A DNA stretch of 62,648 bases from Oscillospiraceae bacterium (GTDB taxonomy: Bacteria; Bacillota; Clostridia; Oscillospirales; Oscillospiraceae). A program made the translations under genes and the position numbers. The notes beneath the pieces are model-generated. The model saw only the letters and a program-made list of their open reading frames with translations, was not told where the DNA came from and made no database searches. The stretch spans positions 1-62,648 of the forward strand of contig SVLE01000004.1 of assembly GCA_015068065.1 (NCBI GenBank), read 5' to 3'. How positions within the stretch are numbered: position 1 is the first letter of the stretch; each line of letters starts with the position of its first letter. Shown piece by piece: positions 1 to 62,648 of the stretch.

Positions 1-1377
1 GGCGGTGAAGGGGTGGTGCATGGCCTGATAGCGGCCCTCCTCCTCGGAGTACTCGAACATGGGGAACTCGGTGACCCACAGGAACTTGAAGTCCATGGGA
101 TCGATGATGTCCATCTGCTTGGCCACCTCGCAGCGCAGAGCGCCCAGAGAGGCAAAGACGACCTCGTTCTTCACGTCACCCACAATGAGCACCAGATCCC
201 CGTCCTTGGCACCGGCGCGCTCCAGAATGGCGGCGTTCTCCTCGTCGGTGAGGAACTTGGCGTAGGAACTGGTCACGCCGCCGTCAATGAGGCGGGCCCA
301 GGCCAGACCCTTGGCCCGGTAGGTCTTGACGAAATCCACCAGCTTGTCAATCTTCTTGCGGGGGAAGGCGGCCGCGCCGCCCTCAATGTTGATCAGGCGC
401 ACGGAGCCGCCCTCGGCCACCGGGCCGGAGAACACGCCGAAGCCGCAGTCCTTCACGATGTCGGAAATGTCCTTCAGCTCAAAGCCGAAACGCAGGTCGG
501 GCTTGTCAGAGCCGAAGCGGTCCATGGCCTCGCGGTAAGGCATGCGCAGGAAGGGGGTCTGAACGTCCACGTCCAGCACTTCCTTAAATACCCGCTTCAT
601 GAAGCCTTCCTGAATGGACATGATGTCGTCCTCGTTGATGAAGGACATCTCAAGGTCGATCTGGGTGAACTCAGGCTGGCGGTCCGCACGCAGATCCTCG
701 TCACGGAAGCAGCGGGCGATCTGGAAATAGCGGTCAAAGCCGGACAGCATCAGCAGCTGCTTGTACTGCTGGGGGGACTGGGGCAGGGCGTAGAACTTGG
801 AGGGATGGACACGGGAGGGCACCAGATAGTCACGGGCACCCTCGGGGGTGGACTTGGTCAGGATGGGAGTTTCGATCTCCAGAAAACCCTGCTCATCGAA
901 ATAGTCACGGGCGATCTTGGTGATCTTGTGGCGGGTGGCGATGGCGTGCTGCATGTCGGGACGGCGCAGGTCCAGATAGCGGTAGGTCAGGCGCAGCACG
1001 TCGTTGGCGTTGGAGTTCTCTACGATCTCAAAGGGAGGGGTCTCCGCCTTGGCCAGCAGGCGCAGCTCGGTGACGTAAATCTCCACATCGCCGGTGGGGA
1101 TCTTGTCGGTCTTGGCCTCGCGTTCGCGCACGGTGCCGGTGGCGGCGATGACGTACTCGCCACGCAGGGTGGAGGCTTTTTCGAAGATGTCCTTGGCGGT
1201 GCTGTCATCAAAGGACAGCTGTACCAGACCCGTGCGGTCACGCAGGTCCACGAAGATCAGGCCGCCCAGGTCACGCTGACGCTGTACCCAGCCGCACACG
1301 CTGGCGGTCTGGCCCACGTGGGCCATGCGGAACTCGCCGCAGTAGTTGGTGCGCTTGAAATTCTGAATGTTATCCAT
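1..1377 (-). CDS. aspS: Aspartyl-tRNA synthetase, 3' end outside window
   Basis: Charges tRNA-Asp with aspartate in the cytoplasm. The reading frame opens at the ATG at 1377 and runs off the left edge after 459 codons, where the family is near 590. Residues 1-105 form the OB-fold anticodon domain (LIFVDLRDR visible). The class II core follows (DLRYLDLRRPDM; RCFRDEDLRADRQPEFTQID), then the GAD insertion domain typical of bacterial AspRS. It lies 53 bp behind hisS with no terminator between, so it is probably cotranscribed under the hisS T-box. This hisS-aspS order is common in Firmicutes. Confidence 0.97.
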   Translation of the reverse strand, partial: MDNIQNFKRTNYCGEFRMAHVGQTASVCGWVQRQRDLGGLIFVDLRDRTGLVQLSFDDSTAKDIFEKASTLRGEYVIAATGTVREREAKTDKIPTGDVEIYVTELRLLAKAETPPFEIVENSNANDVLRLTYRYLDLRRPDMQHAIATRHKITKIARDYFDEQGFLEIETPILTKSTPEGARDYLVPSRVHPSKFYALPQSPQQYKQLLMLSGFDRYFQIARCFRDEDLRADRQPEFTQIDLEMSFINEDDIMSIQEGFMKRVFKEVLDVDVQTPFLRMPYREAMDRFGSDKPDLRFGFELKDISDIVKDCGFGVFSGPVAEGGSVRLINIEGGAAAFPRKKIDKLVDFVKTYRAKGLAWARLIDGGVTSSYAKFLTDEENAAILERAGAKDGDLVLIVGDVKNEVVFASLGALRCEVAKQMDIIDPMDFKFLWVTEFPMFEYSEEEGRYQAMHHPFTA

Positions 1378-1430
1378 AAAATTCAACTCCAGTCAGTATA
1401 ATTCAAAAGCAATATTACAGGAGGTATCGA

Positions 1431-2798
1431 TTATTCGCCTTTATCCAGAATAGGCAGGCCTTCATTCAGCTTGGCAAGGCCCGCTTTGATGTGGGCGATG
1501 GCCTCCTCAGCGGTCAGCTTGACCTGCTCGCCAGACTTCATGTCCTTGACGGCGGCCACGCCGGCGTTGATCTCGTCCTCACCCAGGAAGATGGCATAGG
1601 GGATGGCCAGCTTGTCGGCATAGCCGATCTTCTGCTTGAACTTCTTCTGCTCGGCGTGGATCTGGGTGCGGATGCCGGCACCGCGCAGTTGGGTAGCCAG
1701 AGCGATGGCGGGGGCCAGATCCTCGGTCATGGGCAGGATGAGCACATCGGCGGGGGCGGTGTTCAACTCATCGTTCAGATAGCCCTGATCCTCCAGCACG
1801 AAGAACAGCCGGGTCAGACCGATGGAGATACCCACACCGGGCAGCTGCTTGTCTGTATAGTATTCCGCCAAATTGTCATATCTGCCACCGGAACAGATGG
1901 AGCCGATCTCCGGGTGGTCCAGCATGGTGGTCTCGTACACGGTGCCGGTGTAGTAGTCAAGGCCGCGGGCGATGGTCAGGTCCACCGCGAAGTGGCTCTC
2001 GGGCACACCGAAGGCGGCCAGATACCTGGTGACGGTATTCAGCTCGTCCAGACCCAGATCAAACAGCTCGTGGCGGCCGCGGTAGCCCTCCAGAGCGGTC
2101 AGCACCTCGGCATTGGAACCCTTGATGGCAATGAACTTGAGGATCTCATCCGCCTGTACCTGAGAAAGGCCGATCTCCTCGCTCACCAGCAGAGCGGCGA
2201 CTTTCTCCGCGCCGATCTTGTCCAGCTTGTCCACGGTGCGCATGATGTCACCGGACTTCTCGGTCAGCCCCAGCATGGCGTAGAAGCCGTTCAGGATCTT
2301 GCGGTTGTTCACCCGGATCTGGAAGCGCTTCAGACCCATGGCGGTGAAGGCCTTGTAGATGATGGAGGGGATCTCCGCCTCGTTGCTGATGTCCAGCTTG
2401 CCGTCACCGATGATGTCGATGTCCGCCTGATAGAACTCGCGGAAGCGGCCGCGCTGGGCGCGCTCGCCCCGGTACACCTTGCCGATCTGGAAGCGGCGGA
2501 AGGGGAAGGTGAGGTTTGCGTAGTTCTGGGCCACATACTTGGCAAGGGGAACCGTCAGATCAAAGCGCAGGGACAGGTCGGTGTCACCCTTCATAAAGCG
2601 GTAGATCTGCTTCTCTGTCTCGCCGCCGCCCTTGGCCAGCAAAACCTCGGATGCCTCAATGAGAGGGGTGTCCAGGCCGGTGAAGCCGTACAGGGCGTAG
2701 GTTTTTTTCAACGTGTCGGCCATCTGGTCGAACTGCGCCTGCCGGGCGGGAAGCAGTTCCATAAAGCCGGACAGGGTGCGGGGCTGTACTTTAGCCAT
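1431..2798 (-). CDS. hisS: Histidyl-tRNA synthetase
   Basis: Class II synthetase of 455 residues that charges tRNA-His. The histidine signatures are visible: LTIARGLDYYTGTVYE near residue 265 and the following SICSGGRYDNL. The motif 2 region reads FRRFQIGKVYRGERAQRGR. I chose the ATG at 2798 because it has a good ribosome site (GAAAGG about 10 nt upstream) and matches the family N-terminus (MAKVQPRTLSG). The longer open frame upstream reads through the T-box terminator and is not coding. aspS follows in the same transcript. Confidence 0.97.
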   Translation of the reverse strand: MAKVQPRTLSGFMELLPARQAQFDQMADTLKKTYALYGFTGLDTPLIEASEVLLAKGGGETEKQIYRFMKGDTDLSLRFDLTVPLAKYVAQNYANLTFPFRRFQIGKVYRGERAQRGRFREFYQADIDIIGDGKLDISNEAEIPSIIYKAFTAMGLKRFQIRVNNRKILNGFYAMLGLTEKSGDIMRTVDKLDKIGAEKVAALLVSEEIGLSQVQADEILKFIAIKGSNAEVLTALEGYRGRHELFDLGLDELNTVTRYLAAFGVPESHFAVDLTIARGLDYYTGTVYETTMLDHPEIGSICSGGRYDNLAEYYTDKQLPGVGISIGLTRLFFVLEDQGYLNDELNTAPADVLILPMTEDLAPAIALATQLRGAGIRTQIHAEQKKFKQKIGYADKLAIPYAIFLGEDEINAGVAAVKDMKSGEQVKLTAEEAIAHIKAGLAKLNEGLPILDKGE

Positions 2799-2837
2799 AG
2801 TATCAAAACCTTTCTGTGAGTTAGGGGTCGTAGCAAA

Positions 2838-3073
2838 AGAAAACGCTCTCATCCCACGCTTGGGACGAGAGCGTTTGAATACGCTTCGTGGTGCCACCCA
2901 AATTCAGGCGCAGAGCGCCCCTTTGACCTTCTGTTGCGGGAAGGAGACCGCCCCCGTCTCCGGGGCCGCTGGTAGCGCTGTCTTCGCCGAATCTTCACAC
3001 TAAACCTCTCTCAACCAAGGAGGCTCTCTCTGTCGCGGGGTGTTCCGGTTACTCATGCGCCGTCAACGCGGTA
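2838..3073 (-). promoter_or_regulatory. T-box leader (tRNA-sensing riboswitch) of hisS-aspS
   Basis: On the minus strand, the classical T-box sequence GGGTGGCACCACGAAG lies at 2884-2900. It is followed by a strong terminator hairpin (2841-2876, arms AACGCTCTCGTCCC/GGGATGAGAGCGTT) and a U-tract just before hisS. Upstream lies a stem-I-like region with GAGAGAGCC and GGTTGAGAGAGG. Uncharged tRNA would favour the antiterminator. A GAC triplet directly after GAA (2980-2985) could be an aspartate specifier, but I could not fold stem I with certainty, so His or Asp specificity is unresolved. Confidence 0.93.
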
Positions 3074-3079
3074 CGGCTT

Positions 3080-3108
3080 ATATTATCCTAAAAAGGACGA
3101 AAAGTCAA
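3080..3108 (-). promoter_or_regulatory. Sigma-A promoter of the hisS-aspS T-box transcript
   Basis: Minus strand: TTGACT (3108-3103), 17 bp spacer, TAATAT (3085-3080). It lies just after the stop of the mgsA-like gene and just before the T-box leader. Confidence 0.75.
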
Positions 3109-3111
3109 GGT

Positions 3112-3528
3112 TTATACCGCAAAGGGTGCGGTTTTGGGGTTTACGATGTCGCGCCAGTCCAGATCGCCCCGGGACAGGCCGTGGATAAGCACCTCGGCGG
3201 TGGCCACGTTGGAGGCAAAGGGGACATTGTACTGGTCGCACAGACGGCAGATATACTGAACATCATCACACAAATCCGTGGTCTGGGGATCGTCAAAGAA
3301 GAGCACCATGTCGATCTCGTTATAGGCGATGCGTGCGCCAATCTGCTGAATACCGCCATGCTCATGGGACAAGAACAGATTAATGGGCAGACCGGTGGCC
3401 TCACTCACCTGCTTGCCGGTGCTGTTGGTGGCGCAGAGGGTGTGTCTTGCCAGAACACCGCAATAGGCAATACAGAACTGGATCATCAGCTCTTTTTTGT
3501 TGTCGTGACTCATTAAGGCGATATTCAT
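3112..3528 (-). CDS. mgsA: Methylglyoxal synthase-like protein with altered active site
   Basis: 138-residue MGS-fold protein. The family converts dihydroxyacetone phosphate to methylglyoxal and phosphate. The scaffold is well kept (MNIALMSHDNKKELMIQF; IGARIAYNEIDM; NVATAEVLIHG), but catalytic segments differ from the family. The GGDQQ motif with the catalytic Asp (Asp71 in E. coli) reads GGIQQ. The SGP phosphate loop reads SHE, TGTTG reads TNSTG, and the His98 loop (PHEPD) reads LCDD and is one residue shorter. The start has a strong GGGAGG site. It sits 34 bp downstream of minD, as in other Clostridia. The fold is certain; the activity is doubtful. Confidence 0.85.
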   Translation of the reverse strand: MNIALMSHDNKKELMIQFCIAYCGVLARHTLCATNSTGKQVSEATGLPINLFLSHEHGGIQQIGARIAYNEIDMVLFFDDPQTTDLCDDVQYICRLCDQYNVPFASNVATAEVLIHGLSRGDLDWRDIVNPKTAPFAV

Positions 3529-3562
3529 ATGACAGGACCTCCCTTTCTTTCTTTAGCGGATG

Positions 3563-4303
3563 TTAACGGATGCGCATGATGGGGGTGCGTCGCCCCTCCA
3601 GACGCTTGGCGATGTTCAGATAGGCATTGGCCGCGCCCTGACGGCCAGTAAAGATGACGGGCTTGCCCATATTGGCGGCCAGAATGACGGTTTTATCCTC
3701 GGGCACCACACCCAGCAGGGGCAGACCGGCGGTATCCATGGCGTCGTCAATGGTGGTGCGCAGCTTGCGCAGCAGCTTGGGCTGTACCCGGTTCATGACC
3801 AGATGGACGGTGGGAATGTGACTCAGCTCGCCCACGGTGCGCTGGGCATCCCGCAGGGAGGAGGCGTCGTTGGTCGCCACCACAATGGCCCGGTCCGCCG
3901 CACAGGCAGCCAGCCGGAATCCGGCATCCAGACCGGCAGGGGCATCCAGCAGAACATAGTCATACTGCGCTTTGGCTGCCTCCAGCAGGGTGGCCATACC
4001 TTCCGGGGTGACCGTGTCGGGCAGGCGCATGGGGGCGGTGAGCAGGGACAGATTTTCCATATCCGGATGGCAGGCAGCCGCCCGGTTCAGGGAGCATCGA
4101 CCCTCCACCACATCGGTAAAGTCCATCAGAGCCCGGTCCGTCATGCCAAGGGAGATATCCAGATTGCGCAGACCGATATCCATATCGATGCACAGCACCT
4201 TACGGCCCAACCGGGCCAGGCACGCGGCAATACCGCCGGTGAGGGACGTTTTGCCCGTCCCGCCCTTGCCGGAGGCCACCACGATGGCGGTTCCTGTTGA
4301 CAT
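3563..4303 (-). CDS. minD: Septum site-determining ATPase MinD
   Basis: 246-residue ParA/MinD family P-loop ATPase. With MinC it restricts Z-ring assembly to midcell from the membrane. The deviant Walker A motif SGKGGTGKTS is at residues 11-20, with CIDMDIGLRNLD and the MinD-type FTDVVEGRC following. YDYVLLDAPAG is the Walker B-like segment. The GGGAGG site lies 8 nt before the ATG. minC and minE are not in the window. The mgsA-like gene follows directly, probably in one transcript. Confidence 0.9.
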   Translation of the reverse strand: MSTGTAIVVASGKGGTGKTSLTGGIAACLARLGRKVLCIDMDIGLRNLDISLGMTDRALMDFTDVVEGRCSLNRAAACHPDMENLSLLTAPMRLPDTVTPEGMATLLEAAKAQYDYVLLDAPAGLDAGFRLAACAADRAIVVATNDASSLRDAQRTVGELSHIPTVHLVMNRVQPKLLRKLRTTIDDAMDTAGLPLLGVVPEDKTVILAANMGKPVIFTGRQGAANAYLNIAKRLEGRRTPIMRIR

Positions 4304-4389
4304 TGGAAATCCTCCCAGTTACGAAATAGTTTACCACAAAAGAAAAATTCGTCAATATGCTGGATTGACAAAATTTTCACAAAGACCGC

Positions 4390-5103
4390 TTACAGAGGTT
4401 CTTTCTGAATTTTAGCCCACTTTCTGGGGTAGCCCTTCAGGGTGGGAGCGACCTTGCGGATGATCACCACCCGGTGGACGATGTCCGTGCCCGGAACGGT
4501 GTAATCCCGGCATTCCTCCACCCGGCCACCCAGCAGCTTGATGCAGTGGGCGGCATGTTCCAGTTCCTCGCCGCTGTCCACGCTCTTCATGGCCAGAAAC
4601 GCCCCGCCCACTTTGACGTAGGGCAGGCACAGCTCGCACAACAGGCGCAAATCGGCCACTGCCCGAGCGGTGGCGAAATCGAAGCAGTCCCGGAAACCCT
4701 TCACCAGAGCCTGTTCCTCGGCCCGGGCGTGAATGGGGGTAATGTCCTGCAGTTCCAGCTGCTCTGCCACCTCGCCCAGCCAGTTTACCCGCTTGCCCAG
4801 ACTGTCCAGCAGAGTTACGGACAGGGAGGGACACAGGATTTTCAGGGGCAGGCCGGGGAAGCCGGCGCCGGTGCCCACATCAATAAGGGTTTTGCCCTCA
4901 AAGTCTGCCATATTCAGCAGGGCGGCACAGTCCAGCATGTGCAGGCGGGCCACCTTGTCCTCATCTCGGATGGCGGTCAGGTTCATCGCCTGATTTTTTT
5001 CCAGCAGAAGACGGCCATATTCCGCCAATTGGTGGGCGGCGATGTCCGGTACACGGCCGGCAAGACCCAGTTCGGTCAGTCCGGTGGAAATGATATCCTT
5101 CAC
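4390..5103 (-). CDS. rsmG: 16S rRNA (guanine527-N7)-methyltransferase RsmG
   Basis: 237-residue SAM-dependent methyltransferase that modifies G527 of 16S rRNA. The SAM-binding motif LIDVGTGAGFPGLPLKI lies near residue 77, with RAVADL and HRVVIIRK in the C-terminal half. The start is GTG at 5103 with GGAGG about 9 nt upstream. rsmG (gidB) near parB/soj/noc is typical of the origin region in Firmicutes, although mscL, serS and small genes intervene here. Confidence 0.96.
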   Translation of the reverse strand: MKDIISTGLTELGLAGRVPDIAAHQLAEYGRLLLEKNQAMNLTAIRDEDKVARLHMLDCAALLNMADFEGKTLIDVGTGAGFPGLPLKILCPSLSVTLLDSLGKRVNWLGEVAEQLELQDITPIHARAEEQALVKGFRDCFDFATARAVADLRLLCELCLPYVKVGGAFLAMKSVDSGEELEHAAHCIKLLGGRVEECRDYTVPGTDIVHRVVIIRKVAPTLKGYPRKWAKIQKEPL

Positions 5104-5121
5104 GGGTCGTCCTCCTAAGGA

Positions 5122-5457
5122 TCAGACAAAATTGCTCATCAGGCCTGCGATACCCACCGGCAGTGTGAGCACAGCCAGCAGCCAGCAGACCGCTGTCAGT
5201 ATGATGGCAGCCCTCTTTGACGGTCGCCCGGTGGTGCGGAAGCTGATGATGGACACGATGCCCAGCCCTACAAGGCCGGGAACGGTCAGCAGGGGACCAA
5301 GACCACCCAGCGTAGTGGCAGTGAAATAAAAGTAAGTGGTCAGGGCGACCAGAATGATCATGTAGACCACACCGATCCATGCCAGAGCCCGTTTTACCGG
5401 GGAGGCAGGGGTGTAGTTCGTATCCTCGCTGTGAGGTTCGTGTTCAAAAGCAGACAT
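5122..5457 (-). CDS. Small membrane protein of unknown function
   Basis: 111 residues with a charged N-terminus of about 22 residues and then three hydrophobic segments (residues ~25-47, 55-71, 84-108), probably an integral membrane protein. No family recognised. Its ATG overlaps the mscL stop codon (TAATG), so it is translationally coupled to mscL and cotranscribed towards rsmG. Confidence 0.7.
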   Translation of the reverse strand: MSAFEHEPHSEDTNYTPASPVKRALAWIGVVYMIILVALTTYFYFTATTLGGLGPLLTVPGLVGLGIVSIISFRTTGRPSKRAAIILTAVCWLLAVLTLPVGIAGLMSNFV

Positions 5458-5894
5458 TACTTGTTCTTCAGCAGATCCCGGATCTCGGTGAGCAGCTTTT
5501 CCTCGGCAGAGGGCTCGTGCTCAGGCTCGGGAGCAGGTTCAGGGGCGGGCTCTTCCTTCTTGCGGTGCAGAGAGTTGATGGCCTTGACCATGCAGAACAC
5601 CGCAAAGGCGATGATGATGAAGTCCAGGATAATGGCAATGGTGTTGCCATAGGTGATGGCAACCTCGGCGGCCTCCACGGTGCCGTCCGCGGCCAGGACG
5701 GCCTCCTTCAGGACAACCTTCCAGTCCTTGAAGCTGATGCCGCCGGTAAGGACGGAGATAAGGGGCATAATGATGTCGTTGACGATGGAGGTGGTGATCT
5801 TGCCGAAGGCACCGCCGATGACAACACCGACGGCCAGGTCGATTACGTTGCCGCGCATGGCAAAGGTTTTAAACTCTTCAAAAAACTTTTTCAT
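5457..5894 (-). CDS. mscL: Large-conductance mechanosensitive channel MscL
   Basis: 145-residue channel that opens under membrane tension to release solutes during hypo-osmotic shock. The N-terminal signature [20 protein letters not shown] carries the pore-lining helix, and TM2 is near residues 85-105 ([20 protein letters not shown]). The acidic Pro-Glu-rich tail ([13 protein letters not shown]) precedes the usual C-terminal helix with LLTEIRDLL. First gene of a small unit with the downstream membrane protein. Confidence 0.97.
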
Positions 5895-5979
5895 CTTGGG
5901 TTGCTCCTCTCAATTTTGTGTTTTTATGGGAAAAGCGAATACAGAATGTAATATAATATAGTAATACTACGGAAAGGAA

Positions 5980-7281
5980 TTACTTTTTGGGCGTAATGAC
6001 CTCAAGTCCGCCCAGGTAGGGCCGCAGAACGGCGGGAATCTTCACGCTGCCGTCGGCCTGCAGATTGTTCTCCAGGAAGGCGATGAGCATGCGGGGAGGA
6101 GCCACCACGGTGTTGTTCAGGGTGTGGGGCAGGTAGGTGCCGTTCTCGCCCTTGACACGCATCTTCAGGCGGCGGGCCTGAGCGTCGCCCAGGTTGGAGC
6201 AGGAGCATACCTCGAAGTACTTCTGCTGACGGGGAGACCAGGCTTCGATATCGCAGGACTTGACCTTCAGATCAGCCAGGTCACCGGAGCAGCACTCCAG
6301 CTGACGCACGGGGATATCCATGGAGCGGAACAGCTCCACGCTGTAGCGCCACATCTTCTCGTACCAGTTCATGGAGTCCTCGGGCTTGCAGACGACCACC
6401 ATCTCCTGCTTTTCGAATTGGTGGATGCGGTACACGCCGCGCTCCTCGATGCCGTGGGCACCCTTCTCCTTGCGGAAGCAGGGAGAGTAGGAGGTCAGGG
6501 TCTGGGGCAGGTTGGCCTCAGGGATGATCTGGTCGATGAACTTGCCGATCATGGAGTGCTCGGAAGTGCCGATCAGGTACAGATCCTCACCCTCGATCTT
6601 ATACATCATGGCATCCATCTCAGTCTGGGACATAACGCCCTCCACCACGTTGCCGTGGATCATGAAAGGGGGGATGCAGTAGGTGAAGCCCTTATCAATC
6701 ATAAAGTCCCGGGCATAGGCCAGAATGCCGGAGTGCAGGCGGGCGATGTCGCCCATCAGGTAGTAGAAGCCGTTGCCGGACACGCGGCCTGCGCTGTCCA
6801 TATCGATACCGTTGAAGCGCTCCATGATCTCGGTGTGGTAGGGCACCTCAAAGTCGGGGGTGACCGCCTCGCCAAAGCGTTCTACCTCCACGTTAAACTC
6901 GTCGCTTTCGCCGATGGGGACGGAGGGGTCGATAATATTGGGGATGGAGAGCATAATCTTGCGGATCTTTTCGGCCAGCTCCGTCTCCTTGGCCTCCAGC
7001 GCGGCCAGCTCGTCAGCGTTGGCCTTGACCTGAGCCTTGACCGCCTCGGCCTCAGCCAGCTTGGAAGGGTCTTTCTTGGCCTGGCCCATGAGCATACCCA
7101 CCTGTTTGGACAGGGTGTTACGGGCGGAACGCAGCTCGTTGGCCCGGGTCATGGCGGCGCGGTTCTCCTCGTCCAGAGACAGAACCTCGTCAACCAGAGG
7201 TAGCTTGGCGTCCTGGAACTTCTTCTTGATATTTTCCTTTACCACATCGGGATTTTCCCGAATAAACTTGATGTCCAGCAT
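5980..7281 (-). CDS. serS: Seryl-tRNA synthetase
   Basis: 433-residue class II synthetase. The N-terminal tRNA-binding coiled-coil arm covers residues ~28-105 (rich in Ala, Glu, Lys). Motif 2 reads SPCFRKEKGAHG, and motif 3 lies near the C-terminus (NNTVVAPPRMLIAFLEN). The start at 7281 has GGGAGA upstream and matches the family N-terminus MLDIKFIRENPD. No T-box is visible in the 45 bp before it, so it may be read through from the parB side. Confidence 0.97.
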   Translation of the reverse strand: MLDIKFIRENPDVVKENIKKKFQDAKLPLVDEVLSLDEENRAAMTRANELRSARNTLSKQVGMLMGQAKKDPSKLAEAEAVKAQVKANADELAALEAKETELAEKIRKIMLSIPNIIDPSVPIGESDEFNVEVERFGEAVTPDFEVPYHTEIMERFNGIDMDSAGRVSGNGFYYLMGDIARLHSGILAYARDFMIDKGFTYCIPPFMIHGNVVEGVMSQTEMDAMMYKIEGEDLYLIGTSEHSMIGKFIDQIIPEANLPQTLTSYSPCFRKEKGAHGIEERGVYRIHQFEKQEMVVVCKPEDSMNWYEKMWRYSVELFRSMDIPVRQLECCSGDLADLKVKSCDIEAWSPRQQKYFEVCSCSNLGDAQARRLKMRVKGENGTYLPHTLNNTVVAPPRMLIAFLENNLQADGSVKIPAVLRPYLGGLEVITPKK

Positions 7282-7326
7282 CGTTCATTTCTCCCTTAAA
7301 AGTTTCTATATTGCTCAAAAATTGCT

Positions 7327-7830
7327 TTAAAACAGCAGATTATATATGGATTCATACTGTTGTGCGGGGCTGCGGTAGTCGGGGTCGGAGATGGGATCTT
7401 CCGGCAGGAAGTCCTCCAGTCCGGCCTCCTCGAATGCCCGGATCAGGCTGCGTGCGGAGGTGTAGCGTCCCTGGAAATATTCCCGCTCAATGCGCCACAG
7501 ATAGTCCAGGGCCAGAACGGTTTTCTCCTGTTTGACCTGTTGAGCCGCAGCGGATTCCGCCTGTTCCTCCAAAGCGGAGAGCTGTTCTTTCAAAGCTTCG
7601 TTTTCCTCCATGAGTACCCGGTTGCGCTCGATAGCGTTCTGAGTGGTTTTCATGGCGGACATGGACTGCTGCAGGCCATCAATCACCTGCTGATCGTTAC
7701 GGCGCTGCTGCATGAAGTAGGACATGAGCAGCAACAGAAAGGCAGCGGAAAACAGAATTACAAGATAACTCAGCAGATGTGGGCGTTCCTTCTTCTGAGG
7801 GGTGGGTTGCTGCTTTTCTTTCGGGGTCAT
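7327..7830 (-). CDS. Membrane-anchored coiled-coil protein, unknown function
   Basis: 167 residues: a basic, Pro/Lys/Gln-rich cytoplasmic N-terminus (1-20), one membrane helix (~21-41, LLSYLVILFSAAFLLLLMSY), then a coiled coil (~45-100, including ERNRVLMEENEALKEQLSALEE) and a globular tail rich in Tyr, Asp and Pro. The start ATG overlaps the parB stop (ATGA), indicating coupling to the segregation operon. The topology recalls FtsL/DivIC- or septum-type bitopic proteins, but I do not recognise a family. Confidence 0.75.
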   Translation of the reverse strand: MTPKEKQQPTPQKKERPHLLSYLVILFSAAFLLLLMSYFMQQRRNDQQVIDGLQQSMSAMKTTQNAIERNRVLMEENEALKEQLSALEEQAESAAAQQVKQEKTVLALDYLWRIEREYFQGRYTSARSLIRAFEEAGLEDFLPEDPISDPDYRSPAQQYESIYNLLF

Positions 7831-8741
7831 TGTGCTGAGCCTCCCTTCGAAAGCTCCAGAGCGTCCAGCAGGGCGTCCAAATCGCTGATATCATAGTATT
7901 CCAACTCGATTCTTCCCTTGTTGCCCTTGTCCACAATACGCACCTTGCGTCCGAATCGGGAGGAGAGGGTTTTCTCCACCTCAGCCAGATAAATGGATAT
8001 GCCGGGGGAAAGGGGATCGGCAGACTTGGGTTCCTGTGCCGTCTTTTGCAGGGCCTTGACCAGCGCCTCCGTCTGCCGCACGGACAGATTCTGGGTGGCG
8101 GTTTGCTGGGCGGCCTGGATCTGCAGTTCGGGGGTGGGGGCGGCCAGAATGGCCCGGGCATGTCCGGCGGACAGTGAGCCCTCTTCCAGCAGAATGAGTA
8201 CTGCCTCCGGCAAAGCCAACAGCCGCAAGGCGTTGGTGATTGCCGGGCGGGACTTGCCCATACGCTGAGCAACTTCCTCCTGAGTCAGTCCGTGCTCCTG
8301 AATGAGCACCTGATAGCCCTTGGCCTCTTCCACAGGATTCAAATCTTCCCGCTGCAGGTTTTCAATCAGACCCAGCTCCATGACCTTGCGGTCGTCCGCC
8401 TCAATAATGACGGCGGGTACTTCTTCCAGACCCGCGGCTTTGGCGGCCCGCCAGCGGCGTTCACCGGCGATGATTTGATAGTAACCGGAGGAGAGCTTGC
8501 GCACGGTGATGGGCTGGATGATACCGTGGGTGCGGATGGAGTCGGCCAAGTCCGCAAGTGCCTCGGGCTCAAAGCGTTTACGGGGCTGATTCAGACCCGG
8601 CTCCACTTGGGAAATGGGGAGATGAACAGAGCCTGCTGAAGCGGCGCTTTTTACTTCCGGCTGACCGAAGAGTGCGTCCTGACCCATGCCGGACAGGTCG
8701 GACAGACCTCGCCCAAGAGCGTTTGTTGGTTTCTTCGCCAT
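7827..8741 (-). CDS. parB: Chromosome partitioning protein ParB/Spo0J
   Basis: 304-residue CTPase clamp that loads at parS and spreads. The N-terminal ParB/Srx domain shows PNQPRKRFEPEALADLADSI and the CTP-binding GERRWRAAK. Then ENLQREDLNPVEEA and the HTH with GKSRPAITNALRLL, where parS is read. The C-terminal dimerisation region (IELEYYDISDLDALLDAL) is present. It lies 75 bp downstream of soj with a perfect parS between them. Confidence 0.95.
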   Translation of the reverse strand: MAKKPTNALGRGLSDLSGMGQDALFGQPEVKSAASAGSVHLPISQVEPGLNQPRKRFEPEALADLADSIRTHGIIQPITVRKLSSGYYQIIAGERRWRAAKAAGLEEVPAVIIEADDRKVMELGLIENLQREDLNPVEEAKGYQVLIQEHGLTQEEVAQRMGKSRPAITNALRLLALPEAVLILLEEGSLSAGHARAILAAPTPELQIQAAQQTATQNLSVRQTEALVKALQKTAQEPKSADPLSPGISIYLAEVEKTLSSRFGRKVRIVDKGNKGRIELEYYDISDLDALLDALELSKGGSAQ

Positions 8742-8777
8742 ATTGCACCTTCTTTTGTGTATAATAGGTGTGTTTTA

Positions 8778-8793
8778 TGTTTCACGTGAAACA
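8778..8793. promoter_or_regulatory. parS: parS site 1, perfect consensus
   Basis: TGTTTCACGTGAAACA, a 16-bp perfect palindrome identical to the consensus bacterial parS, in the soj-parB intergenic region. Binding site for the adjacent ParB. Confidence 0.95.
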
Positions 8794-8815
8794 TTTTAAA
8801 TCTGGTGGGGGGTGT

Positions 8816-9571
8816 TTAGCGGTTTCTTGCCGCAAATTCTTCCGCCAGAGCGGAATAGGCCTCTGCACCGCGGGAGAGAGAATCATAAGCCATAACAGGC
8901 TTTCCGTGGCTGGGGGCCTCGGAAAGGCGGACGTTGCGGGGGATGACGGTGGCATAGACCTTGCCGGGGAAGTGGCGTTTCACTTCCTCTGCCACCTGAA
9001 TTGACAGGTTGGTGCGGCCGTCGTACATGGTAAGCAGAACGCCTTCGAGTTCCAGAGAGGGATTCAGCCGCTGTTTCATACGGCGGATGGTGTTCATCAG
9101 GTCGCTGAGGCCTTCCAACGCGTAATATTCGCACTGCACGGGCACCAATACGGTGTTAGCGGCGCACAGGGCGTTTAGGGTAAGCAGCTCCAGAGACGGG
9201 GGGCAGTCAATGAAAATATAGTCATAGTTAGGAGACAGCTTGTCCAACGCGTCTTTCAGGCGGTATTCTCTGCGGTCCAGAGAGATCAGCTCTACACCCG
9301 CACCGGCCAAGTCTTTATTGGCGGGGAGCACATCGCCGTAAGGGGTTGGTACCACAGCATTTTTTGGCTCTACAGAACGGACCAGCAGATCATATACATT
9401 GGGGGCGCGGCCTTTGTCTACGCCCATGCCGGAGGTGGCGTTGGCCTGGGGATCAAAGTCGCACAGCAGGGTTCGGGCCCCTTTTTGGTGGAGCGCGGCG
9501 GCCAGATTAACGCAGCTGGTGGTTTTACCCACGCCGCCCTTTTGGTTGACGATTGCGATGATTTTAGCCAT
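8816..9571 (-). CDS. soj: Chromosome partitioning ATPase Soj/ParA
   Basis: 251-residue ParA-family ATPase working with ParB in origin segregation and, in Bacillus, in control of DnaA. Walker A KGGVGKTTSCVNLA is at residues 11-24 from the chosen start, FDPQANAT follows, and the Walker B segment is DYIFIDCPPSL. I place the start at the ATG at 9571 (MAKIIAIVNQ), preceded by GGGGGTC. The longer frame reaches back across the parS site at 9680 and is unlikely to be translated. Confidence 0.95.
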   Translation of the reverse strand: MAKIIAIVNQKGGVGKTTSCVNLAAALHQKGARTLLCDFDPQANATSGMGVDKGRAPNVYDLLVRSVEPKNAVVPTPYGDVLPANKDLAGAGVELISLDRREYRLKDALDKLSPNYDYIFIDCPPSLELLTLNALCAANTVLVPVQCEYYALEGLSDLMNTIRRMKQRLNPSLELEGVLLTMYDGRTNLSIQVAEEVKRHFPGKVYATVIPRNVRLSEAPSHGKPVMAYDSLSRGAEAYSALAEEFAARNR

Positions 9572-9679
9572 AGAGACCCCCAAACTGCCTTCCGGCGATA
9601 AAAATACACCTCTATTATAGCAATCAACCCTCGCCTTTTCAACTGTTTTTGATGATTTCAGGGGAAGAACACGGAAAAT

Positions 9680-9695
9680 TGTTTCACGTGAAACC
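9680..9695. promoter_or_regulatory. parS: parS-like site 2 (15/16)
   Basis: TGTTTCACGTGAAACC, one mismatch from the parS consensus, upstream of soj. Probably bound by ParB. The related Noc site differs at the centre (CCCGGG-type core), so this is ParB-type. Confidence 0.88.
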
Positions 9696-9718
9696 ATCCC
9701 CGCCGCAGAGAACGAGGT

Positions 9719-9734
9719 GGTTTCACGTGAAACA
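9719..9734. promoter_or_regulatory. parS: parS-like site 3 (15/16)
   Basis: GGTTTCACGTGAAACA, one mismatch from the consensus. It lies 39 bp from site 2 (start to start), directly after the noc stop codon. Confidence 0.88.
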
Positions 9735-9737
9735 ATT

Positions 9738-10523
9738 TTATTTTGGAATGCGAATGGTCAGGCAGATGGCATCTTCCGTGTCTTGACGCTGAAATCCGGC
9801 ATCCACGCCCGCGGAGCGCATCATGGATAGCCCACGGGTAACGGAATTGAGAAACAGACGCACATCTTTGATAATGTAGGTGCGCTTGGGCTTCTGTTTG
9901 GAAGAAAGGAGGGTTTCTATGTATTGCTCGGTCTGGGCGACAGTGAGACGCTGGGCAATTACATGTGCTGTCGCTCGTTCCAGTCGGTGATCGTTTTCCA
10001 GACGCAAAAGGGCTCGGGCATGTCGTTCAGATAGACCGGCCTCCTGCAAGCGACTCAAAATCTCCGGCGGTAGCCGCAGCAGGCGCAGCTTATTTGCTAC
10101 GGCGGACTGGGATTTACCAATGCGACGGGCCACCTCGTCCTGAGACAGGCAGTAAGTCCGCAGCAGCTTATCCAGGGCCAAGGCTTCCTCCAAAAAGTCC
10201 AAATCCCTGCGCTGCAGGTTTTCCACCAGAGCCAGAAGGGAGGAGTTTTGGCTGTCCGTTCGGATGGGAATACAGGGGACGCGGTCAAGACCGGCCAGAG
10301 CGGCAGCACGCAGGCGGCGCTCTCCGGCCACCAGTTCCCAGCCGTCTGGCGTCTGTCGGACGGTGAGGGGCTGGAGAATACCGAGGGAGCGTATGGAGTT
10401 GGCCAGCTCCTCCAGTCCCTCCGGATCGAAAAAACGACGGGGCTGGTCGGGGTTGGGGCGGACAGCATCCAACGGAAGGGATAAAATACGATCGGAACGG
10501 TCTTTTTTGCTCAGCAGAGGCAT
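9738..10523 (-). CDS. noc: Nucleoid occlusion protein Noc (ParB paralogue)
   Basis: 261-residue ParB-like protein. In Firmicutes Noc binds its own sites and blocks Z-ring assembly over the nucleoid. It shows the ParB/Srx domain (PNPDQPRRFFDPEGLEELA, GERRLRAAA), ENLQRRDLDFLEEA, the HTH (GKSQSAVANKLRLLRLP) and the Noc-type C-terminal segment KDVRLFLNSVTRG. I chose the ATG at 10523 because AAAGGAGG lies 7 nt upstream. The N-terminus lacks an obvious long amphipathic helix (MPLLSKKDRSDRIL), so membrane binding is uncertain. Confidence 0.88.
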   Translation of the reverse strand: MPLLSKKDRSDRILSLPLDAVRPNPDQPRRFFDPEGLEELANSIRSLGILQPLTVRQTPDGWELVAGERRLRAAALAGLDRVPCIPIRTDSQNSSLLALVENLQRRDLDFLEEALALDKLLRTYCLSQDEVARRIGKSQSAVANKLRLLRLPPEILSRLQEAGLSERHARALLRLENDHRLERATAHVIAQRLTVAQTEQYIETLLSSKQKPKRTYIIKDVRLFLNSVTRGLSMMRSAGVDAGFQRQDTEDAICLTIRIPK

Positions 10524-10612
10524 AGGCTTGTCCTCCTTTAAAGGCTTTGACAATAAATTACCATATTTTGGAAGCGCAAAAGAGGAAAAACGGTCGAGAG
10601 GGTTGATATTGG

Positions 10613-10645
10613 CAAAAAAAGCCGTGAAGCAAGAGGCTTCACGGC
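10613..10645 (-). terminator. Intrinsic terminator after the ECF-S gene
   Basis: Arms GCCGTGAAG/CTTCACGGC followed on the minus strand by seven T residues. Directly behind the stop at 10655. Confidence 0.9.
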
Positions 10646-10654
10646 AGAAAATGT

Positions 10655-11149
10655 TTACAGACGGGAAAAAAGGCGGCGTAATGGGTTAAACAGCACCAGA
10701 GTTATAGCGAAATTCCCCGCACAGTGGGTCAGATCAAAGGGGATTCCGCTCAGCCACCAGCTCAGGGCAAAGGAGGGGCCGCCTACAAGCAGGCAGACGG
10801 GGGTGCAGAGGGCACCGAAGAGCAGGCCAAAGGTGGCAGACAAAATGGCCCAGCCCAGTGGGGAGCGCATATGCCGCAGCAGCCAGGCAGCCAGAGCCAG
10901 CAACGCCCAGATATAAATGTAGGCTGCGCTCCACAGGCCAATACCAAACAGGGAAAGCTCCAGCAGAACGTAGACATAAATAGGAAACAGGGCCTTTTTG
11001 CCAAAGGTGACGGCAAAGATCATGACAAGCAGGGAGACCGGTTCAATATTGGGCAGACCCATCATTATCACTTTTGCACCAAAGGTCAGGGCGCCCAGCA
11101 TCCCGAACAGGGCCGCTTCCCGGGCGGCGGGAGAGATGCGATTATCCAC
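10655..11149 (-). CDS. ECF transporter substrate-binding (S) component, probably cobalamin (CbrT-like)
   Basis: About 164 residues, nearly all hydrophobic, with five or six membrane helices. It starts with the conserved ECF-S style AAREAALFGMLGALTFGAKV. The S component captures a vitamin and docks onto the shared EcfT-EcfA module, which is not in the window. The GTG at 11149 overlaps the DUF4430 stop (GTGGATAA); a TTG at 11185 is the alternative. It shares a transcript with the DUF4430 lipoprotein-like gene under a cobalamin riboswitch, so cobalamin or a precursor is the inferred ligand. Confidence 0.8.
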   Translation of the reverse strand: MDNRISPAAREAALFGMLGALTFGAKVIMMGLPNIEPVSLLVMIFAVTFGKKALFPIYVYVLLELSLFGIGLWSAAYIYIWALLALAAWLLRHMRSPLGWAILSATFGLLFGALCTPVCLLVGGPSFALSWWLSGIPFDLTHCAGNFAITLVLFNPLRRLFSRL

Positions 11150-11537
11150 GGGTATACACCAGCCTGAAGAGGTCGCCGTCTTCAAGCACCGTCTGATCTA
11201 TCCCCTGGGAGGCATAGTCATCTCCCTCAAAAAGTGCCCAATATGACTTGTCTTTGGAGTAATCTGCAACTTCTCCGTCAACTTCTGTGATATAGGGACC
11301 GTAGGGACCCGGGTCTCCCTTAATGAGGCCTTCGGACATCAACAGGTCCCCTAAATATTCTTTTGTGGTTTCAAAGTGGAAATTGCGCTGGCTTTTGTCG
11401 GCGTGTATGACTTCCAGAGTTACGGACTTGATCCCGGAAACTGTGTCCGGGCGAGAGGAAAGGTACAGGCCGGCAAACAGGGTGATGAGGGCCAGAAGGG
11501 CGAGTGCCCCAAGGGTGAGTTTGGTATTCTTTTTCAT
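11142..11537 (-). CDS. DUF4430 membrane-anchored protein, putative cobalamin capture
   Basis: 131 residues. An N-terminal membrane anchor (LTLGALALLALITLFAGLYL) is followed by a DUF4430 domain (VTLEVIHADKSQRNFHFET; YGPYITEVDGEVAD; YWALFEGDDYASQGID). DUF4430 is related to the beta domain of transcobalamin/intrinsic factor and is often encoded beside ECF-S components. Start ATG 11537 with AGGAGG 6 nt upstream. No lipobox Cys is visible, so it is probably held by the N-terminal helix. Regulated by the riboswitch and terminator directly upstream. Confidence 0.85.
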   Translation of the reverse strand: MKKNTKLTLGALALLALITLFAGLYLSSRPDTVSGIKSVTLEVIHADKSQRNFHFETTKEYLGDLLMSEGLIKGDPGPYGPYITEVDGEVADYSKDKSYWALFEGDDYASQGIDQTVLEDGDLFRLVYTRG

Positions 11538-11553
11538 AAGATCCTCCTCTGCA

Positions 11554-11583
11554 CAAAAAAAGCGGCGTCCTAAAGGACGCCGC
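11554..11583 (-). terminator. Riboswitch-controlled terminator
   Basis: GCGGCGTCC/GGACGCCGC hairpin followed on the minus strand by a run of T, placed between the cobalamin aptamer and the DUF4430 ribosome site. Probable expression platform. Confidence 0.9.
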
Positions 11584-11644
11584 AGCCGTTTTTCTGCGCA
11601 TAAAATGATACCCGCGGCCCTGTTGCTCGCAGGGTCGGGGGAGC

Positions 11645-11850
11645 AGCCATACTTCGTAGGTCTTCTGACTTGCGCTGTGGACAAAAGTCCGACCTCCCGC
11701 CTTCCCGGAGCATGCTCCAGTGACCGGCTTTCACCATGGGAGGGTACAGGCGCTTACAGCGGCGGTACCGTTGGGGATTTGCACCCCATTATCTTGTTCA
11801 GCCTGTACGGTGCACTTGCCCCGGACAGGCCACGAAGCAGGAATTTGATT
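11645..11850 (-). ncRNA. Cobalamin riboswitch
   Basis: On the minus strand: GGGGTGCAAATCCCC (P3-side element), GCCGGTCACTGG (GCCACTG-type core element), GGGAAGGCGGGAGG, and the B12 box AAGTCAGAAGACCTACG at 11671-11655. The order and spacing match the AdoCbl riboswitch class. High cobalamin would favour the terminator at 11554-11583 and switch off the DUF4430-ECF pair. Confidence 0.95.
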
Positions 11851-11884
11851 GTTAAGGGGAGTATAGCAAATTTGTGAAGAAATG

Positions 11885-11918
11885 TAAAGAGAAAGGGGCG
11901 GCTCTTTTGAGCCGCCCC
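11885..11918 (-). terminator. Terminator after thiolase
   Basis: GGGGCGGCTC/GAGCCGCCCC hairpin with a TTTT loop and T-rich tail on the minus strand, just behind the thiolase stop. Confidence 0.85.
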
Positions 11919-11926
11919 GGAGTTTA

Positions 11927-13186
11927 TCAGCACTTTTCGAAGATTGTGGCAACGCCCATGCCGCCGCCGATGCACAGAGTGGCGAGGCCGCGCTTGGCGT
12001 CGGGCCGCTTGGCCATCTCGTGGAGCAGGGTGACGATGATGCGTGCGCCGGAAGCGCCCACGGGGTGACCGATGGAGATGGCGCCGCCGTTCACGTTGAC
12101 CTTATCCATATCGAAGCCCAGCTCACGGGCCACGGCGATGGACTGGGCGGCAAAGGCCTCGTTGGCCTCCACCAGGTCGATGTCATTGATGGTCAGGCCG
12201 GCCTTTTCCATGGCCTGACGGGAGGCGGGAACGGGGCCAACGCCCATGATCTTGGGATCCACACCACCCTGACCCCAGCCGACCAGCTTGGCCATGGGCT
12301 TCAGACCGTACTTTGCAACGGCCTCGCCGGAGGCCAGCACAATGGCGGCAGCGCCGTCGTTGATGCCGGAGGCGTTGGCGGCGGTGACGCGGGGCTCGTG
12401 CTTTTTGGCGTCGTCGGCGTGGACACCGGTCAGCGCAAAGGTGTGGACAATTTCATCCTCCACGCCCTCGGGACCCACGGGGAAGGCGCCGCGCAGCTTG
12501 GCCACGGACTCGGCAGTGACGCCGGGCTTGGGGTACTCATCTACCTTGAACTCCACGACTTCCTTCTTCTTTTTCACCATAACGGGGACGATCTCCGCCT
12601 CGAACTTGCCGGCGGCCTGAGCAGCCTCAGCCTTTTGCTGGGAGCTGGCGGCAAACTCGTCCATCTCCTGACGGGTGATGCCCCATACGTCGCAGATGTT
12701 TTCGGCGGTGGTGCCCATGTGATAGTTGTTGTAGGCGTCCCACAGACCGTCACGGATCATGGTGTCCACGACTTTCTTGTCGCCCATGCGGGCACCCCAG
12801 CGCTCATCGGGCAGAGCGTAGGGGGCGGAGGACATATTCTCGGTGCCGCCGGCCACGATCACGTCGGCATCACCGCACAGGATGGCTCGGGCCCCCTCGA
12901 TGACGGACTTCATACCGGAGCCGCACACCATGCCCACGGTATAGGCGGGAACGGAATAGGGCAGACCGGCCTTGACACCAACCTGACGGGCCACGTTCTG
13001 ACCCTGAGCGGCGGTGAGGATGCAGCCGAACATCAGCTCGTCCACCTGTTCCGCCTTCAGACCGGCGCGCTCCAGCGCACCCTTGACCACTACGGCGCCC
13101 AGTTCGGGAGCGGGGACATCCTTGAGACTTCCGCCGAAGGAACCCACGGCGGTACGGCAGCAGTTAACAACATAGACTTCTTTCAT
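11927..13186 (-). CDS. thlA: Acetyl-CoA acetyltransferase (thiolase)
   Basis: 419-residue thiolase condensing two acetyl-CoA to acetoacetyl-CoA, the entry to C4 (butyrate) metabolism. Active-site Cys is in VCGSGMKSV near residue 91. NEAFAAQ carries the conserved Asn, GHPVGASGAR the His, and CIGGGMGVA the second Cys. Start ATG 13186 has AGGAGG 8 nt upstream. Longer than the usual 392 residues because of an insert rich in Lys/Glu/Val near 200-240. Monocistronic, with its own promoter and terminator. Confidence 0.95.
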   Translation of the reverse strand: MKEVYVVNCCRTAVGSFGGSLKDVPAPELGAVVVKGALERAGLKAEQVDELMFGCILTAAQGQNVARQVGVKAGLPYSVPAYTVGMVCGSGMKSVIEGARAILCGDADVIVAGGTENMSSAPYALPDERWGARMGDKKVVDTMIRDGLWDAYNNYHMGTTAENICDVWGITRQEMDEFAASSQQKAEAAQAAGKFEAEIVPVMVKKKKEVVEFKVDEYPKPGVTAESVAKLRGAFPVGPEGVEDEIVHTFALTGVHADDAKKHEPRVTAANASGINDGAAAIVLASGEAVAKYGLKPMAKLVGWGQGGVDPKIMGVGPVPASRQAMEKAGLTINDIDLVEANEAFAAQSIAVARELGFDMDKVNVNGGAISIGHPVGASGARIIVTLLHEMAKRPDAKRGLATLCIGGGMGVATIFEKC

Positions 13187-13239
13187 CACGAAAACCTCCT
13201 GTCGAAGACCCGAAACGGGCGAAAAGCTCTTTCACAAAT

Positions 13240-13270
13240 ATTATATATGAGGAGAAACAGGGAAAGCAAC
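13240..13270 (-). promoter_or_regulatory. Probable thlA promoter
   Basis: Minus strand: TTGCTT, 18 bp spacer, TATAAT (13245-13240), about 55 bp before the thiolase start. Confidence 0.6.
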
Positions 13271-13354
13271 CGGAATTTCTGCGGAAATTGACCCAAATAT
13301 CGGCATATCTTGACCCTTTTGAGAAAGAATGTAGCGAGAAACTGCCAGAGGCAA

Positions 13355-13382
13355 AATAAACGCCGCCCAGTGGGCGGCGTTT
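13355..13382 (-). terminator. Terminator after PrsA-like gene
   Basis: AACGCCGCCC/GGGCGGCGTT hairpin ending in TTTATTTT on the minus strand, directly behind the stop at 13386. Confidence 0.85.
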
Positions 13383-13385
13383 GCT

Positions 13386-14603
13386 TTATTGGGCTTGTTC
13401 CTGAGGCTGGTCCTCGGCGGGCGCGGTGAGTGCGGCAACGGCATCACGATAGGCACACAGCCGGTCGTAGATGACCTGAACATTCAGCTTGTCGGCTGCT
13501 TTTGTGGTTTTGTAGTCGGACTGCGCGGCCCATTCTTCCGTCAGCAGGGACATCTGCTTGGAGATATATACCTGCGTGTCCTCCTTCACATCCACCTCCA
13601 GTGGCAGGCGCAAAATGATGTGGTAGCCGCTGGCACCCTCCACCACATCGCTGATCTGGCCGTATTCCAGAGCAAGGGCTGCCTCTTCAAAGGCGGGGTC
13701 AACGGTGGTGTTGGCGGTGAAAACATAGCCGTCGGGATTGCCGGCAAGGCCGGGGTCCTCGCTGTGGGCATTCATGTATTCGTCAAACAGGGCCATGGAA
13801 TCGTTGCTGGCACGAAGCGCCTTCAACAGGGTGTCGGCAGAGGCTTTCTTTTCGGCAGCAGTTTTTTCGTCCAACGGCTGTCTGGTGGTGGTATCCACGG
13901 TGGCCAGCAGGATATGCTTCACCTTATACTCGCCCTGAGCTTCCCGGAAGGCGCGGATATTTTCCTCAGTGGGGGGATTGGAGCTGTCCGGACCGAAGTT
14001 GGCAAGAGCCAGGGCCTCGTAGATGTAATCACACTCACAGAGCCAGCGGTACAGGTCCTCGGTAAGGCCCTGCTGGAACAGATAGGTCTGCAGAGTGATT
14101 CCCTCTGCGGCAAGCTCTGCCTGCATGGAGTCCAGGGCGACCTGAATGGCGTCCAGGTTTTCCTGTGTGGGGACAAAGCCGGCCTGCTTGCCCTGTGCCT
14201 CCAATGTGTGCTGGATAGAGGCAGCTTTCACCGCATCCTCCAGAATGAAGTCGGCAAGGGTGATTTCCCCGCTGCCGGCGGTGGAGTCCCAGGGTAGCTC
14301 ATTCACACCCAGATAGTAGTAGTAATAGTTGCTCAGGTTATCGCAGGTGAGCGCGATCAGGCACGCCAGTTCCCCGGCGGTGATTTCGAACCCGTTGCCC
14401 GTTGCGACCACCTCGTCCGACGGCAGGCCGGTAAGGTAGAGGCAGATGTCGTCAATGGTGGCAATGTCCACTACCTCGGGCACGCTGTCCGGGGTGGAGC
14501 CGGAAGCAGAGCTGCTTCCCTGGGTCTGACAGCCGGTCAGCAGACAGATGGACATCACTCCGGCCAGCGCCAGAGCGGTTATACGGGTGAAAAACTTCAT
14601 CAT
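13386..14603 (-). CDS. Lipoprotein peptidyl-prolyl isomerase (PrsA/SurA-like)
   Basis: 405-residue extracytoplasmic foldase. The signal peptide ends in the lipobox LLTGC (Cys near residue 23). A SurA_N-like helical region follows. A parvulin domain spans residues ~230-335: KVKHILLATVDT, then SEDPGLAGNPDGYVF, EEAALALEYGQISDVVEGASGYHIILRL. The C-terminus is helical and acidic with EDQPQEQ. The tandem ATG has AAAGGA upstream. The gene lies directly after mfd on the same strand. Confidence 0.88.
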   Translation of the reverse strand: MMKFFTRITALALAGVMSICLLTGCQTQGSSSASGSTPDSVPEVVDIATIDDICLYLTGLPSDEVVATGNGFEITAGELACLIALTCDNLSNYYYYYLGVNELPWDSTAGSGEITLADFILEDAVKAASIQHTLEAQGKQAGFVPTQENLDAIQVALDSMQAELAAEGITLQTYLFQQGLTEDLYRWLCECDYIYEALALANFGPDSSNPPTEENIRAFREAQGEYKVKHILLATVDTTTRQPLDEKTAAEKKASADTLLKALRASNDSMALFDEYMNAHSEDPGLAGNPDGYVFTANTTVDPAFEEAALALEYGQISDVVEGASGYHIILRLPLEVDVKEDTQVYISKQMSLLTEEWAAQSDYKTTKAADKLNVQVIYDRLCAYRDAVAALTAPAEDQPQEQAQ

Positions 14604-14693
14604 ATTCGGTCCTTTCTCGTTGGAAATGGATTCAGGCAACAGTATAGCGCATTTTGCGGGAAATGGCTACAGGAAGAGGCTGTATTTTACAGA

Positions 14694-17600
14694 TTATTCA
14701 TTCTTATCCGCTTCTTCTGCGCCGTATTCCTCCACCAGCTTCTGGGCGGCCTTGAGCACATCCTCGCCTTTTTTCAGATGGAGGGACAGGTAGGGCTTTT
14801 CGCCCGCGGCAAACAGCAGGCGTCCTTTATAGCGGAGATCGGCACACAGGTCGCTGATTCGCTTCAGGTCAAACTGGGGAATGGTGAAGAGCAGACAGCC
14901 GCTCTTCTGGCTGATATCGGTGATGCCGCAGCGGGCGGCGGCGGCGCGCATAAGGGCCACGCTGATCAGGTTGTTCACCGGGCGGGGAGGTTCGCCGTAG
15001 CGGTCGATAAGCTCATCCACCAGATCGTCAGCCTCCTCCTCGCTGCGGATGCGGGCGATACGGCGGTACAGATCCATGCGCTGCTCCGGGGATGGGACGT
15101 AGCGGTCCGGGATGTTGGCGGACACGGCAAGGTCTGCGGCACATTCGGTGCGGATCTCAGGCTGGCGGCCCTGCTCGGTGAGCACCGCTTCCTCCAGCAG
15201 CTTCAGGTACAGGTCGTAGCCCACGCTCATCAGGAAACCGGACTGCTCCGGGCCCAGTACGTTGCCGGCGCCCCGGATCTCAAGGTCACGCATGGCAATT
15301 TTAAAGCCGGAGCCGAATTCGGCAAATTCCCGCACCGCGCCCAGACGCTTGGCGGCGATTTCAGTGAGTACCTTGCCCCGGCGGTAAGTCATATAGGCAT
15401 AAGCCCGGCGGGCACTGCGGCCCACGCGGCCGCGGATCTGGTGCAGCTGGGCAAGGCCCAGCTTGTCGGCGTCCTCAATGATGAGGGTATTGGCATTGGG
15501 CAGGTCGATGCCCGTTTCGATGATGGTGGTGCACACCAGAACATTGATCTCGCCGTCTGTCATGCCCCGCATGACCTCGTCAATGGCTTCCTGTGTCATC
15601 TTTCCGTGGGCGACACCCACCACAGCGTCCTCGCCCAGCATCTGGCGGATACGGGCGGCGGTGCGGTCGATGGTCTCCACACGGTTGTGGAGATAGAATA
15701 CCTGACCGCCCCGCTCCAGTTCCCGGCGCATAGAGTCGGCCAACACGCCCCAGTCGTGTTCCAGCACGTAGGTCTGCACCGGCTGGCGGTTCTGAGGCGG
15801 CTCTTCCAGAATGGACATGTCCCGGATGCCGCTCAGGGCCATATTCAGCGTTCTGGGGATGGGGGTAGCGGACAGGGTAAGTACGTCCACCTGCTTAAAG
15901 GTCTCCTTTAGCTTTTCCTTGTGGCTTACGCCGAAGCGCTGCTCCTCGTCCACCACCAGAAGGCCCAGATCCTTGAACTTTACGTCCCGGTTGAATAACC
16001 GGTGGGTGCCGATGAGCACGTCCACACGGCCCTGCTCCACCCGCTGAAGGGTTTGCTTCATCTGGGCGGAGGTGCGGAAGCGGCTGACCACGTCGATGTT
16101 GACGGGATAACGGGAAAAACGCTTGAGAGCGGTGAGGTAGTGCTGGCGTGCCAGCACGGTGGTGGGGGCCAGAATGGCCGCCTGCTTGCCGTCCAGCACA
16201 CACTTCATAATAGCGCGGAAGGCCACCTCGGTCTTGCCATAGCCCACGTCGCCGCACAACAGGCGGTCCATGGGCATGGGACGCTCCATATCCGCCTTGA
16301 TCTCCTGCACGCAGCGCAGCTGATCCTCTGTCTCCACATACTCAAACTGGTCCTCGAACTCCTTCTGCCACGGGGAGTCGGGGGAGAAGGAGTAGCCGGG
16401 GTTGCGCTGACGCTGGGCGTAGAGCTGAATGAGCCCCTTGGCAAGGTCGGCTACCGCCTTTTTAGTGCGGGTTTTGGCCTTTTCCCAGTCGGTGCCGCCC
16501 AGTTTGGAAAGTTTTTTGTGCTCGAGAGCATCCTCGCCGCCGCCGATGTACTTGCTCACCAGATCCAGCTGGGTGGCAGGGACGTAGAGCACGTCGGTTC
16601 CTGCGTAGGCGATTTTTACATAGTCCTTTTCCACACCGTCGGCGGGGATTTTCACCATGCCGTCAAAGCGGCCCACCCCGTGGTGCTCATGGACCACCAG
16701 ATCGCCGGGGGAGAGGTCGGTGAAGCTTTCCAGCTTGCGGCGGTTGGTAGCCGCTTTTTTAGCCCCACGCTTTACTGGAGTGCCCTGACCTTCGGTCAGG
16801 ACGGCAAGTCGCAGGTCGGGATATTCCACGCCGCCGGACATTCCGCCCACGGTGATGAGGATCTCACCGGGCTTGGGCAGCTGGGTGGGAGTAAACTCCA
16901 ACGCTGCGGTAAAGCCCTGTTCCCGCAGCAGCGTTTGCAGATTCTCTGCCCGCTGGCGGGTACCTACCAGAACCAGAGCGGAGAAGCCGCCTGTTCTGTA
17001 CTGCTGCAGGTCGGCCACCGCAGTTTCCAGACTGGCACCGAAGGAGGGCAGCTGCTTTGCCATCACCGACAGCAGGGTGCGGGGGGACTGTGGATAGGTG
17101 GACAGGGTGAAGGAGTCCAGATAGGCCACCGGCCAGTCCTCCAACCGGCGGTTGAGCTGATCAAAGGTCAGAGCGAGAGCGGCGCAGGAGCCGGAAAGCT
17201 CACCCCGCTCCATCAGAGACTTCACGTCTTCCTCCAGCTGCCAGTGATAGGTGCGGGCACGCTCTGCAACCCGGCTGCTCTCGGAAAAGAGGACGCAGGC
17301 GTCAGGGGGCAGATAGTCTGCTGCGGTGGTGTTGTCCGGGCAGATCAGCGTCAGATAGCGGTCCAATGCAGGCAGAGTGCGGCCGGCCGCGATGGCCTCC
17401 CGATCCCCGCGCAGTGTGGATGAAAGTTCCTGTTCTTCCTGCTTTTCTGCCCCGGCGATCAGCTGATCCAACTGTTCCAGCAGGCCGGAAAGGCCGCCGG
17501 GGGCCAGCTGAGGCAGCAGCTCCGCCGCCGGGAGCAGGCGCACCCGGGCTACATTTTCTGTGCGTCGCTGGCTCACCGGGTCGAAGTAGCCCATGGCGTC

Positions 17601-18200
17601 CAGATCGTCACCAAAAAACTCCGCGCGGACCGGCTGGGGCATTTCCGGGGAAAAGACGTCCAGAATACCGCCGCGCAGGGCAAACTGACCCACGCCCTCC
17701 ACCTGCTCGCACCGGGAATAGCCGGCACAGGCAAGCTCTTCGGCAAGGATGTTCAGGTCGTAGACCTGCCCGACCTCCAGTGTGCGGCAGGCCCGGTCCA
17801 GTGTTTTGGGGCTCATGGTCCGCTGCATCAGGCTCTCAACCGTGGCCACCAGAAGCCGGACCTCTCCGGCGCCCAGCGCCCGCAGCAGGCTCAGCCTGCG
17901 GTGCTCCCACTGGCGGGAGACGGCGGCAGCGTTATGAAAGGTGAGGGCGCGGGCGGTGAGGACAGGAACAGCTTGACCGGTCAGGGCGGACAGGTCGTGG
18001 GCCAGCCGGTCGCCCTCGCTCTCGTCGGCGCAGACAAGGACCACGGAGCGGTCCGTTGCCCGGTAAACGGCAGCTGCGAAGTGGGCGCGGTGTACCGCAG
18101 CCAGACCGGACACAGCGGCGGGGCATCGTCCGTTGTCCATGGCGGCAAGCAGCTGCTTGAATTCTTCCAACGGCTCCAGTGCCTTCAGCAGAAGCTCCAT
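14694..18200 (-). CDS. mfd: Transcription-repair coupling factor Mfd
   Basis: 1168-residue SF2 translocase that removes stalled RNA polymerase and recruits UvrA. It has the UvrB-like N-terminal module (DVFSPEMPQPVRAEFFGDDLD), the CarD-like RNAP-interaction domain (GDLVVHEHHGVGRF near residue 500), then helicase motifs: CGDVGYGKTEVAFRA (I), APTTVLARQH (Ia), VVDEEQRFGV (DEEQ, II), LSATPIPRTL (III), HGKM and QIRGRVGRS (VI). The TRCF C-terminal domain follows. Start ATG 18200 follows GGGAGG at 9 nt spacing; the upstream extension runs into a palindrome and is not used. Confidence 0.97.
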   Translation of the reverse strand: MELLLKALEPLEEFKQLLAAMDNGRCPAAVSGLAAVHRAHFAAAVYRATDRSVVLVCADESEGDRLAHDLSALTGQAVPVLTARALTFHNAAAVSRQWEHRRLSLLRALGAGEVRLLVATVESLMQRTMSPKTLDRACRTLEVGQVYDLNILAEELACAGYSRCEQVEGVGQFALRGGILDVFSPEMPQPVRAEFFGDDLDAMGYFDPVSQRRTENVARVRLLPAAELLPQLAPGGLSGLLEQLDQLIAGAEKQEEQELSSTLRGDREAIAAGRTLPALDRYLTLICPDNTTAADYLPPDACVLFSESSRVAERARTYHWQLEEDVKSLMERGELSGSCAALALTFDQLNRRLEDWPVAYLDSFTLSTYPQSPRTLLSVMAKQLPSFGASLETAVADLQQYRTGGFSALVLVGTRQRAENLQTLLREQGFTAALEFTPTQLPKPGEILITVGGMSGGVEYPDLRLAVLTEGQGTPVKRGAKKAATNRRKLESFTDLSPGDLVVHEHHGVGRFDGMVKIPADGVEKDYVKIAYAGTDVLYVPATQLDLVSKYIGGGEDALEHKKLSKLGGTDWEKAKTRTKKAVADLAKGLIQLYAQRQRNPGYSFSPDSPWQKEFEDQFEYVETEDQLRCVQEIKADMERPMPMDRLLCGDVGYGKTEVAFRAIMKCVLDGKQAAILAPTTVLARQHYLTALKRFSRYPVNIDVVSRFRTSAQMKQTLQRVEQGRVDVLIGTHRLFNRDVKFKDLGLLVVDEEQRFGVSHKEKLKETFKQVDVLTLSATPIPRTLNMALSGIRDMSILEEPPQNRQPVQTYVLEHDWGVLADSMRRELERGGQVFYLHNRVETIDRTAARIRQMLGEDAVVGVAHGKMTQEAIDEVMRGMTDGEINVLVCTTIIETGIDLPNANTLIIEDADKLGLAQLHQIRGRVGRSARRAYAYMTYRRGKVLTEIAAKRLGAVREFAEFGSGFKIAMRDLEIRGAGNVLGPEQSGFLMSVGYDLYLKLLEEAVLTEQGRQPEIRTECAADLAVSANIPDRYVPSPEQRMDLYRRIARIRSEEEADDLVDELIDRYGEPPRPVNNLISVALMRAAAARCGITDISQKSGCLLFTIPQFDLKRISDLCADLRYKGRLLFAAGEKPYLSLHLKKGEDVLKAAQKLVEEYGAEEADKNE

Positions 18201-18303
18201 CCCAGTTCCCTCCCAAAACACGACTTCAACCCCCTCTTTTTCAAAAGAGGGGGTGGACACAGCTCATTTTCTCTGCCAGTATAGCGTATTTGCCTGTCGA
18301 TTG

Positions 18304-18333
18304 CAAGAAAAAGCACCGCCATCGGCGGTGCTT
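18304..18333 (-). terminator. Terminator after pth
   Basis: AAGCACCGCC/GGCGGTGCTT hairpin with T-rich flank on the minus strand. A second short palindrome (CCCCCTCTTTT/AAAAGAGGGGG, 18225-18250) lies between it and mfd. Confidence 0.85.
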
Positions 18334-18335
18334 TT

Positions 18336-18926
18336 TTATCCGTTATAGCGGTTCATACCCCTGTCCAGTCCCTGAGACAGGATGCATTCCACGGCATCGG
18401 CGGCCTTTTTAACCGCCGCGTCCATGGCTTTTTTATCCTCGCCCTGAAACTTGCCCAGCACCCAGTCGGCCAAATCATAGTCCGGGTGGGGCTTTTCCCC
18501 TACGCCCAGACGCAGGCGGGGGAACTGGTCCGTGCCCAGATGCTGAATGATATTTTTCAGACCGTTGTGGCCGCCGGCGGAGCCACCCTTGCGGATGCGG
18601 AGCCGACCCACCGCCAGCGCGGTGTCGTCCGACACCACCAGCACGTGGTCGGCAGGGACCTTGAAAAAGTCCACCGCCTGCCGCACCGCTTCACCGGACA
18701 GGTTCATATAGGTGACAGGCTTCATCACAAGCACCTTCTGTCCGCCCAGGGTAATGGTGTTGGTCAGGGCCTTGTATTTCAACTTCTGGATGGGGATGTT
18801 GGCCCGGTCGGCCAGTTCGTCAGCCACCATGAAGCCCACGTTATGCCGGGTGTTCTCGTATTTGTCGCCGGGATTGCCAAGACAGACCAGAAGCCAGTCC
18901 ACGCCGCCGGATTTTTTGAAAAACAT
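18336..18926 (-). CDS. pth: Peptidyl-tRNA hydrolase
   Basis: 196 residues. Releases peptides from prematurely dissociated peptidyl-tRNA. Family motifs: LLVCLGNPGDKYENTRHNVGF near the N-terminus (catalytic His in RHNVGF), KPVTYMNLSGEAV, VSDDTALAVGRLRIRKGGSAGGHNGLK with the catalytic Asp, and LRLGVGEKPHPDYDLADWVLG. Slightly unusual in carrying SDDTAL where many homologues have DDL/DDI. Upstream of mfd as in many Firmicutes. Confidence 0.96.
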   Translation of the reverse strand: MFFKKSGGVDWLLVCLGNPGDKYENTRHNVGFMVADELADRANIPIQKLKYKALTNTITLGGQKVLVMKPVTYMNLSGEAVRQAVDFFKVPADHVLVVSDDTALAVGRLRIRKGGSAGGHNGLKNIIQHLGTDQFPRLRLGVGEKPHPDYDLADWVLGKFQGEDKKAMDAAVKKAADAVECILSQGLDRGMNRYNG

Positions 18927-18942
18927 AAGCTACCTCGATACA

Positions 18943-18974
18943 GACAAAGGGGCGGGCCGGGCCCGCCCCTTTGT
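18943..18974 (-). terminator. Terminator after prs
   Basis: ACAAAGGGGCGGGC/GCCCGCCCCTTTGT, nearly perfect 14-bp arms, between prs and pth. Confidence 0.85.
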
Positions 18975-18981
18975 GGGATAG

Positions 18982-19965
18982 TTAGTTGAACAGAGTGGAA
19001 ACGGAAGTCTCCATAAAGATGTGGCTGATGGCCTCGGCAAACATGCGGGCCACAGAGATGTACTTGATCTTGTCGCAGTTGGCGTTGGGCTTGCCGGGAA
19101 CGGTGTTCAGGAAGATGACCTCTTCCAGTACGCTGTTGTTGATATTGTCGATGGCCTTACCGGACAGCACGCCGTGGGTGGCGCAGGCGGTCACGTCCTT
19201 GGCGCCGCCGATCTTGACCAGCGCGTCAGCGGCATGGCACAGGGATCCGCCGGTGTCCACCATGTCGTCCAGCAGGATGACGTGCTTGTCCTTCACGTCG
19301 CCGATAATGTTCATGACCTCGGAGGAGTTGGCCTTCTGACGGCGCTTGTCCACGATGGCCATGGGCATCTCCAACTTCTGGGCGAAGGCGCGGGCGCGGG
19401 CTACGCTGCCCACGTCGGGGGAGACGACCATGGTATCTTCATGGACGGCGGCATACTTACGGAAGAAGTGGTCAACGAAAATAGGAGAGCCCAGCAGGTT
19501 GTCCACGGGGATGTCGAAGAAGCCCTGGATCTGGTTGGCGTGTAGGTCCATGGTCAGCACCCGGTCGGCGCCGGCACGGGTGATCAGGTTGGCCACCAGC
19601 TTGGCGGAGATGGGATCGCGGGGCTTGGTCTTGCGGTCCTGACGGGCGTAGCCGAAATAGGGGATGACGGCGGTGATGCGACCGGCGCTGGCGCGCTTGA
19701 GGGCGTCGATCATGATGAGCAGCTCCATCAGGGCATCGTTGACAGAGTAGAGCTTGCCGTCCTTTTCAAAGGAACAGGTGGACTGCACCACGAACACGTC
19801 CGAGCCGCGGACGGTCTCGTAGATGGAGGCGAAGTTCTCTCCATCGGAGAAACGGCCCACCTCAGAATTGCCCAGAGCGATGCCCAGCTCCCTGCAGATC
19901 TCCTTGGCCAGCTCGGGATTGGAGTTGCCGGTAAAGATCTTAATGTCCTTGCCGTGTGCGATCAT
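18982..19965 (-). CDS. prs: Ribose-phosphate pyrophosphokinase
   Basis: 327 residues. Makes PRPP from ribose 5-phosphate and ATP for purine, pyrimidine, His and Trp synthesis. Motifs: GRFSDGE, YFGYARQDRKTKPRDPIS (ATP/flexible loop), TMDLHANQIQGFFDIPVDNL, SPDVGSVARARAF, KRR with the PRPP loop VILLDDMVDTGGSLCHAA. It lies 57 bp behind the GlmU-type acetyltransferase, recalling the common glmU-prs pair. Confidence 0.96.
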   Translation of the reverse strand: MIAHGKDIKIFTGNSNPELAKEICRELGIALGNSEVGRFSDGENFASIYETVRGSDVFVVQSTCSFEKDGKLYSVNDALMELLIMIDALKRASAGRITAVIPYFGYARQDRKTKPRDPISAKLVANLITRAGADRVLTMDLHANQIQGFFDIPVDNLLGSPIFVDHFFRKYAAVHEDTMVVSPDVGSVARARAFAQKLEMPMAIVDKRRQKANSSEVMNIIGDVKDKHVILLDDMVDTGGSLCHAADALVKIGGAKDVTACATHGVLSGKAIDNINNSVLEEVIFLNTVPGKPNANCDKIKYISVARMFAEAISHIFMETSVSTLFN

Positions 19966-20022
19966 AGTTCAACATCCTTCCGTTTTTTCTCTTTTATCTC
20001 CATGCGGTCGGACCGCATAAAC

Positions 20023-20697
20023 TTACTTTTTTACTTTCTTCTTGCGGTGCTCCGCGGCCCAGCCGGGTTTGACCTCCTGCCGGGAGCGGGCGATGACCAG
20101 TGCGTCCGCCTCCACATCACGGGTGACGGTGGAGCCGGCGGCGGTGTACACCCCGTCGGCCAGAGTGACGGGAGCAACCAGATTGGTGTTGCAGCCCACG
20201 AAACAGTCGCTGCCGATGGTGGTGCGGTGCTTGGCGTTGCCGTCGTAGTTGCAGGTGACGGTGCCGCAGCCAAAGTTGACCCGCTCACCCACGTCGGCGT
20301 CGCCCACATAGGTCAGGTGAGCCATTTTGGTCCCCTTGCCCAGATTGCAGTTTTTCAGCTGGACAAAAGCGCCGATCTTGGAGCCCTCGCCCACGTCACA
20401 GTGGGGACGGATATGGGTGTAGGGGCCGATCTCGCAGTTTTTGCGGATGATACTCTCTTCAATCTGGGCGGAATTGATGGTCACGTTATCCTCTACTGTG
20501 GTATCGGTGAGCATGACGTTGGGACCGATGGTGCAGTTTTCGCCCACTGCGGTGGTTCCCCGCAGGATGGTGCCGGGCAAAAGGACCGTGCCCTTGCTTA
20601 CGGTGACCTGTTCCTCCACCCAGACGGCAGAGGGGTCCATCATGACCACCCCGTCGGCCAGAAGGTCCTGCCGTTTTGCCTCGAGTGCTTCGTTCAT
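20023..20697 (-). CDS. Stand-alone GlmU-type left-handed beta-helix N-acetyltransferase
   Basis: 224 residues corresponding only to the C-terminal half of GlmU, which acetylates glucosamine 1-phosphate. The N-terminal linker helix (MNEALEAKRQDLLADGVVM) is followed by hexapeptide repeats. The acetyltransferase residues are kept: MAHLTYVGDADVG with the catalytic His, and CNYDGNAKHRTTIG. The uridylyltransferase half (about 230 residues with the GXGTRM loop) is absent and no remnant lies upstream, so UDP-GlcNAc formation must use another enzyme. Start ATG 20697 has AGGAGG 8-9 nt upstream. A TATAAT box lies at 20763-20758. Confidence 0.85.
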   Translation of the reverse strand: MNEALEAKRQDLLADGVVMMDPSAVWVEEQVTVSKGTVLLPGTILRGTTAVGENCTIGPNVMLTDTTVEDNVTINSAQIEESIIRKNCEIGPYTHIRPHCDVGEGSKIGAFVQLKNCNLGKGTKMAHLTYVGDADVGERVNFGCGTVTCNYDGNAKHRTTIGSDCFVGCNTNLVAPVTLADGVYTAAGSTVTRDVEADALVIARSRQEVKPGWAAEHRKKKVKK

Positions 20698-20805
20698 CAA
20701 TGAGCCCTCCTGTCAGCATCGGAAGTCCGCCCCGAGGCGAACATACCTGTTTATTCTATTATATCATATTTAAGCGGAAATTTTTAGCTTTTTGAAAAAA
20801 TATTT

Positions 20806-22062
20806 TTAACGAATTTGTCCCTCGCCCCGGACGATATATTTGTAACAACACAACTCTTCCAACCCCATGGGGCCGCGGGCGTGGAGCTTTTGGGTGGAAA
20901 TGCCCATTTCGCAGCCCAGTCCGAACTCGCCCCCGTCGGTGAAACGGGTGGAGGCGTTGTGGTACACGGCGGCGGCGTCCACACCCGTCAGGAATGCCCG
21001 GGCGGCAGTTTCATCGCAGGTGACGATGCATTCGGAGTGGCCGGTGGAGTGGGCGGCGATGTGGGACATGGCATCGTCTACGCCGTCCACCACCTTGACC
21101 GCCAGAATAAAGTCCAGAAACTCCGTGTCAAAGTCGGCTTCCCCGGCAGGAGAGCCCGCAATGATGGCGGCGGCGGTCGTGGCAAGGCGCAGTTCCACGG
21201 GGATTTGGCCCGCTTCCTTTCGTTCCTCCACCAGACGACGGCGGAGCATTGGCAGGAAGGCTGGGGCAATATCTTTATGCACAAGACAGACCTCGGCGGC
21301 GTTGCACACGCTGGGGCGGCTGCACTTGGCGTTGGTCACGATGTCCAGAGCCATAGCAAGGTCGGCTCCTTTGTCCACGTAGATGTGACAAATGCCTGTG
21401 CCTGTTTCGATGACGGGGACGGTGGCGTTGTCCACGCAGGCCCGGATGAGGCCTGCACCGCCCCGGGGGATGAGCAGGTCCACATAGCCGGAGGCGGTCA
21501 TCAGCTCGTTGGCGGAGGCACGGCTGGTGTCCTCCACCAGAGCGAGGGCATCGGCGGGCAGCCCGGCCCGCTCCAGACCGCGCTTCAGGCACGTGACGAT
21601 GGCGGCGGCGGAGTGATGCGCCTCTTTGCCGCCCCGCAGTACGCAGGCCGAACCGGCCTTCAGAGCCAGCGCCGCCGCGTCGGAGGTGACGTTGGGCCGG
21701 CTCTCATAAATGATGGCGATGACGCCCATAGGAACGGCGGTACGCTCAATGACGAGGCCGTTGGGCCGCTCCACACGGCGCAGAACCTGACCCACCGGGT
21801 CGGGCAAATCGGCCACCTGACGCATACCCTCTGCCATACCGGCGATGCGGTCGGCAGTTAGGGCAAGGCGGTCCAGCATCACGTCGGATACCGTTCCCTT
21901 TGCGGCCTCAAGATCCTGTGTGTTGGCGGCAAGAATGTCCGCCTGACCTGCCAGCAGTTCTTCGGCCATGGCCAGCAGGGCAGCATTTTTTGTGTCAGTA
22001 TCGGCCAGAGCCATGGCAGATTTGGCGGCCTTGGCCCGGGTCAGCAGTTCCATTGTGGTCAT
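20806..22062 (-). CDS. proA: Gamma-glutamyl phosphate reductase
   Basis: 418 residues. NADPH-dependent reduction of glutamyl 5-phosphate in proline synthesis. It shows the aldehyde-dehydrogenase fold motifs of Pro[62 protein letters not shown], and the catalytic Cys in [14 protein letters not shown]. The C-terminal [19 protein letters not shown] is typical. Last gene of the proC-proB-proA unit, 55 bp after proB. Confidence 0.97.
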
Positions 22063-22117
22063 GAAATCACCCTTTTTAATTCCGGTTCGTAATTAACGGC
22101 AAAAATATTGCTGGTTG

Positions 22118-22888
22118 TTATCGGTCTTTGCCCTTAAAGCGGGTCCCGACCGGCTTGCCCTCCACGATGTCGTAGAGCAGGGAGGGGGCTTCACCATTGG
22201 CGATGATCATGTCGCAGCCGGCTTCGGTGACCATTTTAGCGGCCCGCAGTTTGGTGGCCATGCCGCCGGTGCCCAGACCGGAGCCTACGCCGCCGCCCAA
22301 CGCCTCCACCTCGGGGGTGATTTCCTCTACCACAGGGATGAGGGTGGCGGAGGGGTCCTTGCGGGGGTCGGCGGTGTACAGGCCGTCGATATCGCTGAGC
22401 AGCACCAGCAGGTCGGCCTTCACGGTGCAGGCCACGATGCCGCCCAGAGTATCGTTGTCGCCCACCTTGATCTCGGCGGTGGCCACGGTGTCGTTTTCGT
22501 TGATGACGGGCAGCGCGCCCAGCTCCAGCAGGCGGTAGATGGTATTTTCAAAGTTCTGCCGCCGGTCGGCATGGTCGATGTCCTCGCCGGTGAGGAGGAT
22601 CTGAGCCACTGTGTGGTTGTACTGGGCGAACAGCTTGTCGTAAGTATACATCAGCTCGCACTGACCCACGGCGGCGGCGGCCTGCTTGGTGGGCATGTCG
22701 GCGGGCTTGCCGGGCAGGTTCAGCTTGCCCACACCCATACCGATGGCGCCGGAGGAGACCAGAACCACCTCGTGGCCCGCGTTTTTCAGGTCGGAGAGCA
22801 CCTTGACCAGCTCCTCCACGTGGCGGATGTTCAGCCGCCCGGTGGGGTGGGCGAGGGTGGAGGTGCCTACTTTAACTACGATACACAT
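22118..22888 (-). CDS. proB: Glutamate 5-kinase, short form without PUA domain
   Basis: 256 residues. Phosphorylates glutamate, the first and feedback-regulated step of proline synthesis. Amino-acid-kinase motifs: VVKVGTSTLAHPTG, VLVSSGAIGMGVGKL, NENDTVATAEIKVGDNDTLG, LLSDIDGLYTADPRKDP, GGMATKLRAAKM. The C-terminal PUA domain of E. coli-type ProB (about 367 residues) is missing, as in several Firmicutes. It lies 19 bp after proC. Confidence 0.96.
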   Translation of the reverse strand: MCIVVKVGTSTLAHPTGRLNIRHVEELVKVLSDLKNAGHEVVLVSSGAIGMGVGKLNLPGKPADMPTKQAAAAVGQCELMYTYDKLFAQYNHTVAQILLTGEDIDHADRRQNFENTIYRLLELGALPVINENDTVATAEIKVGDNDTLGGIVACTVKADLLVLLSDIDGLYTADPRKDPSATLIPVVEEITPEVEALGGGVGSGLGTGGMATKLRAAKMVTEAGCDMIIANGEAPSLLYDIVEGKPVGTRFKGKDR

Positions 22889-22907
22889 AACAAAACCCCC
22901 TACAGGA

Positions 22908-23708
22908 TTATTTTAGTTCCAAAGTCCGCTGATAGGCGGCCGTGACCGCCTCCATGACGGTTTTCGGGAGATTGGCCCGTTCCAGAGCGGATACACCCTG
23001 AATGGTGGCGCCGCCGGGGGAGCACACCGCCTGACGCAGTTCGATGGGGTCCTTACCGCTTTGCTGAGCCAGTTTGGCCGCGCCCTCCAGCATTTTGGCG
23101 GCGTACAGCAGCGCCTTGTCCCGGGACAGGCCGCAGGAGATGCCCCCCTGTGCCAGCGCATCCAGAAATAGATAGGCAAAGGCCGGGCCGCAGCCGGATA
23201 CGGCGCAGGCCGCGTCCATGAGCCCCTCGTCCAGTTCATCCACCAGTCCCGCGCCGGACAGGAGGGATTTCAGCTCATCCTTTTCGTTGTCCGTCATATC
23301 AAGGCAGCACAGCTGCACCACACCCGCCCCAATGGCACAGGGGGTGTTGGGCATGATGCGGGCCACGGGGTATTCGCCCCCGGCCATCTCCCGGATGGTG
23401 CGGGTGGTCAGCCCCGCCGCCATGGTCAACAGCACGAAGCGGTCCGTGCGTTTGGCCAGAACAGGGGCGAGTTCGGCAAGGACGGCGCCCATCAGCTGGG
23501 GCTTGACGCCCAGAAAGATGAGGCTGCAGTTCCGGGCCACCCATTCGTTGGTCTGCACCTGTCCGACCAGTTCCTCCGCAAGGGCCTCGGCCTTTGACCG
23601 GGAGCGGTTGGCGAAAAACAGCTCTGTGTCCGGGCCGGACACGCGTACCGCCCGGGCCAGAGCCCCGCCCATATTGCCGCAGCCGATGAATCCGATGGTG
23701 GTAAACAT
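22908..23708 (-). CDS. proC: Pyrroline-5-carboxylate reductase
   Basis: 266 residues. Last step of proline synthesis. Rossmann motif IGFIGCGNMGGALARA at the N-terminus. IFLGVKPQLM, MPNTPCAIGAGV, and the C-terminal signature (GSGPAF-like CGCGPAF variant VSGCGPAFAYLFLDALAQGG; SPGGATIQG) are all present. Start ATG 23708 (MFTTIGFIG) with AGGGG about 8 nt upstream. First gene of the pro unit, divergent from the GntR gene. Confidence 0.95.
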   Translation of the reverse strand: MFTTIGFIGCGNMGGALARAVRVSGPDTELFFANRSRSKAEALAEELVGQVQTNEWVARNCSLIFLGVKPQLMGAVLAELAPVLAKRTDRFVLLTMAAGLTTRTIREMAGGEYPVARIMPNTPCAIGAGVVQLCCLDMTDNEKDELKSLLSGAGLVDELDEGLMDAACAVSGCGPAFAYLFLDALAQGGISCGLSRDKALLYAAKMLEGAAKLAQQSGKDPIELRQAVCSPGGATIQGVSALERANLPKTVMEAVTAAYQRTLELK

Positions 23709-23801
23709 AAGAACACCCCTCATCAACAAATCATATTGCGACTATTATAGCATATTCGTTTGGCCTTTTCACCTGCACCGGAAAATTTTTGCAATTCTTT
23801 C

Positions 23802-23857
23802 TTGACAATACCGAAGGGGAGTGGTATGTTAACTGTACTAATACAGCTAATACAGTT
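23802..23857 (+). promoter_or_regulatory. Promoter and operator of the GntR-ABC operon
   Basis: TTGACA (23802-23807), 17 bp spacer, TATGTT (23825-23830). Immediately downstream lies the palindrome CTGTA-CTAA-TACAG, with a further TACAGT at 23851-23856 that mirrors ACTGTA at 23832. This position over the start site fits autorepression by the adjacent YtrA-type GntR protein. Confidence 0.8.
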
Positions 23858-23875
23858 GGCGGAAAGGAGGCACGT

Positions 23876-24247
23876 ATGCTCCATTTGGACTATCGGGATG
23901 CCCGGCCCATCTATGAGCAGGTCAAGGACGGCCTGCGCAAGCTGGTGGTGACCGGGGCCATTCGAGAAGGGGAAAAGCTCCCCTCTGTGCGCACGCTGGC
24001 GGGTACGCTGGCCATCAATCCCAACACCATCCAGAAGGCATATGAAGCGCTGGAGGCGGAGGGCTACGTCTACTCCGTTCCCGGCAAGGGCAGCTTCGCC
24101 GCCCCCCATAGCGGGGTAGATACCCGGCGGCGGGAGCAGCTGCTGGAGCAGCTGGACGGATTGGTGAAGGAACTTGGGTATCTGGGCATGTCCGCGGAAG
24201 ATGTGTGCGGACATATCCGGGAAAAGGAGGGGGAAAACCATGATTAA
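23876..24247 (+). CDS. GntR-family transcriptional regulator, YtrA subfamily
   Basis: 123 residues. Winged helix in residues 1-75 (PIYEQVKDGLRKLVVTGAIREGEKLPS..., cited in part: GEKLPSVRTLA, NPNTIQKAYEALEAEGY, PGKGSF), followed by a short helical tail of about 45 residues that replaces the effector domain, as in YtrA. YtrA regulators usually repress their own operon and the ABC transporter behind them and respond to cell-wall stress. ATG 23876 has GGAGG 5 nt upstream. Its stop overlaps the ABC ATPase start (ATGATTAA). Confidence 0.93.
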   Translation: MLHLDYRDARPIYEQVKDGLRKLVVTGAIREGEKLPSVRTLAGTLAINPNTIQKAYEALEAEGYVYSVPGKGSFAAPHSGVDTRRREQLLEQLDGLVKELGYLGMSAEDVCGHIREKEGENHD

Positions 24248-25142
24248 AATCAATGATGTGGTCAAGACCTTTGACGGCTTTCGCGCCCTTGACGGTCTGA
24301 CTATGCAGGTGGAGAAAGGCTCCATTTATGGGATTGTCGGCCCAAACGGAGCGGGAAAAAGTACAATTTTGCGACATATTACCGGCGTGTATCGGCCCGA
24401 TTCGGGTGAAATTCTGGTAGACGGTCAGCCGGTGTATGAAAACCCGGAGGCAAAAAAGCGCATCTTCTCCATTCCGGACGAGCTGTACTATTTCACCTCC
24501 GCCACCACCCGGGATATGATGAAGTTCTACCGGGGATTTTACCCCAATTTCAGCATGGAGCGGTACGAGGCGCTGAAAGAGGCGTTCGCTGCCGTGGACG
24601 AAAAGCACCCCATCCGCCGCCTGTCCAAGGGTATGCAGAAGCAGTTGGCCTTCTGGCTGGCTCTGTGCTGTCAGCCCGACCTGCTGGTACTGGACGAGCC
24701 GGTGGACGGCCTTGACCCGGTGATGCGCCGTCAGGTGTGGTCTTTGCTCATGGGCGATGTGGCCCAGCGGGGGACAACGGTTCTGGTGTCATCCCACAAC
24801 CTGCGGGAGCTGGAGGATGTGTGCGACCATGTGGGCATTTTGTCCAAGGGCAAAGTGCTGCTGCAGCGCTCCCTCACCGACCTGCAGGACAATGTAGTCA
24901 AGATGCAGGTGGTCTTTGAAGGGCAGGAGCTGCCCGAGCTGCCGGCGGAGCTGGAAGTGCTCCATGCCTCGCAGGTGGGGCGGGTACATACCCTGATCAT
25001 CCGGGGTAATGCCGCCCGGGTCAAGAGCCAGCTGGCCGCCTATCAGCCGCTGCTCATGGACGCGCTGCCTCTGACGCTGGAGGAGATCTTTATTTACGAG
25101 TTGGGAGGTGAGGACTATGAAGTCCGGGACATCGTTCTTTAA
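24240..25142 (+). CDS. ABC transporter ATP-binding protein
   Basis: 300 residues. Walker A GPNGAGKST near residue 37, Q-loop region, a slightly divergent signature LSKGMQKQLAF, Walker B LLVLDEPVDGLDP, and H-loop VSSHNLRELED. The C-terminal 70 residues are a typical exporter tail. Overlaps both neighbours, so the three genes form one YtrA-like transport operon. Substrate unknown; peptide antibiotics or envelope stress are guesses from the regulator family. Confidence 0.93.
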   Translation: MIKINDVVKTFDGFRALDGLTMQVEKGSIYGIVGPNGAGKSTILRHITGVYRPDSGEILVDGQPVYENPEAKKRIFSIPDELYYFTSATTRDMMKFYRGFYPNFSMERYEALKEAFAAVDEKHPIRRLSKGMQKQLAFWLALCCQPDLLVLDEPVDGLDPVMRRQVWSLLMGDVAQRGTTVLVSSHNLRELEDVCDHVGILSKGKVLLQRSLTDLQDNVVKMQVVFEGQELPELPAELEVLHASQVGRVHTLIIRGNAARVKSQLAAYQPLLMDALPLTLEEIFIYELGGEDYEVRDIVL

Positions 25143-27216
25143 CTGTACCCTGTTCAAGAAAAACCTGACCCGCTACTGGCCGATCTGGGCGCTGTACGCC
25201 CTTGTCTGGATCTACGCCATGCCCGTGCGGTGCATTACCATCGTGTCCAGAAATCAGGCGTGGATGGGGGAGACCCCCATCAAGCAGGTGCAGGCCTTTG
25301 CCAACGGCATCCCCGACCTGCTGGAGGGGCTCGGCGTCTTTATGGCCTTTACCTCTGGTGTTCTGGCGGCTATGGCCGTGTTCTCCTACCTCTATAATAA
25401 CCGGGCGGCGGGGATGGTACACTCCCTGCCCGTGAGCAGAGAGGGACTGTTTCTGACCAACTATCTGTCCGGCCTTGTGTGTCTGATCGGCCCTAACGTG
25501 CTGGTGTGGCTGCTGACGCTGGGGGCGGAGAGCCTGTGCTCAGGCTATATGGACCTGTACACCGTGTCCGTATGGTTCGCCGCCCAGAGCGCAATGTGCA
25601 TCTTCTTCTATTCTTTTGCGGTGTTCTGTGCCATGTTCACCGGCCATCTGCTGGCGCTGCCTGCCTTTTACGGGATTTTGAACTTCCTCGCGGCGTTTTT
25701 GATGCTCCTGTTTGACGTGCTGTTTGAGCCGTTCTTGTACGGCTATGCCGGCATGACCAGTACCGCGGAGGAAACCGTTCTGTGGCTGACCCCTTTCGTT
25801 CATATGATCGAGGAGCTGCGCTGGACCAATCCCGGCACGGGCTACCGGCTGCTGGGTGTGGCTGAATTGGTGATCTACACCGCCGTGGGTCTTGTTTTCG
25901 CTGCCCTTGCCCTGCTGGTCTACCGCAAGCGGCACATCGAAAGTGCCGGGGATGTGGTGGCGGTGGCTGTGGTGCGGCCCGTGTTCAAGTATGGCGTGGC
26001 TCTGTGCTCCGGCCTGTCCTTTGGATACTGGCTGCACGCCATGTTCGGCTTTGAGGCCCCCTTCGGCCTGATGGGCAGCCTGCTGCTGTGGACCTTCATC
26101 GGCTATTTCGCGGCGGAAATGCTGCTGAAAAAGTCCTTCCGGGTGTGGAAGGCGTGGCGTGGCTGCGCGGTGCTGCTGGTGCTGGTGGCCGTTGGTCTTG
26201 GAGCCCTGCGGGGGGATGCCTTTGGCTTTGTCACCCGTGTGCCTGCTGCCAACAAGGTGGAGTCCGTTGTAGTGGATGGCATGGGAAGCTATCCCTATGA
26301 CGTGGGGCGCAGCTTTGAGTTTGAAACGCAGGACGCTGCCTTAATCGAAAAGGTCATCGCCCTGCACAGAGGCATCGTAGCCCAGCACAAAAACCCCGAC
26401 AGCGGCGAGGGTGGGGCCAGCGACTACATTCGTCTGCACGTGACCTACGTCCTGTCCAACGGCACCACGCTGCGCCGGGACTATGGCACCACCGTATGGC
26501 CGGGCAGCAAGCTGGAGCAGGTGGCCCGGGACTTCTACTGTGATGCGCAGGTGGCGCAGATGTCCTACGGTATGGATGACATCGATCCCACCCGGCTGAC
26601 CAATGTGGAGATCGGCAGCCTGTGGAATACCAAAGAAAAGAAAAACGAGTATTACGACCTGACAGAGAATATCCCCGTTGAGGAGCGGCAGACCGCCCTG
26701 CTGGCCATTTACGATGCCCTCATGGCGGACTTTAAGCAGGGCAAACTGGGCAAGCGTTACCTCTTTGATCTGGAGGAGGAGCGGCAGCTGAACACCTGCA
26801 CAACCGATTTGACCATCTACTGGAATGAACCGTATCGGGTTGAGGCAACTGGGGTCGATTCTTCCATTACAAGGATCGAGAGGGTCGAGGCTGCGACCTC
26901 CTATTACAATGCCACCCACGGCAAGTCCATCACACTGACGCCCAATGCGGAGAACACCATCCGGGTGCTCACCGAACTGGGTATTCTGGACGAGGACACC
27001 ACCCTGCGGCTGTACCGGGAGATCGTGGACGAGGAGGAGCGGGCCAAGCTGATTTACGGCTCCATGGGCCACGACCCGGAGGAGCTGACCTCCATCAACC
27101 TGGATCCCAACTCCGCCTACGGCATCATCGGCGGGGCGGATGGGCCGACGGCCATTATCCGGGGAGGTAACGGTGATATTTCTGCCTCTGAGGCCGTACC
27201 CTATCCCGTTGGATGA
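25117..27216 (+). CDS. ABC transporter permease with large extracytoplasmic region and OadB-like tail motif
   Basis: 699 residues. Six or more membrane helices in residues ~20-360 (ABC-2-like, including the VFSYLYNNRAAGMVHSLPVSR loop) are followed by a soluble region of about 330 residues. The last residues contain SAYGIIGGADGPTAII, a motif otherwise known from the beta subunit of Na+-pumping decarboxylases. The ATG at 25117 sits inside the ATPase gene and has GGGAGG 9 nt upstream; a GTG nine bases earlier is the alternative. Works with the ATPase at 24240. Confidence 0.88.
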   Translation: MKSGTSFFNCTLFKKNLTRYWPIWALYALVWIYAMPVRCITIVSRNQAWMGETPIKQVQAFANGIPDLLEGLGVFMAFTSGVLAAMAVFSYLYNNRAAGMVHSLPVSREGLFLTNYLSGLVCLIGPNVLVWLLTLGAESLCSGYMDLYTVSVWFAAQSAMCIFFYSFAVFCAMFTGHLLALPAFYGILNFLAAFLMLLFDVLFEPFLYGYAGMTSTAEETVLWLTPFVHMIEELRWTNPGTGYRLLGVAELVIYTAVGLVFAALALLVYRKRHIESAGDVVAVAVVRPVFKYGVALCSGLSFGYWLHAMFGFEAPFGLMGSLLLWTFIGYFAAEMLLKKSFRVWKAWRGCAVLLVLVAVGLGALRGDAFGFVTRVPAANKVESVVVDGMGSYPYDVGRSFEFETQDAALIEKVIALHRGIVAQHKNPDSGEGGASDYIRLHVTYVLSNGTTLRRDYGTTVWPGSKLEQVARDFYCDAQVAQMSYGMDDIDPTRLTNVEIGSLWNTKEKKNEYYDLTENIPVEERQTALLAIYDALMADFKQGKLGKRYLFDLEEERQLNTCTTDLTIYWNEPYRVEATGVDSSITRIERVEAATSYYNATHGKSITLTPNAENTIRVLTELGILDEDTTLRLYREIVDEEERAKLIYGSMGHDPEELTSINLDPNSAYGIIGGADGPTAIIRGGNGDISASEAVPYPVG

Positions 27217-27236
27217 CAAGTTTATTTCCCTCTCCC

Positions 27237-27270
27237 ACCCCCCGGGGCATTCGCCCCGGGGGTTAAATTT
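27237..27270 (+). terminator. Terminator of the GntR-ABC operon
   Basis: ACCCCCCGGGGC/GCCCCGGGGGTT hairpin (loop ATTC) followed by AAATTTT. Confidence 0.8.
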
Positions 27271-27353
27271 TGGTTTGTCACATCCCACATTTCCCCCGAA
27301 AGGGCGTGGACGTGCCTTTATACTTATAGCAAACACGGAAAGGATGTGACGCT

Positions 27354-29963
27354 ATGAATGAATGGTACGCAAAGCCCATGCGGCAGGTGGTGGATGAACT
27401 GAACACCGGGCCCGAGGGATTGAACGAAGGACAGGTGCGCGTCCAACTGCGGCAGTTCGGCACAAACGAGCTGGAAAAGCCGAAAAAGGAGAGTATGTTT
27501 GCCCGGATTCTGGAGCAGATGAAGGACCCCATGATTCTTGTGCTGCTGGGGGCGGCGGTCCTCTCCCTGCTGGCCAGCGGGGGAGAGGACTGGCTGGACG
27601 CGGTGATCATCACTCTGATCGTGGTGGTCAACAGCGTGATCTCCATCTCTCAGGAGGACAACGCACAGCGGGCGCTGGAAGAACTGGAGCGGATGTCCTC
27701 GCCGGGGGCGCGGGTGCTTCGGGAGGGCAGGGAGATGCGCATCGAGGCAGCGCAGGTGGTGCCCGGAGATGTGATTTTGCTGGAAACAGGAGACCGGGTG
27801 CCTGCGGATGCCCGGCTGTTGGAGTGCGTAGGCCTGCAGGCGGATGAGTCAGCCATGACGGGGGAGTCTGTGCCGGTGGTCAAGGGGTTGACGGACTGCC
27901 TGCCGGAGGAGACTGCGCTGGGGGATCGGAGCAATATGGTCATCGCTTCCACGGTCATCACTGCCGGACGGGGAAAAGGTGTGGTGGTGGCAACAGGGAT
28001 GGACACCCAGATGGGCCGCATCGCCGGGATGCTTATGGATGGAGAACAGATGAAGACCCCGCTGCAGAAGAAGATGGGGGAAATCTCCAAGGCCCTGTCC
28101 TTTCTGTGTCTGAGTGTGTGCGCAGTCATGTTTGGGGTGGGCCTGCTGCAGGGTAAGGATATGCTGGACATGTTTCTTACGGCCGTGTCGCTGGCGGTGG
28201 CCGCCATCCCGGAGGGGCTGCCCGCCATTGTGAGTATCGTGCTTGCTATGGGTGTGGGCCGTATGGCAAAGCGCGGTGCCATTGTAAAAAAACTGCCGGC
28301 GGTGGAGACCCTCGGCTGTGCGGGTGTCATCTGTTCGGACAAGACGGGGACACTGACCCAGAACCGCATGACGGTTGTCGACCTGTGGACGCCGGGAGGA
28401 GACCGGAAGCTGGCACTGACCATCGGGGCGCTATGTACCGATGCACGTCTGGAAGAGACCGGGGACGGTCCAGAGGCGGTGGGCGACCCCACGGAGGGAG
28501 CTCTGGTATTGGCGGCGGCCCGGGCGGGACTGAAAAAGGACGAGTTGGAGCGGGAGCTGCCCCGGATGGGGGAAGTGCCCTTTGACTCTGAGCGAAAGCT
28601 CATGTCCACGGTGCACCCAAAGCCGGGGGGAGGATACCGGGTGATGGTCAAGGGCGCGCCAGATGTTTTATTGGAAAAGTGCACCGGTTTGTGGGCTAAC
28701 ACGCGGCAGAGCATGGATGCCGGGCGGAAAGGGAAAATCGCTCAGGTCAACGAGGAGATGGCCCGCAGGGCGCTGCGGGTGCTGGGAGTGGCTTTCCGTG
28801 ATTTGGACAGCCTGCCCGGAGAGCTGAGTGCCCGGACGCTGGAGCGGGAGCTGATCTTTGCCGGGCTGGTGGGCATGATGGACCCGCCCCGGGAGGAGGC
28901 AAAACAGGCGGTGGCCCGTTGCGTGCGTGCGGGTATCCGTCCGGTGATGATCACCGGCGACCACAAGGCCACGGCGGTGGCGGTGGCAAAACAGTTGGAC
29001 ATGTTCCGGGAGAGGGATTTGGCCCTGACCGGTGCGGAGCTGGACTTTATGCCACAGGAGATGCTGGAAGCGGACATTGAAAAATGCTCCGTTTTTGCCC
29101 GGGTGACCCCGGAGCACAAGCTGCGTATTGTCCGGGCATGGCAAAAGCGGGGTAAGGTGACTGCCATGACCGGCGATGGCGTCAACGATGCCCCGGCGCT
29201 GAAGGCGGCGGATATCGGCTGTGCCATGGGCAAGTCGGGTACAGACGTGGCCAAGGGGGCAGCCCACATGATCCTGACGGATGACAACTTTGCCACCATC
29301 GTTCACGCGGTGGAAGAGGGGCGCGGGATCTACGCCAACATCCGCAAGGCCATTCACTACTTACTGTCCTGCAATATCGGGGAAATCTTGACCATTTTTG
29401 TGGCTACCGTTCTGAATCTTGGGCAAATGCCCCTGATTCCGGTGCAGCTTCTGTGGCTGAATCTGGTCACTGACTCCCTGCCGGCGCTGGCGTTGGGGGT
29501 AGAGCCGGTGGAAGAGGGGGTCATGGACCGGCCGCCCCGGCGGGCGCAGGAGAGCCTGTTCAGCCGGGACTTTTCTGTTCGGCTGGTTTGGCAGGGGCTG
29601 ATGGTGGGCGGCCTGACCCTGACCGCCTATTATCTGGGGCGGGCAGTGATCCCCGTAGCGGGGCTTGCCGACGCCACGGCCAACACCATGGCCTTTGCTA
29701 CCCTGACCCTGAGTCAGCTGTTTCACGCCTATGACGTGCGCAGTGAGGATAAGAGCCTGTTTTCCATTGGTGTGCTGTCCAACCCGGCCATGAACCGGGC
29801 TTTTCTGGCGGGACTTGCTATGCAGTTGGGCGTGCTCCTGCTTCCGCCCATGCAGGGGATTTTCTCCGTCATTCCTCTGGGAGCTGTTCAGTGGCTGGCC
29901 GTGGCGGGGCTGGCGGTGGCGCCGGTGGTGGTCTGCGAGGTGGCAAAACTGTTGAGGAAATAA
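27354..29963 (+). CDS. P-type Ca2+-transporting ATPase (PII type)
   Basis: 869 residues. ATP-driven cation export across the membrane. N-terminal cation-ATPase domain (1-60), actuator motif AMTGESVPV, TM4 PEGLP, phosphorylation site CSDKTGTLTQNRM, nucleotide-binding KGAPD, MITGDHKATA, and hinge GDGVNDAPALKAADIGCAMG. TM6 carries LLWLNLVTDSLPALALG, giving the Asn/Asp ligands of SERCA/PMCA-type pumps. The length matches bacterial Ca2+ pumps. GGAAAGGATG precedes the start. Monocistronic. Confidence 0.94.
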   Translation: MNEWYAKPMRQVVDELNTGPEGLNEGQVRVQLRQFGTNELEKPKKESMFARILEQMKDPMILVLLGAAVLSLLASGGEDWLDAVIITLIVVVNSVISISQEDNAQRALEELERMSSPGARVLREGREMRIEAAQVVPGDVILLETGDRVPADARLLECVGLQADESAMTGESVPVVKGLTDCLPEETALGDRSNMVIASTVITAGRGKGVVVATGMDTQMGRIAGMLMDGEQMKTPLQKKMGEISKALSFLCLSVCAVMFGVGLLQGKDMLDMFLTAVSLAVAAIPEGLPAIVSIVLAMGVGRMAKRGAIVKKLPAVETLGCAGVICSDKTGTLTQNRMTVVDLWTPGGDRKLALTIGALCTDARLEETGDGPEAVGDPTEGALVLAAARAGLKKDELERELPRMGEVPFDSERKLMSTVHPKPGGGYRVMVKGAPDVLLEKCTGLWANTRQSMDAGRKGKIAQVNEEMARRALRVLGVAFRDLDSLPGELSARTLERELIFAGLVGMMDPPREEAKQAVARCVRAGIRPVMITGDHKATAVAVAKQLDMFRERDLALTGAELDFMPQEMLEADIEKCSVFARVTPEHKLRIVRAWQKRGKVTAMTGDGVNDAPALKAADIGCAMGKSGTDVAKGAAHMILTDDNFATIVHAVEEGRGIYANIRKAIHYLLSCNIGEILTIFVATVLNLGQMPLIPVQLLWLNLVTDSLPALALGVEPVEEGVMDRPPRRAQESLFSRDFSVRLVWQGLMVGGLTLTAYYLGRAVIPVAGLADATANTMAFATLTLSQLFHAYDVRSEDKSLFSIGVLSNPAMNRAFLAGLAMQLGVLLLPPMQGIFSVIPLGAVQWLAVAGLAVAPVVVCEVAKLLRK

Positions 29964-29965
29964 AA

Positions 29966-29998
29966 TACGCCCCCGGCCTGTTGTGGCCGGGGGCGTTG
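29966..29998. terminator. Bidirectional terminator between convergent genes
   Basis: ACGCCCCCGGCC/GGCCGGGGGCGT hairpin serving the P-ATPase (plus) and the M23 peptidase (minus). Confidence 0.85.
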
Positions 29999-30002
29999 TT
30001 CG

Positions 30003-31535
30003 TTATGGCAGATAGTTCAGGGGGTTGACGGCAGAGCCGCGGATGCGGACCTCGAAATGGCAGTGGTTGCCGGTGGATCGGCCCGTACTGCCCACCCGGG
30101 CGATGGTCTGGCCCTGATACACCCGCTGTCCGGCGGAGACCAGCAGGCTGGAACAGTGTCCGTAATAGGTCTGGGTGCCGTTGTCGTGAGTGATAATGAC
30201 CAGATAACCGTAGTTGCCCTTGTAGCCGGAGAAGGTGACCTTTCCGCCGTCCGCCGCCGCAATGGGGGCGCCATAGGAGCCGGCGATGTCGATGCCGGAG
30301 TGGTAGCTTTGGGATCCAAAAATCCGGCGGTAGCCGAAGTAAGAGGTGATCTTACCACGGCAGGGCCACTTGTAATAGCCGTTGGATGCCGTCTTGGGTC
30401 TGGGCTTGGTGCCCACGGCCTTGATGGTGGTGGTGGGCTCACGCATGGTCTCGGAGGAGAGGACCTCCCGGCCCTTTTCCACTCCGTTGACCCGGGTGAT
30501 GTTGGCGGTGACAAGGGCCTCGCCCTCCACGCCTTGAGTGATGATCTTGGAAGAACCCTTATAAATATTGGGGTCATCCCGTGTTTCCACAGGACAGGGA
30601 ATGGGCTCGAAATAGGTGGCCGCTTCCACCGTGCGGATGGACAGCCGGGGAATGAGTTCCTTTACATTGAGCACCTGTCCCACGGACAGCTTGTTGACAT
30701 TCACATCCGGATTGAGGGCCTTCAGATCGGACATGGACATATCGTTTCGGTAGGCGATGGCGTTGAAGGTGTCGCCGCTGACCACGGTATAGGTGGTCTC
30801 GCCGGTGGTGTTTTCCGTGAGGATGGTGCGCATCTGGTCGATGGTGAGCACCTCGTCCGCAAGGAGAACGGGGGTGACCTGAATTTCCTCCACAAATTCC
30901 GCGCTCACGGTGGTGCCGGTGGTGTAGACGGTTTTCAGTTCCCGGAGCAGGTTGTTGAACTCCGCCTTGCTCTCGATAACGCCCATGGGCTGACCGTCCA
31001 CCGTGATCTGGTACAGGCGGGCGTCATCCTCCTCCACGGCATCCATTTTAGTGGAGAAGTAGTCCTCAAAGACCTCCTCCTGAGACAGGTCGGAACGCAG
31101 AGTCAGCGCGTACCGATAGGAGATGTCGTTGTCTACAGTATACTCATAGCCCAGCATACGGCTTCCCATGGCCTCCACAGAGGCAACGGCGGCGATCACC
31201 GTACTCTGGTCGGCAACGGCGCCTACATTCTCGCCGTCCACGTAGACCGCGTAGCTGACGGTGTACAGAGTGGTGACGGTGAGGACCAGTCCCAGCGCCC
31301 CGGACACCGCAAGGAAGGAGACGGGGGCGGCATATCGCCGGCCGGCCAGCGCCTCGTGACAGTGGTGGGCGGTGCGGCGCAGGGAGATATACAGCTCTTT
31401 CAGCCAGATGCCGGCATCCTGCCGGAAGTTTTTATATTGAGAAACAGCCTTGCGGCCCTTGACCCTTAGGGTTTGGGCACAGGCGGAAAGAAGATGGGGC
31501 AGGGGGTTATAGCGGGGTCTGTTTTGCCGCGACAT
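30003..31535 (-). CDS. Murein hydrolase: LysM, G5 and M23 peptidase domains
   Basis: 510 residues. A cytoplasmic/basic N-terminus (~70) is followed by a membrane anchor (~75-97) and an extracellular region of about 150. Then a LysM domain (TYTVVSGDTFNAIAYRN), a G5-like domain (residues ~305-375, EGEALVTANITRVNGVEKG) and a C-terminal M23 domain with HSGIDIAGSYGAP, YGHCSSL and NHCHFEVR, giving the zinc ligands. It should cleave peptidoglycan cross-links. AGGAGG lies 12 nt before the ATG. A WalR-like box sits in its promoter region. Confidence 0.92.
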   Translation of the reverse strand: MSRQNRPRYNPLPHLLSACAQTLRVKGRKAVSQYKNFRQDAGIWLKELYISLRRTAHHCHEALAGRRYAAPVSFLAVSGALGLVLTVTTLYTVSYAVYVDGENVGAVADQSTVIAAVASVEAMGSRMLGYEYTVDNDISYRYALTLRSDLSQEEVFEDYFSTKMDAVEEDDARLYQITVDGQPMGVIESKAEFNNLLRELKTVYTTGTTVSAEFVEEIQVTPVLLADEVLTIDQMRTILTENTTGETTYTVVSGDTFNAIAYRNDMSMSDLKALNPDVNVNKLSVGQVLNVKELIPRLSIRTVEAATYFEPIPCPVETRDDPNIYKGSSKIITQGVEGEALVTANITRVNGVEKGREVLSSETMREPTTTIKAVGTKPRPKTASNGYYKWPCRGKITSYFGYRRIFGSQSYHSGIDIAGSYGAPIAAADGGKVTFSGYKGNYGYLVIITHDNGTQTYYGHCSSLLVSAGQRVYQGQTIARVGSTGRSTGNHCHFEVRIRGSAVNPLNYLP

Positions 31536-31570
31536 AGAAGCCGAGCACCTCCTGTGAGTGGGAATGAAAA

Positions 31571-31641
31571 GTTACAAAAACAATAAAAGGTTACAAAATG
31601 ATTACAAAAGGTATGATACATGGTTTTGCCCGGTCTGTCAA
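31571..31641 (-). promoter_or_regulatory. Promoter with WalR-like boxes upstream of the M23 hydrolase
   Basis: Minus strand: TTGACA (31641-31636), 17 bp, TATCAT (31618-31613), then TGTAAT-N5-TGTAAC (31606-31590), an exact match to the WalR/YycF box, with a third TGTAAC at 31576-31571. The box lies downstream of the -10, the position used for repression in Bacillus. Confidence 0.7.
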
Positions 31642-31688
31642 GGGGGTATTGGTCGGCACAAAAAATCGGGAAAAGGGCGGGCATACAC

Positions 31689-31717
31689 TTGCAATTTACC
31701 GTGCAAAATGATACCAT
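31689..31717 (+). promoter_or_regulatory. Probable pta promoter
   Basis: TTGCAA (31689-31694), 17 bp, TACCAT (31712-31717), about 65 bp before the pta start. Confidence 0.55.
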
Positions 31718-31781
31718 GTGTTCGATATGAGAGCAGAGGCGGCGCGCCGTCCGGCTCAAAAAGAAATCGGAGGAATACACA

Positions 31782-32756
31782 ATGTTTGGAAAGCTGATTG
31801 AAACCCTGAAAGCCAACCCCAAGAAGATCGTCTTTACCGAGGGCACCGATGCCCGTATTCTGGAGGCCGCCGCCCGACTGCTGTCCGGCAACTTCCTGAC
31901 CCCCGTTCTGGTGGGCAACGTGGATGAAGTGAAGGCCGCCGCCGAGAAGGCCGGCTTCAATATCAATGGTGCCATCATCCTGGACCCCGCCACCTATGAC
32001 AAGATGGACACCATGGTGGAAAAGATGGTGGAACTGCGCAAGGGCAAGATGACCGCCGACGAGTGCCGCGAGATGCTCAAGAAGGGCAACTACTTCGGCA
32101 CCATGCTGGTGAAGATGGGCGAGGCCGACTGCCTGCTGGGCGGCGCGACCTACTCCACCGCCGACACCGTGCGTCCCGCTCTGCAGCTGATCAAGACCAA
32201 GCCCGGCAACAAGATCGTCTCTTCCTGCTTCATCATGGTCCGTCCCGGTGCCTCCGGCGGCAACGAAGTGCTGGCTATGGGCGACTGCGCCATCAACATC
32301 GACCCCTCTGAGGATGAGCTGGTAGAGATCGCCGTGGAGACTGCCAAGTGCGCTCAGACCTTTGGCGTGGATCCCAAGGTTGCCTTCCTGAGCTACTCCA
32401 CCAAGGGCTCCGGCAAGGGTGACGACGTGGACAAGATGCGCAACGCCTGCGCCAAGGCCAAGGAGGCTATGCCCGACATCCCCGTGGACGGCGAGATGCA
32501 GTTCGACGCCGCTGTTTCCCCCACTGTGGGTCAGCTGAAGTTCCCCGGCTCTCAGGTGGCCGGTTACGCCAACACCTTCATCTTCCCCGACATCAATGCC
32601 GGCAACATCGGCTACAAGATTGCCCAGCGTCTGGGCAACTTTGATGCCTACGGTCCCATCCTGCTGGGTCTGAACGCTCCCATCAACGACCTGTCCCGCG
32701 GCTGCAACGCTCTGGAGGTCTACTCCATGGCTATCATCACTGCGGCGCTGGCGTAA
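31782..32756 (+). CDS. pta: Phosphate acetyltransferase
   Basis: 324 residues. Converts acetyl-CoA and phosphate to acetyl phosphate in fermentation. PTA_PTB fold with VFTEGTDARILEAAARL, LGGATYSTADTVRPALQLI, SSCFIMV, FLSYSTKGSGKGDDV, DGEMQFDAA and the C-terminal NAPINDLSRGCNALEVY. Strong ribosome site (CGGAGGA). Codon use is markedly biased to C-ending codons, as expected of a highly expressed gene. No ackA is adjacent in the window. Confidence 0.95.
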   Translation: MFGKLIETLKANPKKIVFTEGTDARILEAAARLLSGNFLTPVLVGNVDEVKAAAEKAGFNINGAIILDPATYDKMDTMVEKMVELRKGKMTADECREMLKKGNYFGTMLVKMGEADCLLGGATYSTADTVRPALQLIKTKPGNKIVSSCFIMVRPGASGGNEVLAMGDCAINIDPSEDELVEIAVETAKCAQTFGVDPKVAFLSYSTKGSGKGDDVDKMRNACAKAKEAMPDIPVDGEMQFDAAVSPTVGQLKFPGSQVAGYANTFIFPDINAGNIGYKIAQRLGNFDAYGPILLGLNAPINDLSRGCNALEVYSMAIITAALA

Positions 32757-32769
32757 AGAAAGCGTCCGA

Positions 32770-32889
32770 GCTGTCGCGAGCAGCACGGATGGACTGAAGG
32801 GAGGAATGCAAACCAAGCAAACATAGTTTGCTGTTTGCGTTCCGAGTTGGAGGGAAGCCGTGCGTAGGGAGCAGGCGAGGCGTGACAAC
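32770..32889 (+). ncRNA. Candidate structured RNA between pta and gltS
   Basis: No credible coding frame. The DNA folds as nested dyads: outer GCTGTCGCG (32770-32778) with CGTGACAAC (32881-32889, 8 of 9 pairs including one wobble), middle GCACGG (32783-32788) with CCGTGC (32858-32863), and a long apical hairpin at 32803-32843 (AGCAAAC-ATA-GTTTGCT extended by GCAAAC/GTTTGC and GGAA/TTCC). A separate terminator follows. It may be a small RNA, a pta 3' UTR element or a palindromic repeat. Confidence 0.5.
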
Positions 32890-32904
32890 TTGACACAATC
32901 TATC

Positions 32905-32942
32905 AAACCGCACCGGACACAAAACCGGTGCGGTTTTCTTTT
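32905..32942 (+). terminator. Intrinsic terminator
   Basis: AAACCGCACCGG/CCGGTGCGGTTT hairpin followed by TCTTTTG. Ends the pta transcript and the candidate structured RNA. Confidence 0.9.
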
Positions 32943-33018
32943 GTTTGGACAATCCGGTTATATGTCCCCTTCCTGCCACATAAGATATTTCAAAAAAACA
33001 CAGGGGAGGGGACAAAAC

Positions 33019-34205
33019 ATGTTGGAGATTAACCTTAATATGTACCATGCTGTTGCGCTGGGGGTAGCCATGTTCTGGCTGGGCACCATACTCACGGGCA
33101 AGATTGGGTTTCTGAACCAATTTTGTATTCCTGCCCCGTTGGTGGGGGGCTGTGCTTTGCGCTGGTCAACACGCTGCTGTATGCTGCCGGAATTGCGGTC
33201 ATTCAGTTTGATAATACGCTGGAGACGGTGTTTATGGTGTTGTTTTTCTGCACTGTTGGGTTTACCGTCAGCATTCCGCAGCTACTTAAGGGCGGAAAGG
33301 CGGTCGGCCTTCTTCTCCTTCTCGGCATCGTGATGATCGTACTGCAAAACGGCATGGGCGGAGCCATCATGGCCCTGATGGGCAAAAACCCCCTGTATGG
33401 CATTGGCTGTGGCTCCATCGCGCTGATCGGCGGGCCGGGGACGGCGGCAGGCATTGGTCCGGATCTGGAGGCGGCAGGGGCAGAAGGGGCCAAGGCGGTG
33501 AGCATTGCCGCGGCCACCTTTGGTCTGGTGTCTGGCTCGCTCATGGGCGGACCTACCGCCCGACGGCTGATCAATAAATTTCAGCTGAGGGGAAAGAGCG
33601 GCGGAAACGACGATGGCATTCAGAAAGAAGAGACTGTGGTTACCGACAGCGGTCGGCTCATCAAGGGCTTTATGATCATTCTGCTGGGTGTAGGCATCGG
33701 CAATCAGGTCAGCACCTGGCTCACCCAACTGTGCGGTTTCAGTTTCCCCGGCTACATCGGCGCCATGGTGGTAGCAGTGGTTATTCGCAACGTAATGGAC
33801 GCGGGGAAGGTGGACTTCCCCGACAGGGAAATCGATGCCTTCGGCAATGTATTCCTGTCCATCTTCCTGTCCATGGCGCTGGCAGGACTGAAGCTGTGGC
33901 AGCTGGTGGATCTGGCTGTACCCATGATCGTGTGTCTGGCCGCTCAGGTGATGCTTATGTTCCTGTTTGCGTACTTTATCGTGTTCCGGATTATGGGCAG
34001 GGACTATGACGCGGCGGTGATGACGGCCGGATTCATCGGGTTTGGCATGGGGGCAACCTCCAATGCCATGGCCAACATGCAGGTGGTGTCCAAAAAATAC
34101 GGACCTTCCCCCACCGCCTATTTCGCCGTCCCGATGGTGGGAAGTTTGTTCATTGACTTTTTCAATGCGGCCATAATCGCCTTTAATATCGGACTTTGGT
34201 CATGA
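33019..34205 (+). pseudogene. gltS: Sodium/glutamate symporter, frameshifted in a G tract
   Basis: The N-terminus (MLEINLNMYHAVALGVAMFW to PAPLVGG) begins at the ATG at 33019 with GGGGAGGGG upstream. The rest of the protein (LCFALVNTLLYAAG to the C-terminus at 34205) is in the next frame. The switch falls exactly in the six-G run at 33144-33149; seven G would restore a GltS protein of about 395 residues. The remainder has all GltS helices (GCGSIALIGGPGTAAG, GFGMGATSNAMANM) and no other lesion. It could be a real pseudogene, a phase-variable tract or a sequencing error. Confidence 0.85.
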
Positions 34206-34239
34206 TAAAATCCCCCGCATAGCTATGTGGGGGATTTTA
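34206..34239. terminator. Bidirectional terminator
   Basis: TAAAATCCCCC/GGGGGATTTTA arms with A/T flanks on both sides, between convergent gltS and the M16 peptidase. Confidence 0.88.
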
Positions 34240-34243
34240 CGAT

Positions 34244-35500
34244 TCATCTGAATGCATCCAGAACGGCTCGGTAGTCCTCTGCCGCCCCCACCTTGCCCAC
34301 GGCGGACAGGGAGGCGCGGCCGAAGTCGAAAACCTGCTGTGCCAGAGCACGCACCCGGTGGGTGGTGACGGCATCGTAAGAGGCGATCACTTCGTCGACA
34401 GAGGCGACGCTGCCCCGCAGGAGCATGGCGGTGCCCATGTGGCTCATACGGGACTGGGTGGACTCCAGACTCATGAGGATGTTGGACTTGGCCTGTTCCC
34501 GGGCCCGGTCCAGCTCCTCCTGCTCCGGACCGTGTTCGGCCAAATCCGCCGCCACACGGCACAGGGTGTCCAGTGCCTGACGCTCCGTGTCCGGGGACAG
34601 GGCGGTGTACAGGCCCAAAAGCCCCGTGTCCTCGTGGTCGGCGATGTAGGAGTATACGGTATAGCACAGGCCGCGCTTCTCCCGCACCTCCTGAAACAGA
34701 CGGGAGGACACGCCGCCGCCCAGAATGGAGGACATCAGGTGCATGGCATAGCGGCCCTCGTCCAGATAGGACAGGGAGGGGAAAGCCACGATGAGGTGGT
34801 TCTGCTCGATGGCCTTGCGCCGGGTGGTAATGGCGCTTTGGTACACCGCAGGGCGGATGGCGGGGGAAGGGGCACCGGACAGAGCGGAAAAGCGGCTTGT
34901 CAACTCATCCACGGCGGCATCGGAAAAGCTTCCCGCCAGCGAGACCACCACACGGTCGGGGCGGTAGTGCTCCCGGCGGTAGGCCCGAAGCCAGTCGCCG
35001 GTCATGGTGTCCAGCGTCTTTTTAGTGCCCAGAATGGGACGGGCGAGGGAGTGGCCCTTGTAGACGGCGGCGGACAACCGCTCCGCCACCAAATCCTCCG
35101 GGGTGTCCTTATACATGCCGATCTCCTCTAAAATGACCCCGCGCTCGGTGTCTACCTCCTCGGGCAGAAAGGAGGAGTGGAAGAGCATATCGCACAACAG
35201 GTCGATGACCTGCTCCAGATGGGTGTCCAGACACCGGGCATAGAAGCAGGTGGACTCCTTGGTGGTGTAGGCGTTCATATGGCCGCCCATGGCGTCGATC
35301 TGCCGGGCCAGCTGGTCGGTGGTGCGGTGCTGTGTACTTTTGAAGGCCATGTGCTCCAGAAAGTGGGCTGCACCGCTCTGGGCGGCGGTCTCGTGCCGGG
35401 AGCCGGTACCCACAAAAATGCCGATGGCGGCGGTGCGCACGGCGGGGACGGGTTGGGTGAGGATACGCACGCCGTTTGGGAGTGTGATGGTGTGGTGCAT
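34244..35500 (-). CDS. M16-family zinc peptidase (processing protease-like)
   Basis: 418 residues, the usual length of bacterial MPP-like proteases. The inverted zinc motif HFLEHMAFK is at residues ~47-55, with the distal Glu in the ERGVILEEIGMYKD segment. GGGVSSRLFQEVREKRGLCYTVYSY marks the second homologous half. Function probably peptide or protein turnover. The ribosome site is weak (GCGAGG). Convergent with gltS and divergent from the HAD phosphatase. Confidence 0.93.
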   Translation of the reverse strand: MHHTITLPNGVRILTQPVPAVRTAAIGIFVGTGSRHETAAQSGAAHFLEHMAFKSTQHRTTDQLARQIDAMGGHMNAYTTKESTCFYARCLDTHLEQVIDLLCDMLFHSSFLPEEVDTERGVILEEIGMYKDTPEDLVAERLSAAVYKGHSLARPILGTKKTLDTMTGDWLRAYRREHYRPDRVVVSLAGSFSDAAVDELTSRFSALSGAPSPAIRPAVYQSAITTRRKAIEQNHLIVAFPSLSYLDEGRYAMHLMSSILGGGVSSRLFQEVREKRGLCYTVYSYIADHEDTGLLGLYTALSPDTERQALDTLCRVAADLAEHGPEQEELDRAREQAKSNILMSLESTQSRMSHMGTAMLLRGSVASVDEVIASYDAVTTHRVRALAQQVFDFGRASLSAVGKVGAAEDYRAVLDAFR

Positions 35501-35645
35501 AGGTCAGCCTCGCTTTTCTTATGGTATCGACATTTTACCACAGGATGAGCCGGGGGACAATCTTTTCGCAGTCTTTACAAAAATTTGCTTTCCCTGTGCG
35601 GTCTGCCGTGGTAGAATGGGAGAAGTGGGAAAGGGAGGTATATAT

Positions 35646-36431
35646 ATGGAAAAACTTTTGGCCAAAAAAGGCTTTATCTGCGATATGGACGGTGTCATCT
35701 ACCACGGCAGTCAGCTTCTGCCCGGCGTACAGGAGTTTGTGGAGTGGATGCACCGGGAGGGCAAGCAGTATCTGTTTCTGACCAACAACAGCGGCAAGAC
35801 GCCCCGGGAACTGCGGGACAAGCTGGCCCGCATGGGCCTTGATGTGGACGAGAGCCACTTTTACACCAGCAGTCTGGCCACCGCCAGCTTTATCGCCAGC
35901 CAGACGCCGGGAGCCAAGGTGTTTGCCATAGGCGACCCCGGCCTGACCCACGCCCTGTATGAAAAGGGGCTGACGCTGGATGACGTGGATCCGGACTATG
36001 TGGTGATCGGAGAGACCTCCTCCTATACCTATGACAACATTTGCAAGGCGGTCAAGCTGGTGGCCAAGGGCGCACGGCTCATCGGTACCAACTACGACCT
36101 GACTGCCCCCATGGACAACGGGGTCATCATCCCTGCCTGCAGGGCACTGGTGGCACCGGTGGAGCTGGCCTCGGGCAAGAATGCCTACTATGTGGGCAAG
36201 CCCAACCCCCTGATGATGCGCACCGGCCTTGATCTGCTGGGCGTGCACTCTCAGGAGGCGGCTATGATCGGCGACCGCATGGACACGGACATTCAGGGCG
36301 GCATCGAGTGCGGCCTTGACACAGTGCTGGTGCTCACCGGCGTGTCCAGCCGGGAGACGGCGGCGTCCTTTCCCTATCGGCCCAGACTCATTCTGGACGG
36401 GGTGGGGGATATCGCGGCGGCGGCACACTAA
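35646..36431 (+). CDS. HAD-IIA family phosphatase (NagD-like)
   Basis: 261 residues. HAD motif I CDMDGVIYHG near residue 12, motif II LTNNSGKTPREL, the C2a cap, motif III lysine in GKPNPLMM and motif IV MIGDRMDTDIQGG. NagD-type enzymes dephosphorylate nucleotides or sugar phosphates; the substrate here is not predictable. The start at 35646 has GGGAGG 8 nt upstream; the longer frame overlaps the M16 gene and is not used. Confidence 0.93.
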   Translation: MEKLLAKKGFICDMDGVIYHGSQLLPGVQEFVEWMHREGKQYLFLTNNSGKTPRELRDKLARMGLDVDESHFYTSSLATASFIASQTPGAKVFAIGDPGLTHALYEKGLTLDDVDPDYVVIGETSSYTYDNICKAVKLVAKGARLIGTNYDLTAPMDNGVIIPACRALVAPVELASGKNAYYVGKPNPLMMRTGLDLLGVHSQEAAMIGDRMDTDIQGGIECGLDTVLVLTGVSSRETAASFPYRPRLILDGVGDIAAAAH

Positions 36432-36443
36432 TAAGAACATAGA

Positions 36444-36475
36444 AAAACCGGAGCGCAGATGCGCTCCGGTTTTTT
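36444..36475. terminator. Bidirectional terminator
   Basis: AAAACCGGAGCGC/GCGCTCCGGTTTT hairpin, loop AGAT, between the HAD gene and the convergent transporter operon. Confidence 0.9.
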
Positions 36476-36482
36476 GTATCAA

Positions 36483-37481
36483 TTACCGCTCCTCGCGGAA
36501 GTAGTTCAGGCCCAGTGCGGCGGGCAGGCCGGAGCCCTCCCTCTTGCGGATGGAGGATGCCACCAGCACGATGGCGGTGATGATAAAGGGCAATGCCTGA
36601 TACAGCTGGGTGGGGACGGCGGCCAGCCAGCCCAGCGTCTCGGGGAAGGCAACGGCCAGACTGGAACCGGACACGCGCAGGGTGTTGAAGAAACCGAACA
36701 CGAAGGTGCCCAGAATGGCCACAACGGGATTCCAGTTGGCGAAGATGACCAGTGCCACGGCGATCCAGCCGTAGCCGTTGATCCAGCAGGCGCTGGAGAA
36801 AGAACCGGACATATTCAGGCCCATATAGTAGCCGCCGATGCCCATAATGCCGCAACCGAGCATGATGTGCAGGTACTTGATGCGCTTGATGTTCAGACCC
36901 ACGCTGTCGGCAGAGCCGGGATTTTCACCCACGGCGCGCAGGTGCAGGCCGGGGGTGGTGCGGTTGAGATAATACCACATGCACAGGGCGATGACGATGC
37001 CCAGATAGACCAGTGCATTGTGGGAGAACAGGCCCTTTCCGATTACGGGCAGGTCGGACAGGAAGGGGATGGGCAGGTCGGCAAAGCCGTTCTTGATGCT
37101 GGAATAGTCGCTCATGGCGGGCCAGCGCACAGCCTTGATGGCATTGCCCACAAAGAAGTATACGCCAAGGCCGAAGGTGGTCAGGGTCAGGCCGGTGATG
37201 TTCTGGTTGGCCTGCAGGCTGACGGTGAGGGCGGCGAAGAGCAGACCCATCAGCGCGCCCATGCCGAAGGCGGTGAGGATGCCTGCCAGCATGCTGTTGG
37301 TGTAACAGCCCACGATGTAGCCGAAAATAGCGCCCACGGCCATGATGCCCTCTACGCCCAGATTCAGACTGCCGGACTTTTCCACCACAATCTCGCCCAC
37401 GGTGCCGTAGAGCAGGGGGATGTTATAGACCACAATGTTGTGGATAAAGGTGGTAATAACGCCCAGTTTATCCATTTCCAT
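36483..37481 (-). CDS. nupQ: Nucleoside ABC transporter permease, NupQ/YufQ-like
   Basis: 332 residues, strongly hydrophobic, BPD_transp_2 type. The conserved segment VEKSGSLNLGVEGIMAVGAIFG lies near the N-terminus, and GENPGSADSVGLNIKRIKYL in the cytoplasmic loop. The start ATG 37481 overlaps the upstream permease stop (TAATG). An out-of-frame longer opening upstream is a shadow of that gene. Last gene of the bmp-nupOPQ-type operon. Confidence 0.92.
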   Translation of the reverse strand: MEMDKLGVITTFIHNIVVYNIPLLYGTVGEIVVEKSGSLNLGVEGIMAVGAIFGYIVGCYTNSMLAGILTAFGMGALMGLLFAALTVSLQANQNITGLTLTTFGLGVYFFVGNAIKAVRWPAMSDYSSIKNGFADLPIPFLSDLPVIGKGLFSHNALVYLGIVIALCMWYYLNRTTPGLHLRAVGENPGSADSVGLNIKRIKYLHIMLGCGIMGIGGYYMGLNMSGSFSSACWINGYGWIAVALVIFANWNPVVAILGTFVFGFFNTLRVSGSSLAVAFPETLGWLAAVPTQLYQALPFIITAIVLVASSIRKREGSGLPAALGLNYFREER

Positions 37482-38584
37482 TACTTTTTGCCCCCTTTCT
37501 GAGTGCGCACGATGCGGAAGCGGATGAAGAAGTCCGCGGTGAGGACAAGGAACAGGATCACGCCCTGAAGCATGTTGGCGAAGCTGGAGTCCACCCTGGA
37601 GAAGGTGGCGGCGGCGGCCACGGAGCCGTAGTGAAGCATGGAGATCAGGGCGGACACCACAAAGATGACAGCGGTGTTCAACTGGGACAGCCACGCCACG
37701 ATGATGCCCGTCCAGCCCACATCGTCCGTAATGGCGGTGGACAGCACGCCGGCGGTGCCCACCTTGAATGCGGCGGCAAGGCCGATGAGGCAGGCGGACA
37801 GGAACACGGTGCGAAGGACGATGGCGTTTACCTTCATGCCCGCATAGTGGGCGGTGCCCGCGCTGTCACCCACCACGCTGATTTCATAGCCGTGCTTGGT
37901 GTACTTCAGGTAGACGTAGACCAGCGCGCCCACAGCAAAGGTGAGGATGACACAGATATTCAGACCGAACTTGCCGAACATGATGCGGGGGAAGGAGGCG
38001 AACTCGGCAAAGCTCTGGAACACGGGGCGGGCGGACTGCTCCTGCAGGAAGAAATTCCAGTCGGCCTTTCGGTCGCCGAAGAACATCAGAAGGTACAAGG
38101 CCACGTAGTTGAGCATCAGGGTCATCAGCGTTTCGTTGGTGCCGAATCTGACCTTGAGGGCGGCCACGAACACGCCGTACAGACCGGCGGCCAGCATGGC
38201 GGCAAGGCACATGAGGATCAGGGTGACGGCACCGGGCAGGGCGGGGCCCAGCTTCAGAGCCACCGCGGCGGCGGCAATGGAGCCCAGAATGAACTGACCC
38301 TCGCCGCCGATGTTCCAGAAGCGCATTTTAAAGGCCAGAGACAGGGCCACGGAAGTCAGAGCCAGAGGGACGAAGACCTTCAGATAGTTTTCGAAGGCCT
38401 TATAGGCGATCTTATTGCCCACCATTCCCATGGTGAACATGCGGCTGTAGTAGGCCAGAGGGTTGACGCCCATGGCCAGCAGGAGCAGACCGCCCACCAC
38501 AAGGGCGGCCAGCACGGCCAGCAGATAGAAACAGGCCTTTTTCCACAGGGGGCAGGCGTCACGCTTTACGATGTGAAATCCCAT
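37481..38584 (-). CDS. nupP: Nucleoside ABC transporter permease, NupP/YufP-like
   Basis: 367 residues with about ten membrane helices. The signature NIGGEGQFILGSIAAA is near residue 92 and GDSAGTAHYAGMKVNAIVLR in the large loop, both typical of BMP-type permeases. It forms the membrane pore with NupQ. Starts two bases after the ATPase stop. Confidence 0.93.
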   Translation of the reverse strand: MGFHIVKRDACPLWKKACFYLLAVLAALVVGGLLLLAMGVNPLAYYSRMFTMGMVGNKIAYKAFENYLKVFVPLALTSVALSLAFKMRFWNIGGEGQFILGSIAAAAVALKLGPALPGAVTLILMCLAAMLAAGLYGVFVAALKVRFGTNETLMTLMLNYVALYLLMFFGDRKADWNFFLQEQSARPVFQSFAEFASFPRIMFGKFGLNICVILTFAVGALVYVYLKYTKHGYEISVVGDSAGTAHYAGMKVNAIVLRTVFLSACLIGLAAAFKVGTAGVLSTAITDDVGWTGIIVAWLSQLNTAVIFVVSALISMLHYGSVAAAATFSRVDSSFANMLQGVILFLVLTADFFIRFRIVRTQKGGKK

Positions 38585-38585
38585 A

Positions 38586-40196
38586 TCAGTTTTCCCCCTC
38601 CTCCCGGGCCGATTCCAGCTGTTCCGGGGTAATGTTGGTGTCCCGGGCGATGCCGGCGGGCTTGTCCTCGTACTTGTCCGTCAGGTCGAGAGCGCCGGTC
38701 ATCATCAGGCCCAGCTCTTCCTTGGTGGTCTTGTGGGCGTGGACCACGCCCATGAGCCGGCCGTGGCACAGGACCAAGATCTTGTCACACAGGGCCAGCA
38801 TCACGTCCAGATCCTCGCCCACGAAGAGGATGCCCACGCTGTCCTGCTTCTGCTGATTGAGAATGTCATAGATGGCGTAGGAGGAGTTGATGTCAAGGCC
38901 ACGCACGGGGTAGGCGGTGACGATGACGTTGGGGCCGGCCTTGATCTCACGGCCCAGAAGAACCTTCTGCACGTTGCCGCCGGACAGACGGCGCACGGGG
39001 GTCTCGGTGGAGGGGGTGACAACCTCCAGCTCCTCAATGACCCGTTGGGCGTCGGCACGGCCGGACTTGCGGTCCACGAAGGGGCCTTTTGCATCGGCGT
39101 AGTTTTTCAAGATCATGTTGTCCGTAATGGACAGGGAGGGGGCAAGGCCCATACCCAGACGGTCCTCCGGGATGAAGGACATGGAGATGCCCTTTTCCAG
39201 AATAGCCTTGGGGGGCAGGCCCACGATATTGTCTCCCTTATGGATCATCAGGCCGGACTGGATGGGACGCAGGCCGGCGATGGCCTCGCACAGCTCCTTC
39301 TGCCCGCATCCGGCGATACCGGCCACGCCCAGAATTTCACCGCCGCGGATATAGAAACTGACCTTGTCGATGGCGGTGGCGCCCTCGTCATTCTTGATGG
39401 TCAGATCACGGATCTCCAGCAGGGGGTGGGTCTTTTCTACCACGGGCCGGGCGATGTTCAGGTCGATCTTGCGGCCCACCATCCACTCGGTCAGCTCCTG
39501 CTCGTTGGTTTCGGCGGTGTTGACGGTGGTAATATATTCGCCCTTGCGCAGGATGGCCACCCGGTCGGAGATGTCCATCACCTCGTTGAGTTTGTGGGTG
39601 ATGATGATGATGGAGTGGCCCTCCTCCTTCATGCGGCGCAGGACGGCGAAGAGCTTTTCGATCTCCTGCACGGTGAGTACAGCGGTAGGCTCGTCCAGAA
39701 TGATAATCTTGGCGCCGTAGTAGAGCACCTTGATGATCTCCAACGTCTGCTTTTCCGACACGGCCATGTTGCGAACCTTTTTCTTCGGGTCGATGTCAAA
39801 GCCGAACTTTTTGGCCATGGCCTCGATCTCGCCAAAACGGCCGGACTTCAGGGAAAAGCCAGACTTTTCCCGGCCCATCCAGATGTTGTCGGCGGCGGAG
39901 AACACGTCCACCAGCTTGAAGTGCTGGTGCACCATGCCGATGCCCAGTTTTTTGGAGTCCTCGGGAGAGGTGATGGAGACGGGCTTGCCGTCCATGAGGA
40001 TCTCGCCCGCGTCCGGGGCGTAGATGCCAGAGAGCATGTTCATCAGCGTGGTCTTGCCTGAGCCATTTTCGCCCAGCAGGGCAAGAATTTCGCCCTGACG
40101 CAGGTTCAGGTTGATGTTGTTGTTGGCCACCACACTGCCAAAGGTCTTGGTGATGCCGCGCATCTCAATGGCGTACTGTTCCGGCACATGGATCAC
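38586..40196 (-). CDS. nupO: Nucleoside ABC transporter ATPase with two ABC domains, NupO/YufO-like
   Basis: 536 residues with two ABC cassettes. The first has Walker A LGENGSGKTT and Walker B IIILDEPTAVLT; its signature is changed to MAVSEKQTLEI. The second has a degenerate Walker A (GIAGCGQKEL) with signature RRLSGGNVQK and NVIVTAYPVRGLD at the Walker B position. This asymmetry is normal for the family. Energises uptake of purine/pyrimidine nucleosides with the BMP lipoprotein at 40336. Confidence 0.94.
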   Translation of the reverse strand: MIHVPEQYAIEMRGITKTFGSVVANNNINLNLRQGEILALLGENGSGKTTLMNMLSGIYAPDAGEILMDGKPVSITSPEDSKKLGIGMVHQHFKLVDVFSAADNIWMGREKSGFSLKSGRFGEIEAMAKKFGFDIDPKKKVRNMAVSEKQTLEIIKVLYYGAKIIILDEPTAVLTVQEIEKLFAVLRRMKEEGHSIIIITHKLNEVMDISDRVAILRKGEYITTVNTAETNEQELTEWMVGRKIDLNIARPVVEKTHPLLEIRDLTIKNDEGATAIDKVSFYIRGGEILGVAGIAGCGQKELCEAIAGLRPIQSGLMIHKGDNIVGLPPKAILEKGISMSFIPEDRLGMGLAPSLSITDNMILKNYADAKGPFVDRKSGRADAQRVIEELEVVTPSTETPVRRLSGGNVQKVLLGREIKAGPNVIVTAYPVRGLDINSSYAIYDILNQQKQDSVGILFVGEDLDVMLALCDKILVLCHGRLMGVVHAHKTTKEELGLMMTGALDLTDKYEDKPAGIARDTNITPEQLESAREEGEN

Positions 40197-40266
40197 ATCC
40201 TTTTCGCAAGATGGGATAAAAGATACGAGATAGAAGACAAGGGGCTTGTCCGCTATCTCCTGTCTC

Positions 40267-40310
40267 TTATAGGAAACCCCGGGCCGGCCGCGAGGGTCGG
40301 CCCGGGGTCA
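40267..40310 (-). terminator. GC-rich hairpin between bmp and nupO, possible attenuator
   Basis: ACCCCGGGCCG/CGGCCCGGGGT arms with a weak T tail on the minus strand. It lies between the binding-protein gene and the ATPase, where partial termination or mRNA protection commonly raises binding-protein levels. Confidence 0.55.
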
Positions 40311-40335
40311 CGGGTCTTATAGGGGGGAGTGTAAA

Positions 40336-41550
40336 TTACACTTCCTCAACGCCGGCCACCAGATAGTTCATGGTGCCGGTGATCACGCCGTCCTCAACGG
40401 AGGGGCCGCCGGCGGCAACGATCTCGTTGCCGGCGTTGTCCACCAGAGCGGCGTCGGCAGAGGTGACGGTGCCGTCAGCAGCGATGGACAGCTTCACGCC
40501 GGAGAACACGTCCCACTCGCCGTCAACGATCATCTTCTTGACGGTCTCGATGGCCTTGTCGGTGTTGGCAGCGCAGTTCTCCGTCAGGGGGGAGGCGTCA
40601 ACGAAGCCTTCCTTCAGGCCGCCGTAGTAAGCGGAGCCACCCATCTTCTCAACGAACTTGGAGGCATCGCCGGCGCAGTCGATAGCAGCCTGCATGGCGG
40701 TGGCGTAGTACACGTTCCAGTTCCAGATGGCGGCGGTCAGGTGAGCGGCGGGAGCGTCAGCGGTCATGTCGGAGTTGTAGCCGCAGCCGAACACGCCGGC
40801 GTTCTGAGCGGCGATCTGGGGCTGAGCGGAGTCACAGTGCTGGGAGATGACGCCGCAGTTGAAGGTATTGATCAGCTCCTCGGCATAGGCCTTCTCGTTG
40901 ACCTCGTCGGCCCAGGCGCCCAGGTTCTTCACGTAGACCTTGGCATCGGGGTTGGCGGCCTGCACGCCCAGGGCGAAGCCGTTGATGCCGGAGGCGGTCT
41001 CAGCGTAAGCGGTGGTGTAAGCGGCCACGTAGCCCACGTTGTTGTTGCCGGTCTCCAGGCTCTTCAGACCGGCGGCAATACCGGCCAGGTAGCGGGCCTG
41101 ATAGGCGCGGCCGAAGTAGTTGTTGAAGTTGGTGTCGTTGCTCAGGTAGCCGGTGCCGTGGGAGAAGATGACATCGGGATAGGTCTCGGCAGCCTCGGAC
41201 ATGGCGTCGATGTAGCCGAAGGAGATGCCGAAGATGATGTCGGCGCCCTGACCAACCAGGGTGTCAACGGCGGCCAGAACCTGCTGCTTGTCCTCGGGAA
41301 CCTCGTCCACGATGACCAGCTGCTTCTCGGGATCCAGACCCAGATCCTTCATGCCGCCTACGATGCCGCTGTGATGGGCAAAGGTGTAGCCGGCGGTGTC
41401 GTTCTTGCTGTTGATGTAGATGGCACCGACGGTCAGTTCGTCGGTCTGCTCACCGGAAGCGGAGCCGCTGGAGGCAGTGCCGGCGTCGCCGCAGGCGGCC
41501 AGGGACAGGGTCATGGCCAGAGCCATGATCAGCGCGAGAAACTTCTTCAT
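40336..41550 (-). CDS. BMP-family nucleoside-binding lipoprotein
   Basis: 404 residues. Lipoprotein signal peptide MKKFLALIMALAMTLSLAAC, followed by a low-complexity Ser/Gly linker and a PBP1_BMP fold (TVGAIYINSKNDTAGYTFAH; IIFGISFGYIDAMSEAAETYPDVIFSHGTGY; NNFNNYFGRAYQARYLAGIAAG split here for length: NYFGRAYQARYLAG; VISQHCDSAQPQ). It captures purine nucleosides for the NupOPQ permease. First gene of the operon; xpt lies upstream, suggesting purine salvage. Confidence 0.94.
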   Translation of the reverse strand: MKKFLALIMALAMTLSLAACGDAGTASSGSASGEQTDELTVGAIYINSKNDTAGYTFAHHSGIVGGMKDLGLDPEKQLVIVDEVPEDKQQVLAAVDTLVGQGADIIFGISFGYIDAMSEAAETYPDVIFSHGTGYLSNDTNFNNYFGRAYQARYLAGIAAGLKSLETGNNNVGYVAAYTTAYAETASGINGFALGVQAANPDAKVYVKNLGAWADEVNEKAYAEELINTFNCGVISQHCDSAQPQIAAQNAGVFGCGYNSDMTADAPAAHLTAAIWNWNVYYATAMQAAIDCAGDASKFVEKMGGSAYYGGLKEGFVDASPLTENCAANTDKAIETVKKMIVDGEWDVFSGVKLSIAADGTVTSADAALVDNAGNEIVAAGGPSVEDGVITGTMNYLVAGVEEV

Positions 41551-41614
41551 GTTGGGATTTCCTCCTTAAGTGATTTGTTTCGTCTTATTTATTAAAAACG
41601 GTCTGCGACCGCCT

Positions 41615-42190
41615 TTAATCCACAAAAGTGATGCCGTCCGTCTCGCTCATGGCGGAAACCCGGGCCAGAGACTCTACCCGCATGCCCTCGGCGCGCAGGT
41701 TGTCCCCGCCGGGCTGGAAGGCCTTTTCGATGACGATGCCCGCACCCACAAGCTGTGCGCCGGAGTCGGACACCAGCTTGGCAAGGCCGCGCAGAGCTTC
41801 GCCGTTGGCGAGAAAATCGTCGATGAGAAGGATCTTGTCGCCGGGGTTGAGGTATTCCTTGGATACCACCACATCGTACACCTTGCCGTGGGTGAAGGAC
41901 TCCACCTTGGCGGTGTAGACATCATTGGAGATATTCCGGGACTGGGACTTTTTGGCGAAGACCACAGGGCAGTGGAAGTGCCGGGCGGCAAGGCAGGCGA
42001 TGCCGATACCAGAGGCCTCGATGGTGAGGATTTTGTTGATTTCACAGTCTGCGAAGCGACGCTTGAATTCCGCGCCAATGGCGTCGAACAAATCCACGTC
42101 CATCTGGTGGTTGAGGAAGCTGTCCACCTTGAGCACCTCGGTGCCGCGGATCTTGCCGTCTTTGCGGATGCGGTCTTTCAGCAGTTCCAT
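41615..42190 (-). CDS. xpt: Xanthine phosphoribosyltransferase
   Basis: 191 residues. Converts xanthine and PRPP to XMP. Xpt signatures MELLKDRIRKDGKI, KVDSFLNHQMD, ILTIEASGIGIACLAA, AKKSQSRNI and the PRPP loop ILLIDDFLANGEALRGL are clear. No purine riboswitch is recognisable in the 94 bp upstream. Same strand as the nucleoside transporter, 64 bp before the BMP gene. Confidence 0.96.
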   Translation of the reverse strand: MELLKDRIRKDGKIRGTEVLKVDSFLNHQMDVDLFDAIGAEFKRRFADCEINKILTIEASGIGIACLAARHFHCPVVFAKKSQSRNISNDVYTAKVESFTHGKVYDVVVSKEYLNPGDKILLIDDFLANGEALRGLAKLVSDSGAQLVGAGIVIEKAFQPGGDNLRAEGMRVESLARVSAMSETDGITFVD

Positions 42191-42283
42191 CTGATCGTCC
42201 CCGTTTCACTGAAAAAATACACATCTATTCTACTCCAAAATACGATGGACTGCAACGGATTTCGAAAAATTTTGCCGCAAATT

Positions 42284-42493
42284 TCAGGACAATGTCTTTT
42301 TCTTCAGGGGGGTGCGCAGACCGTTGGGGTGCTGGATGACCGTGTTGTCCAGCTGGGCGCGCAGATTGCCGGTGACGGACTGGATATATTCCTTGCGCAG
42401 GGCGTCCCGCTCTGCGGTCTCCTCCGGGGTCAGACCCTCAGTTTTGGCCTTGCGGGCCAGTGCATTGATGCGGTCGATTTTTTCCTGTGTCAT
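42284..42493 (-). CDS. DUF896 (YnzC-family) small protein
   Basis: 69 residues: MTQEKIDRINALARKAKTEG with the family core LTPEETAERDALRKEYI and LRAQLDNTVI. DUF896 proteins are small helical Firmicute proteins; B. subtilis YnzC is linked to SOS but the function is not settled. Start has AAGGAG upstream. It lies 11 bp after the S4 protein gene. Confidence 0.92.
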   Translation of the reverse strand: MTQEKIDRINALARKAKTEGLTPEETAERDALRKEYIQSVTGNLRAQLDNTVIQHPNGLRTPLKKKTLS

Positions 42494-42504
42494 AGAGATT
42501 CTCC

Positions 42505-43302
42505 TTAAATATAACGTTCCAGCACCAGCATGATACGGCCCTTGCGGGACTGGCCCAGAACTTCTTTTACCACGCATTTGCCAAGACCGCGGCAGGTGAG
42601 CACGTCTCCTTCGTTCACGGTCTTGTCCCCTTTGAGGCACTCACGATGATTGACCATGACCCGACCGGCGGAAATGAGGTCGGTGGCCTTGCCACGGCTG
42701 ATGGAAAAGCCGCTTGCAAGCACCGCGTCCAGCCGCAGGGTGGCCACTGTGTCCCGGATGGTGCGCACCTCCGGAGGCTTGACTTCCAATTGGGACAGGG
42801 AGACCTGCTGTAATTTTACTTTCCAGCGGCCCACGCTCTCCCACTGAGACAGGAGGATGGGGACGGCATCAGCAAGGCACAGTACGTCACAGAAGCCCTC
42901 GCCGAACAGGATGTCGCCCAGCTTTTCCCGGGTAATGCCAAGACCCATAAGGGCACCCAGTACGTCGCGGTGGGAGGGGTCGGCGTCCTTTGGGAAGGCG
43001 GCGCGTACAGCAGTCAGGGTGTCCTCCGGGGTGGCCAGCCAGTCTTCCTGCTCCTGCCAGTCGGGGAGAAAGACGCACAGCTGCCGTTCCGCACCCTCGA
43101 AGCCGCCGAAAAAGAAGTGGCGGGGATGGCCGGCGGCGTTGAGCAGGTCGGCGACACAGGCTTGCTCCGCGGGGGAGAGGAAGGGCGTATGGGCGGGAAC
43201 AGAGCGGTTTTGGGCCAGCTCCACCTTGTCCAGCACCCGGGCCAAAAGCATCCGCTCCTCGCCACTGCGGGCGCACTTGTTCAAAAGTTCCGTCTTGGTC
43301 AT
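42505..43302 (-). CDS. YlmH-type RNA-binding protein with S4 domain
   Basis: 265 residues. N-terminal YlmH-like region (LSPAEQACVADLLNAAGHPRHFFFGGFEGAERQ, quoted in part: HFFFGGFEGAERQ; DVLGALMGLGITREKLGDI) and a C-terminal S4 domain (VATLRLDAVLASGFSISRGKA, ISAGRVMVNHREC). YlmH has been tied to division genes and to ribosome rescue in Firmicutes. Strong AAGGGGG site. Coupled with DUF896. Confidence 0.9.
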   Translation of the reverse strand: MTKTELLNKCARSGEERMLLARVLDKVELAQNRSVPAHTPFLSPAEQACVADLLNAAGHPRHFFFGGFEGAERQLCVFLPDWQEQEDWLATPEDTLTAVRAAFPKDADPSHRDVLGALMGLGITREKLGDILFGEGFCDVLCLADAVPILLSQWESVGRWKVKLQQVSLSQLEVKPPEVRTIRDTVATLRLDAVLASGFSISRGKATDLISAGRVMVNHRECLKGDKTVNEGDVLTCRGLGKCVVKEVLGQSRKGRIMLVLERYI

Positions 43303-43364
43303 GGTCTGCCCCCTTTTTATGGGTTTAGTATACCCATGTGGAGCGGGAAAGTCAATGAAAGGAA

Positions 43365-43396
43365 AAGGGCGCGCTGCTTTGCAGCGCGCCCTTGCA
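43365..43396 (-). terminator. Terminator after DUF1846 gene
   Basis: AAGGGCGCGCTGC/GCAGCGCGCCCTT hairpin directly behind the DUF1846 stop codon (43400). Confidence 0.85.
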
Positions 43397-43399
43397 GAA

Positions 43400-44884
43400 T
43401 TATTTGTGATAGAGCTTGTTGGTCTGGTACTGGGGCTGGCAGGTGAGCAGCAGGCCCAGCTTTTTATAGGTCACGCTGTCCGCCGGGGAGAGCATGACGG
43501 AGCAGTGGGCCTGACAGCCCTTGAGCTGACCCAGATGCTCCAATGCTTTCTGGGCAAGAGGGTCGGTGTTGGCGGAGGTGGCGAGGGCGATGAGAACCTC
43601 GTCGCTGTGCAGACGGGGGTTGGAGGAGCCCAGATGATGGACCTTCAGGGTCTGGATAGGCTGGATGGCGGACTGGGAGATGAGGTGCACCTCGTGATCG
43701 ATGCCGGCCAGCTCTTTCAGGGCGTTGAGCAGGGCGGCGGCGGAGCAGCCCATCAGCTCGGAGGTCTTGCCGTCTACTACCGTGCCATTGGGCAGTTCGA
43801 TGGCCATGGCGGGCTCGCCGGTCGCCTCGGCGGCCTGCAGGGCGGGGGTGACACACAACCGGTCGGTGGTTTTCAGGTCCATCTGGCTCATGAGCGTCTG
43901 AAGCTTGTCCACTTCCACGGTGCAGTCCTGACCCTGACGCTGACCGCACAGGGCACAGAGATAGCGACGAATGATCTCCTGTCGGGAGGCTTCCCGGCAG
44001 GCCTCGTCATCCACGATGCAGTTGCCCGCCATATTCACACCCATGTCGGTGGGAGATTTGTAGGGGCAGGAGCCCATGATCTGACGGAAAGTGGCGGCCA
44101 GAACGGGGAAGATCTCCACGTCCCGGTTATAGTTTACCGTGGTCTGGCCGTAGGCATCCAGATGGAAGGGGTCGATCATATTTACATCGTTCAGGTCGGC
44201 GGTGGCCGCCTCGTAGGCCAGATTGACCGGATGCTTCAAGGGCAGGTTCCAGATGGGGAAGGTCTCAAACTTGGCGTAGCCCGCGGCGATGCCCCGCTTA
44301 TGCTCGTGGTACAGCTGGGACAGGCAGGTGGCCATTTTGCCGCTGCCGGGGCCGGGGGCGGTGACCACCACCAGAGGACGGGTGGTCTTGATATAATCGT
44401 TGATACCAAACCCCTCGTCGCTGACGATGCGGGTGATGTCGTTGGGGTAGCCAGGGATGGGATAGTGGCGGTAGGTCTGGATGCCCAGACTGTTCAGTCG
44501 GGACTCGAAGGCCTGAGCGGCGGTCTGGCCCGCCCAGCGGGTGAGCACCACACTGCCCACATACAGGCCGATATCACGGAACGCATCGATCAGACGCAGA
44601 ATTTCCAGATCGTAGGTGATGCCCAGATCGCCGCGCACCTTGTTCTTCTCGATATCGGCGGCGTTGATGGCGATGACGATTTCGGCCTGATCGGCCAGCT
44701 GGATGAGCATCTTCACCTTGCTGTCGGGGAGGAAACCGGGCAGGACCCGGGAGGCGTGAAAGTCGTCAAAGAGCTTGCCGCCGAACTCCAGATACAGCTT
44801 GCCGCCGAACTGGTCGATACGCTGACGGATATGCTCCGACTGCATTTGCAGATATTGGTCGTTGTCAAAACCGATCTTACTCAC
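43400..44884 (-). CDS. DUF1846 family protein
   Basis: 494 residues. Matches the conserved Firmicute DUF1846 family: KIGFDNDQYLQMQSEHI at the N-terminus, LYLEFGGKLFDDFHASRVLPGF, TAPGPGSGKMATCLSQLYHE (a P-loop-like glycine-rich segment), RLHSDEVLIALATSANTDP. Biochemical role unknown. I chose the GTG at 44884 because it has GAGAGGGACAGG upstream and gives the family N-terminus. A TACAAT -10-like box overlaps the longer frame. It is the last host gene before the mobile element. Confidence 0.88.
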   Translation of the reverse strand: MSKIGFDNDQYLQMQSEHIRQRIDQFGGKLYLEFGGKLFDDFHASRVLPGFLPDSKVKMLIQLADQAEIVIAINAADIEKNKVRGDLGITYDLEILRLIDAFRDIGLYVGSVVLTRWAGQTAAQAFESRLNSLGIQTYRHYPIPGYPNDITRIVSDEGFGINDYIKTTRPLVVVTAPGPGSGKMATCLSQLYHEHKRGIAAGYAKFETFPIWNLPLKHPVNLAYEAATADLNDVNMIDPFHLDAYGQTTVNYNRDVEIFPVLAATFRQIMGSCPYKSPTDMGVNMAGNCIVDDEACREASRQEIIRRYLCALCGQRQGQDCTVEVDKLQTLMSQMDLKTTDRLCVTPALQAAEATGEPAMAIELPNGTVVDGKTSELMGCSAAALLNALKELAGIDHEVHLISQSAIQPIQTLKVHHLGSSNPRLHSDEVLIALATSANTDPLAQKALEHLGQLKGCQAHCSVMLSPADSVTYKKLGLLLTCQPQYQTNKLYHK

Positions 44885-44988
44885 AGCCCTGTCCCTCTCT
44901 TTCGGAAACTCACCTATACATTGTACAATTCTGCCCACGCTCCGTCAAGGTGAAACCGACAGAAATTGCCACAAGCTGAATAATTAGA

Positions 44989-45036
44989 ATAAATGCGAGA
45001 GAACGCGACAAGCGTTTTCCCGCATTTATTTTTTTG
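44989..45036 (+). other. Hairpin with T-run at the host/element boundary
   Basis: AAATGCG ... AACGC-GACAA-GCGTT ... CGCATTT followed by TATTTTTTT. Terminator-like on the plus strand, but no plus-strand gene lies upstream in the window. It may protect the element's first operon from outside transcription, or mark the left end. No duplicated att core could be identified because the right end is outside the window. Confidence 0.45.
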
Positions 45037-45068
45037 TCTAAAAACCAGTGAAAAGGAGGACGAAAGGC

Positions 45069-45332
45069 TTGACCAAGAGACACCTTACCCTGAAAGACCG
45101 CGAAGAAATGGAAGCGCTCTATAACAAAGGGTGCAGCGCGGCGAAGATCGCGGAGAAGCTGAAAGTCCATCGGGCCACCGTCTACAACGAATTGCGCCGG
45201 GGCGATACCGGCGAAATGGATTGTAACGGTCGCATTGGGTACAGCGCGGAGCTGGCCCAGCAGCGGCTTTATGAGCGGCGACGGATGGGCCGGGAAGCTG
45301 GCAGGACGAAAGCCACAAATACCGCCTCTTAA
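45069..45332 (+). CDS. Helix-turn-helix protein, IS30-type HTH domain
   Basis: 87 residues. N-terminal HTH_38-like domain (LTLKDREEMEALYNKG, SAAKIAEKLKVHRATVYNEL) as in the N-terminus of IS30 transposases, without a DDE domain. Start taken as TTG at 45069 with AAGGAGG 9 nt upstream; a GTG at 45048 is possible. First gene of the element's plus-strand operon. Probably a DNA-binding regulator; such short forms are common in Firmicute prophages. Confidence 0.8.
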   Translation: MTKRHLTLKDREEMEALYNKGCSAAKIAEKLKVHRATVYNELRRGDTGEMDCNGRIGYSAELAQQRLYERRRMGREAGRTKATNTAS

Positions 45333-45364
45333 TATAAGGGCGGCCCACAAGAGAGGATTTATTT

Positions 45365-45730
45365 ATGAGAGTTGCATACACGGAGATCATCGAAAACAAT
45401 GCCCGCACACAAATCAATATCTATACCCCCGAACAGTACGACGCTGAAATGGCGCGCCGGAAGCGGGTACAACTGCGGCGCAAGCGTGATGCAGCTCGCG
45501 CCCGGCGCATGAATCGGAGGCGGGAAGCCATCGGCGGCGCTTTGATGTGGCTGGGCTTTATCGCTCTGCTGGCCTCCGGCGGAGCGGAAGAAATTTGGCA
45601 GATCATCGTTGTAGGCCTGGGCGGTCTGGCCTTGCTCGTTTTCGGCGGCTGGCTGGCCCATGCGTTCTACGGTCAGGAGAAAGACGCGGAGTGGCTGCGC
45701 CGTATGCGCAAGCTCGGTATGTTGGAATGA
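45365..45730 (+). CDS. Small basic membrane protein of the element
   Basis: 121 residues. A very Arg-rich cytoplasmic stretch (residues ~30-58) is followed by two membrane helices (~59-75, ~82-100) and a charged tail. No family recognised. Stop overlaps the next start (ATGA). Confidence 0.7.
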   Translation: MRVAYTEIIENNARTQINIYTPEQYDAEMARRKRVQLRRKRDAARARRMNRRREAIGGALMWLGFIALLASGGAEEIWQIIVVGLGGLALLVFGGWLAHAFYGQEKDAEWLRRMRKLGMLE

Positions 45731-45999
45731 TGGACGAGCGGGCGCGGATTCACGAACAGGCCACGGCGCGGGAGCGGGAAAACCGCTGGTGCGCAAAAGG
45801 CCGTGCAAAGGTCGTGCATCCGAAATACGGACAAGTGATCGTGCCGCATGGCTCAAATTATGCCGCTATCCTGAACGCGGCGGAATACTGGGGCTGCGAC
45901 TGGCTGGAAGTCCTCGACGCGGAAGTGTGGTTGGCTCTGCCGGGCGACGGCCCCTTGGTGAAACCAAAAGAATTTTGCAAAAGAATCGGAGGCAACTAA
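45727..45999 (+). CDS. Hypothetical protein of the element
   Basis: 90 residues, soluble, with HPKYGQVIVPHGSNYAAILN and a hydrophobic/acidic core (YWGCDWLEVLDAEVWL). Function unknown. Starts inside the previous stop (ATGATGG) and ends 2 bp before dut, so it belongs to the coupled operon. Confidence 0.7.
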   Translation: MMDERARIHEQATARERENRWCAKGRAKVVHPKYGQVIVPHGSNYAAILNAAEYWGCDWLEVLDAEVWLALPGDGPLVKPKEFCKRIGGN

Positions 46000-46001
46000 A
46001 T

Positions 46002-46421
46002 ATGAATGTGAGAATCAACACCCATGGAAATCCCTTGCCGGAAGTTCACGGAGAATGGATTGACCTTTGCACAGCAGAGGAAACCACGCTCAACTTCCTG
46101 GACTACAAGATCATTTCCCTGGGTGTTTCTATTGAAATCCCCGACGGCTACTATGCCCACATCGTCCCTCGCTCCTCCACCTTTGAAAAGTGGGGCATCC
46201 TGCTTGCCAACAGTATGGGCGTGATCGAAAACGACTATTGCGGCGACGGTGATGTGTGGGGCTTCCCTGCTATCTGCTTGCGGCAAGAGGGTACGACCAT
46301 CCCCAAGGGTACGCGCGTCTGTCAGTTCCGACTTGTGGAGAAAGCCCCTGCTGTTTCCTTTGTCCCGGTGGAGAGCCTGGGCAACCGCAATCGTGGCGGC
46401 TTTGGCAGCACGGGAGGTTGA
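46002..46421 (+). CDS. dut: dUTPase-like nucleotidohydrolase
   Basis: 139 residues. Trimeric dUTPase fold: IISLGVSIEIPDGYYAHIVPR, motif 2 PRSSTFEKWGI, motif 3-like NSMGVIENDYCGDGDVWGF (usual GVID replaced by GVIE), motif 4 QEGTTIPKGTRVCQFRL and the glycine-rich C-terminus RGGFGSTGG. Phage dUTPases keep uracil out of DNA and can also act as signalling proteins. GGAGG precedes the ATG. Confidence 0.9.
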   Translation: MNVRINTHGNPLPEVHGEWIDLCTAEETTLNFLDYKIISLGVSIEIPDGYYAHIVPRSSTFEKWGILLANSMGVIENDYCGDGDVWGFPAICLRQEGTTIPKGTRVCQFRLVEKAPAVSFVPVESLGNRNRGGFGSTGG

Positions 46422-46422
46422 C

Positions 46423-46677
46423 ATGGTGGCGCTGCTTATTGCTGCCGGAGTTACGGCGGCGCTGGGCTTCATTCTGGCAATCGTGTCGCTGGTGCTGGTC
46501 ATAGTGGCCCCGTCCTTTGACGAGTTCGGCCAGATCAATGAGTGCATCGGCTGTCCGATGAACACTTGCCGGGCCTGCCGCTTCAACCCGGAATACTGGG
46601 ACGGCACAAAATACATCGGGCCGTCGCGGCGGGAGCTGGCGCGCATGAGAAAGGAGATCACCAATGAGCAGATGTAA
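46423..46677 (+). CDS. Small membrane protein with Cys cluster
   Basis: 84 residues: an N-terminal hydrophobic helix (MVALLIAAGVTAALGFILAI onward) and a soluble tail with CIGCPMNTCRAC, likely metal-binding. Begins 1 bp after dut and overlaps the next gene by 14 bp. Function unknown. Confidence 0.72.
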   Translation: MVALLIAAGVTAALGFILAIVSLVLVIVAPSFDEFGQINECIGCPMNTCRACRFNPEYWDGTKYIGPSRRELARMRKEITNEQM

Positions 46678-46897
46678 AGGCTGCGGCGCAGAAATCGACT
46701 GGGTGCGGATGAAAAGCGGAAAGTCGATGCCCGTTGACCCGGAGCCGGTATTTGTGGCGGAGGGCGGAAACCAAGTATTTATCACCGACGAGGGCGACAC
46801 GATCACCGGCACCGCAACAGAGAGCAAGACGGGAGAGGTCGCCTTTGTTCCGCACTGGGCCACCTGTCCGGCATACAAGCAATTCAAAAGAAAATAG
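46664..46897 (+). CDS. Small zinc-ribbon-like protein
   Basis: 77 residues. MSRCKGCGAEIDWVRMKSGK at the N-terminus resembles one half of a zinc ribbon, and ATCPAYKQF supplies a late Cys. The form is recurrent in Firmicute phages. Function unknown. Confidence 0.72.
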   Translation: MSRCKGCGAEIDWVRMKSGKSMPVDPEPVFVAEGGNQVFITDEGDTITGTATESKTGEVAFVPHWATCPAYKQFKRK

Positions 46898-46907
46898 GAG
46901 GAAAACC

Positions 46908-47435
46908 ATGGAGAATATCAAAATTCAGGATGTGCGGGAGCTGTGCCAGCGCGGCGCGCTGCGAGCTTTCGCCAAGGGCGGAGGCGTGTATCTGGAGGAC
47001 ACCACCACCGGCGAGAGTGTCCGGCTGGACAACCGCCCTGAAAAAGCAAGCACCCCGTCCCGACATGAGCCGGAGCGCCGCAGCCGTGTAGAGCGGATGT
47101 TTGGCAGCCGGGAAACCTGGAACACCAACCAGCCCGACGACGACCAGGGGCCTTACAAGGGCTTCCTGCTGGTAAAGTGTGAGGAGTGCGGCGAGGTCAA
47201 GGCGTTCTGTGCAAAGCGCGAAACCTACGGCTTTAAGTGTTCCTGTGGCTACGAAACGGCGCTGGAGAAGCTGCGCCCCGTATTCATGCACTGCAAATGC
47301 GGCAAGACATTCCGCTACAAGACCAACATGACGGCGGAAACTTTCTCGCATACCTGTCTTTCCTGCAAGGCTCCCGTGGATTTGGAGCTGAATAAAAAGC
47401 AGACGGCCTATGTGACCGTCGGAGAGAGGAGATAA
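46908..47435 (+). CDS. Zinc-ribbon protein of the element
   Basis: 175 residues. The N-terminal half is charged. The C-terminal half has three CxxC/CxC pairs (CEECGEVKAFCAK, CSCGYE, CKCGKTF, CLSCKAP) suggesting two zinc ribbons. Strong AGGAGG before the ATG. Directly upstream of the DGR-type variable protein; such gene order is seen in phages but the role is unknown. Confidence 0.75.
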   Translation: MENIKIQDVRELCQRGALRAFAKGGGVYLEDTTTGESVRLDNRPEKASTPSRHEPERRSRVERMFGSRETWNTNQPDDDQGPYKGFLLVKCEECGEVKAFCAKRETYGFKCSCGYETALEKLRPVFMHCKCGKTFRYKTNMTAETFSHTCLSCKAPVDLELNKKQTAYVTVGERR

Positions 47436-47439
47436 CAGC

Positions 47440-48600
47440 ATGGAAAACAATATGGCAAAGGTCAATTATCGGTATTTCGGGCTGGCTATGAGCGCCGAGG
47501 GCGGCGAGGACTTTGTGGGCAAACAGGCGGCGGCCTTTCTGTCCCATGTGAAAGAGGACGAGGCCCGCATGGAGGCGGCGGAGGACACCGCGCCGGAGTG
47601 CAAGGAGATCACCGCGCCCGTCCCCGTAGAGGACGGTATGGAGTGGAATGTGGTAGCGATCTACGATAACGCGGGCATCCCCTCCATCATGCACCGCTTC
47701 CGCCGGGTGACAAACAAGGAGCTGTTCGGCGGCAGCGACAAGGTACATCCTGCTTTCATCATCGGCGGCGAGGTCTACGACGAGATTTTTATTTCCGTCT
47801 ACCAAAATACCATGATCGGCGACAAGCCGTACAGCCTGCCCGGCGCAAAGCCCGTTACCAACATTACGCAGGAAGATTTCGCGGAGCTGTGCTTCTCCAA
47901 GGGCGAGGGCTGGCACTGCCTGACCGCTGCGGAGTGGGGCTTGCTGGCGAACATCAGCGCCAAGCTGGGGACGCTGCCCCATGGCAACACCGATTGCGGC
48001 AGATGGCACGGCGATACCAGCGAAAAGGGCGAAAATGTGGGCAACGGCGGCATGACGGCCACCGGCACCGGCCCGGCCACATGGACGCACGATCACACCG
48101 CAACGGGTGTCCACGATCTCTGCGGCAACATTTGGGAGTTTGCCCGTGGTATGCGCATCCTGGACGGCGCTTTGCAGGCGGCGGAGAACAACGACGCGGC
48201 ACTGCCCGAAACCGATCTGTCGGAGGGCGGCACCGGCTGGAAGCCTATCACCGACAACGAGGGAAAGCCTGTGTTTGTTTCCGTGGGTCGTGAGAAGATC
48301 ACCTTTACCACGGACAGCAAGATCGAGGGCGACTATACCGGCATCCCCTGGGAGCGGGTCAACATGGATTGCGAGAGCGAGCAGTTGAAAGCGCTGGCGT
48401 TCTACGCCGGGGAGCCTGGGGCTTATTGCTATGTGGACAACACCGAGGGCGAGTACATCCTGATTCGCGGCGGCCGCTGGGACGATGGGGCCAGCGCCGG
48501 GGTGTTCAGCTCCGACCTGGACAATGCCCGGTCGAATGCCAGCGGCAACCTCGGCGGTCGTTCCGCTTTCTTCAAGAAACACTGTAACGCCGGACACTGA
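47440..48600 (+). CDS. FGE/C-type-lectin-fold protein, probable DGR variable (target) protein
   Basis: 386 residues. The middle is a formylglycine-generating-enzyme (SUMF1-like) fold: HCLTAAEWGLLANISAK, HDLCGNIWEFARGMR, GIPWERV. The C-terminus has the typical C-type lectin end of diversity-generating retroelement targets: LIRGGRWDDGASAGVFSSDL, then DNARSNASGNLGGRSAF. This W-x-x-G-x-x-A-G-V-F ... R-S-x ... G-G-R-S-A pattern is the one diversified by adenine mutagenesis. No template repeat, avd or reverse transcriptase is visible in the window. An IS110 remnant starts about 60 bp downstream. Confidence 0.85.
   Translation: MENNMAKVNYRYFGLAMSAEGGEDFVGKQAAAFLSHVKEDEARMEAAEDTAPECKEITAPVPVEDGMEWNVVAIYDNAGIPSIMHRFRRVTNKELFGGSDKVHPAFIIGGEVYDEIFISVYQNTMIGDKPYSLPGAKPVTNITQEDFAELCFSKGEGWHCLTAAEWGLLANISAKLGTLPHGNTDCGRWHGDTSEKGENVGNGGMTATGTGPATWTHDHTATGVHDLCGNIWEFARGMRILDGALQAAENNDAALPETDLSEGGTGWKPITDNEGKPVFVSVGREKITFTTDSKIEGDYTGIPWERVNMDCESEQLKALAFYAGEPGAYCYVDNTEGEYILIRGGRWDDGASAGVFSSDLDNARSNASGNLGGRSAFFKKHCNAGH
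48463..48597 (+). other. Putative DGR variable region (VR)
   Basis: The last ~45 codons of the variable protein. In DGR targets the variable positions come from template AAY codons. Here residues at those positions (D-D after W, A-S, S-S-D after F, D, A-S-G) are encoded by GAC, GAT, GCC, AGC, TCC and GGC, while flanking scaffold residues (GG, W, AGVF, R-S, GGRSAF) are conserved. Without the template repeat this remains a pattern-based assignment. Confidence 0.65.
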
Positions 48601-48608
48601 AACACTGA

Positions 48609-48630
48609 CCGTCGAGCGGGAGCGAGACGG
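48609..48630 (+). other. Hairpin just after VR, GGGA loop
   Basis: CCGTC-GAGC-GGGA-GCGA-GACGG: a 5-bp stem, tandem G.A mismatches, two G-C pairs and a GRNA-class tetraloop, 9 nt after the stop codon. DGR targets often carry a hairpin/cruciform with such a loop a few bases after the VR. Confidence 0.5.
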
Positions 48631-48659
48631 CAAAGGAGACCAACTATGGAAAGTCAATA

Positions 48660-49498
48660 GGAAAAACTGAAAAATTGTAAGAGAAAAAAGGGCACAGCAA
48701 AGCAGAGCTGCTTTCGCAGCCCGGATCGAAATAGAGAAAATTAAGCCAAGTCAAAAACAATATTTTTTGTAAGCAAAGTAAAGATGACTCGGATGAGCTT
48801 ATGGGAGGTATGGCCCAATGCGCAATAATGGGACTTTCCCTGGGCAATTTTAGAATTGTAGTATTGCGCAAATGTCTCATTGTTTCGGACGACATTGTGC
48901 GCGGCATTGATTAGGGCATAGCGTAGCATGGAGTTGCCTCGCTTAGACATTCTCGTACTTCTGGCGTTGAAATTACCAGACTGGATTACTGCGGGATCAA
49001 GACCAGCATAGGCGAGGAGCTTAGATGGTGAAGAAAACCGCTGGATGTTTCCAATACAAGAAAGAATCATCGCTCCGTTTAGATGTCCAATTCCCGGAAT
49101 AGTCATGATTGGAGAACGAAGGGCGTCCATGATGGCGGCGATCTCAGTTTCTACTTGGTCAAGTTGAGTGGAGAAAAGTTCGATTTGTGAAACTGCTTGA
49201 CGGATCTGCAAAGCCAGCGCCGGGCTGTCTGTACCAATAGAGTGTTTTGCCAGTTCACGCAGACGAATTGCATCCTCCTTCTTGTACTTGCCCATGGAGG
49301 CTTTGCGTAAGAGGTTTGACAGATAAGTAAGATGGAGCGATTGAACCTCTGCCGGTCTGGGATGGGCCTTAAGAAGGGTGTAAGAGACATTGATGTGGAG
49401 ACCGGCCCGAAAGAACTGATTCAACTCTGGGAAGAGCTGGTCAACAAAACCGCCAAGTTGGATTTTACAGCGCGTGCGCATGAGGATAAGGTTTTGCC
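48660..49498 (-). mobile_element. IS110-family insertion sequence remnant
   Basis: The minus strand encodes about 250 residues (stop at 48741) of an IS110/IS116/IS902 transposase. It has the middle linker and the complete C-terminal Transposase_20 domain with IPGIGHLNGAMILSCIGNIQ, SPSKLLAYAGLDP and the catalytic-Ser region RMSKRGNSMLRYALINAA. The N-terminal DEDD (RuvC-like) domain and any upstream bridge-RNA region are missing, cut at the junction with the methylase fragment near 49495. It is therefore a dead copy. Its right junction truncates the methylase. Its left side ends close to 48656, after a four-codon open frame. Confidence 0.85.
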
Positions 49499-49771
49499 TG
49501 GGAACGGGATGGAAAAGAGTACCCAAAAATCCACCCGACACAAAAGCCGGTTGGTGTGCTGAAACGGCTGATTGAGATATTCACCGATCCCGGCGATGTG
49601 GTGATAGACCCTTGCGCTGGCAGCGGCTCGACGCTGCGCGCTGCCTGGGAGTGTGGCCGCAATGCCTATGGCTTTGAACGATCAAAGGAATTTTTCACGG
49701 AGGCGGTGGCAAAGATGCTGCCGGGCAAGGAGGAACAGAATGGAAATTGCGAGAGCGCGGGAAATCCTTGA
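49499..49771 (+). pseudogene. C-terminal fragment of a DNA methyltransferase
   Basis: About 90 residues in one frame: WERDGKEYPKIHPTQKPVGV, then PGDVVIDPCAGSGSTLRAA (the DPPY-class SAM site DPCAGSGST) and AYGFERSKEF. It is the tail of an N4/N6 phage-type methylase. The N-terminal catalytic half is gone, replaced by the IS110 remnant. The end overlaps the next gene by 32 bp, so the downstream operon is intact. Confidence 0.85.
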
Positions 49772-50000
49772 CCCGGAACACCGGGAGCATTACGACGGCA
49801 TTGAAACCGTGAACGAGGCTTGCCGGATGGGACGGGATGCGCTGGGTAAGCTGGTGCCGCTGCGCCCCTACCCTGACGACGACGGCGATATTTTGGCCTG
49901 CCAGCGTTGCGGGAGCGGCGAATACCTCCACAACGAGGATGGAACGCCGAACAAGTTTTGCGGTCAGTGCGGCCAGGCAATCGACTGGAGTACAGAATGA
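49740..50000 (+). CDS. Small zinc-ribbon protein
   Basis: 86 residues. Helical N-terminus, then the zinc ribbon CQRCGSGEYLHNEDG ... FCGQCGQAIDW. Strong AGGAGG site (positions 49729-49734). Overlaps both the methylase fragment and the radical SAM start (ATGA). Confidence 0.75.
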   Translation: MEIARAREILDPEHREHYDGIETVNEACRMGRDALGKLVPLRPYPDDDGDILACQRCGSGEYLHNEDGTPNKFCGQCGQAIDWSTE

Positions 50001-50920
50001 GAATCGGCCTGATAGATGTTGACGGCCACAACTTCCCAAACCTTGCCCTGATGCGCATATCTGCATACCACAAAGCGCAGGGCGATCTTGTGGAATGGTG
50101 GTGGAGTGACTTATTCCACTACGACATTGTGTACATGAGCAAGATTTTTTCGGATGAATACAGCCCGGATGTGCCAGAGCCGATGAACGCAGATCGCATT
50201 ATCAAAGGCGGAACGGGCTATTGCATCCATCTGGAGAACGGCAAGGAAGTGTTCGACAAAAGCAAAAACGAGTGGCTGCCGCCGGAGATCGAGCGGATGT
50301 TTCCTGATTACAGCCTGTACCCGCAATACAATTTCGCGGTGAGCATGACCAGCCGGGGGTGTCCGAACTGCTGCGGCTTTTGCCATGTGTGCGCCAAGGA
50401 GGGGCGATGCTCCTACAAGGTGGCGGATGTATCGGACTTCTGGAACGGGCAAAAGGAAATCCGGGTGCTTGACCCGAATTTGACGGCCTGCCCGGACAAG
50501 CGGGATTTGATGCGGCAATACCGGGAAACGGGCGCACAGATCGACTTCACGCAAGGGCTGGACATTCGGTTGCTGGACGAGGACGATGTGGCAGATATAA
50601 ACGCCATGCGCCTGAAAAATGTGCATTTTGCTTGGGATAATCCAAGGCTCGATCTCACGGAAAAATTTGCGTGGTATGCAAAGGTTGGCCGGAAGAACAA
50701 AAGCGGACGATTCGGGACGGTGTATTGCCTCACCAATTTCAATAGCACCATGGAAGAAAACCTGTACAGGATATATACCCTGCGGGAGTTGGGATATGAC
50801 CCGTATGTGATGGTTTATAACAAGCCAAACGCGCCGAAAGAAATTAAACGCCTGCAACGGTGGGTGAACAGCCCGGCAATATTCCGATCAACAAAAAGAT
50901 TTGAAGATTACAAGGGGTAA
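49997..50920 (+). CDS. Radical SAM-like protein of phage type
   Basis: 307 residues. The N-terminal Rossmann-like part (MRIGLIDVDGHNFPNLALM) resembles B12-binding-type domains. The cluster motif SRGCPNCCGFCHVC fits CxxxCxxC of radical SAM enzymes. IDFTQGLDIRLLDEDD and VHFAWDN match the SPASM-free radical SAM core. Homologous proteins occur in Firmicute prophages, but the reaction is unknown. Coupled by ATGA to the gene before. Confidence 0.8.
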   Translation: MRIGLIDVDGHNFPNLALMRISAYHKAQGDLVEWWWSDLFHYDIVYMSKIFSDEYSPDVPEPMNADRIIKGGTGYCIHLENGKEVFDKSKNEWLPPEIERMFPDYSLYPQYNFAVSMTSRGCPNCCGFCHVCAKEGRCSYKVADVSDFWNGQKEIRVLDPNLTACPDKRDLMRQYRETGAQIDFTQGLDIRLLDEDDVADINAMRLKNVHFAWDNPRLDLTEKFAWYAKVGRKNKSGRFGTVYCLTNFNSTMEENLYRIYTLRELGYDPYVMVYNKPNAPKEIKRLQRWVNSPAIFRSTKRFEDYKG

Positions 50921-51192
50921 TGAGCATGAAAATATGCGATAGATGCAGCGTCCCTGGCTGTGCGTTGATTCCTGGCGGGAAAGCCTGCCAGTGCGCGAGA
51001 AAGCGGGTATGCCCGGAGGTCGTAAAGAACGAGGGCGACAGAATCCACGACATGAATAACGAGGAGCTGGCGATCTTGCTTGCCAAGATGGGCGCAGACC
51101 CGGACAGGCTGGACAGAGCGGCGCAATCCTACACCGGCGAGGCTGTGAATAAGTGTCTTGAATTTCTGGAGCGGGCCGTGGAGGAACTATGA
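50920..51192 (+). CDS. Small Cys-rich protein of the element
   Basis: 90 residues. Cys cluster CDRCSVPGCALIPGGKACQC followed by a helical, acidic C-terminal half (LAILLAKMGADPDRLDRAAQ). Function unknown. Starts one base before the end of the radical SAM stop codon. Confidence 0.7.
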   Translation: MSMKICDRCSVPGCALIPGGKACQCARKRVCPEVVKNEGDRIHDMNNEELAILLAKMGADPDRLDRAAQSYTGEAVNKCLEFLERAVEEL

Positions 51193-51207
51193 GAACGGAG
51201 GCGGACG

Positions 51208-52227
51208 ATGGACAACGAGTTACATATTGGCGATGAACAGCTCCAGTACATCGCCCGCATCAGCCACGGCAAGGACAGTTTGAAGATGCTGGATGTAATT
51301 ATCACGCGGGGCCTGCGGCTTGACCGCATTACCACCACGGATATATGGGCCACCGACACCATCCGGGGAGAACACCCGGAAATGGTGAAGTTCAAGGATA
51401 TGGCGGATGAATATATCTGGCGAAAATACCGCATCGAAGTTGAACACCTCTGCGCTATGCGCAACGGCGAGAAGATCACCTATGAAAAGATGTTCTACCA
51501 TGTGCCGAAACGCAAAGCCTCCTCCAGCGGGGGGGGGGGGGTACTGTCAGCAGCAAGGGACGATCTTGGGATTCCCGACCCTGTGGGGGCCTTGGTGCCA
51601 ATCCGATCTCAAACGGAACGCCAGAGAGCAGACCGCAGGGTTTCCCTGCACAAATCGGGAGCTGGTGCAAGAAACTCAAAATCGACTATATACGGATTCC
51701 CAGTCACCATCAACAGAACAGGCCAATGGTGTCAGAAGCTCAAAACCAGGTTTTTGGATAGCCCCGCCGCGAGGGGCGGTAAAAATATCGTGGAGTACAT
51801 CGGCATCGCGGCGGACGAGCCTGCCCGCTTTGGTCAGTTGAACGAGAGGAAACGCGCCCCACTGGTGGAGTTTGGCATAGAGGAAGATTTGTGCGGCCTC
51901 TACTGTATGTACGAAAATATCCTGTCCCCAAGCTATGAATCAAGTTGCCGGGATGGATGCTGGATGTGCCACAACCAAGGCGTAAACCAGTTGCGGCAGC
52001 TCCGCAAAGGCTACCCCGATCTGTGGGCGCTGTTGCTCAAATGGGATAAGGATAGCCCGGTGAACTTCAAGCCGGACGGACACACGGTACACGACTACGA
52101 CGAGCGTTTCCGTCTGGAGGACGAGGGATTTATACCATCAGACAAGCGGTTTTTCTGGCGGATGTTGGACGAGCCATTACAGAAAAGTTTATTTGTTGGA
52201 GAGGAGGCGGATATATGGGGCGTTTGA
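51208..52227 (+). CDS. PAPS-reductase-like protein, internally rearranged
   Basis: 339 residues as read. N-terminal adenine-nucleotide alpha-hydrolase motif ARISHGKDSLKML and a family-like middle (ITYEKMFYHVPKRK). The C-terminal half matches phage PAPS reductases (YIGIAADEPARFGQLNERK, GLYCMYENILSPSYESSCRDG, CWMCHNQG). Between them lies a run of 13 G (51529-51541). The family motif GFP...WC..LK then occurs three times in three frames: GFPTLWGPWCQSDLK, GFPAQIGSWCKKLK and GFPVTINRTGQWCQKLK. The gene may be a pseudogene, or the region mis-assembled. GGAGG precedes the ATG. Confidence 0.75.
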   Translation: MDNELHIGDEQLQYIARISHGKDSLKMLDVIITRGLRLDRITTTDIWATDTIRGEHPEMVKFKDMADEYIWRKYRIEVEHLCAMRNGEKITYEKMFYHVPKRKASSSGGGGVLSAARDDLGIPDPVGALVPIRSQTERQRADRRVSLHKSGAGARNSKSTIYGFPVTINRTGQWCQKLKTRFLDSPAARGGKNIVEYIGIAADEPARFGQLNERKRAPLVEFGIEEDLCGLYCMYENILSPSYESSCRDGCWMCHNQGVNQLRQLRKGYPDLWALLLKWDKDSPVNFKPDGHTVHDYDERFRLEDEGFIPSDKRFFWRMLDEPLQKSLFVGEEADIWGV

Positions 52228-52757
52228 CCTATATGCACGACGGAAAGTGGTGCATTAACGGAGTAAATGGGAAGCTGACCGGCGACAACCAGGCGAATTA
52301 CTGGGGCGAAGCCGTTGACCAGCTTGCGGCCTATGAAAATACAAGGATGGAGCCGTGCGACTATAACACGATGCGGGCAGCGATGGAGCAGTGCGAGGAA
52401 GCCAAAAAGCAACTGTCCGAACTGATTCACATTGTTGGAGCGACAGGGATTAACCGCATCCAAGAGCTGGCGCAGGCCGACAAAACCGGGCGGCTGGAGG
52501 TGCTGCCTTGTAAGATCGGAGATTGGGTATATGCCCTGTGGGATGTGCCGACGGAGTACAAATATGTTATTTACTGCGCCGAGGTAAAAGAAATCCGCCA
52601 CTCCGTCAGGAATTGCAGGGCGACGACCACATACAGGCTTGAGCCGATTGAGTACAGAGGCAGGATAAAGGAATATCGGGATGATGATTTCGGAAAAACG
52701 GTATTCCTGACAAACGAGGAGGCGGAGGCGGCCTTGCGAAAGGAGAAACGAGAATGA
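52215..52757 (+). CDS. Phage-type hypothetical protein
   Basis: 180 residues. N-terminal MGRLTYMHDGKWCING and EAVDQLAAYENTRMEP, a middle coiled-coil-like stretch, then KIGDWVYALWDVPTE and KTVFLTNEEAEAALRKEKRE. This architecture recurs in Firmicute prophage early regions; function unknown. GGAGAGGAGG upstream. Overlaps both neighbours. Confidence 0.75.
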   Translation: MGRLTYMHDGKWCINGVNGKLTGDNQANYWGEAVDQLAAYENTRMEPCDYNTMRAAMEQCEEAKKQLSELIHIVGATGINRIQELAQADKTGRLEVLPCKIGDWVYALWDVPTEYKYVIYCAEVKEIRHSVRNCRATTTYRLEPIEYRGRIKEYRDDDFGKTVFLTNEEAEAALRKEKRE

Positions 52758-52867
52758 GATACCAGTGCACTTGCCCGGAGCATGAGGAAAGGCCATGTGA
52801 TAACCCTAACGAAAATCTGGAGTGCCAGGATTGCCAGCACGGCAAGCCGGAGGAGGAAACAGAATGA
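52754..52867 (+). CDS. Tiny Cys-rich protein
   Basis: 37 residues with CTCPEHEERPC and CQDCQHGKP, a likely single zinc site. Its start overlaps the previous stop (ATGA) and its stop overlaps the next start (ATGA), which strongly supports translation despite its size. Confidence 0.6.
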   Translation: MRYQCTCPEHEERPCDNPNENLECQDCQHGKPEEETE

Positions 52868-53049
52868 CGGAATACATCTGCGTTGACCAGGAGCATGACG
52901 CTTGGAAGTGCGCCAAGTGCGGCTACATAGAAAACTTTGAGGCGGACGGCCCGGCGGAAAACGGCTGGCACTTCTGCCCCGCCTGCGGGCGTGAGATCAC
53001 GAAGTTGTCCGGCGGGTGCCAGAGCGACGAGCCGGAGGGCGAGGAATGA
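52864..53049 (+). CDS. Small zinc-ribbon protein
   Basis: 61 residues: WKCAKCGYIENFEADG ... WHFCPACGREITKL, a classical two-CxxC zinc ribbon. GGAGGA upstream. Coupled to neighbours on both sides. Confidence 0.75.
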   Translation: MTEYICVDQEHDAWKCAKCGYIENFEADGPAENGWHFCPACGREITKLSGGCQSDEPEGEE

Positions 53050-53240
53050 AGCCGGTGCCGCGCTGTGAGGGGTGCCAGCATTGCGTGAAAAAGCCCACAT
53101 TCACCGGCGGAAAAATCCGCTTCTGGTGCGCCCACAGCATTTTCCAATGGCGGGCGCTGCACATGAAATGGATTAGCTCAAAGGAGCGGGGCAAAAACTC
53201 CCCGCGCTGGTGTCCGTTGAGAGGAGGCGGGAAACCGTGA
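53046..53240 (+). CDS. Small Cys/His protein
   Basis: 64 residues: CEGCQHCVKKPTF, FWCAHSIFQWRALHMKW, WCPLRGGG, probably metal-binding. Function unknown. Starts inside the previous stop (ATGA). Confidence 0.68.
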   Translation: MKPVPRCEGCQHCVKKPTFTGGKIRFWCAHSIFQWRALHMKWISSKERGKNSPRWCPLRGGGKP

Positions 53241-53572
53241 TTGACTTTGAGGACTACTACACCGTGGCGGTGGAGCAGATCGAGTACATCGACATGAACG
53301 AAAAAGGCACCGGGGATTGCCCGTACTGCCTGAATATCCATCTTTTGAGCGGTCGGGTGCTGTCCGTTTGCTACCGTACCGCAATGGCCCGCACGACGGC
53401 CAGAAATAAGCTGTGCGGGCAGATTGAAACGGAGCGCCGCCGGGATTCGGAGACGATCATAAACCGCCTGTATCTTATCAAGGACGCGCTGGAGCGGGTC
53501 GATAAGCGGCAATTCCGCATCTGGAAACAGCTAAAAGAGCTGCTGAAACTGGAGCCGGACGAGACAATTTAA
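53237..53572 (+). CDS. Hypothetical protein of the element
   Basis: 111 residues with a GTG start overlapping the previous stop (GTGA). Contains GDCPYCLNIHLLSGRVLSVC and a C-terminal helical, charged region (RLYLIKDALERVDKRQFRIWKQLKELLKL). No family recognised. Last gene before the non-coding gap that precedes rep. Confidence 0.68.
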   Translation: MIDFEDYYTVAVEQIEYIDMNEKGTGDCPYCLNIHLLSGRVLSVCYRTAMARTTARNKLCGQIETERRRDSETIINRLYLIKDALERVDKRQFRIWKQLKELLKLEPDETI

Positions 53573-53934
53573 CAGCCGGAAACGGTCGCGTCGCATAGCG
53601 GCGCGGCCTCGCCGGTTGCGCTGGAATCCTATTCCCGCCGTGGCGGCGGGGAAAAATTGAAGTCGGCGAGGGCCGACAATGGGCTGGTATATCAGCAGTA
53701 AGTTAAGGGACAAGCCCCCGATCATAGGGGAATATCCCTGGGCCAGACAGTAAGCAATCCCATAATTTCGTGGGGTGTCGGAGGCAAGGCCCGGCCTTGC
53801 TTCCGATGATTAGCACACAGCACGAAGCACGGGGAAGTGTCAAGGGAAAGGGTGGAGATTTGCGCGAGCAAATACTACCCGGCCTTGATACGACCAGGGC
53901 GAAGTGCTATTTCAGAAAGCCAGAGGTAAGGGCC
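53573..53934 (+). other. Non-coding gap upstream of rep, with a strong palindrome
   Basis: No credible gene. At 53778-53806 lies a near-perfect palindrome (TCGGAGGCAAGGCC then GGCCTTGCTTCCGA, one mismatched position). A weaker dyad CCCCCGATCATAGGGG is at 53716-53731. Since the next gene encodes a HUH Rep, this is a candidate double-strand origin. The open frame that crosses it into rep lacks a ribosome site. Confidence 0.5.
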
Positions 53935-54801
53935 ATGAAGTCGATCTATTACCGGGAACAAAAGCATATCTGCGGCAAGGACTACGACACGGCCCCTTAC
54001 ATGGAGGTCGATCTATACCCGGTCACTGTTAAGCAGCACAAGGCCAGCCGGAGAGCCAAGAAGAAAGAAGCCTCCACCCTGGCCCAGCAGACATACAACG
54101 ACAACAGGGCGAAACGCTATCATGTTCAGCTTGTGAATACCAACTTTGGCCGTGGTGATTTTTCGTGGACGGGAACATACGACGATGCCCACCACCCGGA
54201 GCCGGGAGACACAAAGCGGGCCGATCTGGATTTTACCAACTTCATCAAGAGACTGTACCGCTGGTGTGATAAGCACCAGGTAGAGCGCCCAAAGTGGGTA
54301 GCTGCAACGGAGTACAGCACCATTCAGGAGGACGGCACCGTTACAGGCCGTCACCACCACCACGCAATCATCCAGCATACCGAGGGATTGAATCGTGATG
54401 TGCTGGAAGAACTGTGGAGCGATAAAAACGGGAAAAGAATAGGCTTGACGCGCGGGGAATACCTGGATGTTGACCACGGCAGCGTGGAAAGCCTTGTGAG
54501 ATATATTTGCAAAAACAAGAGGTGCGCCCGGAGCTGGCGGCAGAGCCGTGGGCTGGAGAAGCCCAAGACACCGCCCCCCAATGACAGTAAATGGAGTCGG
54601 GGCAAGCTGGAGGAAGCAAGTACCCTGTACATAGACGATGCCGCGTTTTGGGAGAAAAAATATCCTGGCTACACCCTGAATCGGGTGGAAACAAAGGTCA
54701 GTGACGCGGGCATGAGACATACCACCGTGATCTTACGCCGTGCCGAGTGTTGGCATGGGCGGGATTATATACCAAAGCCAAGGAGGAAAAAGCGAGAATG
54801 A
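53935..54801 (+). CDS. HUH-endonuclease replication initiator (rolling-circle Rep)
   Basis: 288 residues. HUH motif in TGRHHHHAIIQHTEG, preceded by the conserved strand WVAATEYSTIQEDG. The Tyr-motif helix region reads GSVESLVRYICKNKRCARSW (Y-x-x-K), followed by SRGLEKP. This matches the REP_ORF2-G2P class found in inoviruses, plasmids and Firmicute mobile elements. It would nick DNA at a hairpin-flanked site and stay covalently bound through Tyr. Start at 53935 chosen because AGAGGTAAGGG precedes it and the domain begins there. Coupled to the HD gene (ATGA). Confidence 0.82.
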   Translation: MKSIYYREQKHICGKDYDTAPYMEVDLYPVTVKQHKASRRAKKKEASTLAQQTYNDNRAKRYHVQLVNTNFGRGDFSWTGTYDDAHHPEPGDTKRADLDFTNFIKRLYRWCDKHQVERPKWVAATEYSTIQEDGTVTGRHHHHAIIQHTEGLNRDVLEELWSDKNGKRIGLTRGEYLDVDHGSVESLVRYICKNKRCARSWRQSRGLEKPKTPPPNDSKWSRGKLEEASTLYIDDAAFWEKKYPGYTLNRVETKVSDAGMRHTTVILRRAECWHGRDYIPKPRRKKRE

Positions 54802-55367
54802 CAAACAAGGAGCGGTTTAAGGCAATCTTTGAAACGCAGATCAACCGAGAGGGCGCGACGGAACTGCTGGCGTGGCTGGAAACCACGGACTTTTTCACAG
54901 CCCCGGCCAGCACGAAGCACCACGGGGCATACACTGGAGGGCTGGTAGATCATAGCCTGAATGTCTATGATCGGCTGCTGATAAACCCCTATGCCGTAGG
55001 CCACGGTCAGGAAAGCAGGGCTATCGTGGCTCTGCTGCACGATCTCTGCAAGGTGGAATACTACTCCCCCACCACCAAGCGGAAGAAGAACGAACAGGGC
55101 CAGTGGGAAGATGTGCCGGGCTGGGAAGTCAAGGAGCGTCTGCCCATGGGACACGGCGAAAAGTCCGTGTATCTGATTATGCAGCACATGAAGCTGACCG
55201 ACGACGAGGCCCTGGCAATTCGTTGGCACATGGGAGCCTATGACGATGCTTTCCGTGGCGGAAGCTATGCGCTCAACAACGCCATGAAGAAAACGCCTCT
55301 TGTGCTGGCGCTCCACACCGCCGATATGATGGCGACGCAGGACGAACAGCGCCGCGAGGGCCTGTAA
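54798..55367 (+). CDS. HD-domain phosphohydrolase
   Basis: 189 residues. HD-superfamily metal ligands: HHGAYTGGLVDHSLNVYDRL (first His), ALLHDLCKVEY (the HD pair), GHGEKSVYLI, IRWHMGAYDD and a late Asp in LHTADMMATQ. Likely acts on nucleotides or RNA 3' ends, like YhaM-type HD proteins. AGGAGG upstream. In the replication module of the element. Confidence 0.85.
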   Translation: MTNKERFKAIFETQINREGATELLAWLETTDFFTAPASTKHHGAYTGGLVDHSLNVYDRLLINPYAVGHGQESRAIVALLHDLCKVEYYSPTTKRKKNEQGQWEDVPGWEVKERLPMGHGEKSVYLIMQHMKLTDDEALAIRWHMGAYDDAFRGGSYALNNAMKKTPLVLALHTADMMATQDEQRREGL

Positions 55368-55873
55368 TGTCTTTACGGCTGGAGCTGTCGGACTTGCCGC
55401 CCCGTTACCGTGCGCAGGCGGAGCGGCAAATGGCCCGGAGCGGGAAAAAGCGGGCTGACCCTCTGGCTGATGCCGCAAAGGCCGCTGCGGCGGCTGGGCG
55501 GGACTTTGACAGCCAGGGAGAGTATGAGTATTACATAGGCACCATTGCGCCCAAAGTGGCCCGTGGTGAGATCGTGAAGTGGGAAGCGCACCCGTGCTTT
55601 CCCTTGTTCCCTGCCGGTGAATACGGCGGCGTTAAGCTGCGCCCTGTGCAATACACGGCTGATTTTCGCCTGGAATACGCCGACGGCACCGTGGAGATCG
55701 TGGAGGTCAAGAGTAAGTTTGTCCGGCGGATGCAGCGGGACTATCCTGTGCGTCGGCGGGTGTTTCTGGAGCTGATCGCCCGGCCTGCGGGCTGGAAGTT
55801 TACCGAGATCATCACGGCGGACAGCAAGGAGGAAGTAAAACGCTGGCGGGAGCTGGCAAAGGAGGGAAAGTAG
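55367..55873 (+). CDS. DUF1064 endonuclease-like protein
   Basis: 168 residues. Restriction-endonuclease-like core: FDSQGEYEYYIGTIAPKVARG, WEAHPCFPLFP, VQYTADFRLEYADGTVEIVEVKSKF, giving the E...D...ExK active site of DUF1064 phage nucleases. Probably involved in recombination or replication of the element. TAATG overlap with the HD gene. Confidence 0.85.
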   Translation: MSLRLELSDLPPRYRAQAERQMARSGKKRADPLADAAKAAAAAGRDFDSQGEYEYYIGTIAPKVARGEIVKWEAHPCFPLFPAGEYGGVKLRPVQYTADFRLEYADGTVEIVEVKSKFVRRMQRDYPVRRRVFLELIARPAGWKFTEIITADSKEEVKRWRELAKEGK

Positions 55874-55876
55874 CCT

Positions 55877-56176
55877 ATGGACGGCCAGAAACAGCACCGC
55901 TGCGCCCTGTGCGAGCGGCACCAGAAGTTGGAGACGGTGGACGGCACCGCGTTTTGGATTGAGTGGGGCGAGGATGAAAAACCGCGCCTCTGCATGGACA
56001 CCAGGACGCACGGCGGCGGCCTGAATGTGCTTTGTGTGAGTTTTTGCCCATTGTGCGGGCGAAATGTGGAAAATGACAGTGAACAGGAGGAACAGTATGA
56101 GCCGGAGGAACAGAATACCAGCGTATTACGGGAAGAACATCGCCCAGCAGGCCCAACGGAAGTATCTGCACGATAA
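55877..56176 (+). CDS. Small zinc-binding protein
   Basis: 99 residues: CALCERHQKLE near the N-terminus and FCPLCGRNVEND in the middle, with an acidic tail. GGAGG precedes the ATG. The 3' end overlaps the next gene by 80 bp in another frame, unusual even in this compact operon. Confidence 0.7.
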   Translation: MDGQKQHRCALCERHQKLETVDGTAFWIEWGEDEKPRLCMDTRTHGGGLNVLCVSFCPLCGRNVENDSEQEEQYEPEEQNTSVLREEHRPAGPTEVSAR

Positions 56177-56729
56177 GAAGCCGGAAAGTCAGCGCGTGGA
56201 GGAACACCGGCAGGCGGCGGCCAATGTGATTTGTCTTTGCTATCTGGTGGCCCTCAACGACAAGTACGGCGTTGGAGAATCCCGCTTGCAGCGCGTCGTG
56301 GACGATGCCAACGCCCGCGCGGAACGCTTTGACACCAACAAGCGGGCTGTGGGCATGGAAAGGGCCAAAAAGAAGCTGGACGAGGAGCTGGGCGACCTGT
56401 TGCCGGGCGGCTTTGTTCTCCCAGTCACAAAATCGCCGAAGAACAACCGGGATTGGCGTTTGTTGAGCGAGCAGCGGGACGCGGCGGAGATCGTGGTAAA
56501 ACTGTACTCCCTTGCTGCCCACAAGACGCTTGGTTTTGGCGCGGAGCGTATCGCGGAGACGGTAAAAGGCACCGAGGAGAATTTCAGGAAGTTTGGAGAA
56601 TGGGCAGAGGGCGGCGACTACTACGGGTATGCACTGCTGGCCCGTCGGTTAAGCGCGATCTTGGGCGAGCCGGTGGAGGTTGACGAACAGGATGCGGACG
56701 AGCCGATTTTCAGTCATACGCTGACCTGA
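56097..56729 (+). CDS. Hypothetical phage-type protein
   Basis: 210 residues, helical and charged (ANVICLCYLVALNDKYGVGE; RLQRVVDDANARAERFDTNK). C-terminal half: AERIAETVKGTEENFRKFGE and YYGYALLARRLSAILGE. Recurrent in Firmicute prophage early regions; role unknown. GGAGG 5 nt upstream of ATG 56097. Confidence 0.72.
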   Translation: MSRRNRIPAYYGKNIAQQAQRKYLHDKKPESQRVEEHRQAAANVICLCYLVALNDKYGVGESRLQRVVDDANARAERFDTNKRAVGMERAKKKLDEELGDLLPGGFVLPVTKSPKNNRDWRLLSEQRDAAEIVVKLYSLAAHKTLGFGAERIAETVKGTEENFRKFGEWAEGGDYYGYALLARRLSAILGEPVEVDEQDADEPIFSHTLT

Positions 56730-56760
56730 TACACAGGCGGCGGGAACGGGAGGCGACGGG

Positions 56761-57243
56761 ATGCGGTATGAGATCGTGAAGCACATAGCCCTGTATTACA
56801 AGGCTATTCCGGGGATGCTGCGGCTGTTAAAACAGGAGCGGGAGGAACTGGAGAATGAATACAATGGGCTGCGTGGAGCGGAAACGGCAGGGATGCCGCG
56901 TGGGTCGTCTCCTGGCAAGCCAACGGAAACGCTGGGACTGCGGGCGGCGGAAAACGGCATTGGTGATCGGCTGGCAGAGATCGAGGCAAAGGAAAGGACT
57001 TTGACCGGCGATGCGGCCAATATCCGGGCCTGCCTGGACACCCTGAACGGTAAGTACAAACAGGTGATTGCGCTGCGGTATGTCTATGGGTACAGTTGGG
57101 CAAAAACAGCTATCAAGATCAACGCCCCGGACAGCACCGCGCGAAGCTGGGAGGCAAAAGCCATGAAGCGCTTTGGCGAAGTGCTGGAGGAGCTACCCGG
57201 CGTGGATGATCTGGCCGCCCGTGCATCGCGCGCGCGTACATAA
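56761..57243 (+). CDS. ArpU/DUF1492-type phage transcriptional regulator
   Basis: 160 residues. N-terminal coiled coil (LLKQEREELENEYNGL, DRLAEIEAKERTL) and a C-terminal sigma-70 region 4-like HTH (YKQVIALRYVYGYSWAKTAI, APDSTARSWEAKAMKRFGEV). ArpU/RinA-type proteins switch on late phage genes. GGGAGG upstream. Last gene of the plus-strand block. Confidence 0.82.
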   Translation: MRYEIVKHIALYYKAIPGMLRLLKQEREELENEYNGLRGAETAGMPRGSSPGKPTETLGLRAAENGIGDRLAEIEAKERTLTGDAANIRACLDTLNGKYKQVIALRYVYGYSWAKTAIKINAPDSTARSWEAKAMKRFGEVLEELPGVDDLAARASRART

Positions 57244-57446
57244 TAAGCGCCGAAAAATTTTGCCTCTTTGGAGCGGGAGAAAATCACCCTGTTTCCGGGG
57301 CTGTTTTGGGCCTGCTTTTGTGGTGGATGCCACGGCGGCGAAGCTGCCTTATAAGAACATTTTGGCTACCGGCGGAACGCGCGACGCGAAGCCATTTCCG
57401 CCGATCTGTGGCGGCCCTGGAAAAACAATTTGCGAATAGACAGAAA
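57244..57446. other. Intergenic tail of the plus-strand block
   Basis: About 200 bp with no credible gene or recognisable element, between the ArpU-like gene and the convergent terminator. Confidence 0.5.
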
Positions 57447-57495
57447 ACCACCCCGGCGACCGATCTGTTACGGTTTGCCGGGGTGGCGTTTTGTT
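57447..57495. terminator. Convergent terminator between the two element blocks
   Basis: CCACCCCGGC (57448) pairs with GCCGGGGTGG (57486), with an inner ACCG/CGGT pair and T-rich flanks on both strands (GCGTTTTGTTT on the plus strand). Confidence 0.8.
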
Positions 57496-57505
57496 TCAGG
57501 GTGGT

Positions 57506-57727
57506 TTATTCCGCGTCGGGCCGCTCGTCCGGCAGCTCCAACGGCTGGCCCTCGCGGGTCATGCGCTCGGTGCAGGCTTGCAGGACATAAGCCTGGACGC
57601 TCTGCCCGGCGGCCTTGGCAGCGGCGCGGATAGCGTTACCAACAGGCTTCATGGGACGGGCGCTGATGCGGTCGCACTTGGCGTTGTATTTGTCGTTGTT
57701 GCGCCGCTTGGATTCACGAATTGCCAT
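57506..57727 (-). CDS. Ribbon-helix-helix (Arc-like) DNA-binding protein
   Basis: 73 residues. The basic N-terminal strand (YNAKCDRISARPMKPVG) and two helices (NAIRAAAKAAGQSVQAYVLQ, ACTERMTREG) fit the Arc/MobC-like RHH fold. Candidate repressor for the operator pair at the head of this block, although it is the last gene. The acidic tail LPDERPDAE ends at 57506. Confidence 0.75.
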   Translation of the reverse strand: MAIRESKRRNNDKYNAKCDRISARPMKPVGNAIRAAAKAAGQSVQAYVLQACTERMTREGQPLELPDERPDAE

Positions 57728-57731
57728 TGTG

Positions 57732-58001
57732 TCAATCCTCCTTTTCGTGAAGTGGGCCGTAGTCCGTCAGGTCTATCATGGTGATCTCCGGCGGCTGCGG
57801 GGCCATCTTGTGATACTTTCCGTTTTCGTAGTGTTCGTTGGTCACGCCGTCATACCAGGTAATATCTCCATGCTGGGTTTGGGCGGCCTCCATGCGCTGT
57901 TGGGCCTGCTCCTCTGTGAATCCGTCGAACAGTAAACGCGCGCCGTCGGCAAACTGGGCCACCAGGCGGAACGCAGGGAAAATTTCGTGGGTGATGTCCA
58001 T
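57732..58001 (-). CDS. Hypothetical protein
   Basis: 89 residues, MDITHEIFPAFRLVAQFADG, with GDITWYDGVTNEHYENGKYH and an acidic C-terminus. GGAGG 7 nt before the ATG at 58001. No family recognised. Confidence 0.65.
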   Translation of the reverse strand: MDITHEIFPAFRLVAQFADGARLLFDGFTEEQAQQRMEAAQTQHGDITWYDGVTNEHYENGKYHKMAPQPPEITMIDLTDYGPLHEKED

Positions 58002-58079
58002 TGTATCGCCTCCGTTTTGTGGGGACTGTTGCATTTTGTCGTATTATAACACACGATATTGCACCAGTCTAATGATTTT

Positions 58080-58316
58080 TTATCGCGGCTGGTACACGGT
58101 GGCCGGGCGGGGTGCCGCCACGGCCTCTTTTCGGGTTTCGTAGATGGTTTGGCCGATCTCGGCAGCGGGATAATAGCGCTTGTAGTCGTGCAGCTTGGCG
58201 TTTTTCTTTGTGGCGACAGAAAACCAGTCGCCGTGCCAGCTATCCAGATACCACCGCTGCACGGTGCCGTCATGCTCTTTTGTGTACAGGGCTGTGCCTG
58301 TGGGCGCAATAAACAT
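58080..58316 (-). CDS. Hypothetical protein
   Basis: 78 residues, beta-rich and aromatic (FIAPTGTALYTKEHDGTVQR; WYLDSWHGDWFSVATKKNAK). AGGAGG 6 nt before the ATG. Unknown function. Confidence 0.65.
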   Translation of the reverse strand: MFIAPTGTALYTKEHDGTVQRWYLDSWHGDWFSVATKKNAKLHDYKRYYPAAEIGQTIYETRKEAVAAPRPATVYQPR

Positions 58317-58363
58317 AGCTTGCCTCCTGTGTGGGTTATTTTGGGGAAAATGTTGAAAATTTT

Positions 58364-58729
58364 TCAGTGTGTGGGGCATTGAAAGAGAACGCAAAGCGCC
58401 TTTTTGGTTGCGATCTCGTTGATACGCTGCGCGGTCGTACTACCAAGGGAGAAAACCGCGATGTAGTTTACATGGCAGTCGTCGGGGGTAAAGATGGGCT
58501 TGCAATCAACGCCCAGGGCGCGCAAGTGGGTTGTGAGGTTGGACAGCTCCATGACTTCATGCAGCGCGTCGGCGTAGCTCTCTTTGTACAGGTCTGCGCC
58601 GTATTTATCCCGGATTTCGTCGAGCTTTTCCGTGTCGAAAAGCTCTGTGAACGGCTCGTATTTGTGCGGGGTGTCAAGATGGGCGTTGATGATCTCGTTG
58701 CGGCAGGCCCAATATCCGGCGGTTTTCAT
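58364..58729 (-). CDS. Hypothetical protein
   Basis: 121 residues, soluble: MKTAGYWACRNEIINAHLDT, FTELFDTEKLDEIRDKYGAD, NYIAVFSLGSTTAQRINE. Its start overlaps the previous stop (ATGA) and has GGAGG upstream. Unknown function. Confidence 0.67.
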   Translation of the reverse strand: MKTAGYWACRNEIINAHLDTPHKYEPFTELFDTEKLDEIRDKYGADLYKESYADALHEVMELSNLTTHLRALGVDCKPIFTPDDCHVNYIAVFSLGSTTAQRINEIATKKALCVLFQCPTH

Positions 58730-59052
58730 TTCGTTGCCTCCTTTTTCTGTGGGATGTACTGCTCGATCTTCTGCATCACAGGGTCGAAGATCGTAACGGT
58801 TGCGTACTGCATTGTTTTGTGGACTGTATGCGCGGGGCAGGAAATAATAATCATTTCCCCGCCGGGCTGGCGGTCTACCCATCTTTTGAGACGGTCGATT
58901 TCGCCCCTGAAAGTATCGGCGGTTTCGTAGTGGGAATATTTTTTGATCTCGACGGTATAACCAACCTCTGCGTTGGGATTTTTGCCGGGGAGAGTGAAAT
59001 TATATTCAGCCCGGCCCATAAGCTCCTGCACATATTTTGGAATCTTCATCAT
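58726..59052 (-). CDS. Hypothetical protein
   Basis: 108 residues: AEYNFTLPGKNPNAEVGYTV, EIDRLKRWVDRQPGGEMIII. Pattern alternates strands and helices; no family recognised. AGGAG directly before the tandem ATG. Preceded by leader motif copy 1 (motif end 42 nt upstream). Confidence 0.67.
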   Translation of the reverse strand: MMKIPKYVQELMGRAEYNFTLPGKNPNAEVGYTVEIKKYSHYETADTFRGEIDRLKRWVDRQPGGEMIIISCPAHTVHKTMQYATVTIFDPVMQKIEQYIPQKKEATK

Positions 59053-59093
59053 GCACTCCTATCTGCCCTTTACCCTGGGCGGCGGGTTTTGTA

Positions 59094-59136
59094 TGGGGTC
59101 GGGTCGCTTTCGCCGGTGCGGCCCGCCAAGGTGTCC
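59094..59136 (-). repeat. Repeated structured leader, copy 1
   Basis: 43-nt motif nearly identical to copy 2. On the minus strand it can fold CGGG-c-CGC [ACCGGCGAAA] GCG-a-CCCG (59125-59100). It ends 42 nt before the start codon of the gene at 59052. Confidence 0.75.
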
Positions 59137-59170
59137 GGGTATCATTTTCGTGGGGTCACGAAATTGGTTG

Positions 59171-60190
59171 TCAGTTAAGGCCCAGGGCGCGGCGGGCGGC
59201 GCTTTCTGCGTTTGCGGTAAGCTGGCGCTGCCATGCCTGATAGCGGGGAGACCAGCGGAAACCGTTGCTTTTCAGCGCGGCGCGGGTGTCCTCGTCGGGC
59301 TTGTCGTCAAAGAGGATTTGGAGCCGGTCGGCTTCCAGGTTGCGGACGATCTCGCCGCCGTCAAACTTGGTGCTTTCGGCGGGCTGGGCCTGCTCGGCTT
59401 GTCGTTTGTCCAGCTCGGCCAGACGGTCGGCAACGCGCTTGATATAGCCTCGGCGGCTTTGGAGTTCGTAAGGCGGGAACGGGCAGCCGTACAGCTCCAA
59501 CGGGGAGCCGCCGCCCTTTGCGAATACGCCGGGCCGGGTCAGCCATTCGCGTTCCTTGGGGCCGATGCCGGGGCAGCCGTCCAGCGTTTTGTGCTTGCGG
59601 TAATAGGCATTGGCGGCCTTTGCATCATCCAGGGACTTTTGGTAGGCGTTGAGCTGATCGGTGAGAATTTCGCGGGCGTGGGGGTCGGCCAGGTCAACAG
59701 CGCCGGTGCCGATGCCCTTGATCTTGTCCAAGATGCCCTCGATCTGCTTGTATTCCTGAAACAAGCTGTCCCGGCGGGCGTTCTGCTTGTTCTTCTTGTT
59801 TACCGGGAAATTGGAGCCGCCGGAAATGAGGATGGAGGGGCAAGATGCCTCGTTGCGGTAATAGGCGTTGTAGTATTCGGCAAGGCGGCGGGCGTAGCGG
59901 TCAAGCAGGCTGTCCAGCTTGTCGTGGTAGTAAGGGCTGACGGCGGCTTTTTTGGATGCCACCAGCGCGGCAGCCTTGTCAACGGCGGCGCGGTATTCTG
60001 CCGTTGCGCTGCCGGGCTTATAGTCCCGCATGGAATTTGCGTCGTTGGCCCGGCGGGCGGTTGCCTCGCTGATCTCATAATAGCGGACAGCGGGGGCGGC
60101 CTCTGCGGTGGGTTGTTCGGGCTGGGTTTCGTTGGCGGCGGGGGTGATTTCCTCCGGGGCCTGGTCGATCAATCCGATCTGTTCATACAT
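59171..60190 (-). CDS. Large element protein with C-terminal FRWS motif, unknown function
   Basis: 339 residues. The acidic/Pro/Ala-rich N-terminus (TPAANETQPEQPTAEAAPA) is followed by a helical central region (EYNAYYRNEASC-like; DSLFQEYKQIEGILDKIKGI) and CPGIGPKEREWLTRPGVF. The end, RAALKSNGFRWSPRYQAWQR, is a motif shared by many phage and plasmid accessory proteins. Start ATG 60190 chosen for AGGAGG 8 nt upstream; the far longer frame upstream runs across two neighbouring genes and has shadow-like composition. Confidence 0.75.
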   Translation of the reverse strand: MYEQIGLIDQAPEEITPAANETQPEQPTAEAAPAVRYYEISEATARRANDANSMRDYKPGSATAEYRAAVDKAAALVASKKAAVSPYYHDKLDSLLDRYARRLAEYYNAYYRNEASCPSILISGGSNFPVNKKNKQNARRDSLFQEYKQIEGILDKIKGIGTGAVDLADPHAREILTDQLNAYQKSLDDAKAANAYYRKHKTLDGCPGIGPKEREWLTRPGVFAKGGGSPLELYGCPFPPYELQSRRGYIKRVADRLAELDKRQAEQAQPAESTKFDGGEIVRNLEADRLQILFDDKPDEDTRAALKSNGFRWSPRYQAWQRQLTANAESAARRALGLN

Positions 60191-60229
60191 GGCGTGTACC
60201 TCCTGTTTTGTGATTTGGTGCCGTTTGGC

Positions 60230-60272
60230 TGGGGTCGGGTCGCTTTCGCCGGTGCGGCCCGCCAAGGTTTCC
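60230..60272 (-). repeat. Repeated structured leader, copy 2
   Basis: Same 43-nt motif as copy 1 with one difference in the core (GAAACCTTGG against GACACCTTGG). Same hairpin CGGG-c-CGC [ACCGGCGAAA] GCG-a-CCCG. Ends 40 nt before the start at 60190. Confidence 0.75.
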
Positions 60273-60284
60273 GGGTTTTGTGGG

Positions 60285-60728
60285 TCAGTCAAGGCAAGTT
60301 TCGTAGCTGATGCGGTATTGCTGTTTGAGTTTGTCGTAGGCGCGGAGCGTGACCGTGTAGGTGTTGCGCTTTTCGTCGTAGTCGATACCGCGCCCGTGGA
60401 GCCGGGGGAGATCGTCGCGGAGTGGGCGGAGAAAGTAGTGCTTGCCATAATAGGCGAGATCGGCGGCGAAGTCGCAGCCCGTGGGAGCCTTTTGCATTTC
60501 GTAGCAGTAGGAATATTCGCCGGGCCTGTCCGCGTGAACGGCGGGAGCCTTTGCCGCTTCCAATGCTTCATAGTCGGGAGCGTAGCCGCAGAGATCGCCG
60601 GTGTCGGGGTTAAAACTGGCGGCGCACATATCCGGGACAAAAAGCGTTGTCTGTTCGTTGATCTGCTGGGCGTAGCCACCGGGGACTTTGGAAAAGGTGC
60701 CGGGGATGGGGCGTGTTGTTGCTGCCAT
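60285..60728 (-). CDS. Hypothetical protein
   Basis: 147 residues: MAATTRPIPGTFSKVPGGYA, PDMCAASFNPDTGDLCGYAP, LRPLRDDLPRLHGRGIDYDE. AGGAGG 7-8 nt before the ATG. The 117-nt leader has two hairpins (GCTGG/CCAGC; GCCGCCC/GGGCGGGC) and shares GCCCACCAGGG with leader copy 3, suggesting a diverged fourth copy. Function unknown. Confidence 0.68.
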   Translation of the reverse strand: MAATTRPIPGTFSKVPGGYAQQINEQTTLFVPDMCAASFNPDTGDLCGYAPDYEALEAAKAPAVHADRPGEYSYCYEMQKAPTGCDFAADLAYYGKHYFLRPLRDDLPRLHGRGIDYDEKRNTYTVTLRAYDKLKQQYRISYETCLD

Positions 60729-60845
60729 GGTGAAAACCTCCTGTTTTGTGGTTTTGGGTTTTGTGGCCCATGAGCGCCCGCCCTGGTGGGCGGCTGGACT
60801 TGCACCAGCGGCGGCGGATGCCGTCGGCCTTGCGGGCTGCTGGGG

Positions 60846-61772
60846 TTAGGCGACGCGGACATAGAACGCGGATTTTTTGTTGCTCCATTTTGCGCCTGCT
60901 GCCTTGATCGCGTCGGCGTGTTTCTCGGTATCGCCTGCCAGCCATACCACCGGCGCGGCGGTCTGTGCGCCCTTGATTGTGGCGGTCACGCCTGCCATAT
61001 CTGCAAAGCGGGCTGCAATCAGCTCGGCGGCGGTCTTTGCGTCCTGGGCGGGTGCCTGCTGGGGCTTGTTGTCGTCGGCTTCCTGGGCGGCCTGCTGGGC
61101 TTCCTGGGCGGCGGCCGGCGCGGCGGCCTGCTGGGCGATTTGTTCACGCAACCGGGCGATTTCGTTATTAGCCTGGGCGATTTCGTTATTGGCGGCGGTC
61201 AGATCGGCGCGGAGCTTGTCGGATTCGTTGTTGCTGGTGGCCTCGGTGAAATATGCCTTGACGGCGCGGGAGGCCTTTTCTTCCGGGCGGATGGGAAGCA
61301 CCATTGCAAAAGGCTCGTCGTTGTCGTAGGCGACGGCGGCGGACAGCGGGCCGGGGCTGCGGAGCATTGCGCCGGAGCGGAACGCGGAAACAAATTTGTT
61401 GTTGTAGAACGCTGCAAAATCCTTTTCCGCGTTGTAGTAGCAGCGGGCCGGGATTTTGCCGGTGTCCAGATCGAGCGGGCAGCGCGCCAGATTCCCGGCG
61501 TTCTCTGCGGCCTTGACGGCATCGGTAAAGACCTTTACCGCGTCAAAATTCTGTTCGTCGCGCTTGCCGTCCTTGTCGATGATCCAGTTACCCGGCTCGC
61601 ACTGGGTAGCGGCCTGGGCAACGGCGGCATATTCCAGCGGATTCATCTTGTACAGGAAATAGCCGTTGCAAAGATAGATCGTGCCGTCGTCGGCGGTGCG
61701 GCAGATGATCTTGTCGGAATTTTTCAGGGCCTTTGTTGCCTCGTTGGTATAATTGCCGGTGTACTTTTTCAT
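60846..61772 (-). CDS. Element protein with coiled coil and C-terminal KWS motif, unknown function
   Basis: 308 residues. N-terminal globular part (MKKYTGNYTNEATKALKNSD; TIYLCNGYFLYKMNPLEYA). An Asn/Ala/Gln-rich coiled coil covers residues ~180-235 (NNEIAQANNEIARLREQIAQ). The C-terminus reads DAIKAAGAKWSNKKSAFYVR and resembles the FRWS end of the 59171 protein. GGAGG 8 nt before ATG 61772. The N-terminal region could bind DNA, but I do not recognise it. Confidence 0.72.
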   Translation of the reverse strand: MKKYTGNYTNEATKALKNSDKIICRTADDGTIYLCNGYFLYKMNPLEYAAVAQAATQCEPGNWIIDKDGKRDEQNFDAVKVFTDAVKAAENAGNLARCPLDLDTGKIPARCYYNAEKDFAAFYNNKFVSAFRSGAMLRSPGPLSAAVAYDNDEPFAMVLPIRPEEKASRAVKAYFTEATSNNESDKLRADLTAANNEIAQANNEIARLREQIAQQAAAPAAAQEAQQAAQEADDNKPQQAPAQDAKTAAELIAARFADMAGVTATIKGAQTAAPVVWLAGDTEKHADAIKAAGAKWSNKKSAFYVRVA

Positions 61773-61813
61773 GCTGATAACCTCCAAAAATTTGATTGTC
61801 GGCCCTGGTGGGC

Positions 61814-61857
61814 TGGGGCTGGGTTGCTTTGAGCGGTGCAGCCCTGCTAAAGTGTCC
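61814..61857 (-). repeat. Repeated structured leader, copy 3 (diverged)
   Basis: Diverged copy whose hairpin is kept: GGG-c-TGC [ACCGCTCAAA] GCA-a-CCC. One C-G pair of copies 1 and 2 has become T-A, a compensatory change, and the loop keeps ACCG...AAA. Ends 42 nt before the start at 61772. Confidence 0.68.
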
Positions 61858-61868
61858 GCGTCCGGGGT

Positions 61869-62279
61869 TTACTTGCTTTTCTGCACCTGCAAGGCGCTGA
61901 AAAGATGCGCTTTCGCCATGTAGAAATGGGGGTCACTTTCGGGGGCATCCTGCCCGGCAGCGGCGGCAGCTTCGCGGGCGGCCTTGCCGGGCTTGTCGGT
62001 GTACTTCCAGAGGTTGCACACCAGCGCGGCGTGTTCGCCCTTTTTCACGCTGTACCCCATGCGCTTCCACTCCGCGAAAGTGTGGAAAGTATCGGCGGCC
62101 AGCATGGCGTTAAAAATATCTTCCTGGTTGTCGTCGCTGCCCTCGGCAACGGTGATCTTGACGCTGGCCCGGCGGGCGCTGATCTTGTCGGCGGGATAGA
62201 TCGCCTTGACCAGCTCGGCAAGCTGGGCGGGAGTAAAGGCGGCGCGGACAGTCTCAAAAATAATCTCGTTGTTAGTCAT
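61869..62279 (-). CDS. ArdC-N-like small protein
   Basis: 136 residues: FETVRAAFTPAQLAELVKAI, then TFAEWKRMGYSVKKGEHAAL and VCNLWKYTDKP, similar to the W-x-x-x-G-x-x-V-x-K-G-E element of ArdC/DUF1738 N-terminal domains of plasmids and ICEs. Ala-rich linker before YMAKAHLFSALQVQ. ATG 62279 chosen (GGAGG 8 nt upstream). First gene of the minus block behind the operator-bearing promoter. Confidence 0.72.
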   Translation of the reverse strand: MTNNEIIFETVRAAFTPAQLAELVKAIYPADKISARRASVKITVAEGSDDNQEDIFNAMLAADTFHTFAEWKRMGYSVKKGEHAALVCNLWKYTDKPGKAAREAAAAAGQDAPESDPHFYMAKAHLFSALQVQKSK

Positions 62280-62320
62280 GTTCATAACCTCCAAAATTTG
62301 ATTGATCGTTGTTTGCTGTG

Positions 62321-62380
62321 ACACGGTGCCGTGTCGCTTGCTGTGCCTGAAATATAACACGGTGCCGTGTCGCTTGTCAA
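62321..62380 (-). promoter_or_regulatory. Promoter of the minus block with two operator copies
   Basis: Minus strand: TTGACA (62380-62375), 18 bp spacer, TATATT (62356-62351). The spacer contains ACACGG-TG-CCGTGT. An identical 20-bp copy (ACACGGTGCCGTGTCGCTTG read on the plus strand) lies at 62321-62340 downstream of the -10. Two identical palindromes 36 bp apart, one between -35 and -10, indicate a repressor-controlled promoter. Confidence 0.85.
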
Positions 62381-62648
62381 GCGTTTTTTTGAAAAATTTT
62401 TCGTGGCCCGACTGTTCCCCCGTAGGGGGAAAATTTTTTGAGAAGCTGCGCCGGGGGCGTTTTTCCGGGGAAAATTTCTGTATTTCAACCCGTGGCCCAG
62501 GATGCCCAGCGGCAGCAGGCCAGCCCGGCAGCAGCCCCAACAGACCACCCCCGGCAGGCATACCCGCGCCCATGCACACGGGCGGAGCTGGCAGCAGGCC
62601 CGGCCCAGGACGACGGCCCCCGGCCCGCCGATCATCCGCGCCCAGCTC
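62381..62648. other. Right-edge non-coding or partial region
   Basis: No supportable gene. TTCCCCC-GTA-GGGGGAA followed by AATTTTTT (62413-62437) looks like a plus-strand terminator. The last 190 bases are GC-rich with Pro/Arg-like composition in all frames. Confidence 0.4.

Follow-up and report, generated by a model that had tools for sequence, protein, structure and literature searches.

The window analysed here is a whole contig (C32, 62,648 nucleotides) of an Oscillospiraceae MAG of 1.68 Mb and 71 contigs, estimated to be 87.6% complete. At positions 47440-48600 of the forward strand it carries an intact gene, designated VP2, for a protein of 386 aa that was annotated as a remote variable protein and DGR target of the FGE/C-type-lectin type. 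A sequence-only reading had already described it as an FGE/C-type-lectin-fold protein with a C-terminal DGR variable region (VR), and this was borne out by the intact frame and by matches to FGE-sulfatase (PF03781, E 8.2e-6, passing the Pfam cut-off), to phrog_2889, of unknown function (E 1.6e-91), and, when a profile of the VP2 family was compared with solved structures, to PDB entry 5VF4 (E 6.3e-67; the two other matches reached 7.1e-4 and 1.8e-3). PMC6328139 identifies 5VF4 as TaqVP, which serves as variable protein in the DGR of a Thermus aquaticus prophage and adopts the FGE subtype of the C-type lectin fold. Among solved structures, TaqVP shows the strongest relationship to the VP1/VP2 family, judged on sequence profile homology alone, and the VR of VP2 is predicted to sit in such a C-type-lectin/FGE fold. 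The best stretch of similarity to phrog_5302, a 'tail protein', covered only residues 328-380, which is where the VR is located. The VR that pairs with a template repeat (TR, see below) spans 48459-48569 (+ strand, 111 nt); the C-terminal VR proposed earlier is therefore real, its limits, given as 48463-48597, being slightly off.

The VP2 gene was placed among early genes, near replication genes and away from tail genes. A putative attachment core, CAGAAATTGCCACAA (44960-44974, + strand), marks the left end of the prophage, with phage DNA to its right and, to its left, a host gene that we take to be DUF1846-like from our own reading of the protein. The first phage gene after this end encodes an HTH DNA-binding protein (45069-45332, +; phrog_11420, E 9.5e-28), a homologue of which lies at 5640 in contig L086, described below. 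Further on are an early gene for a dUTPase (46002-46421, +; phrog_135, E 3.4e-33; a longer frame matches PF00692) and, directly upstream of VP2, a gene for a cysteine-rich, presumably zinc-ribbon-like protein (46908-47435, +; start codon chosen by eye) which gave no PHROG match. Among the relatives of this locus, homologues of the cysteine-rich protein were encountered shortly 5' of VP2 in L005, L086, L038, L039, L020 and L021, and 0.5-1.2 kb downstream of VP2 in L024, L025, L026, L032, L036, L037 and L040; it is a neighbour conserved in the lineage of the window and a possible partner of VP2. In relative L004 a methylase-like frame lies upstream of the cysteine-rich gene.

An IS110-family transposase frame of 266 aa (48741-49541, - strand), displaying the Transposase_20 domain only (PF02371, E 1.6e-26), begins 140 bp after VP2. 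The stretch 48741-49771 is made up of this frame, seemingly without its usual N-terminal part, and then of a short methylase-like C-terminal piece (our own reading), and suggests an insertion accompanied by local rearrangement immediately behind VP2. The early module continues with a replication initiation protein (53770-54801, +; phrog_3584, E 1.5e-58), and the rightward gene run ends with a sigma-like transcriptional regulator (56761-57243, +; phrog_36, E 1.6e-14). Leftward genes follow at 58080-62579, including a primase-family gene (phrog_19458) and a frame with weak anti-restriction similarity; such genes are unusual after a sigma-like regulator and could belong to a nested element or to another module. 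A 53-nt repeat, 94% identical, occupies 59088-59140 and 60224-60276. No late genes were recognised in the window up to the contig end at 62648.

The earlier observation that no template repeat, avd or reverse transcriptase (RT) was visible in the window held: a gapless adenine-aware scan of the window detected no TR, and no RT was found in the 62.6-kb contig. The genome-wide search that had been suggested was also run, and neither a TR nor a DGR RT was found in the MAG. The VR, compared by BLAST with the 71 contigs, matched nothing other than itself (12 of 12 candidates scored), and a whole contig bearing the cognate cassette retrieved only the VR from the MAG (40 of 70 candidates scored). A DGR-type RT, present in kin phages, was thus not found in a MAG that is 87.6% complete and in which the prophage is cut by the contig end. 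The sole RT found in the MAG was a 473-aa frame on another contig (C15) displaying the motif QGGPLSPLL, which we take to be group II intron-like; it was ruled out as the missing DGR RT by this motif. Close strains were not found within the genus, where six of 64 genomes matched at E <= 1e-20, namely the genome itself and five others at 32-41% identity. Absence of the cassette from the window contig is nevertheless expected, since the contig ends before any recognised late gene, and VP2 very probably looks orphaned only because this piece of the genome ends before the template and the enzyme.

The template was reached from the VR itself. If TR-to-VR changes occur at adenines only, any base of a VR other than A may be A in its TR, and an A in the VR stays A. 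A pattern was built accordingly from VR positions 48496-48560, in which GCCGGGGTGTTC and a few other bases were held fixed (27 specified and 38 two-way positions), and IMG/VR, comprising 2.9 million contigs according to the tool's description, was scanned with it. Four stretches were recovered: one on a twin contig identical to the window, and one on each of contigs L048, L049 and L051. In the latter three, the matched stretch is a TR located between Avd and RT and beside a local VP1, a placement that the pattern had not asked for. These contigs are more than 99.8% identical where they overlap, and they therefore represent one phage type and not three independent finds. They belong to other IMG/VR records, and the host genes after their cassette are not the ones that flank the window prophage on the left; they represent close kin and not necessarily the very prophage of the window. 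Their RT is read in two frames in L048 and L049 and in one whole frame in L051, which may reflect natural inactivation or an assembly error.

Over 111 nt, this TR and the window VR displayed no non-adenine mismatches and ten adenine mismatches, with 24 adenines among the 111 TR positions. The chance of all ten falling at TR adenines would be 3.8e-8 if the place had not been selected. Since the pattern allowed no non-adenine difference within 48496-48560, the fair test is given by the positions outside it, where five of five mismatches fell at adenines (nine adenines in 46 positions; chance 9.2e-5). The changes from TR to VR were eight A-to-G and two A-to-C; AAC or AAT codons became R, D, D, S, S, D, D and S, and one ATC became CTC. 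When the comparison was framed on 48457-48567, two non-adenine mismatches were added, corresponding to the two bases just before the start of homology. Six TRs from other phages displayed 17-32 non-adenine mismatches to the window VR, and the VR of the local VP1 of L048 differed from the L048 TR at no non-adenine and 15 adenine positions. The contrast between no change at 87 non-adenine positions and ten changes at adenines argues for a recent last templated rewriting of VP2.

Variation of the VR among strains, which had been proposed as a check, could be observed in relatives and not in the window VR itself. Only one variant of the latter was encountered, the sole other copy (on the twin contig from IMG/VR) being identical, and its ongoing diversification is therefore something that we infer. 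Two close relatives of the window protein, L004 and L005, in turn, differ at 22 of 111 VR positions, 18 of which correspond to adenine columns of the L048 TR (24 adenines); outside the VR they display 68 differences in about 1.2 kb.

The placement of the cassette relative to VP2 was uncovered by a bridging contig. In blastn comparisons, the DNA common to the window contig and the cassette contigs was limited to the VR/TR/VP1 stretch and one match of 51-57 bases. The right end of the window, compared by BLAST with five phage records, gave matches of only 25-57 bases, in four of them, so that it does not overlap with these records. The bridging contig, L086 (IMG/VR 3300010998_000356, 16738 bp), encodes a VP2 67% identical to that of the window. 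Three pieces within its positions 1-5487 are colinear with 10297-16164 of cassette contig L081 at 73-78% identity, DNA matches being absent from 12160 to 15007. Four other pieces, located in 5736-16733, are colinear with 45174-54657 of the window at 75-78% identity, one piece of 38 bases reaching 89%. Its gene order is Avd-TR-RT, lysis, an IS30-like recombinase, the HTH gene, further genes, the cysteine-rich gene, VP2 and the replication protein, with a distance of 10.7 kb between RT and VP2. The order in the phage is thus VP1-Avd-TR-RT-lysis-recombinase-(att)-early genes-VP2.

The 15 bases of the attachment core recur at the phage/host junction of L081 (AAATTGCCACAA at 16168), where the phage stops and host DNA begins; the host side is presumably a histidine kinase gene, followed by a gap. 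The core CAGAAATTGCCACAA was not found in L086, whose two phage ends meet with other bases between them. This arrangement was interpreted as a mode of integration in which one end of the prophage would lie about 2.5 kb from VP2 and the opposite end about 4 kb from the RT. Because the host sites differ, L081 represents a sister prophage rather than the missing piece. In the lysogen considered here the cassette should lie at the far (right) end of the prophage, beyond 62648, and the window prophage would then carry a cassette of its own. The sequence-only reading had left two options, a lost cassette or one located outside the window and acting in trans. The TR on kin contigs and the bridging contig strongly support the second; a loss can still be entertained for this particular prophage, whose contig stops at 62648.

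Homology between TR and VR ends at 48569, and similarity between the window and the VP1 target of L048 runs on to 48628 in a stretch that is absent from the TR. According to the alignment, a target-only spacer which holds the stop codon and is common to the VP1 target and not to the TR extends over 48570-48608 (+). It is followed by a putative DGR target hairpin (48609-48630, +) with a CCGTC/GACGG stem, a tandem G.A mismatch, GC pairs and a GGGA loop, of the GRNA type. A hairpin of this kind also occurs at the VP1 target and is absent at the TR. According to PMC3240598, such a hairpin is needed for efficient homing in Bordetella phage BPP-1, and the hairpins of phage DGR targets have in common a stem of 7-10 bp, a GRNA loop and a distance of 4-34 bp to the VR. 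The spacing in the window is 39 bp.

The best hairpin displayed a GRNA loop in 33 of 39 regions downstream of VP1 or VP2, versus 11% of 1500 random 120-nt stretches of the window, with a score that favours GRNA loops and was applied identically to the background. The window hairpin scored 15.6, just above the 95th percentile of the background (15.0), and its folding energy was unremarkable (z 0.35, not better than shuffles). This low standing in energy is due to the tandem G.A mismatch in its stem, common to L018, L038, L039 and L021. As the folding energy is not unusual, the case for the hairpin rests on its conservation. The six regions without a GRNA loop were those of VP2 in L038, L039 and L021 (all GTGA), of VP2 in L030, and of both targets of phage Lagaffe. 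A GRNA loop by itself is no test of whether a target is alive, since L038, L039 and Lagaffe have fitting TRs. The non-GRNA loop of the Fusobacterium naviforme target (L030), at one point considered telling, was dropped for the same reason, several targets with a fitting TR lacking this loop too.

Relatives of VP2 were gathered from 23 viral loci (three contigs of which were already among the earlier matches) and 10 genome loci. Judging from record titles, phages with VP2 occur in Oscillospiraceae, Lachnospiraceae and other Clostridia. A search of 35 records with the RT of L051 gave 19 matches or, setting aside the three cassette contigs, a match in 16 of 32 VP2 records; many of the VP2 records without an RT match were short contigs. 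For 18 entries, comprising these 16 as well as L006 and L032, the VR of VP2 was compared with the RT neighbourhood within the record or genome to which it belongs. A cognate TR was identified in the same record or genome for 16 of the 18, with 0-4 non-adenine and 9-17 adenine mismatches over 105 nt, as the best fit over several offsets and lengths. The floor of this search, given by wrong RT loci of one genome (L042 versus L075 and L079), was 29 and 22 non-adenine mismatches over 105 nt. No cognate TR was found for the two F. naviforme entries, L030 and L043, which are two copies of one phage. Without duplicates (L019/L038 and L030/L043) the count became 15 of 16. Identical phages present in two collections were L019/L038, L030/L043 and L020/L039, and L003/L017/L050 represented the window's own twin; the VR peptides of L035 and L036 were identical, and L025 and L040, L031 and L033, and L032 and L037 looked alike. 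The distance between VP2 and the cassette on one contig was smallest in L032 (about 3 kb) and largest in L047 (about 36 kb), contigs of genome loci having been matched by size. Where VP1 was included in the comparison, the single TR of the cassette fitted it in addition to VP2.

These comparisons bear on three other explanations. VP2 passes the FGE-sulfatase cut-off of Pfam and might be a SUMF1/FGE-like enzyme of the ordinary kind, resembling DGR targets through a common fold only. This is practically out of the question: it is already contradicted by the match to a TR with mismatches restricted to adenines, and a hairpin lies downstream, the nearest solved relative is a DGR variable protein, and a cognate TR exists for 16 of the 18 VP2 entries whose record allowed the comparison. 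It had been argued earlier that closest homologues of an ordinary SUMF1 type, with no DGR linkage, would speak against a DGR target; the close homologues of VP2 turned out to be DGR-linked.

A second possibility is trans-action between elements, VP2 being diversified by a DGR that belongs to a different prophage or replicon of the cell. In its favour, no physical link connects the window with the cassette contigs, and in Gemmiger An87 (L039) the fitting TR is located on a contig other than that of VP2. The other fitting TRs, however, are on the VP2 contig or on one of equal size in the same genome, and L086 displays a continuous phage order, which makes such an origin quite improbable.

A third explanation is that the cassette was lost or that only a truncated part of the prophage remains; VP2 would then be a former target, now frozen, that has ceased to vary or could vary only upon entry of another DGR phage with the same TR into the cell. 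No cassette was found in the MAG, and the IS110 transposase frame and methylase-like piece lie just downstream of VP2. A relative appears to have decayed in this way: the F. naviforme phage (L030/L043) has a VP2 homologue without a fitting TR near the RT matches of its genome, which are short or distant (the RT on its own contig is a short frame of 151 aa), and this VP2 is possibly a dead remote target. In the window, on the other hand, the VP2 frame, VR and hairpin are intact, the confinement of changes to TR adenines argues for recent templated rewriting, and the contig ends before recognised late genes, so that absence of the cassette is to be expected; a loss is considered improbable. VP2 is thus very probably the remote second target of a phage DGR, the cassette of which lies elsewhere on the phage.

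In a tree of 22 protein bodies from which the VR had been removed, VP1 (eight) and VP2 (14) fell on opposite sides of a single branch with a support of 100/99, the VP2 of Lagaffe forming a long branch. Whole VP1 and VP2 proteins were only about 33-38% identical. Given these separate clades and divergent bodies, VP1 and VP2 are regarded as paralogues of long standing, the VRs of which stay similar within a phage because a single TR serves both.

Several known systems resemble this arrangement. Lagaffe (Lagaffe_CP, NC_047911) is a temperate gut phage with a VP1-Avd-TR-RT cassette after the tail genes and a second FGE-like target, gp40, about 7 kb further on and before the early genes. Its single TR fits both targets over 90 nt (no non-adenine and 11 adenine mismatches for gp40, none and 12 for gp26). 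Unlike the window VP2, to which it is only 37% identical, gp40 has a C-terminal extension after the VR; no homologue of the zinc-ribbon-like neighbour was found at E 1e-4, and the best hairpin carries no GRNA loop. In the parts of the sources available, two variable regions, both in MTD-like proteins, are given for Lagaffe_CP (PMC11792537), and one target is named in Lagaffe (PMC5883640).

Dulem virus 37 (PP511443) encodes a VP2 60% identical to that of the window (tblastn), 8 kb after a complete annotated DGR, and its TR displays four non-adenine and 16 adenine mismatches to this remote VP2 over 111 nt. It differs in being a complete phage with the cassette on the same record, and the annotation of its VP2 reads 'CalU17 biosynthetic pathway protein', with no mention of a DGR target. 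Both DGR targets of this record (XCD04236 and XCD04237) bear that annotation and the TR lies within a frame annotated as 'enediyne biosynthetic pathway protein'; these are likely misannotated DGR parts.

Mtd of BPP-1 is likewise a C-type-lectin/FGE-type target with a 3' VR and a GRNA-loop hairpin downstream of it, in the available part of PMC3240598; it adjoins its own cassette according to the same text, whereas VP2 is remote, and it forms a trimer with extra domains in the available part of PMC6328139. The remote variable proteins of cyanobacteria, as presented in the accessible portion of PMC7517822, are targets located more than 5 kb from the RT and sharing its TR, and VP2 agrees with them in both respects. 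They are, however, bacterial genes, often with other domains (same portion of PMC7517822), whereas VP2 belongs to a phage and has replication genes nearby. PMC10743442 describes phages in which a single cassette comprises two targets. In the portions of the literature available here, VP2 was not encountered as a remote target conserved among these phages. Remote DGR targets were therefore already known, and VP2 adds one whose conserved placement is worth noting.

Going by DGR biology, the RT-Avd complex would copy TR RNA, erring at adenines, and homing of the cDNA into the VR of VP2 would depend on the hairpin together with the matching VR 3' end; the VP1 of the cassette would receive the cDNA too. 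VP2 would then display a C-type-lectin ligand site with about ten variable residues, rewritten from the template of VP1 yet independently of VP1. The phage probably uses it as a second protein for binding a receptor or a surface. The deep split between VP1 and VP2, the early-gene placement in the window lineage and the distance from tail genes would also fit a diversified protein expressed early or in the lysogen and acting on the host side instead of as a second tail tip, for example at the surface of the lysogen, or inside the cell to counter rival phages or defences. This is rather unlikely; if true, one TR would drive two repertoires, that of the virion (VP1) and that of the infected cell (VP2).

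In the available part of a large metagenome survey of DGRs, remote targets are expected to go undetected, metagenome contigs being short (PMC8144416). The present case shows that, among millions of contigs, the matching type of template can be located starting from nothing more than a VR whose non-A bases may also be read as A. In phages of Oscillospiraceae, Lachnospiraceae and other Clostridia, an ancient and distinct second target is maintained at a distance from the cassette, one template serving both. Why a phage should vary two paralogues that parted long ago, one of which sits among early genes, can now be tested directly.
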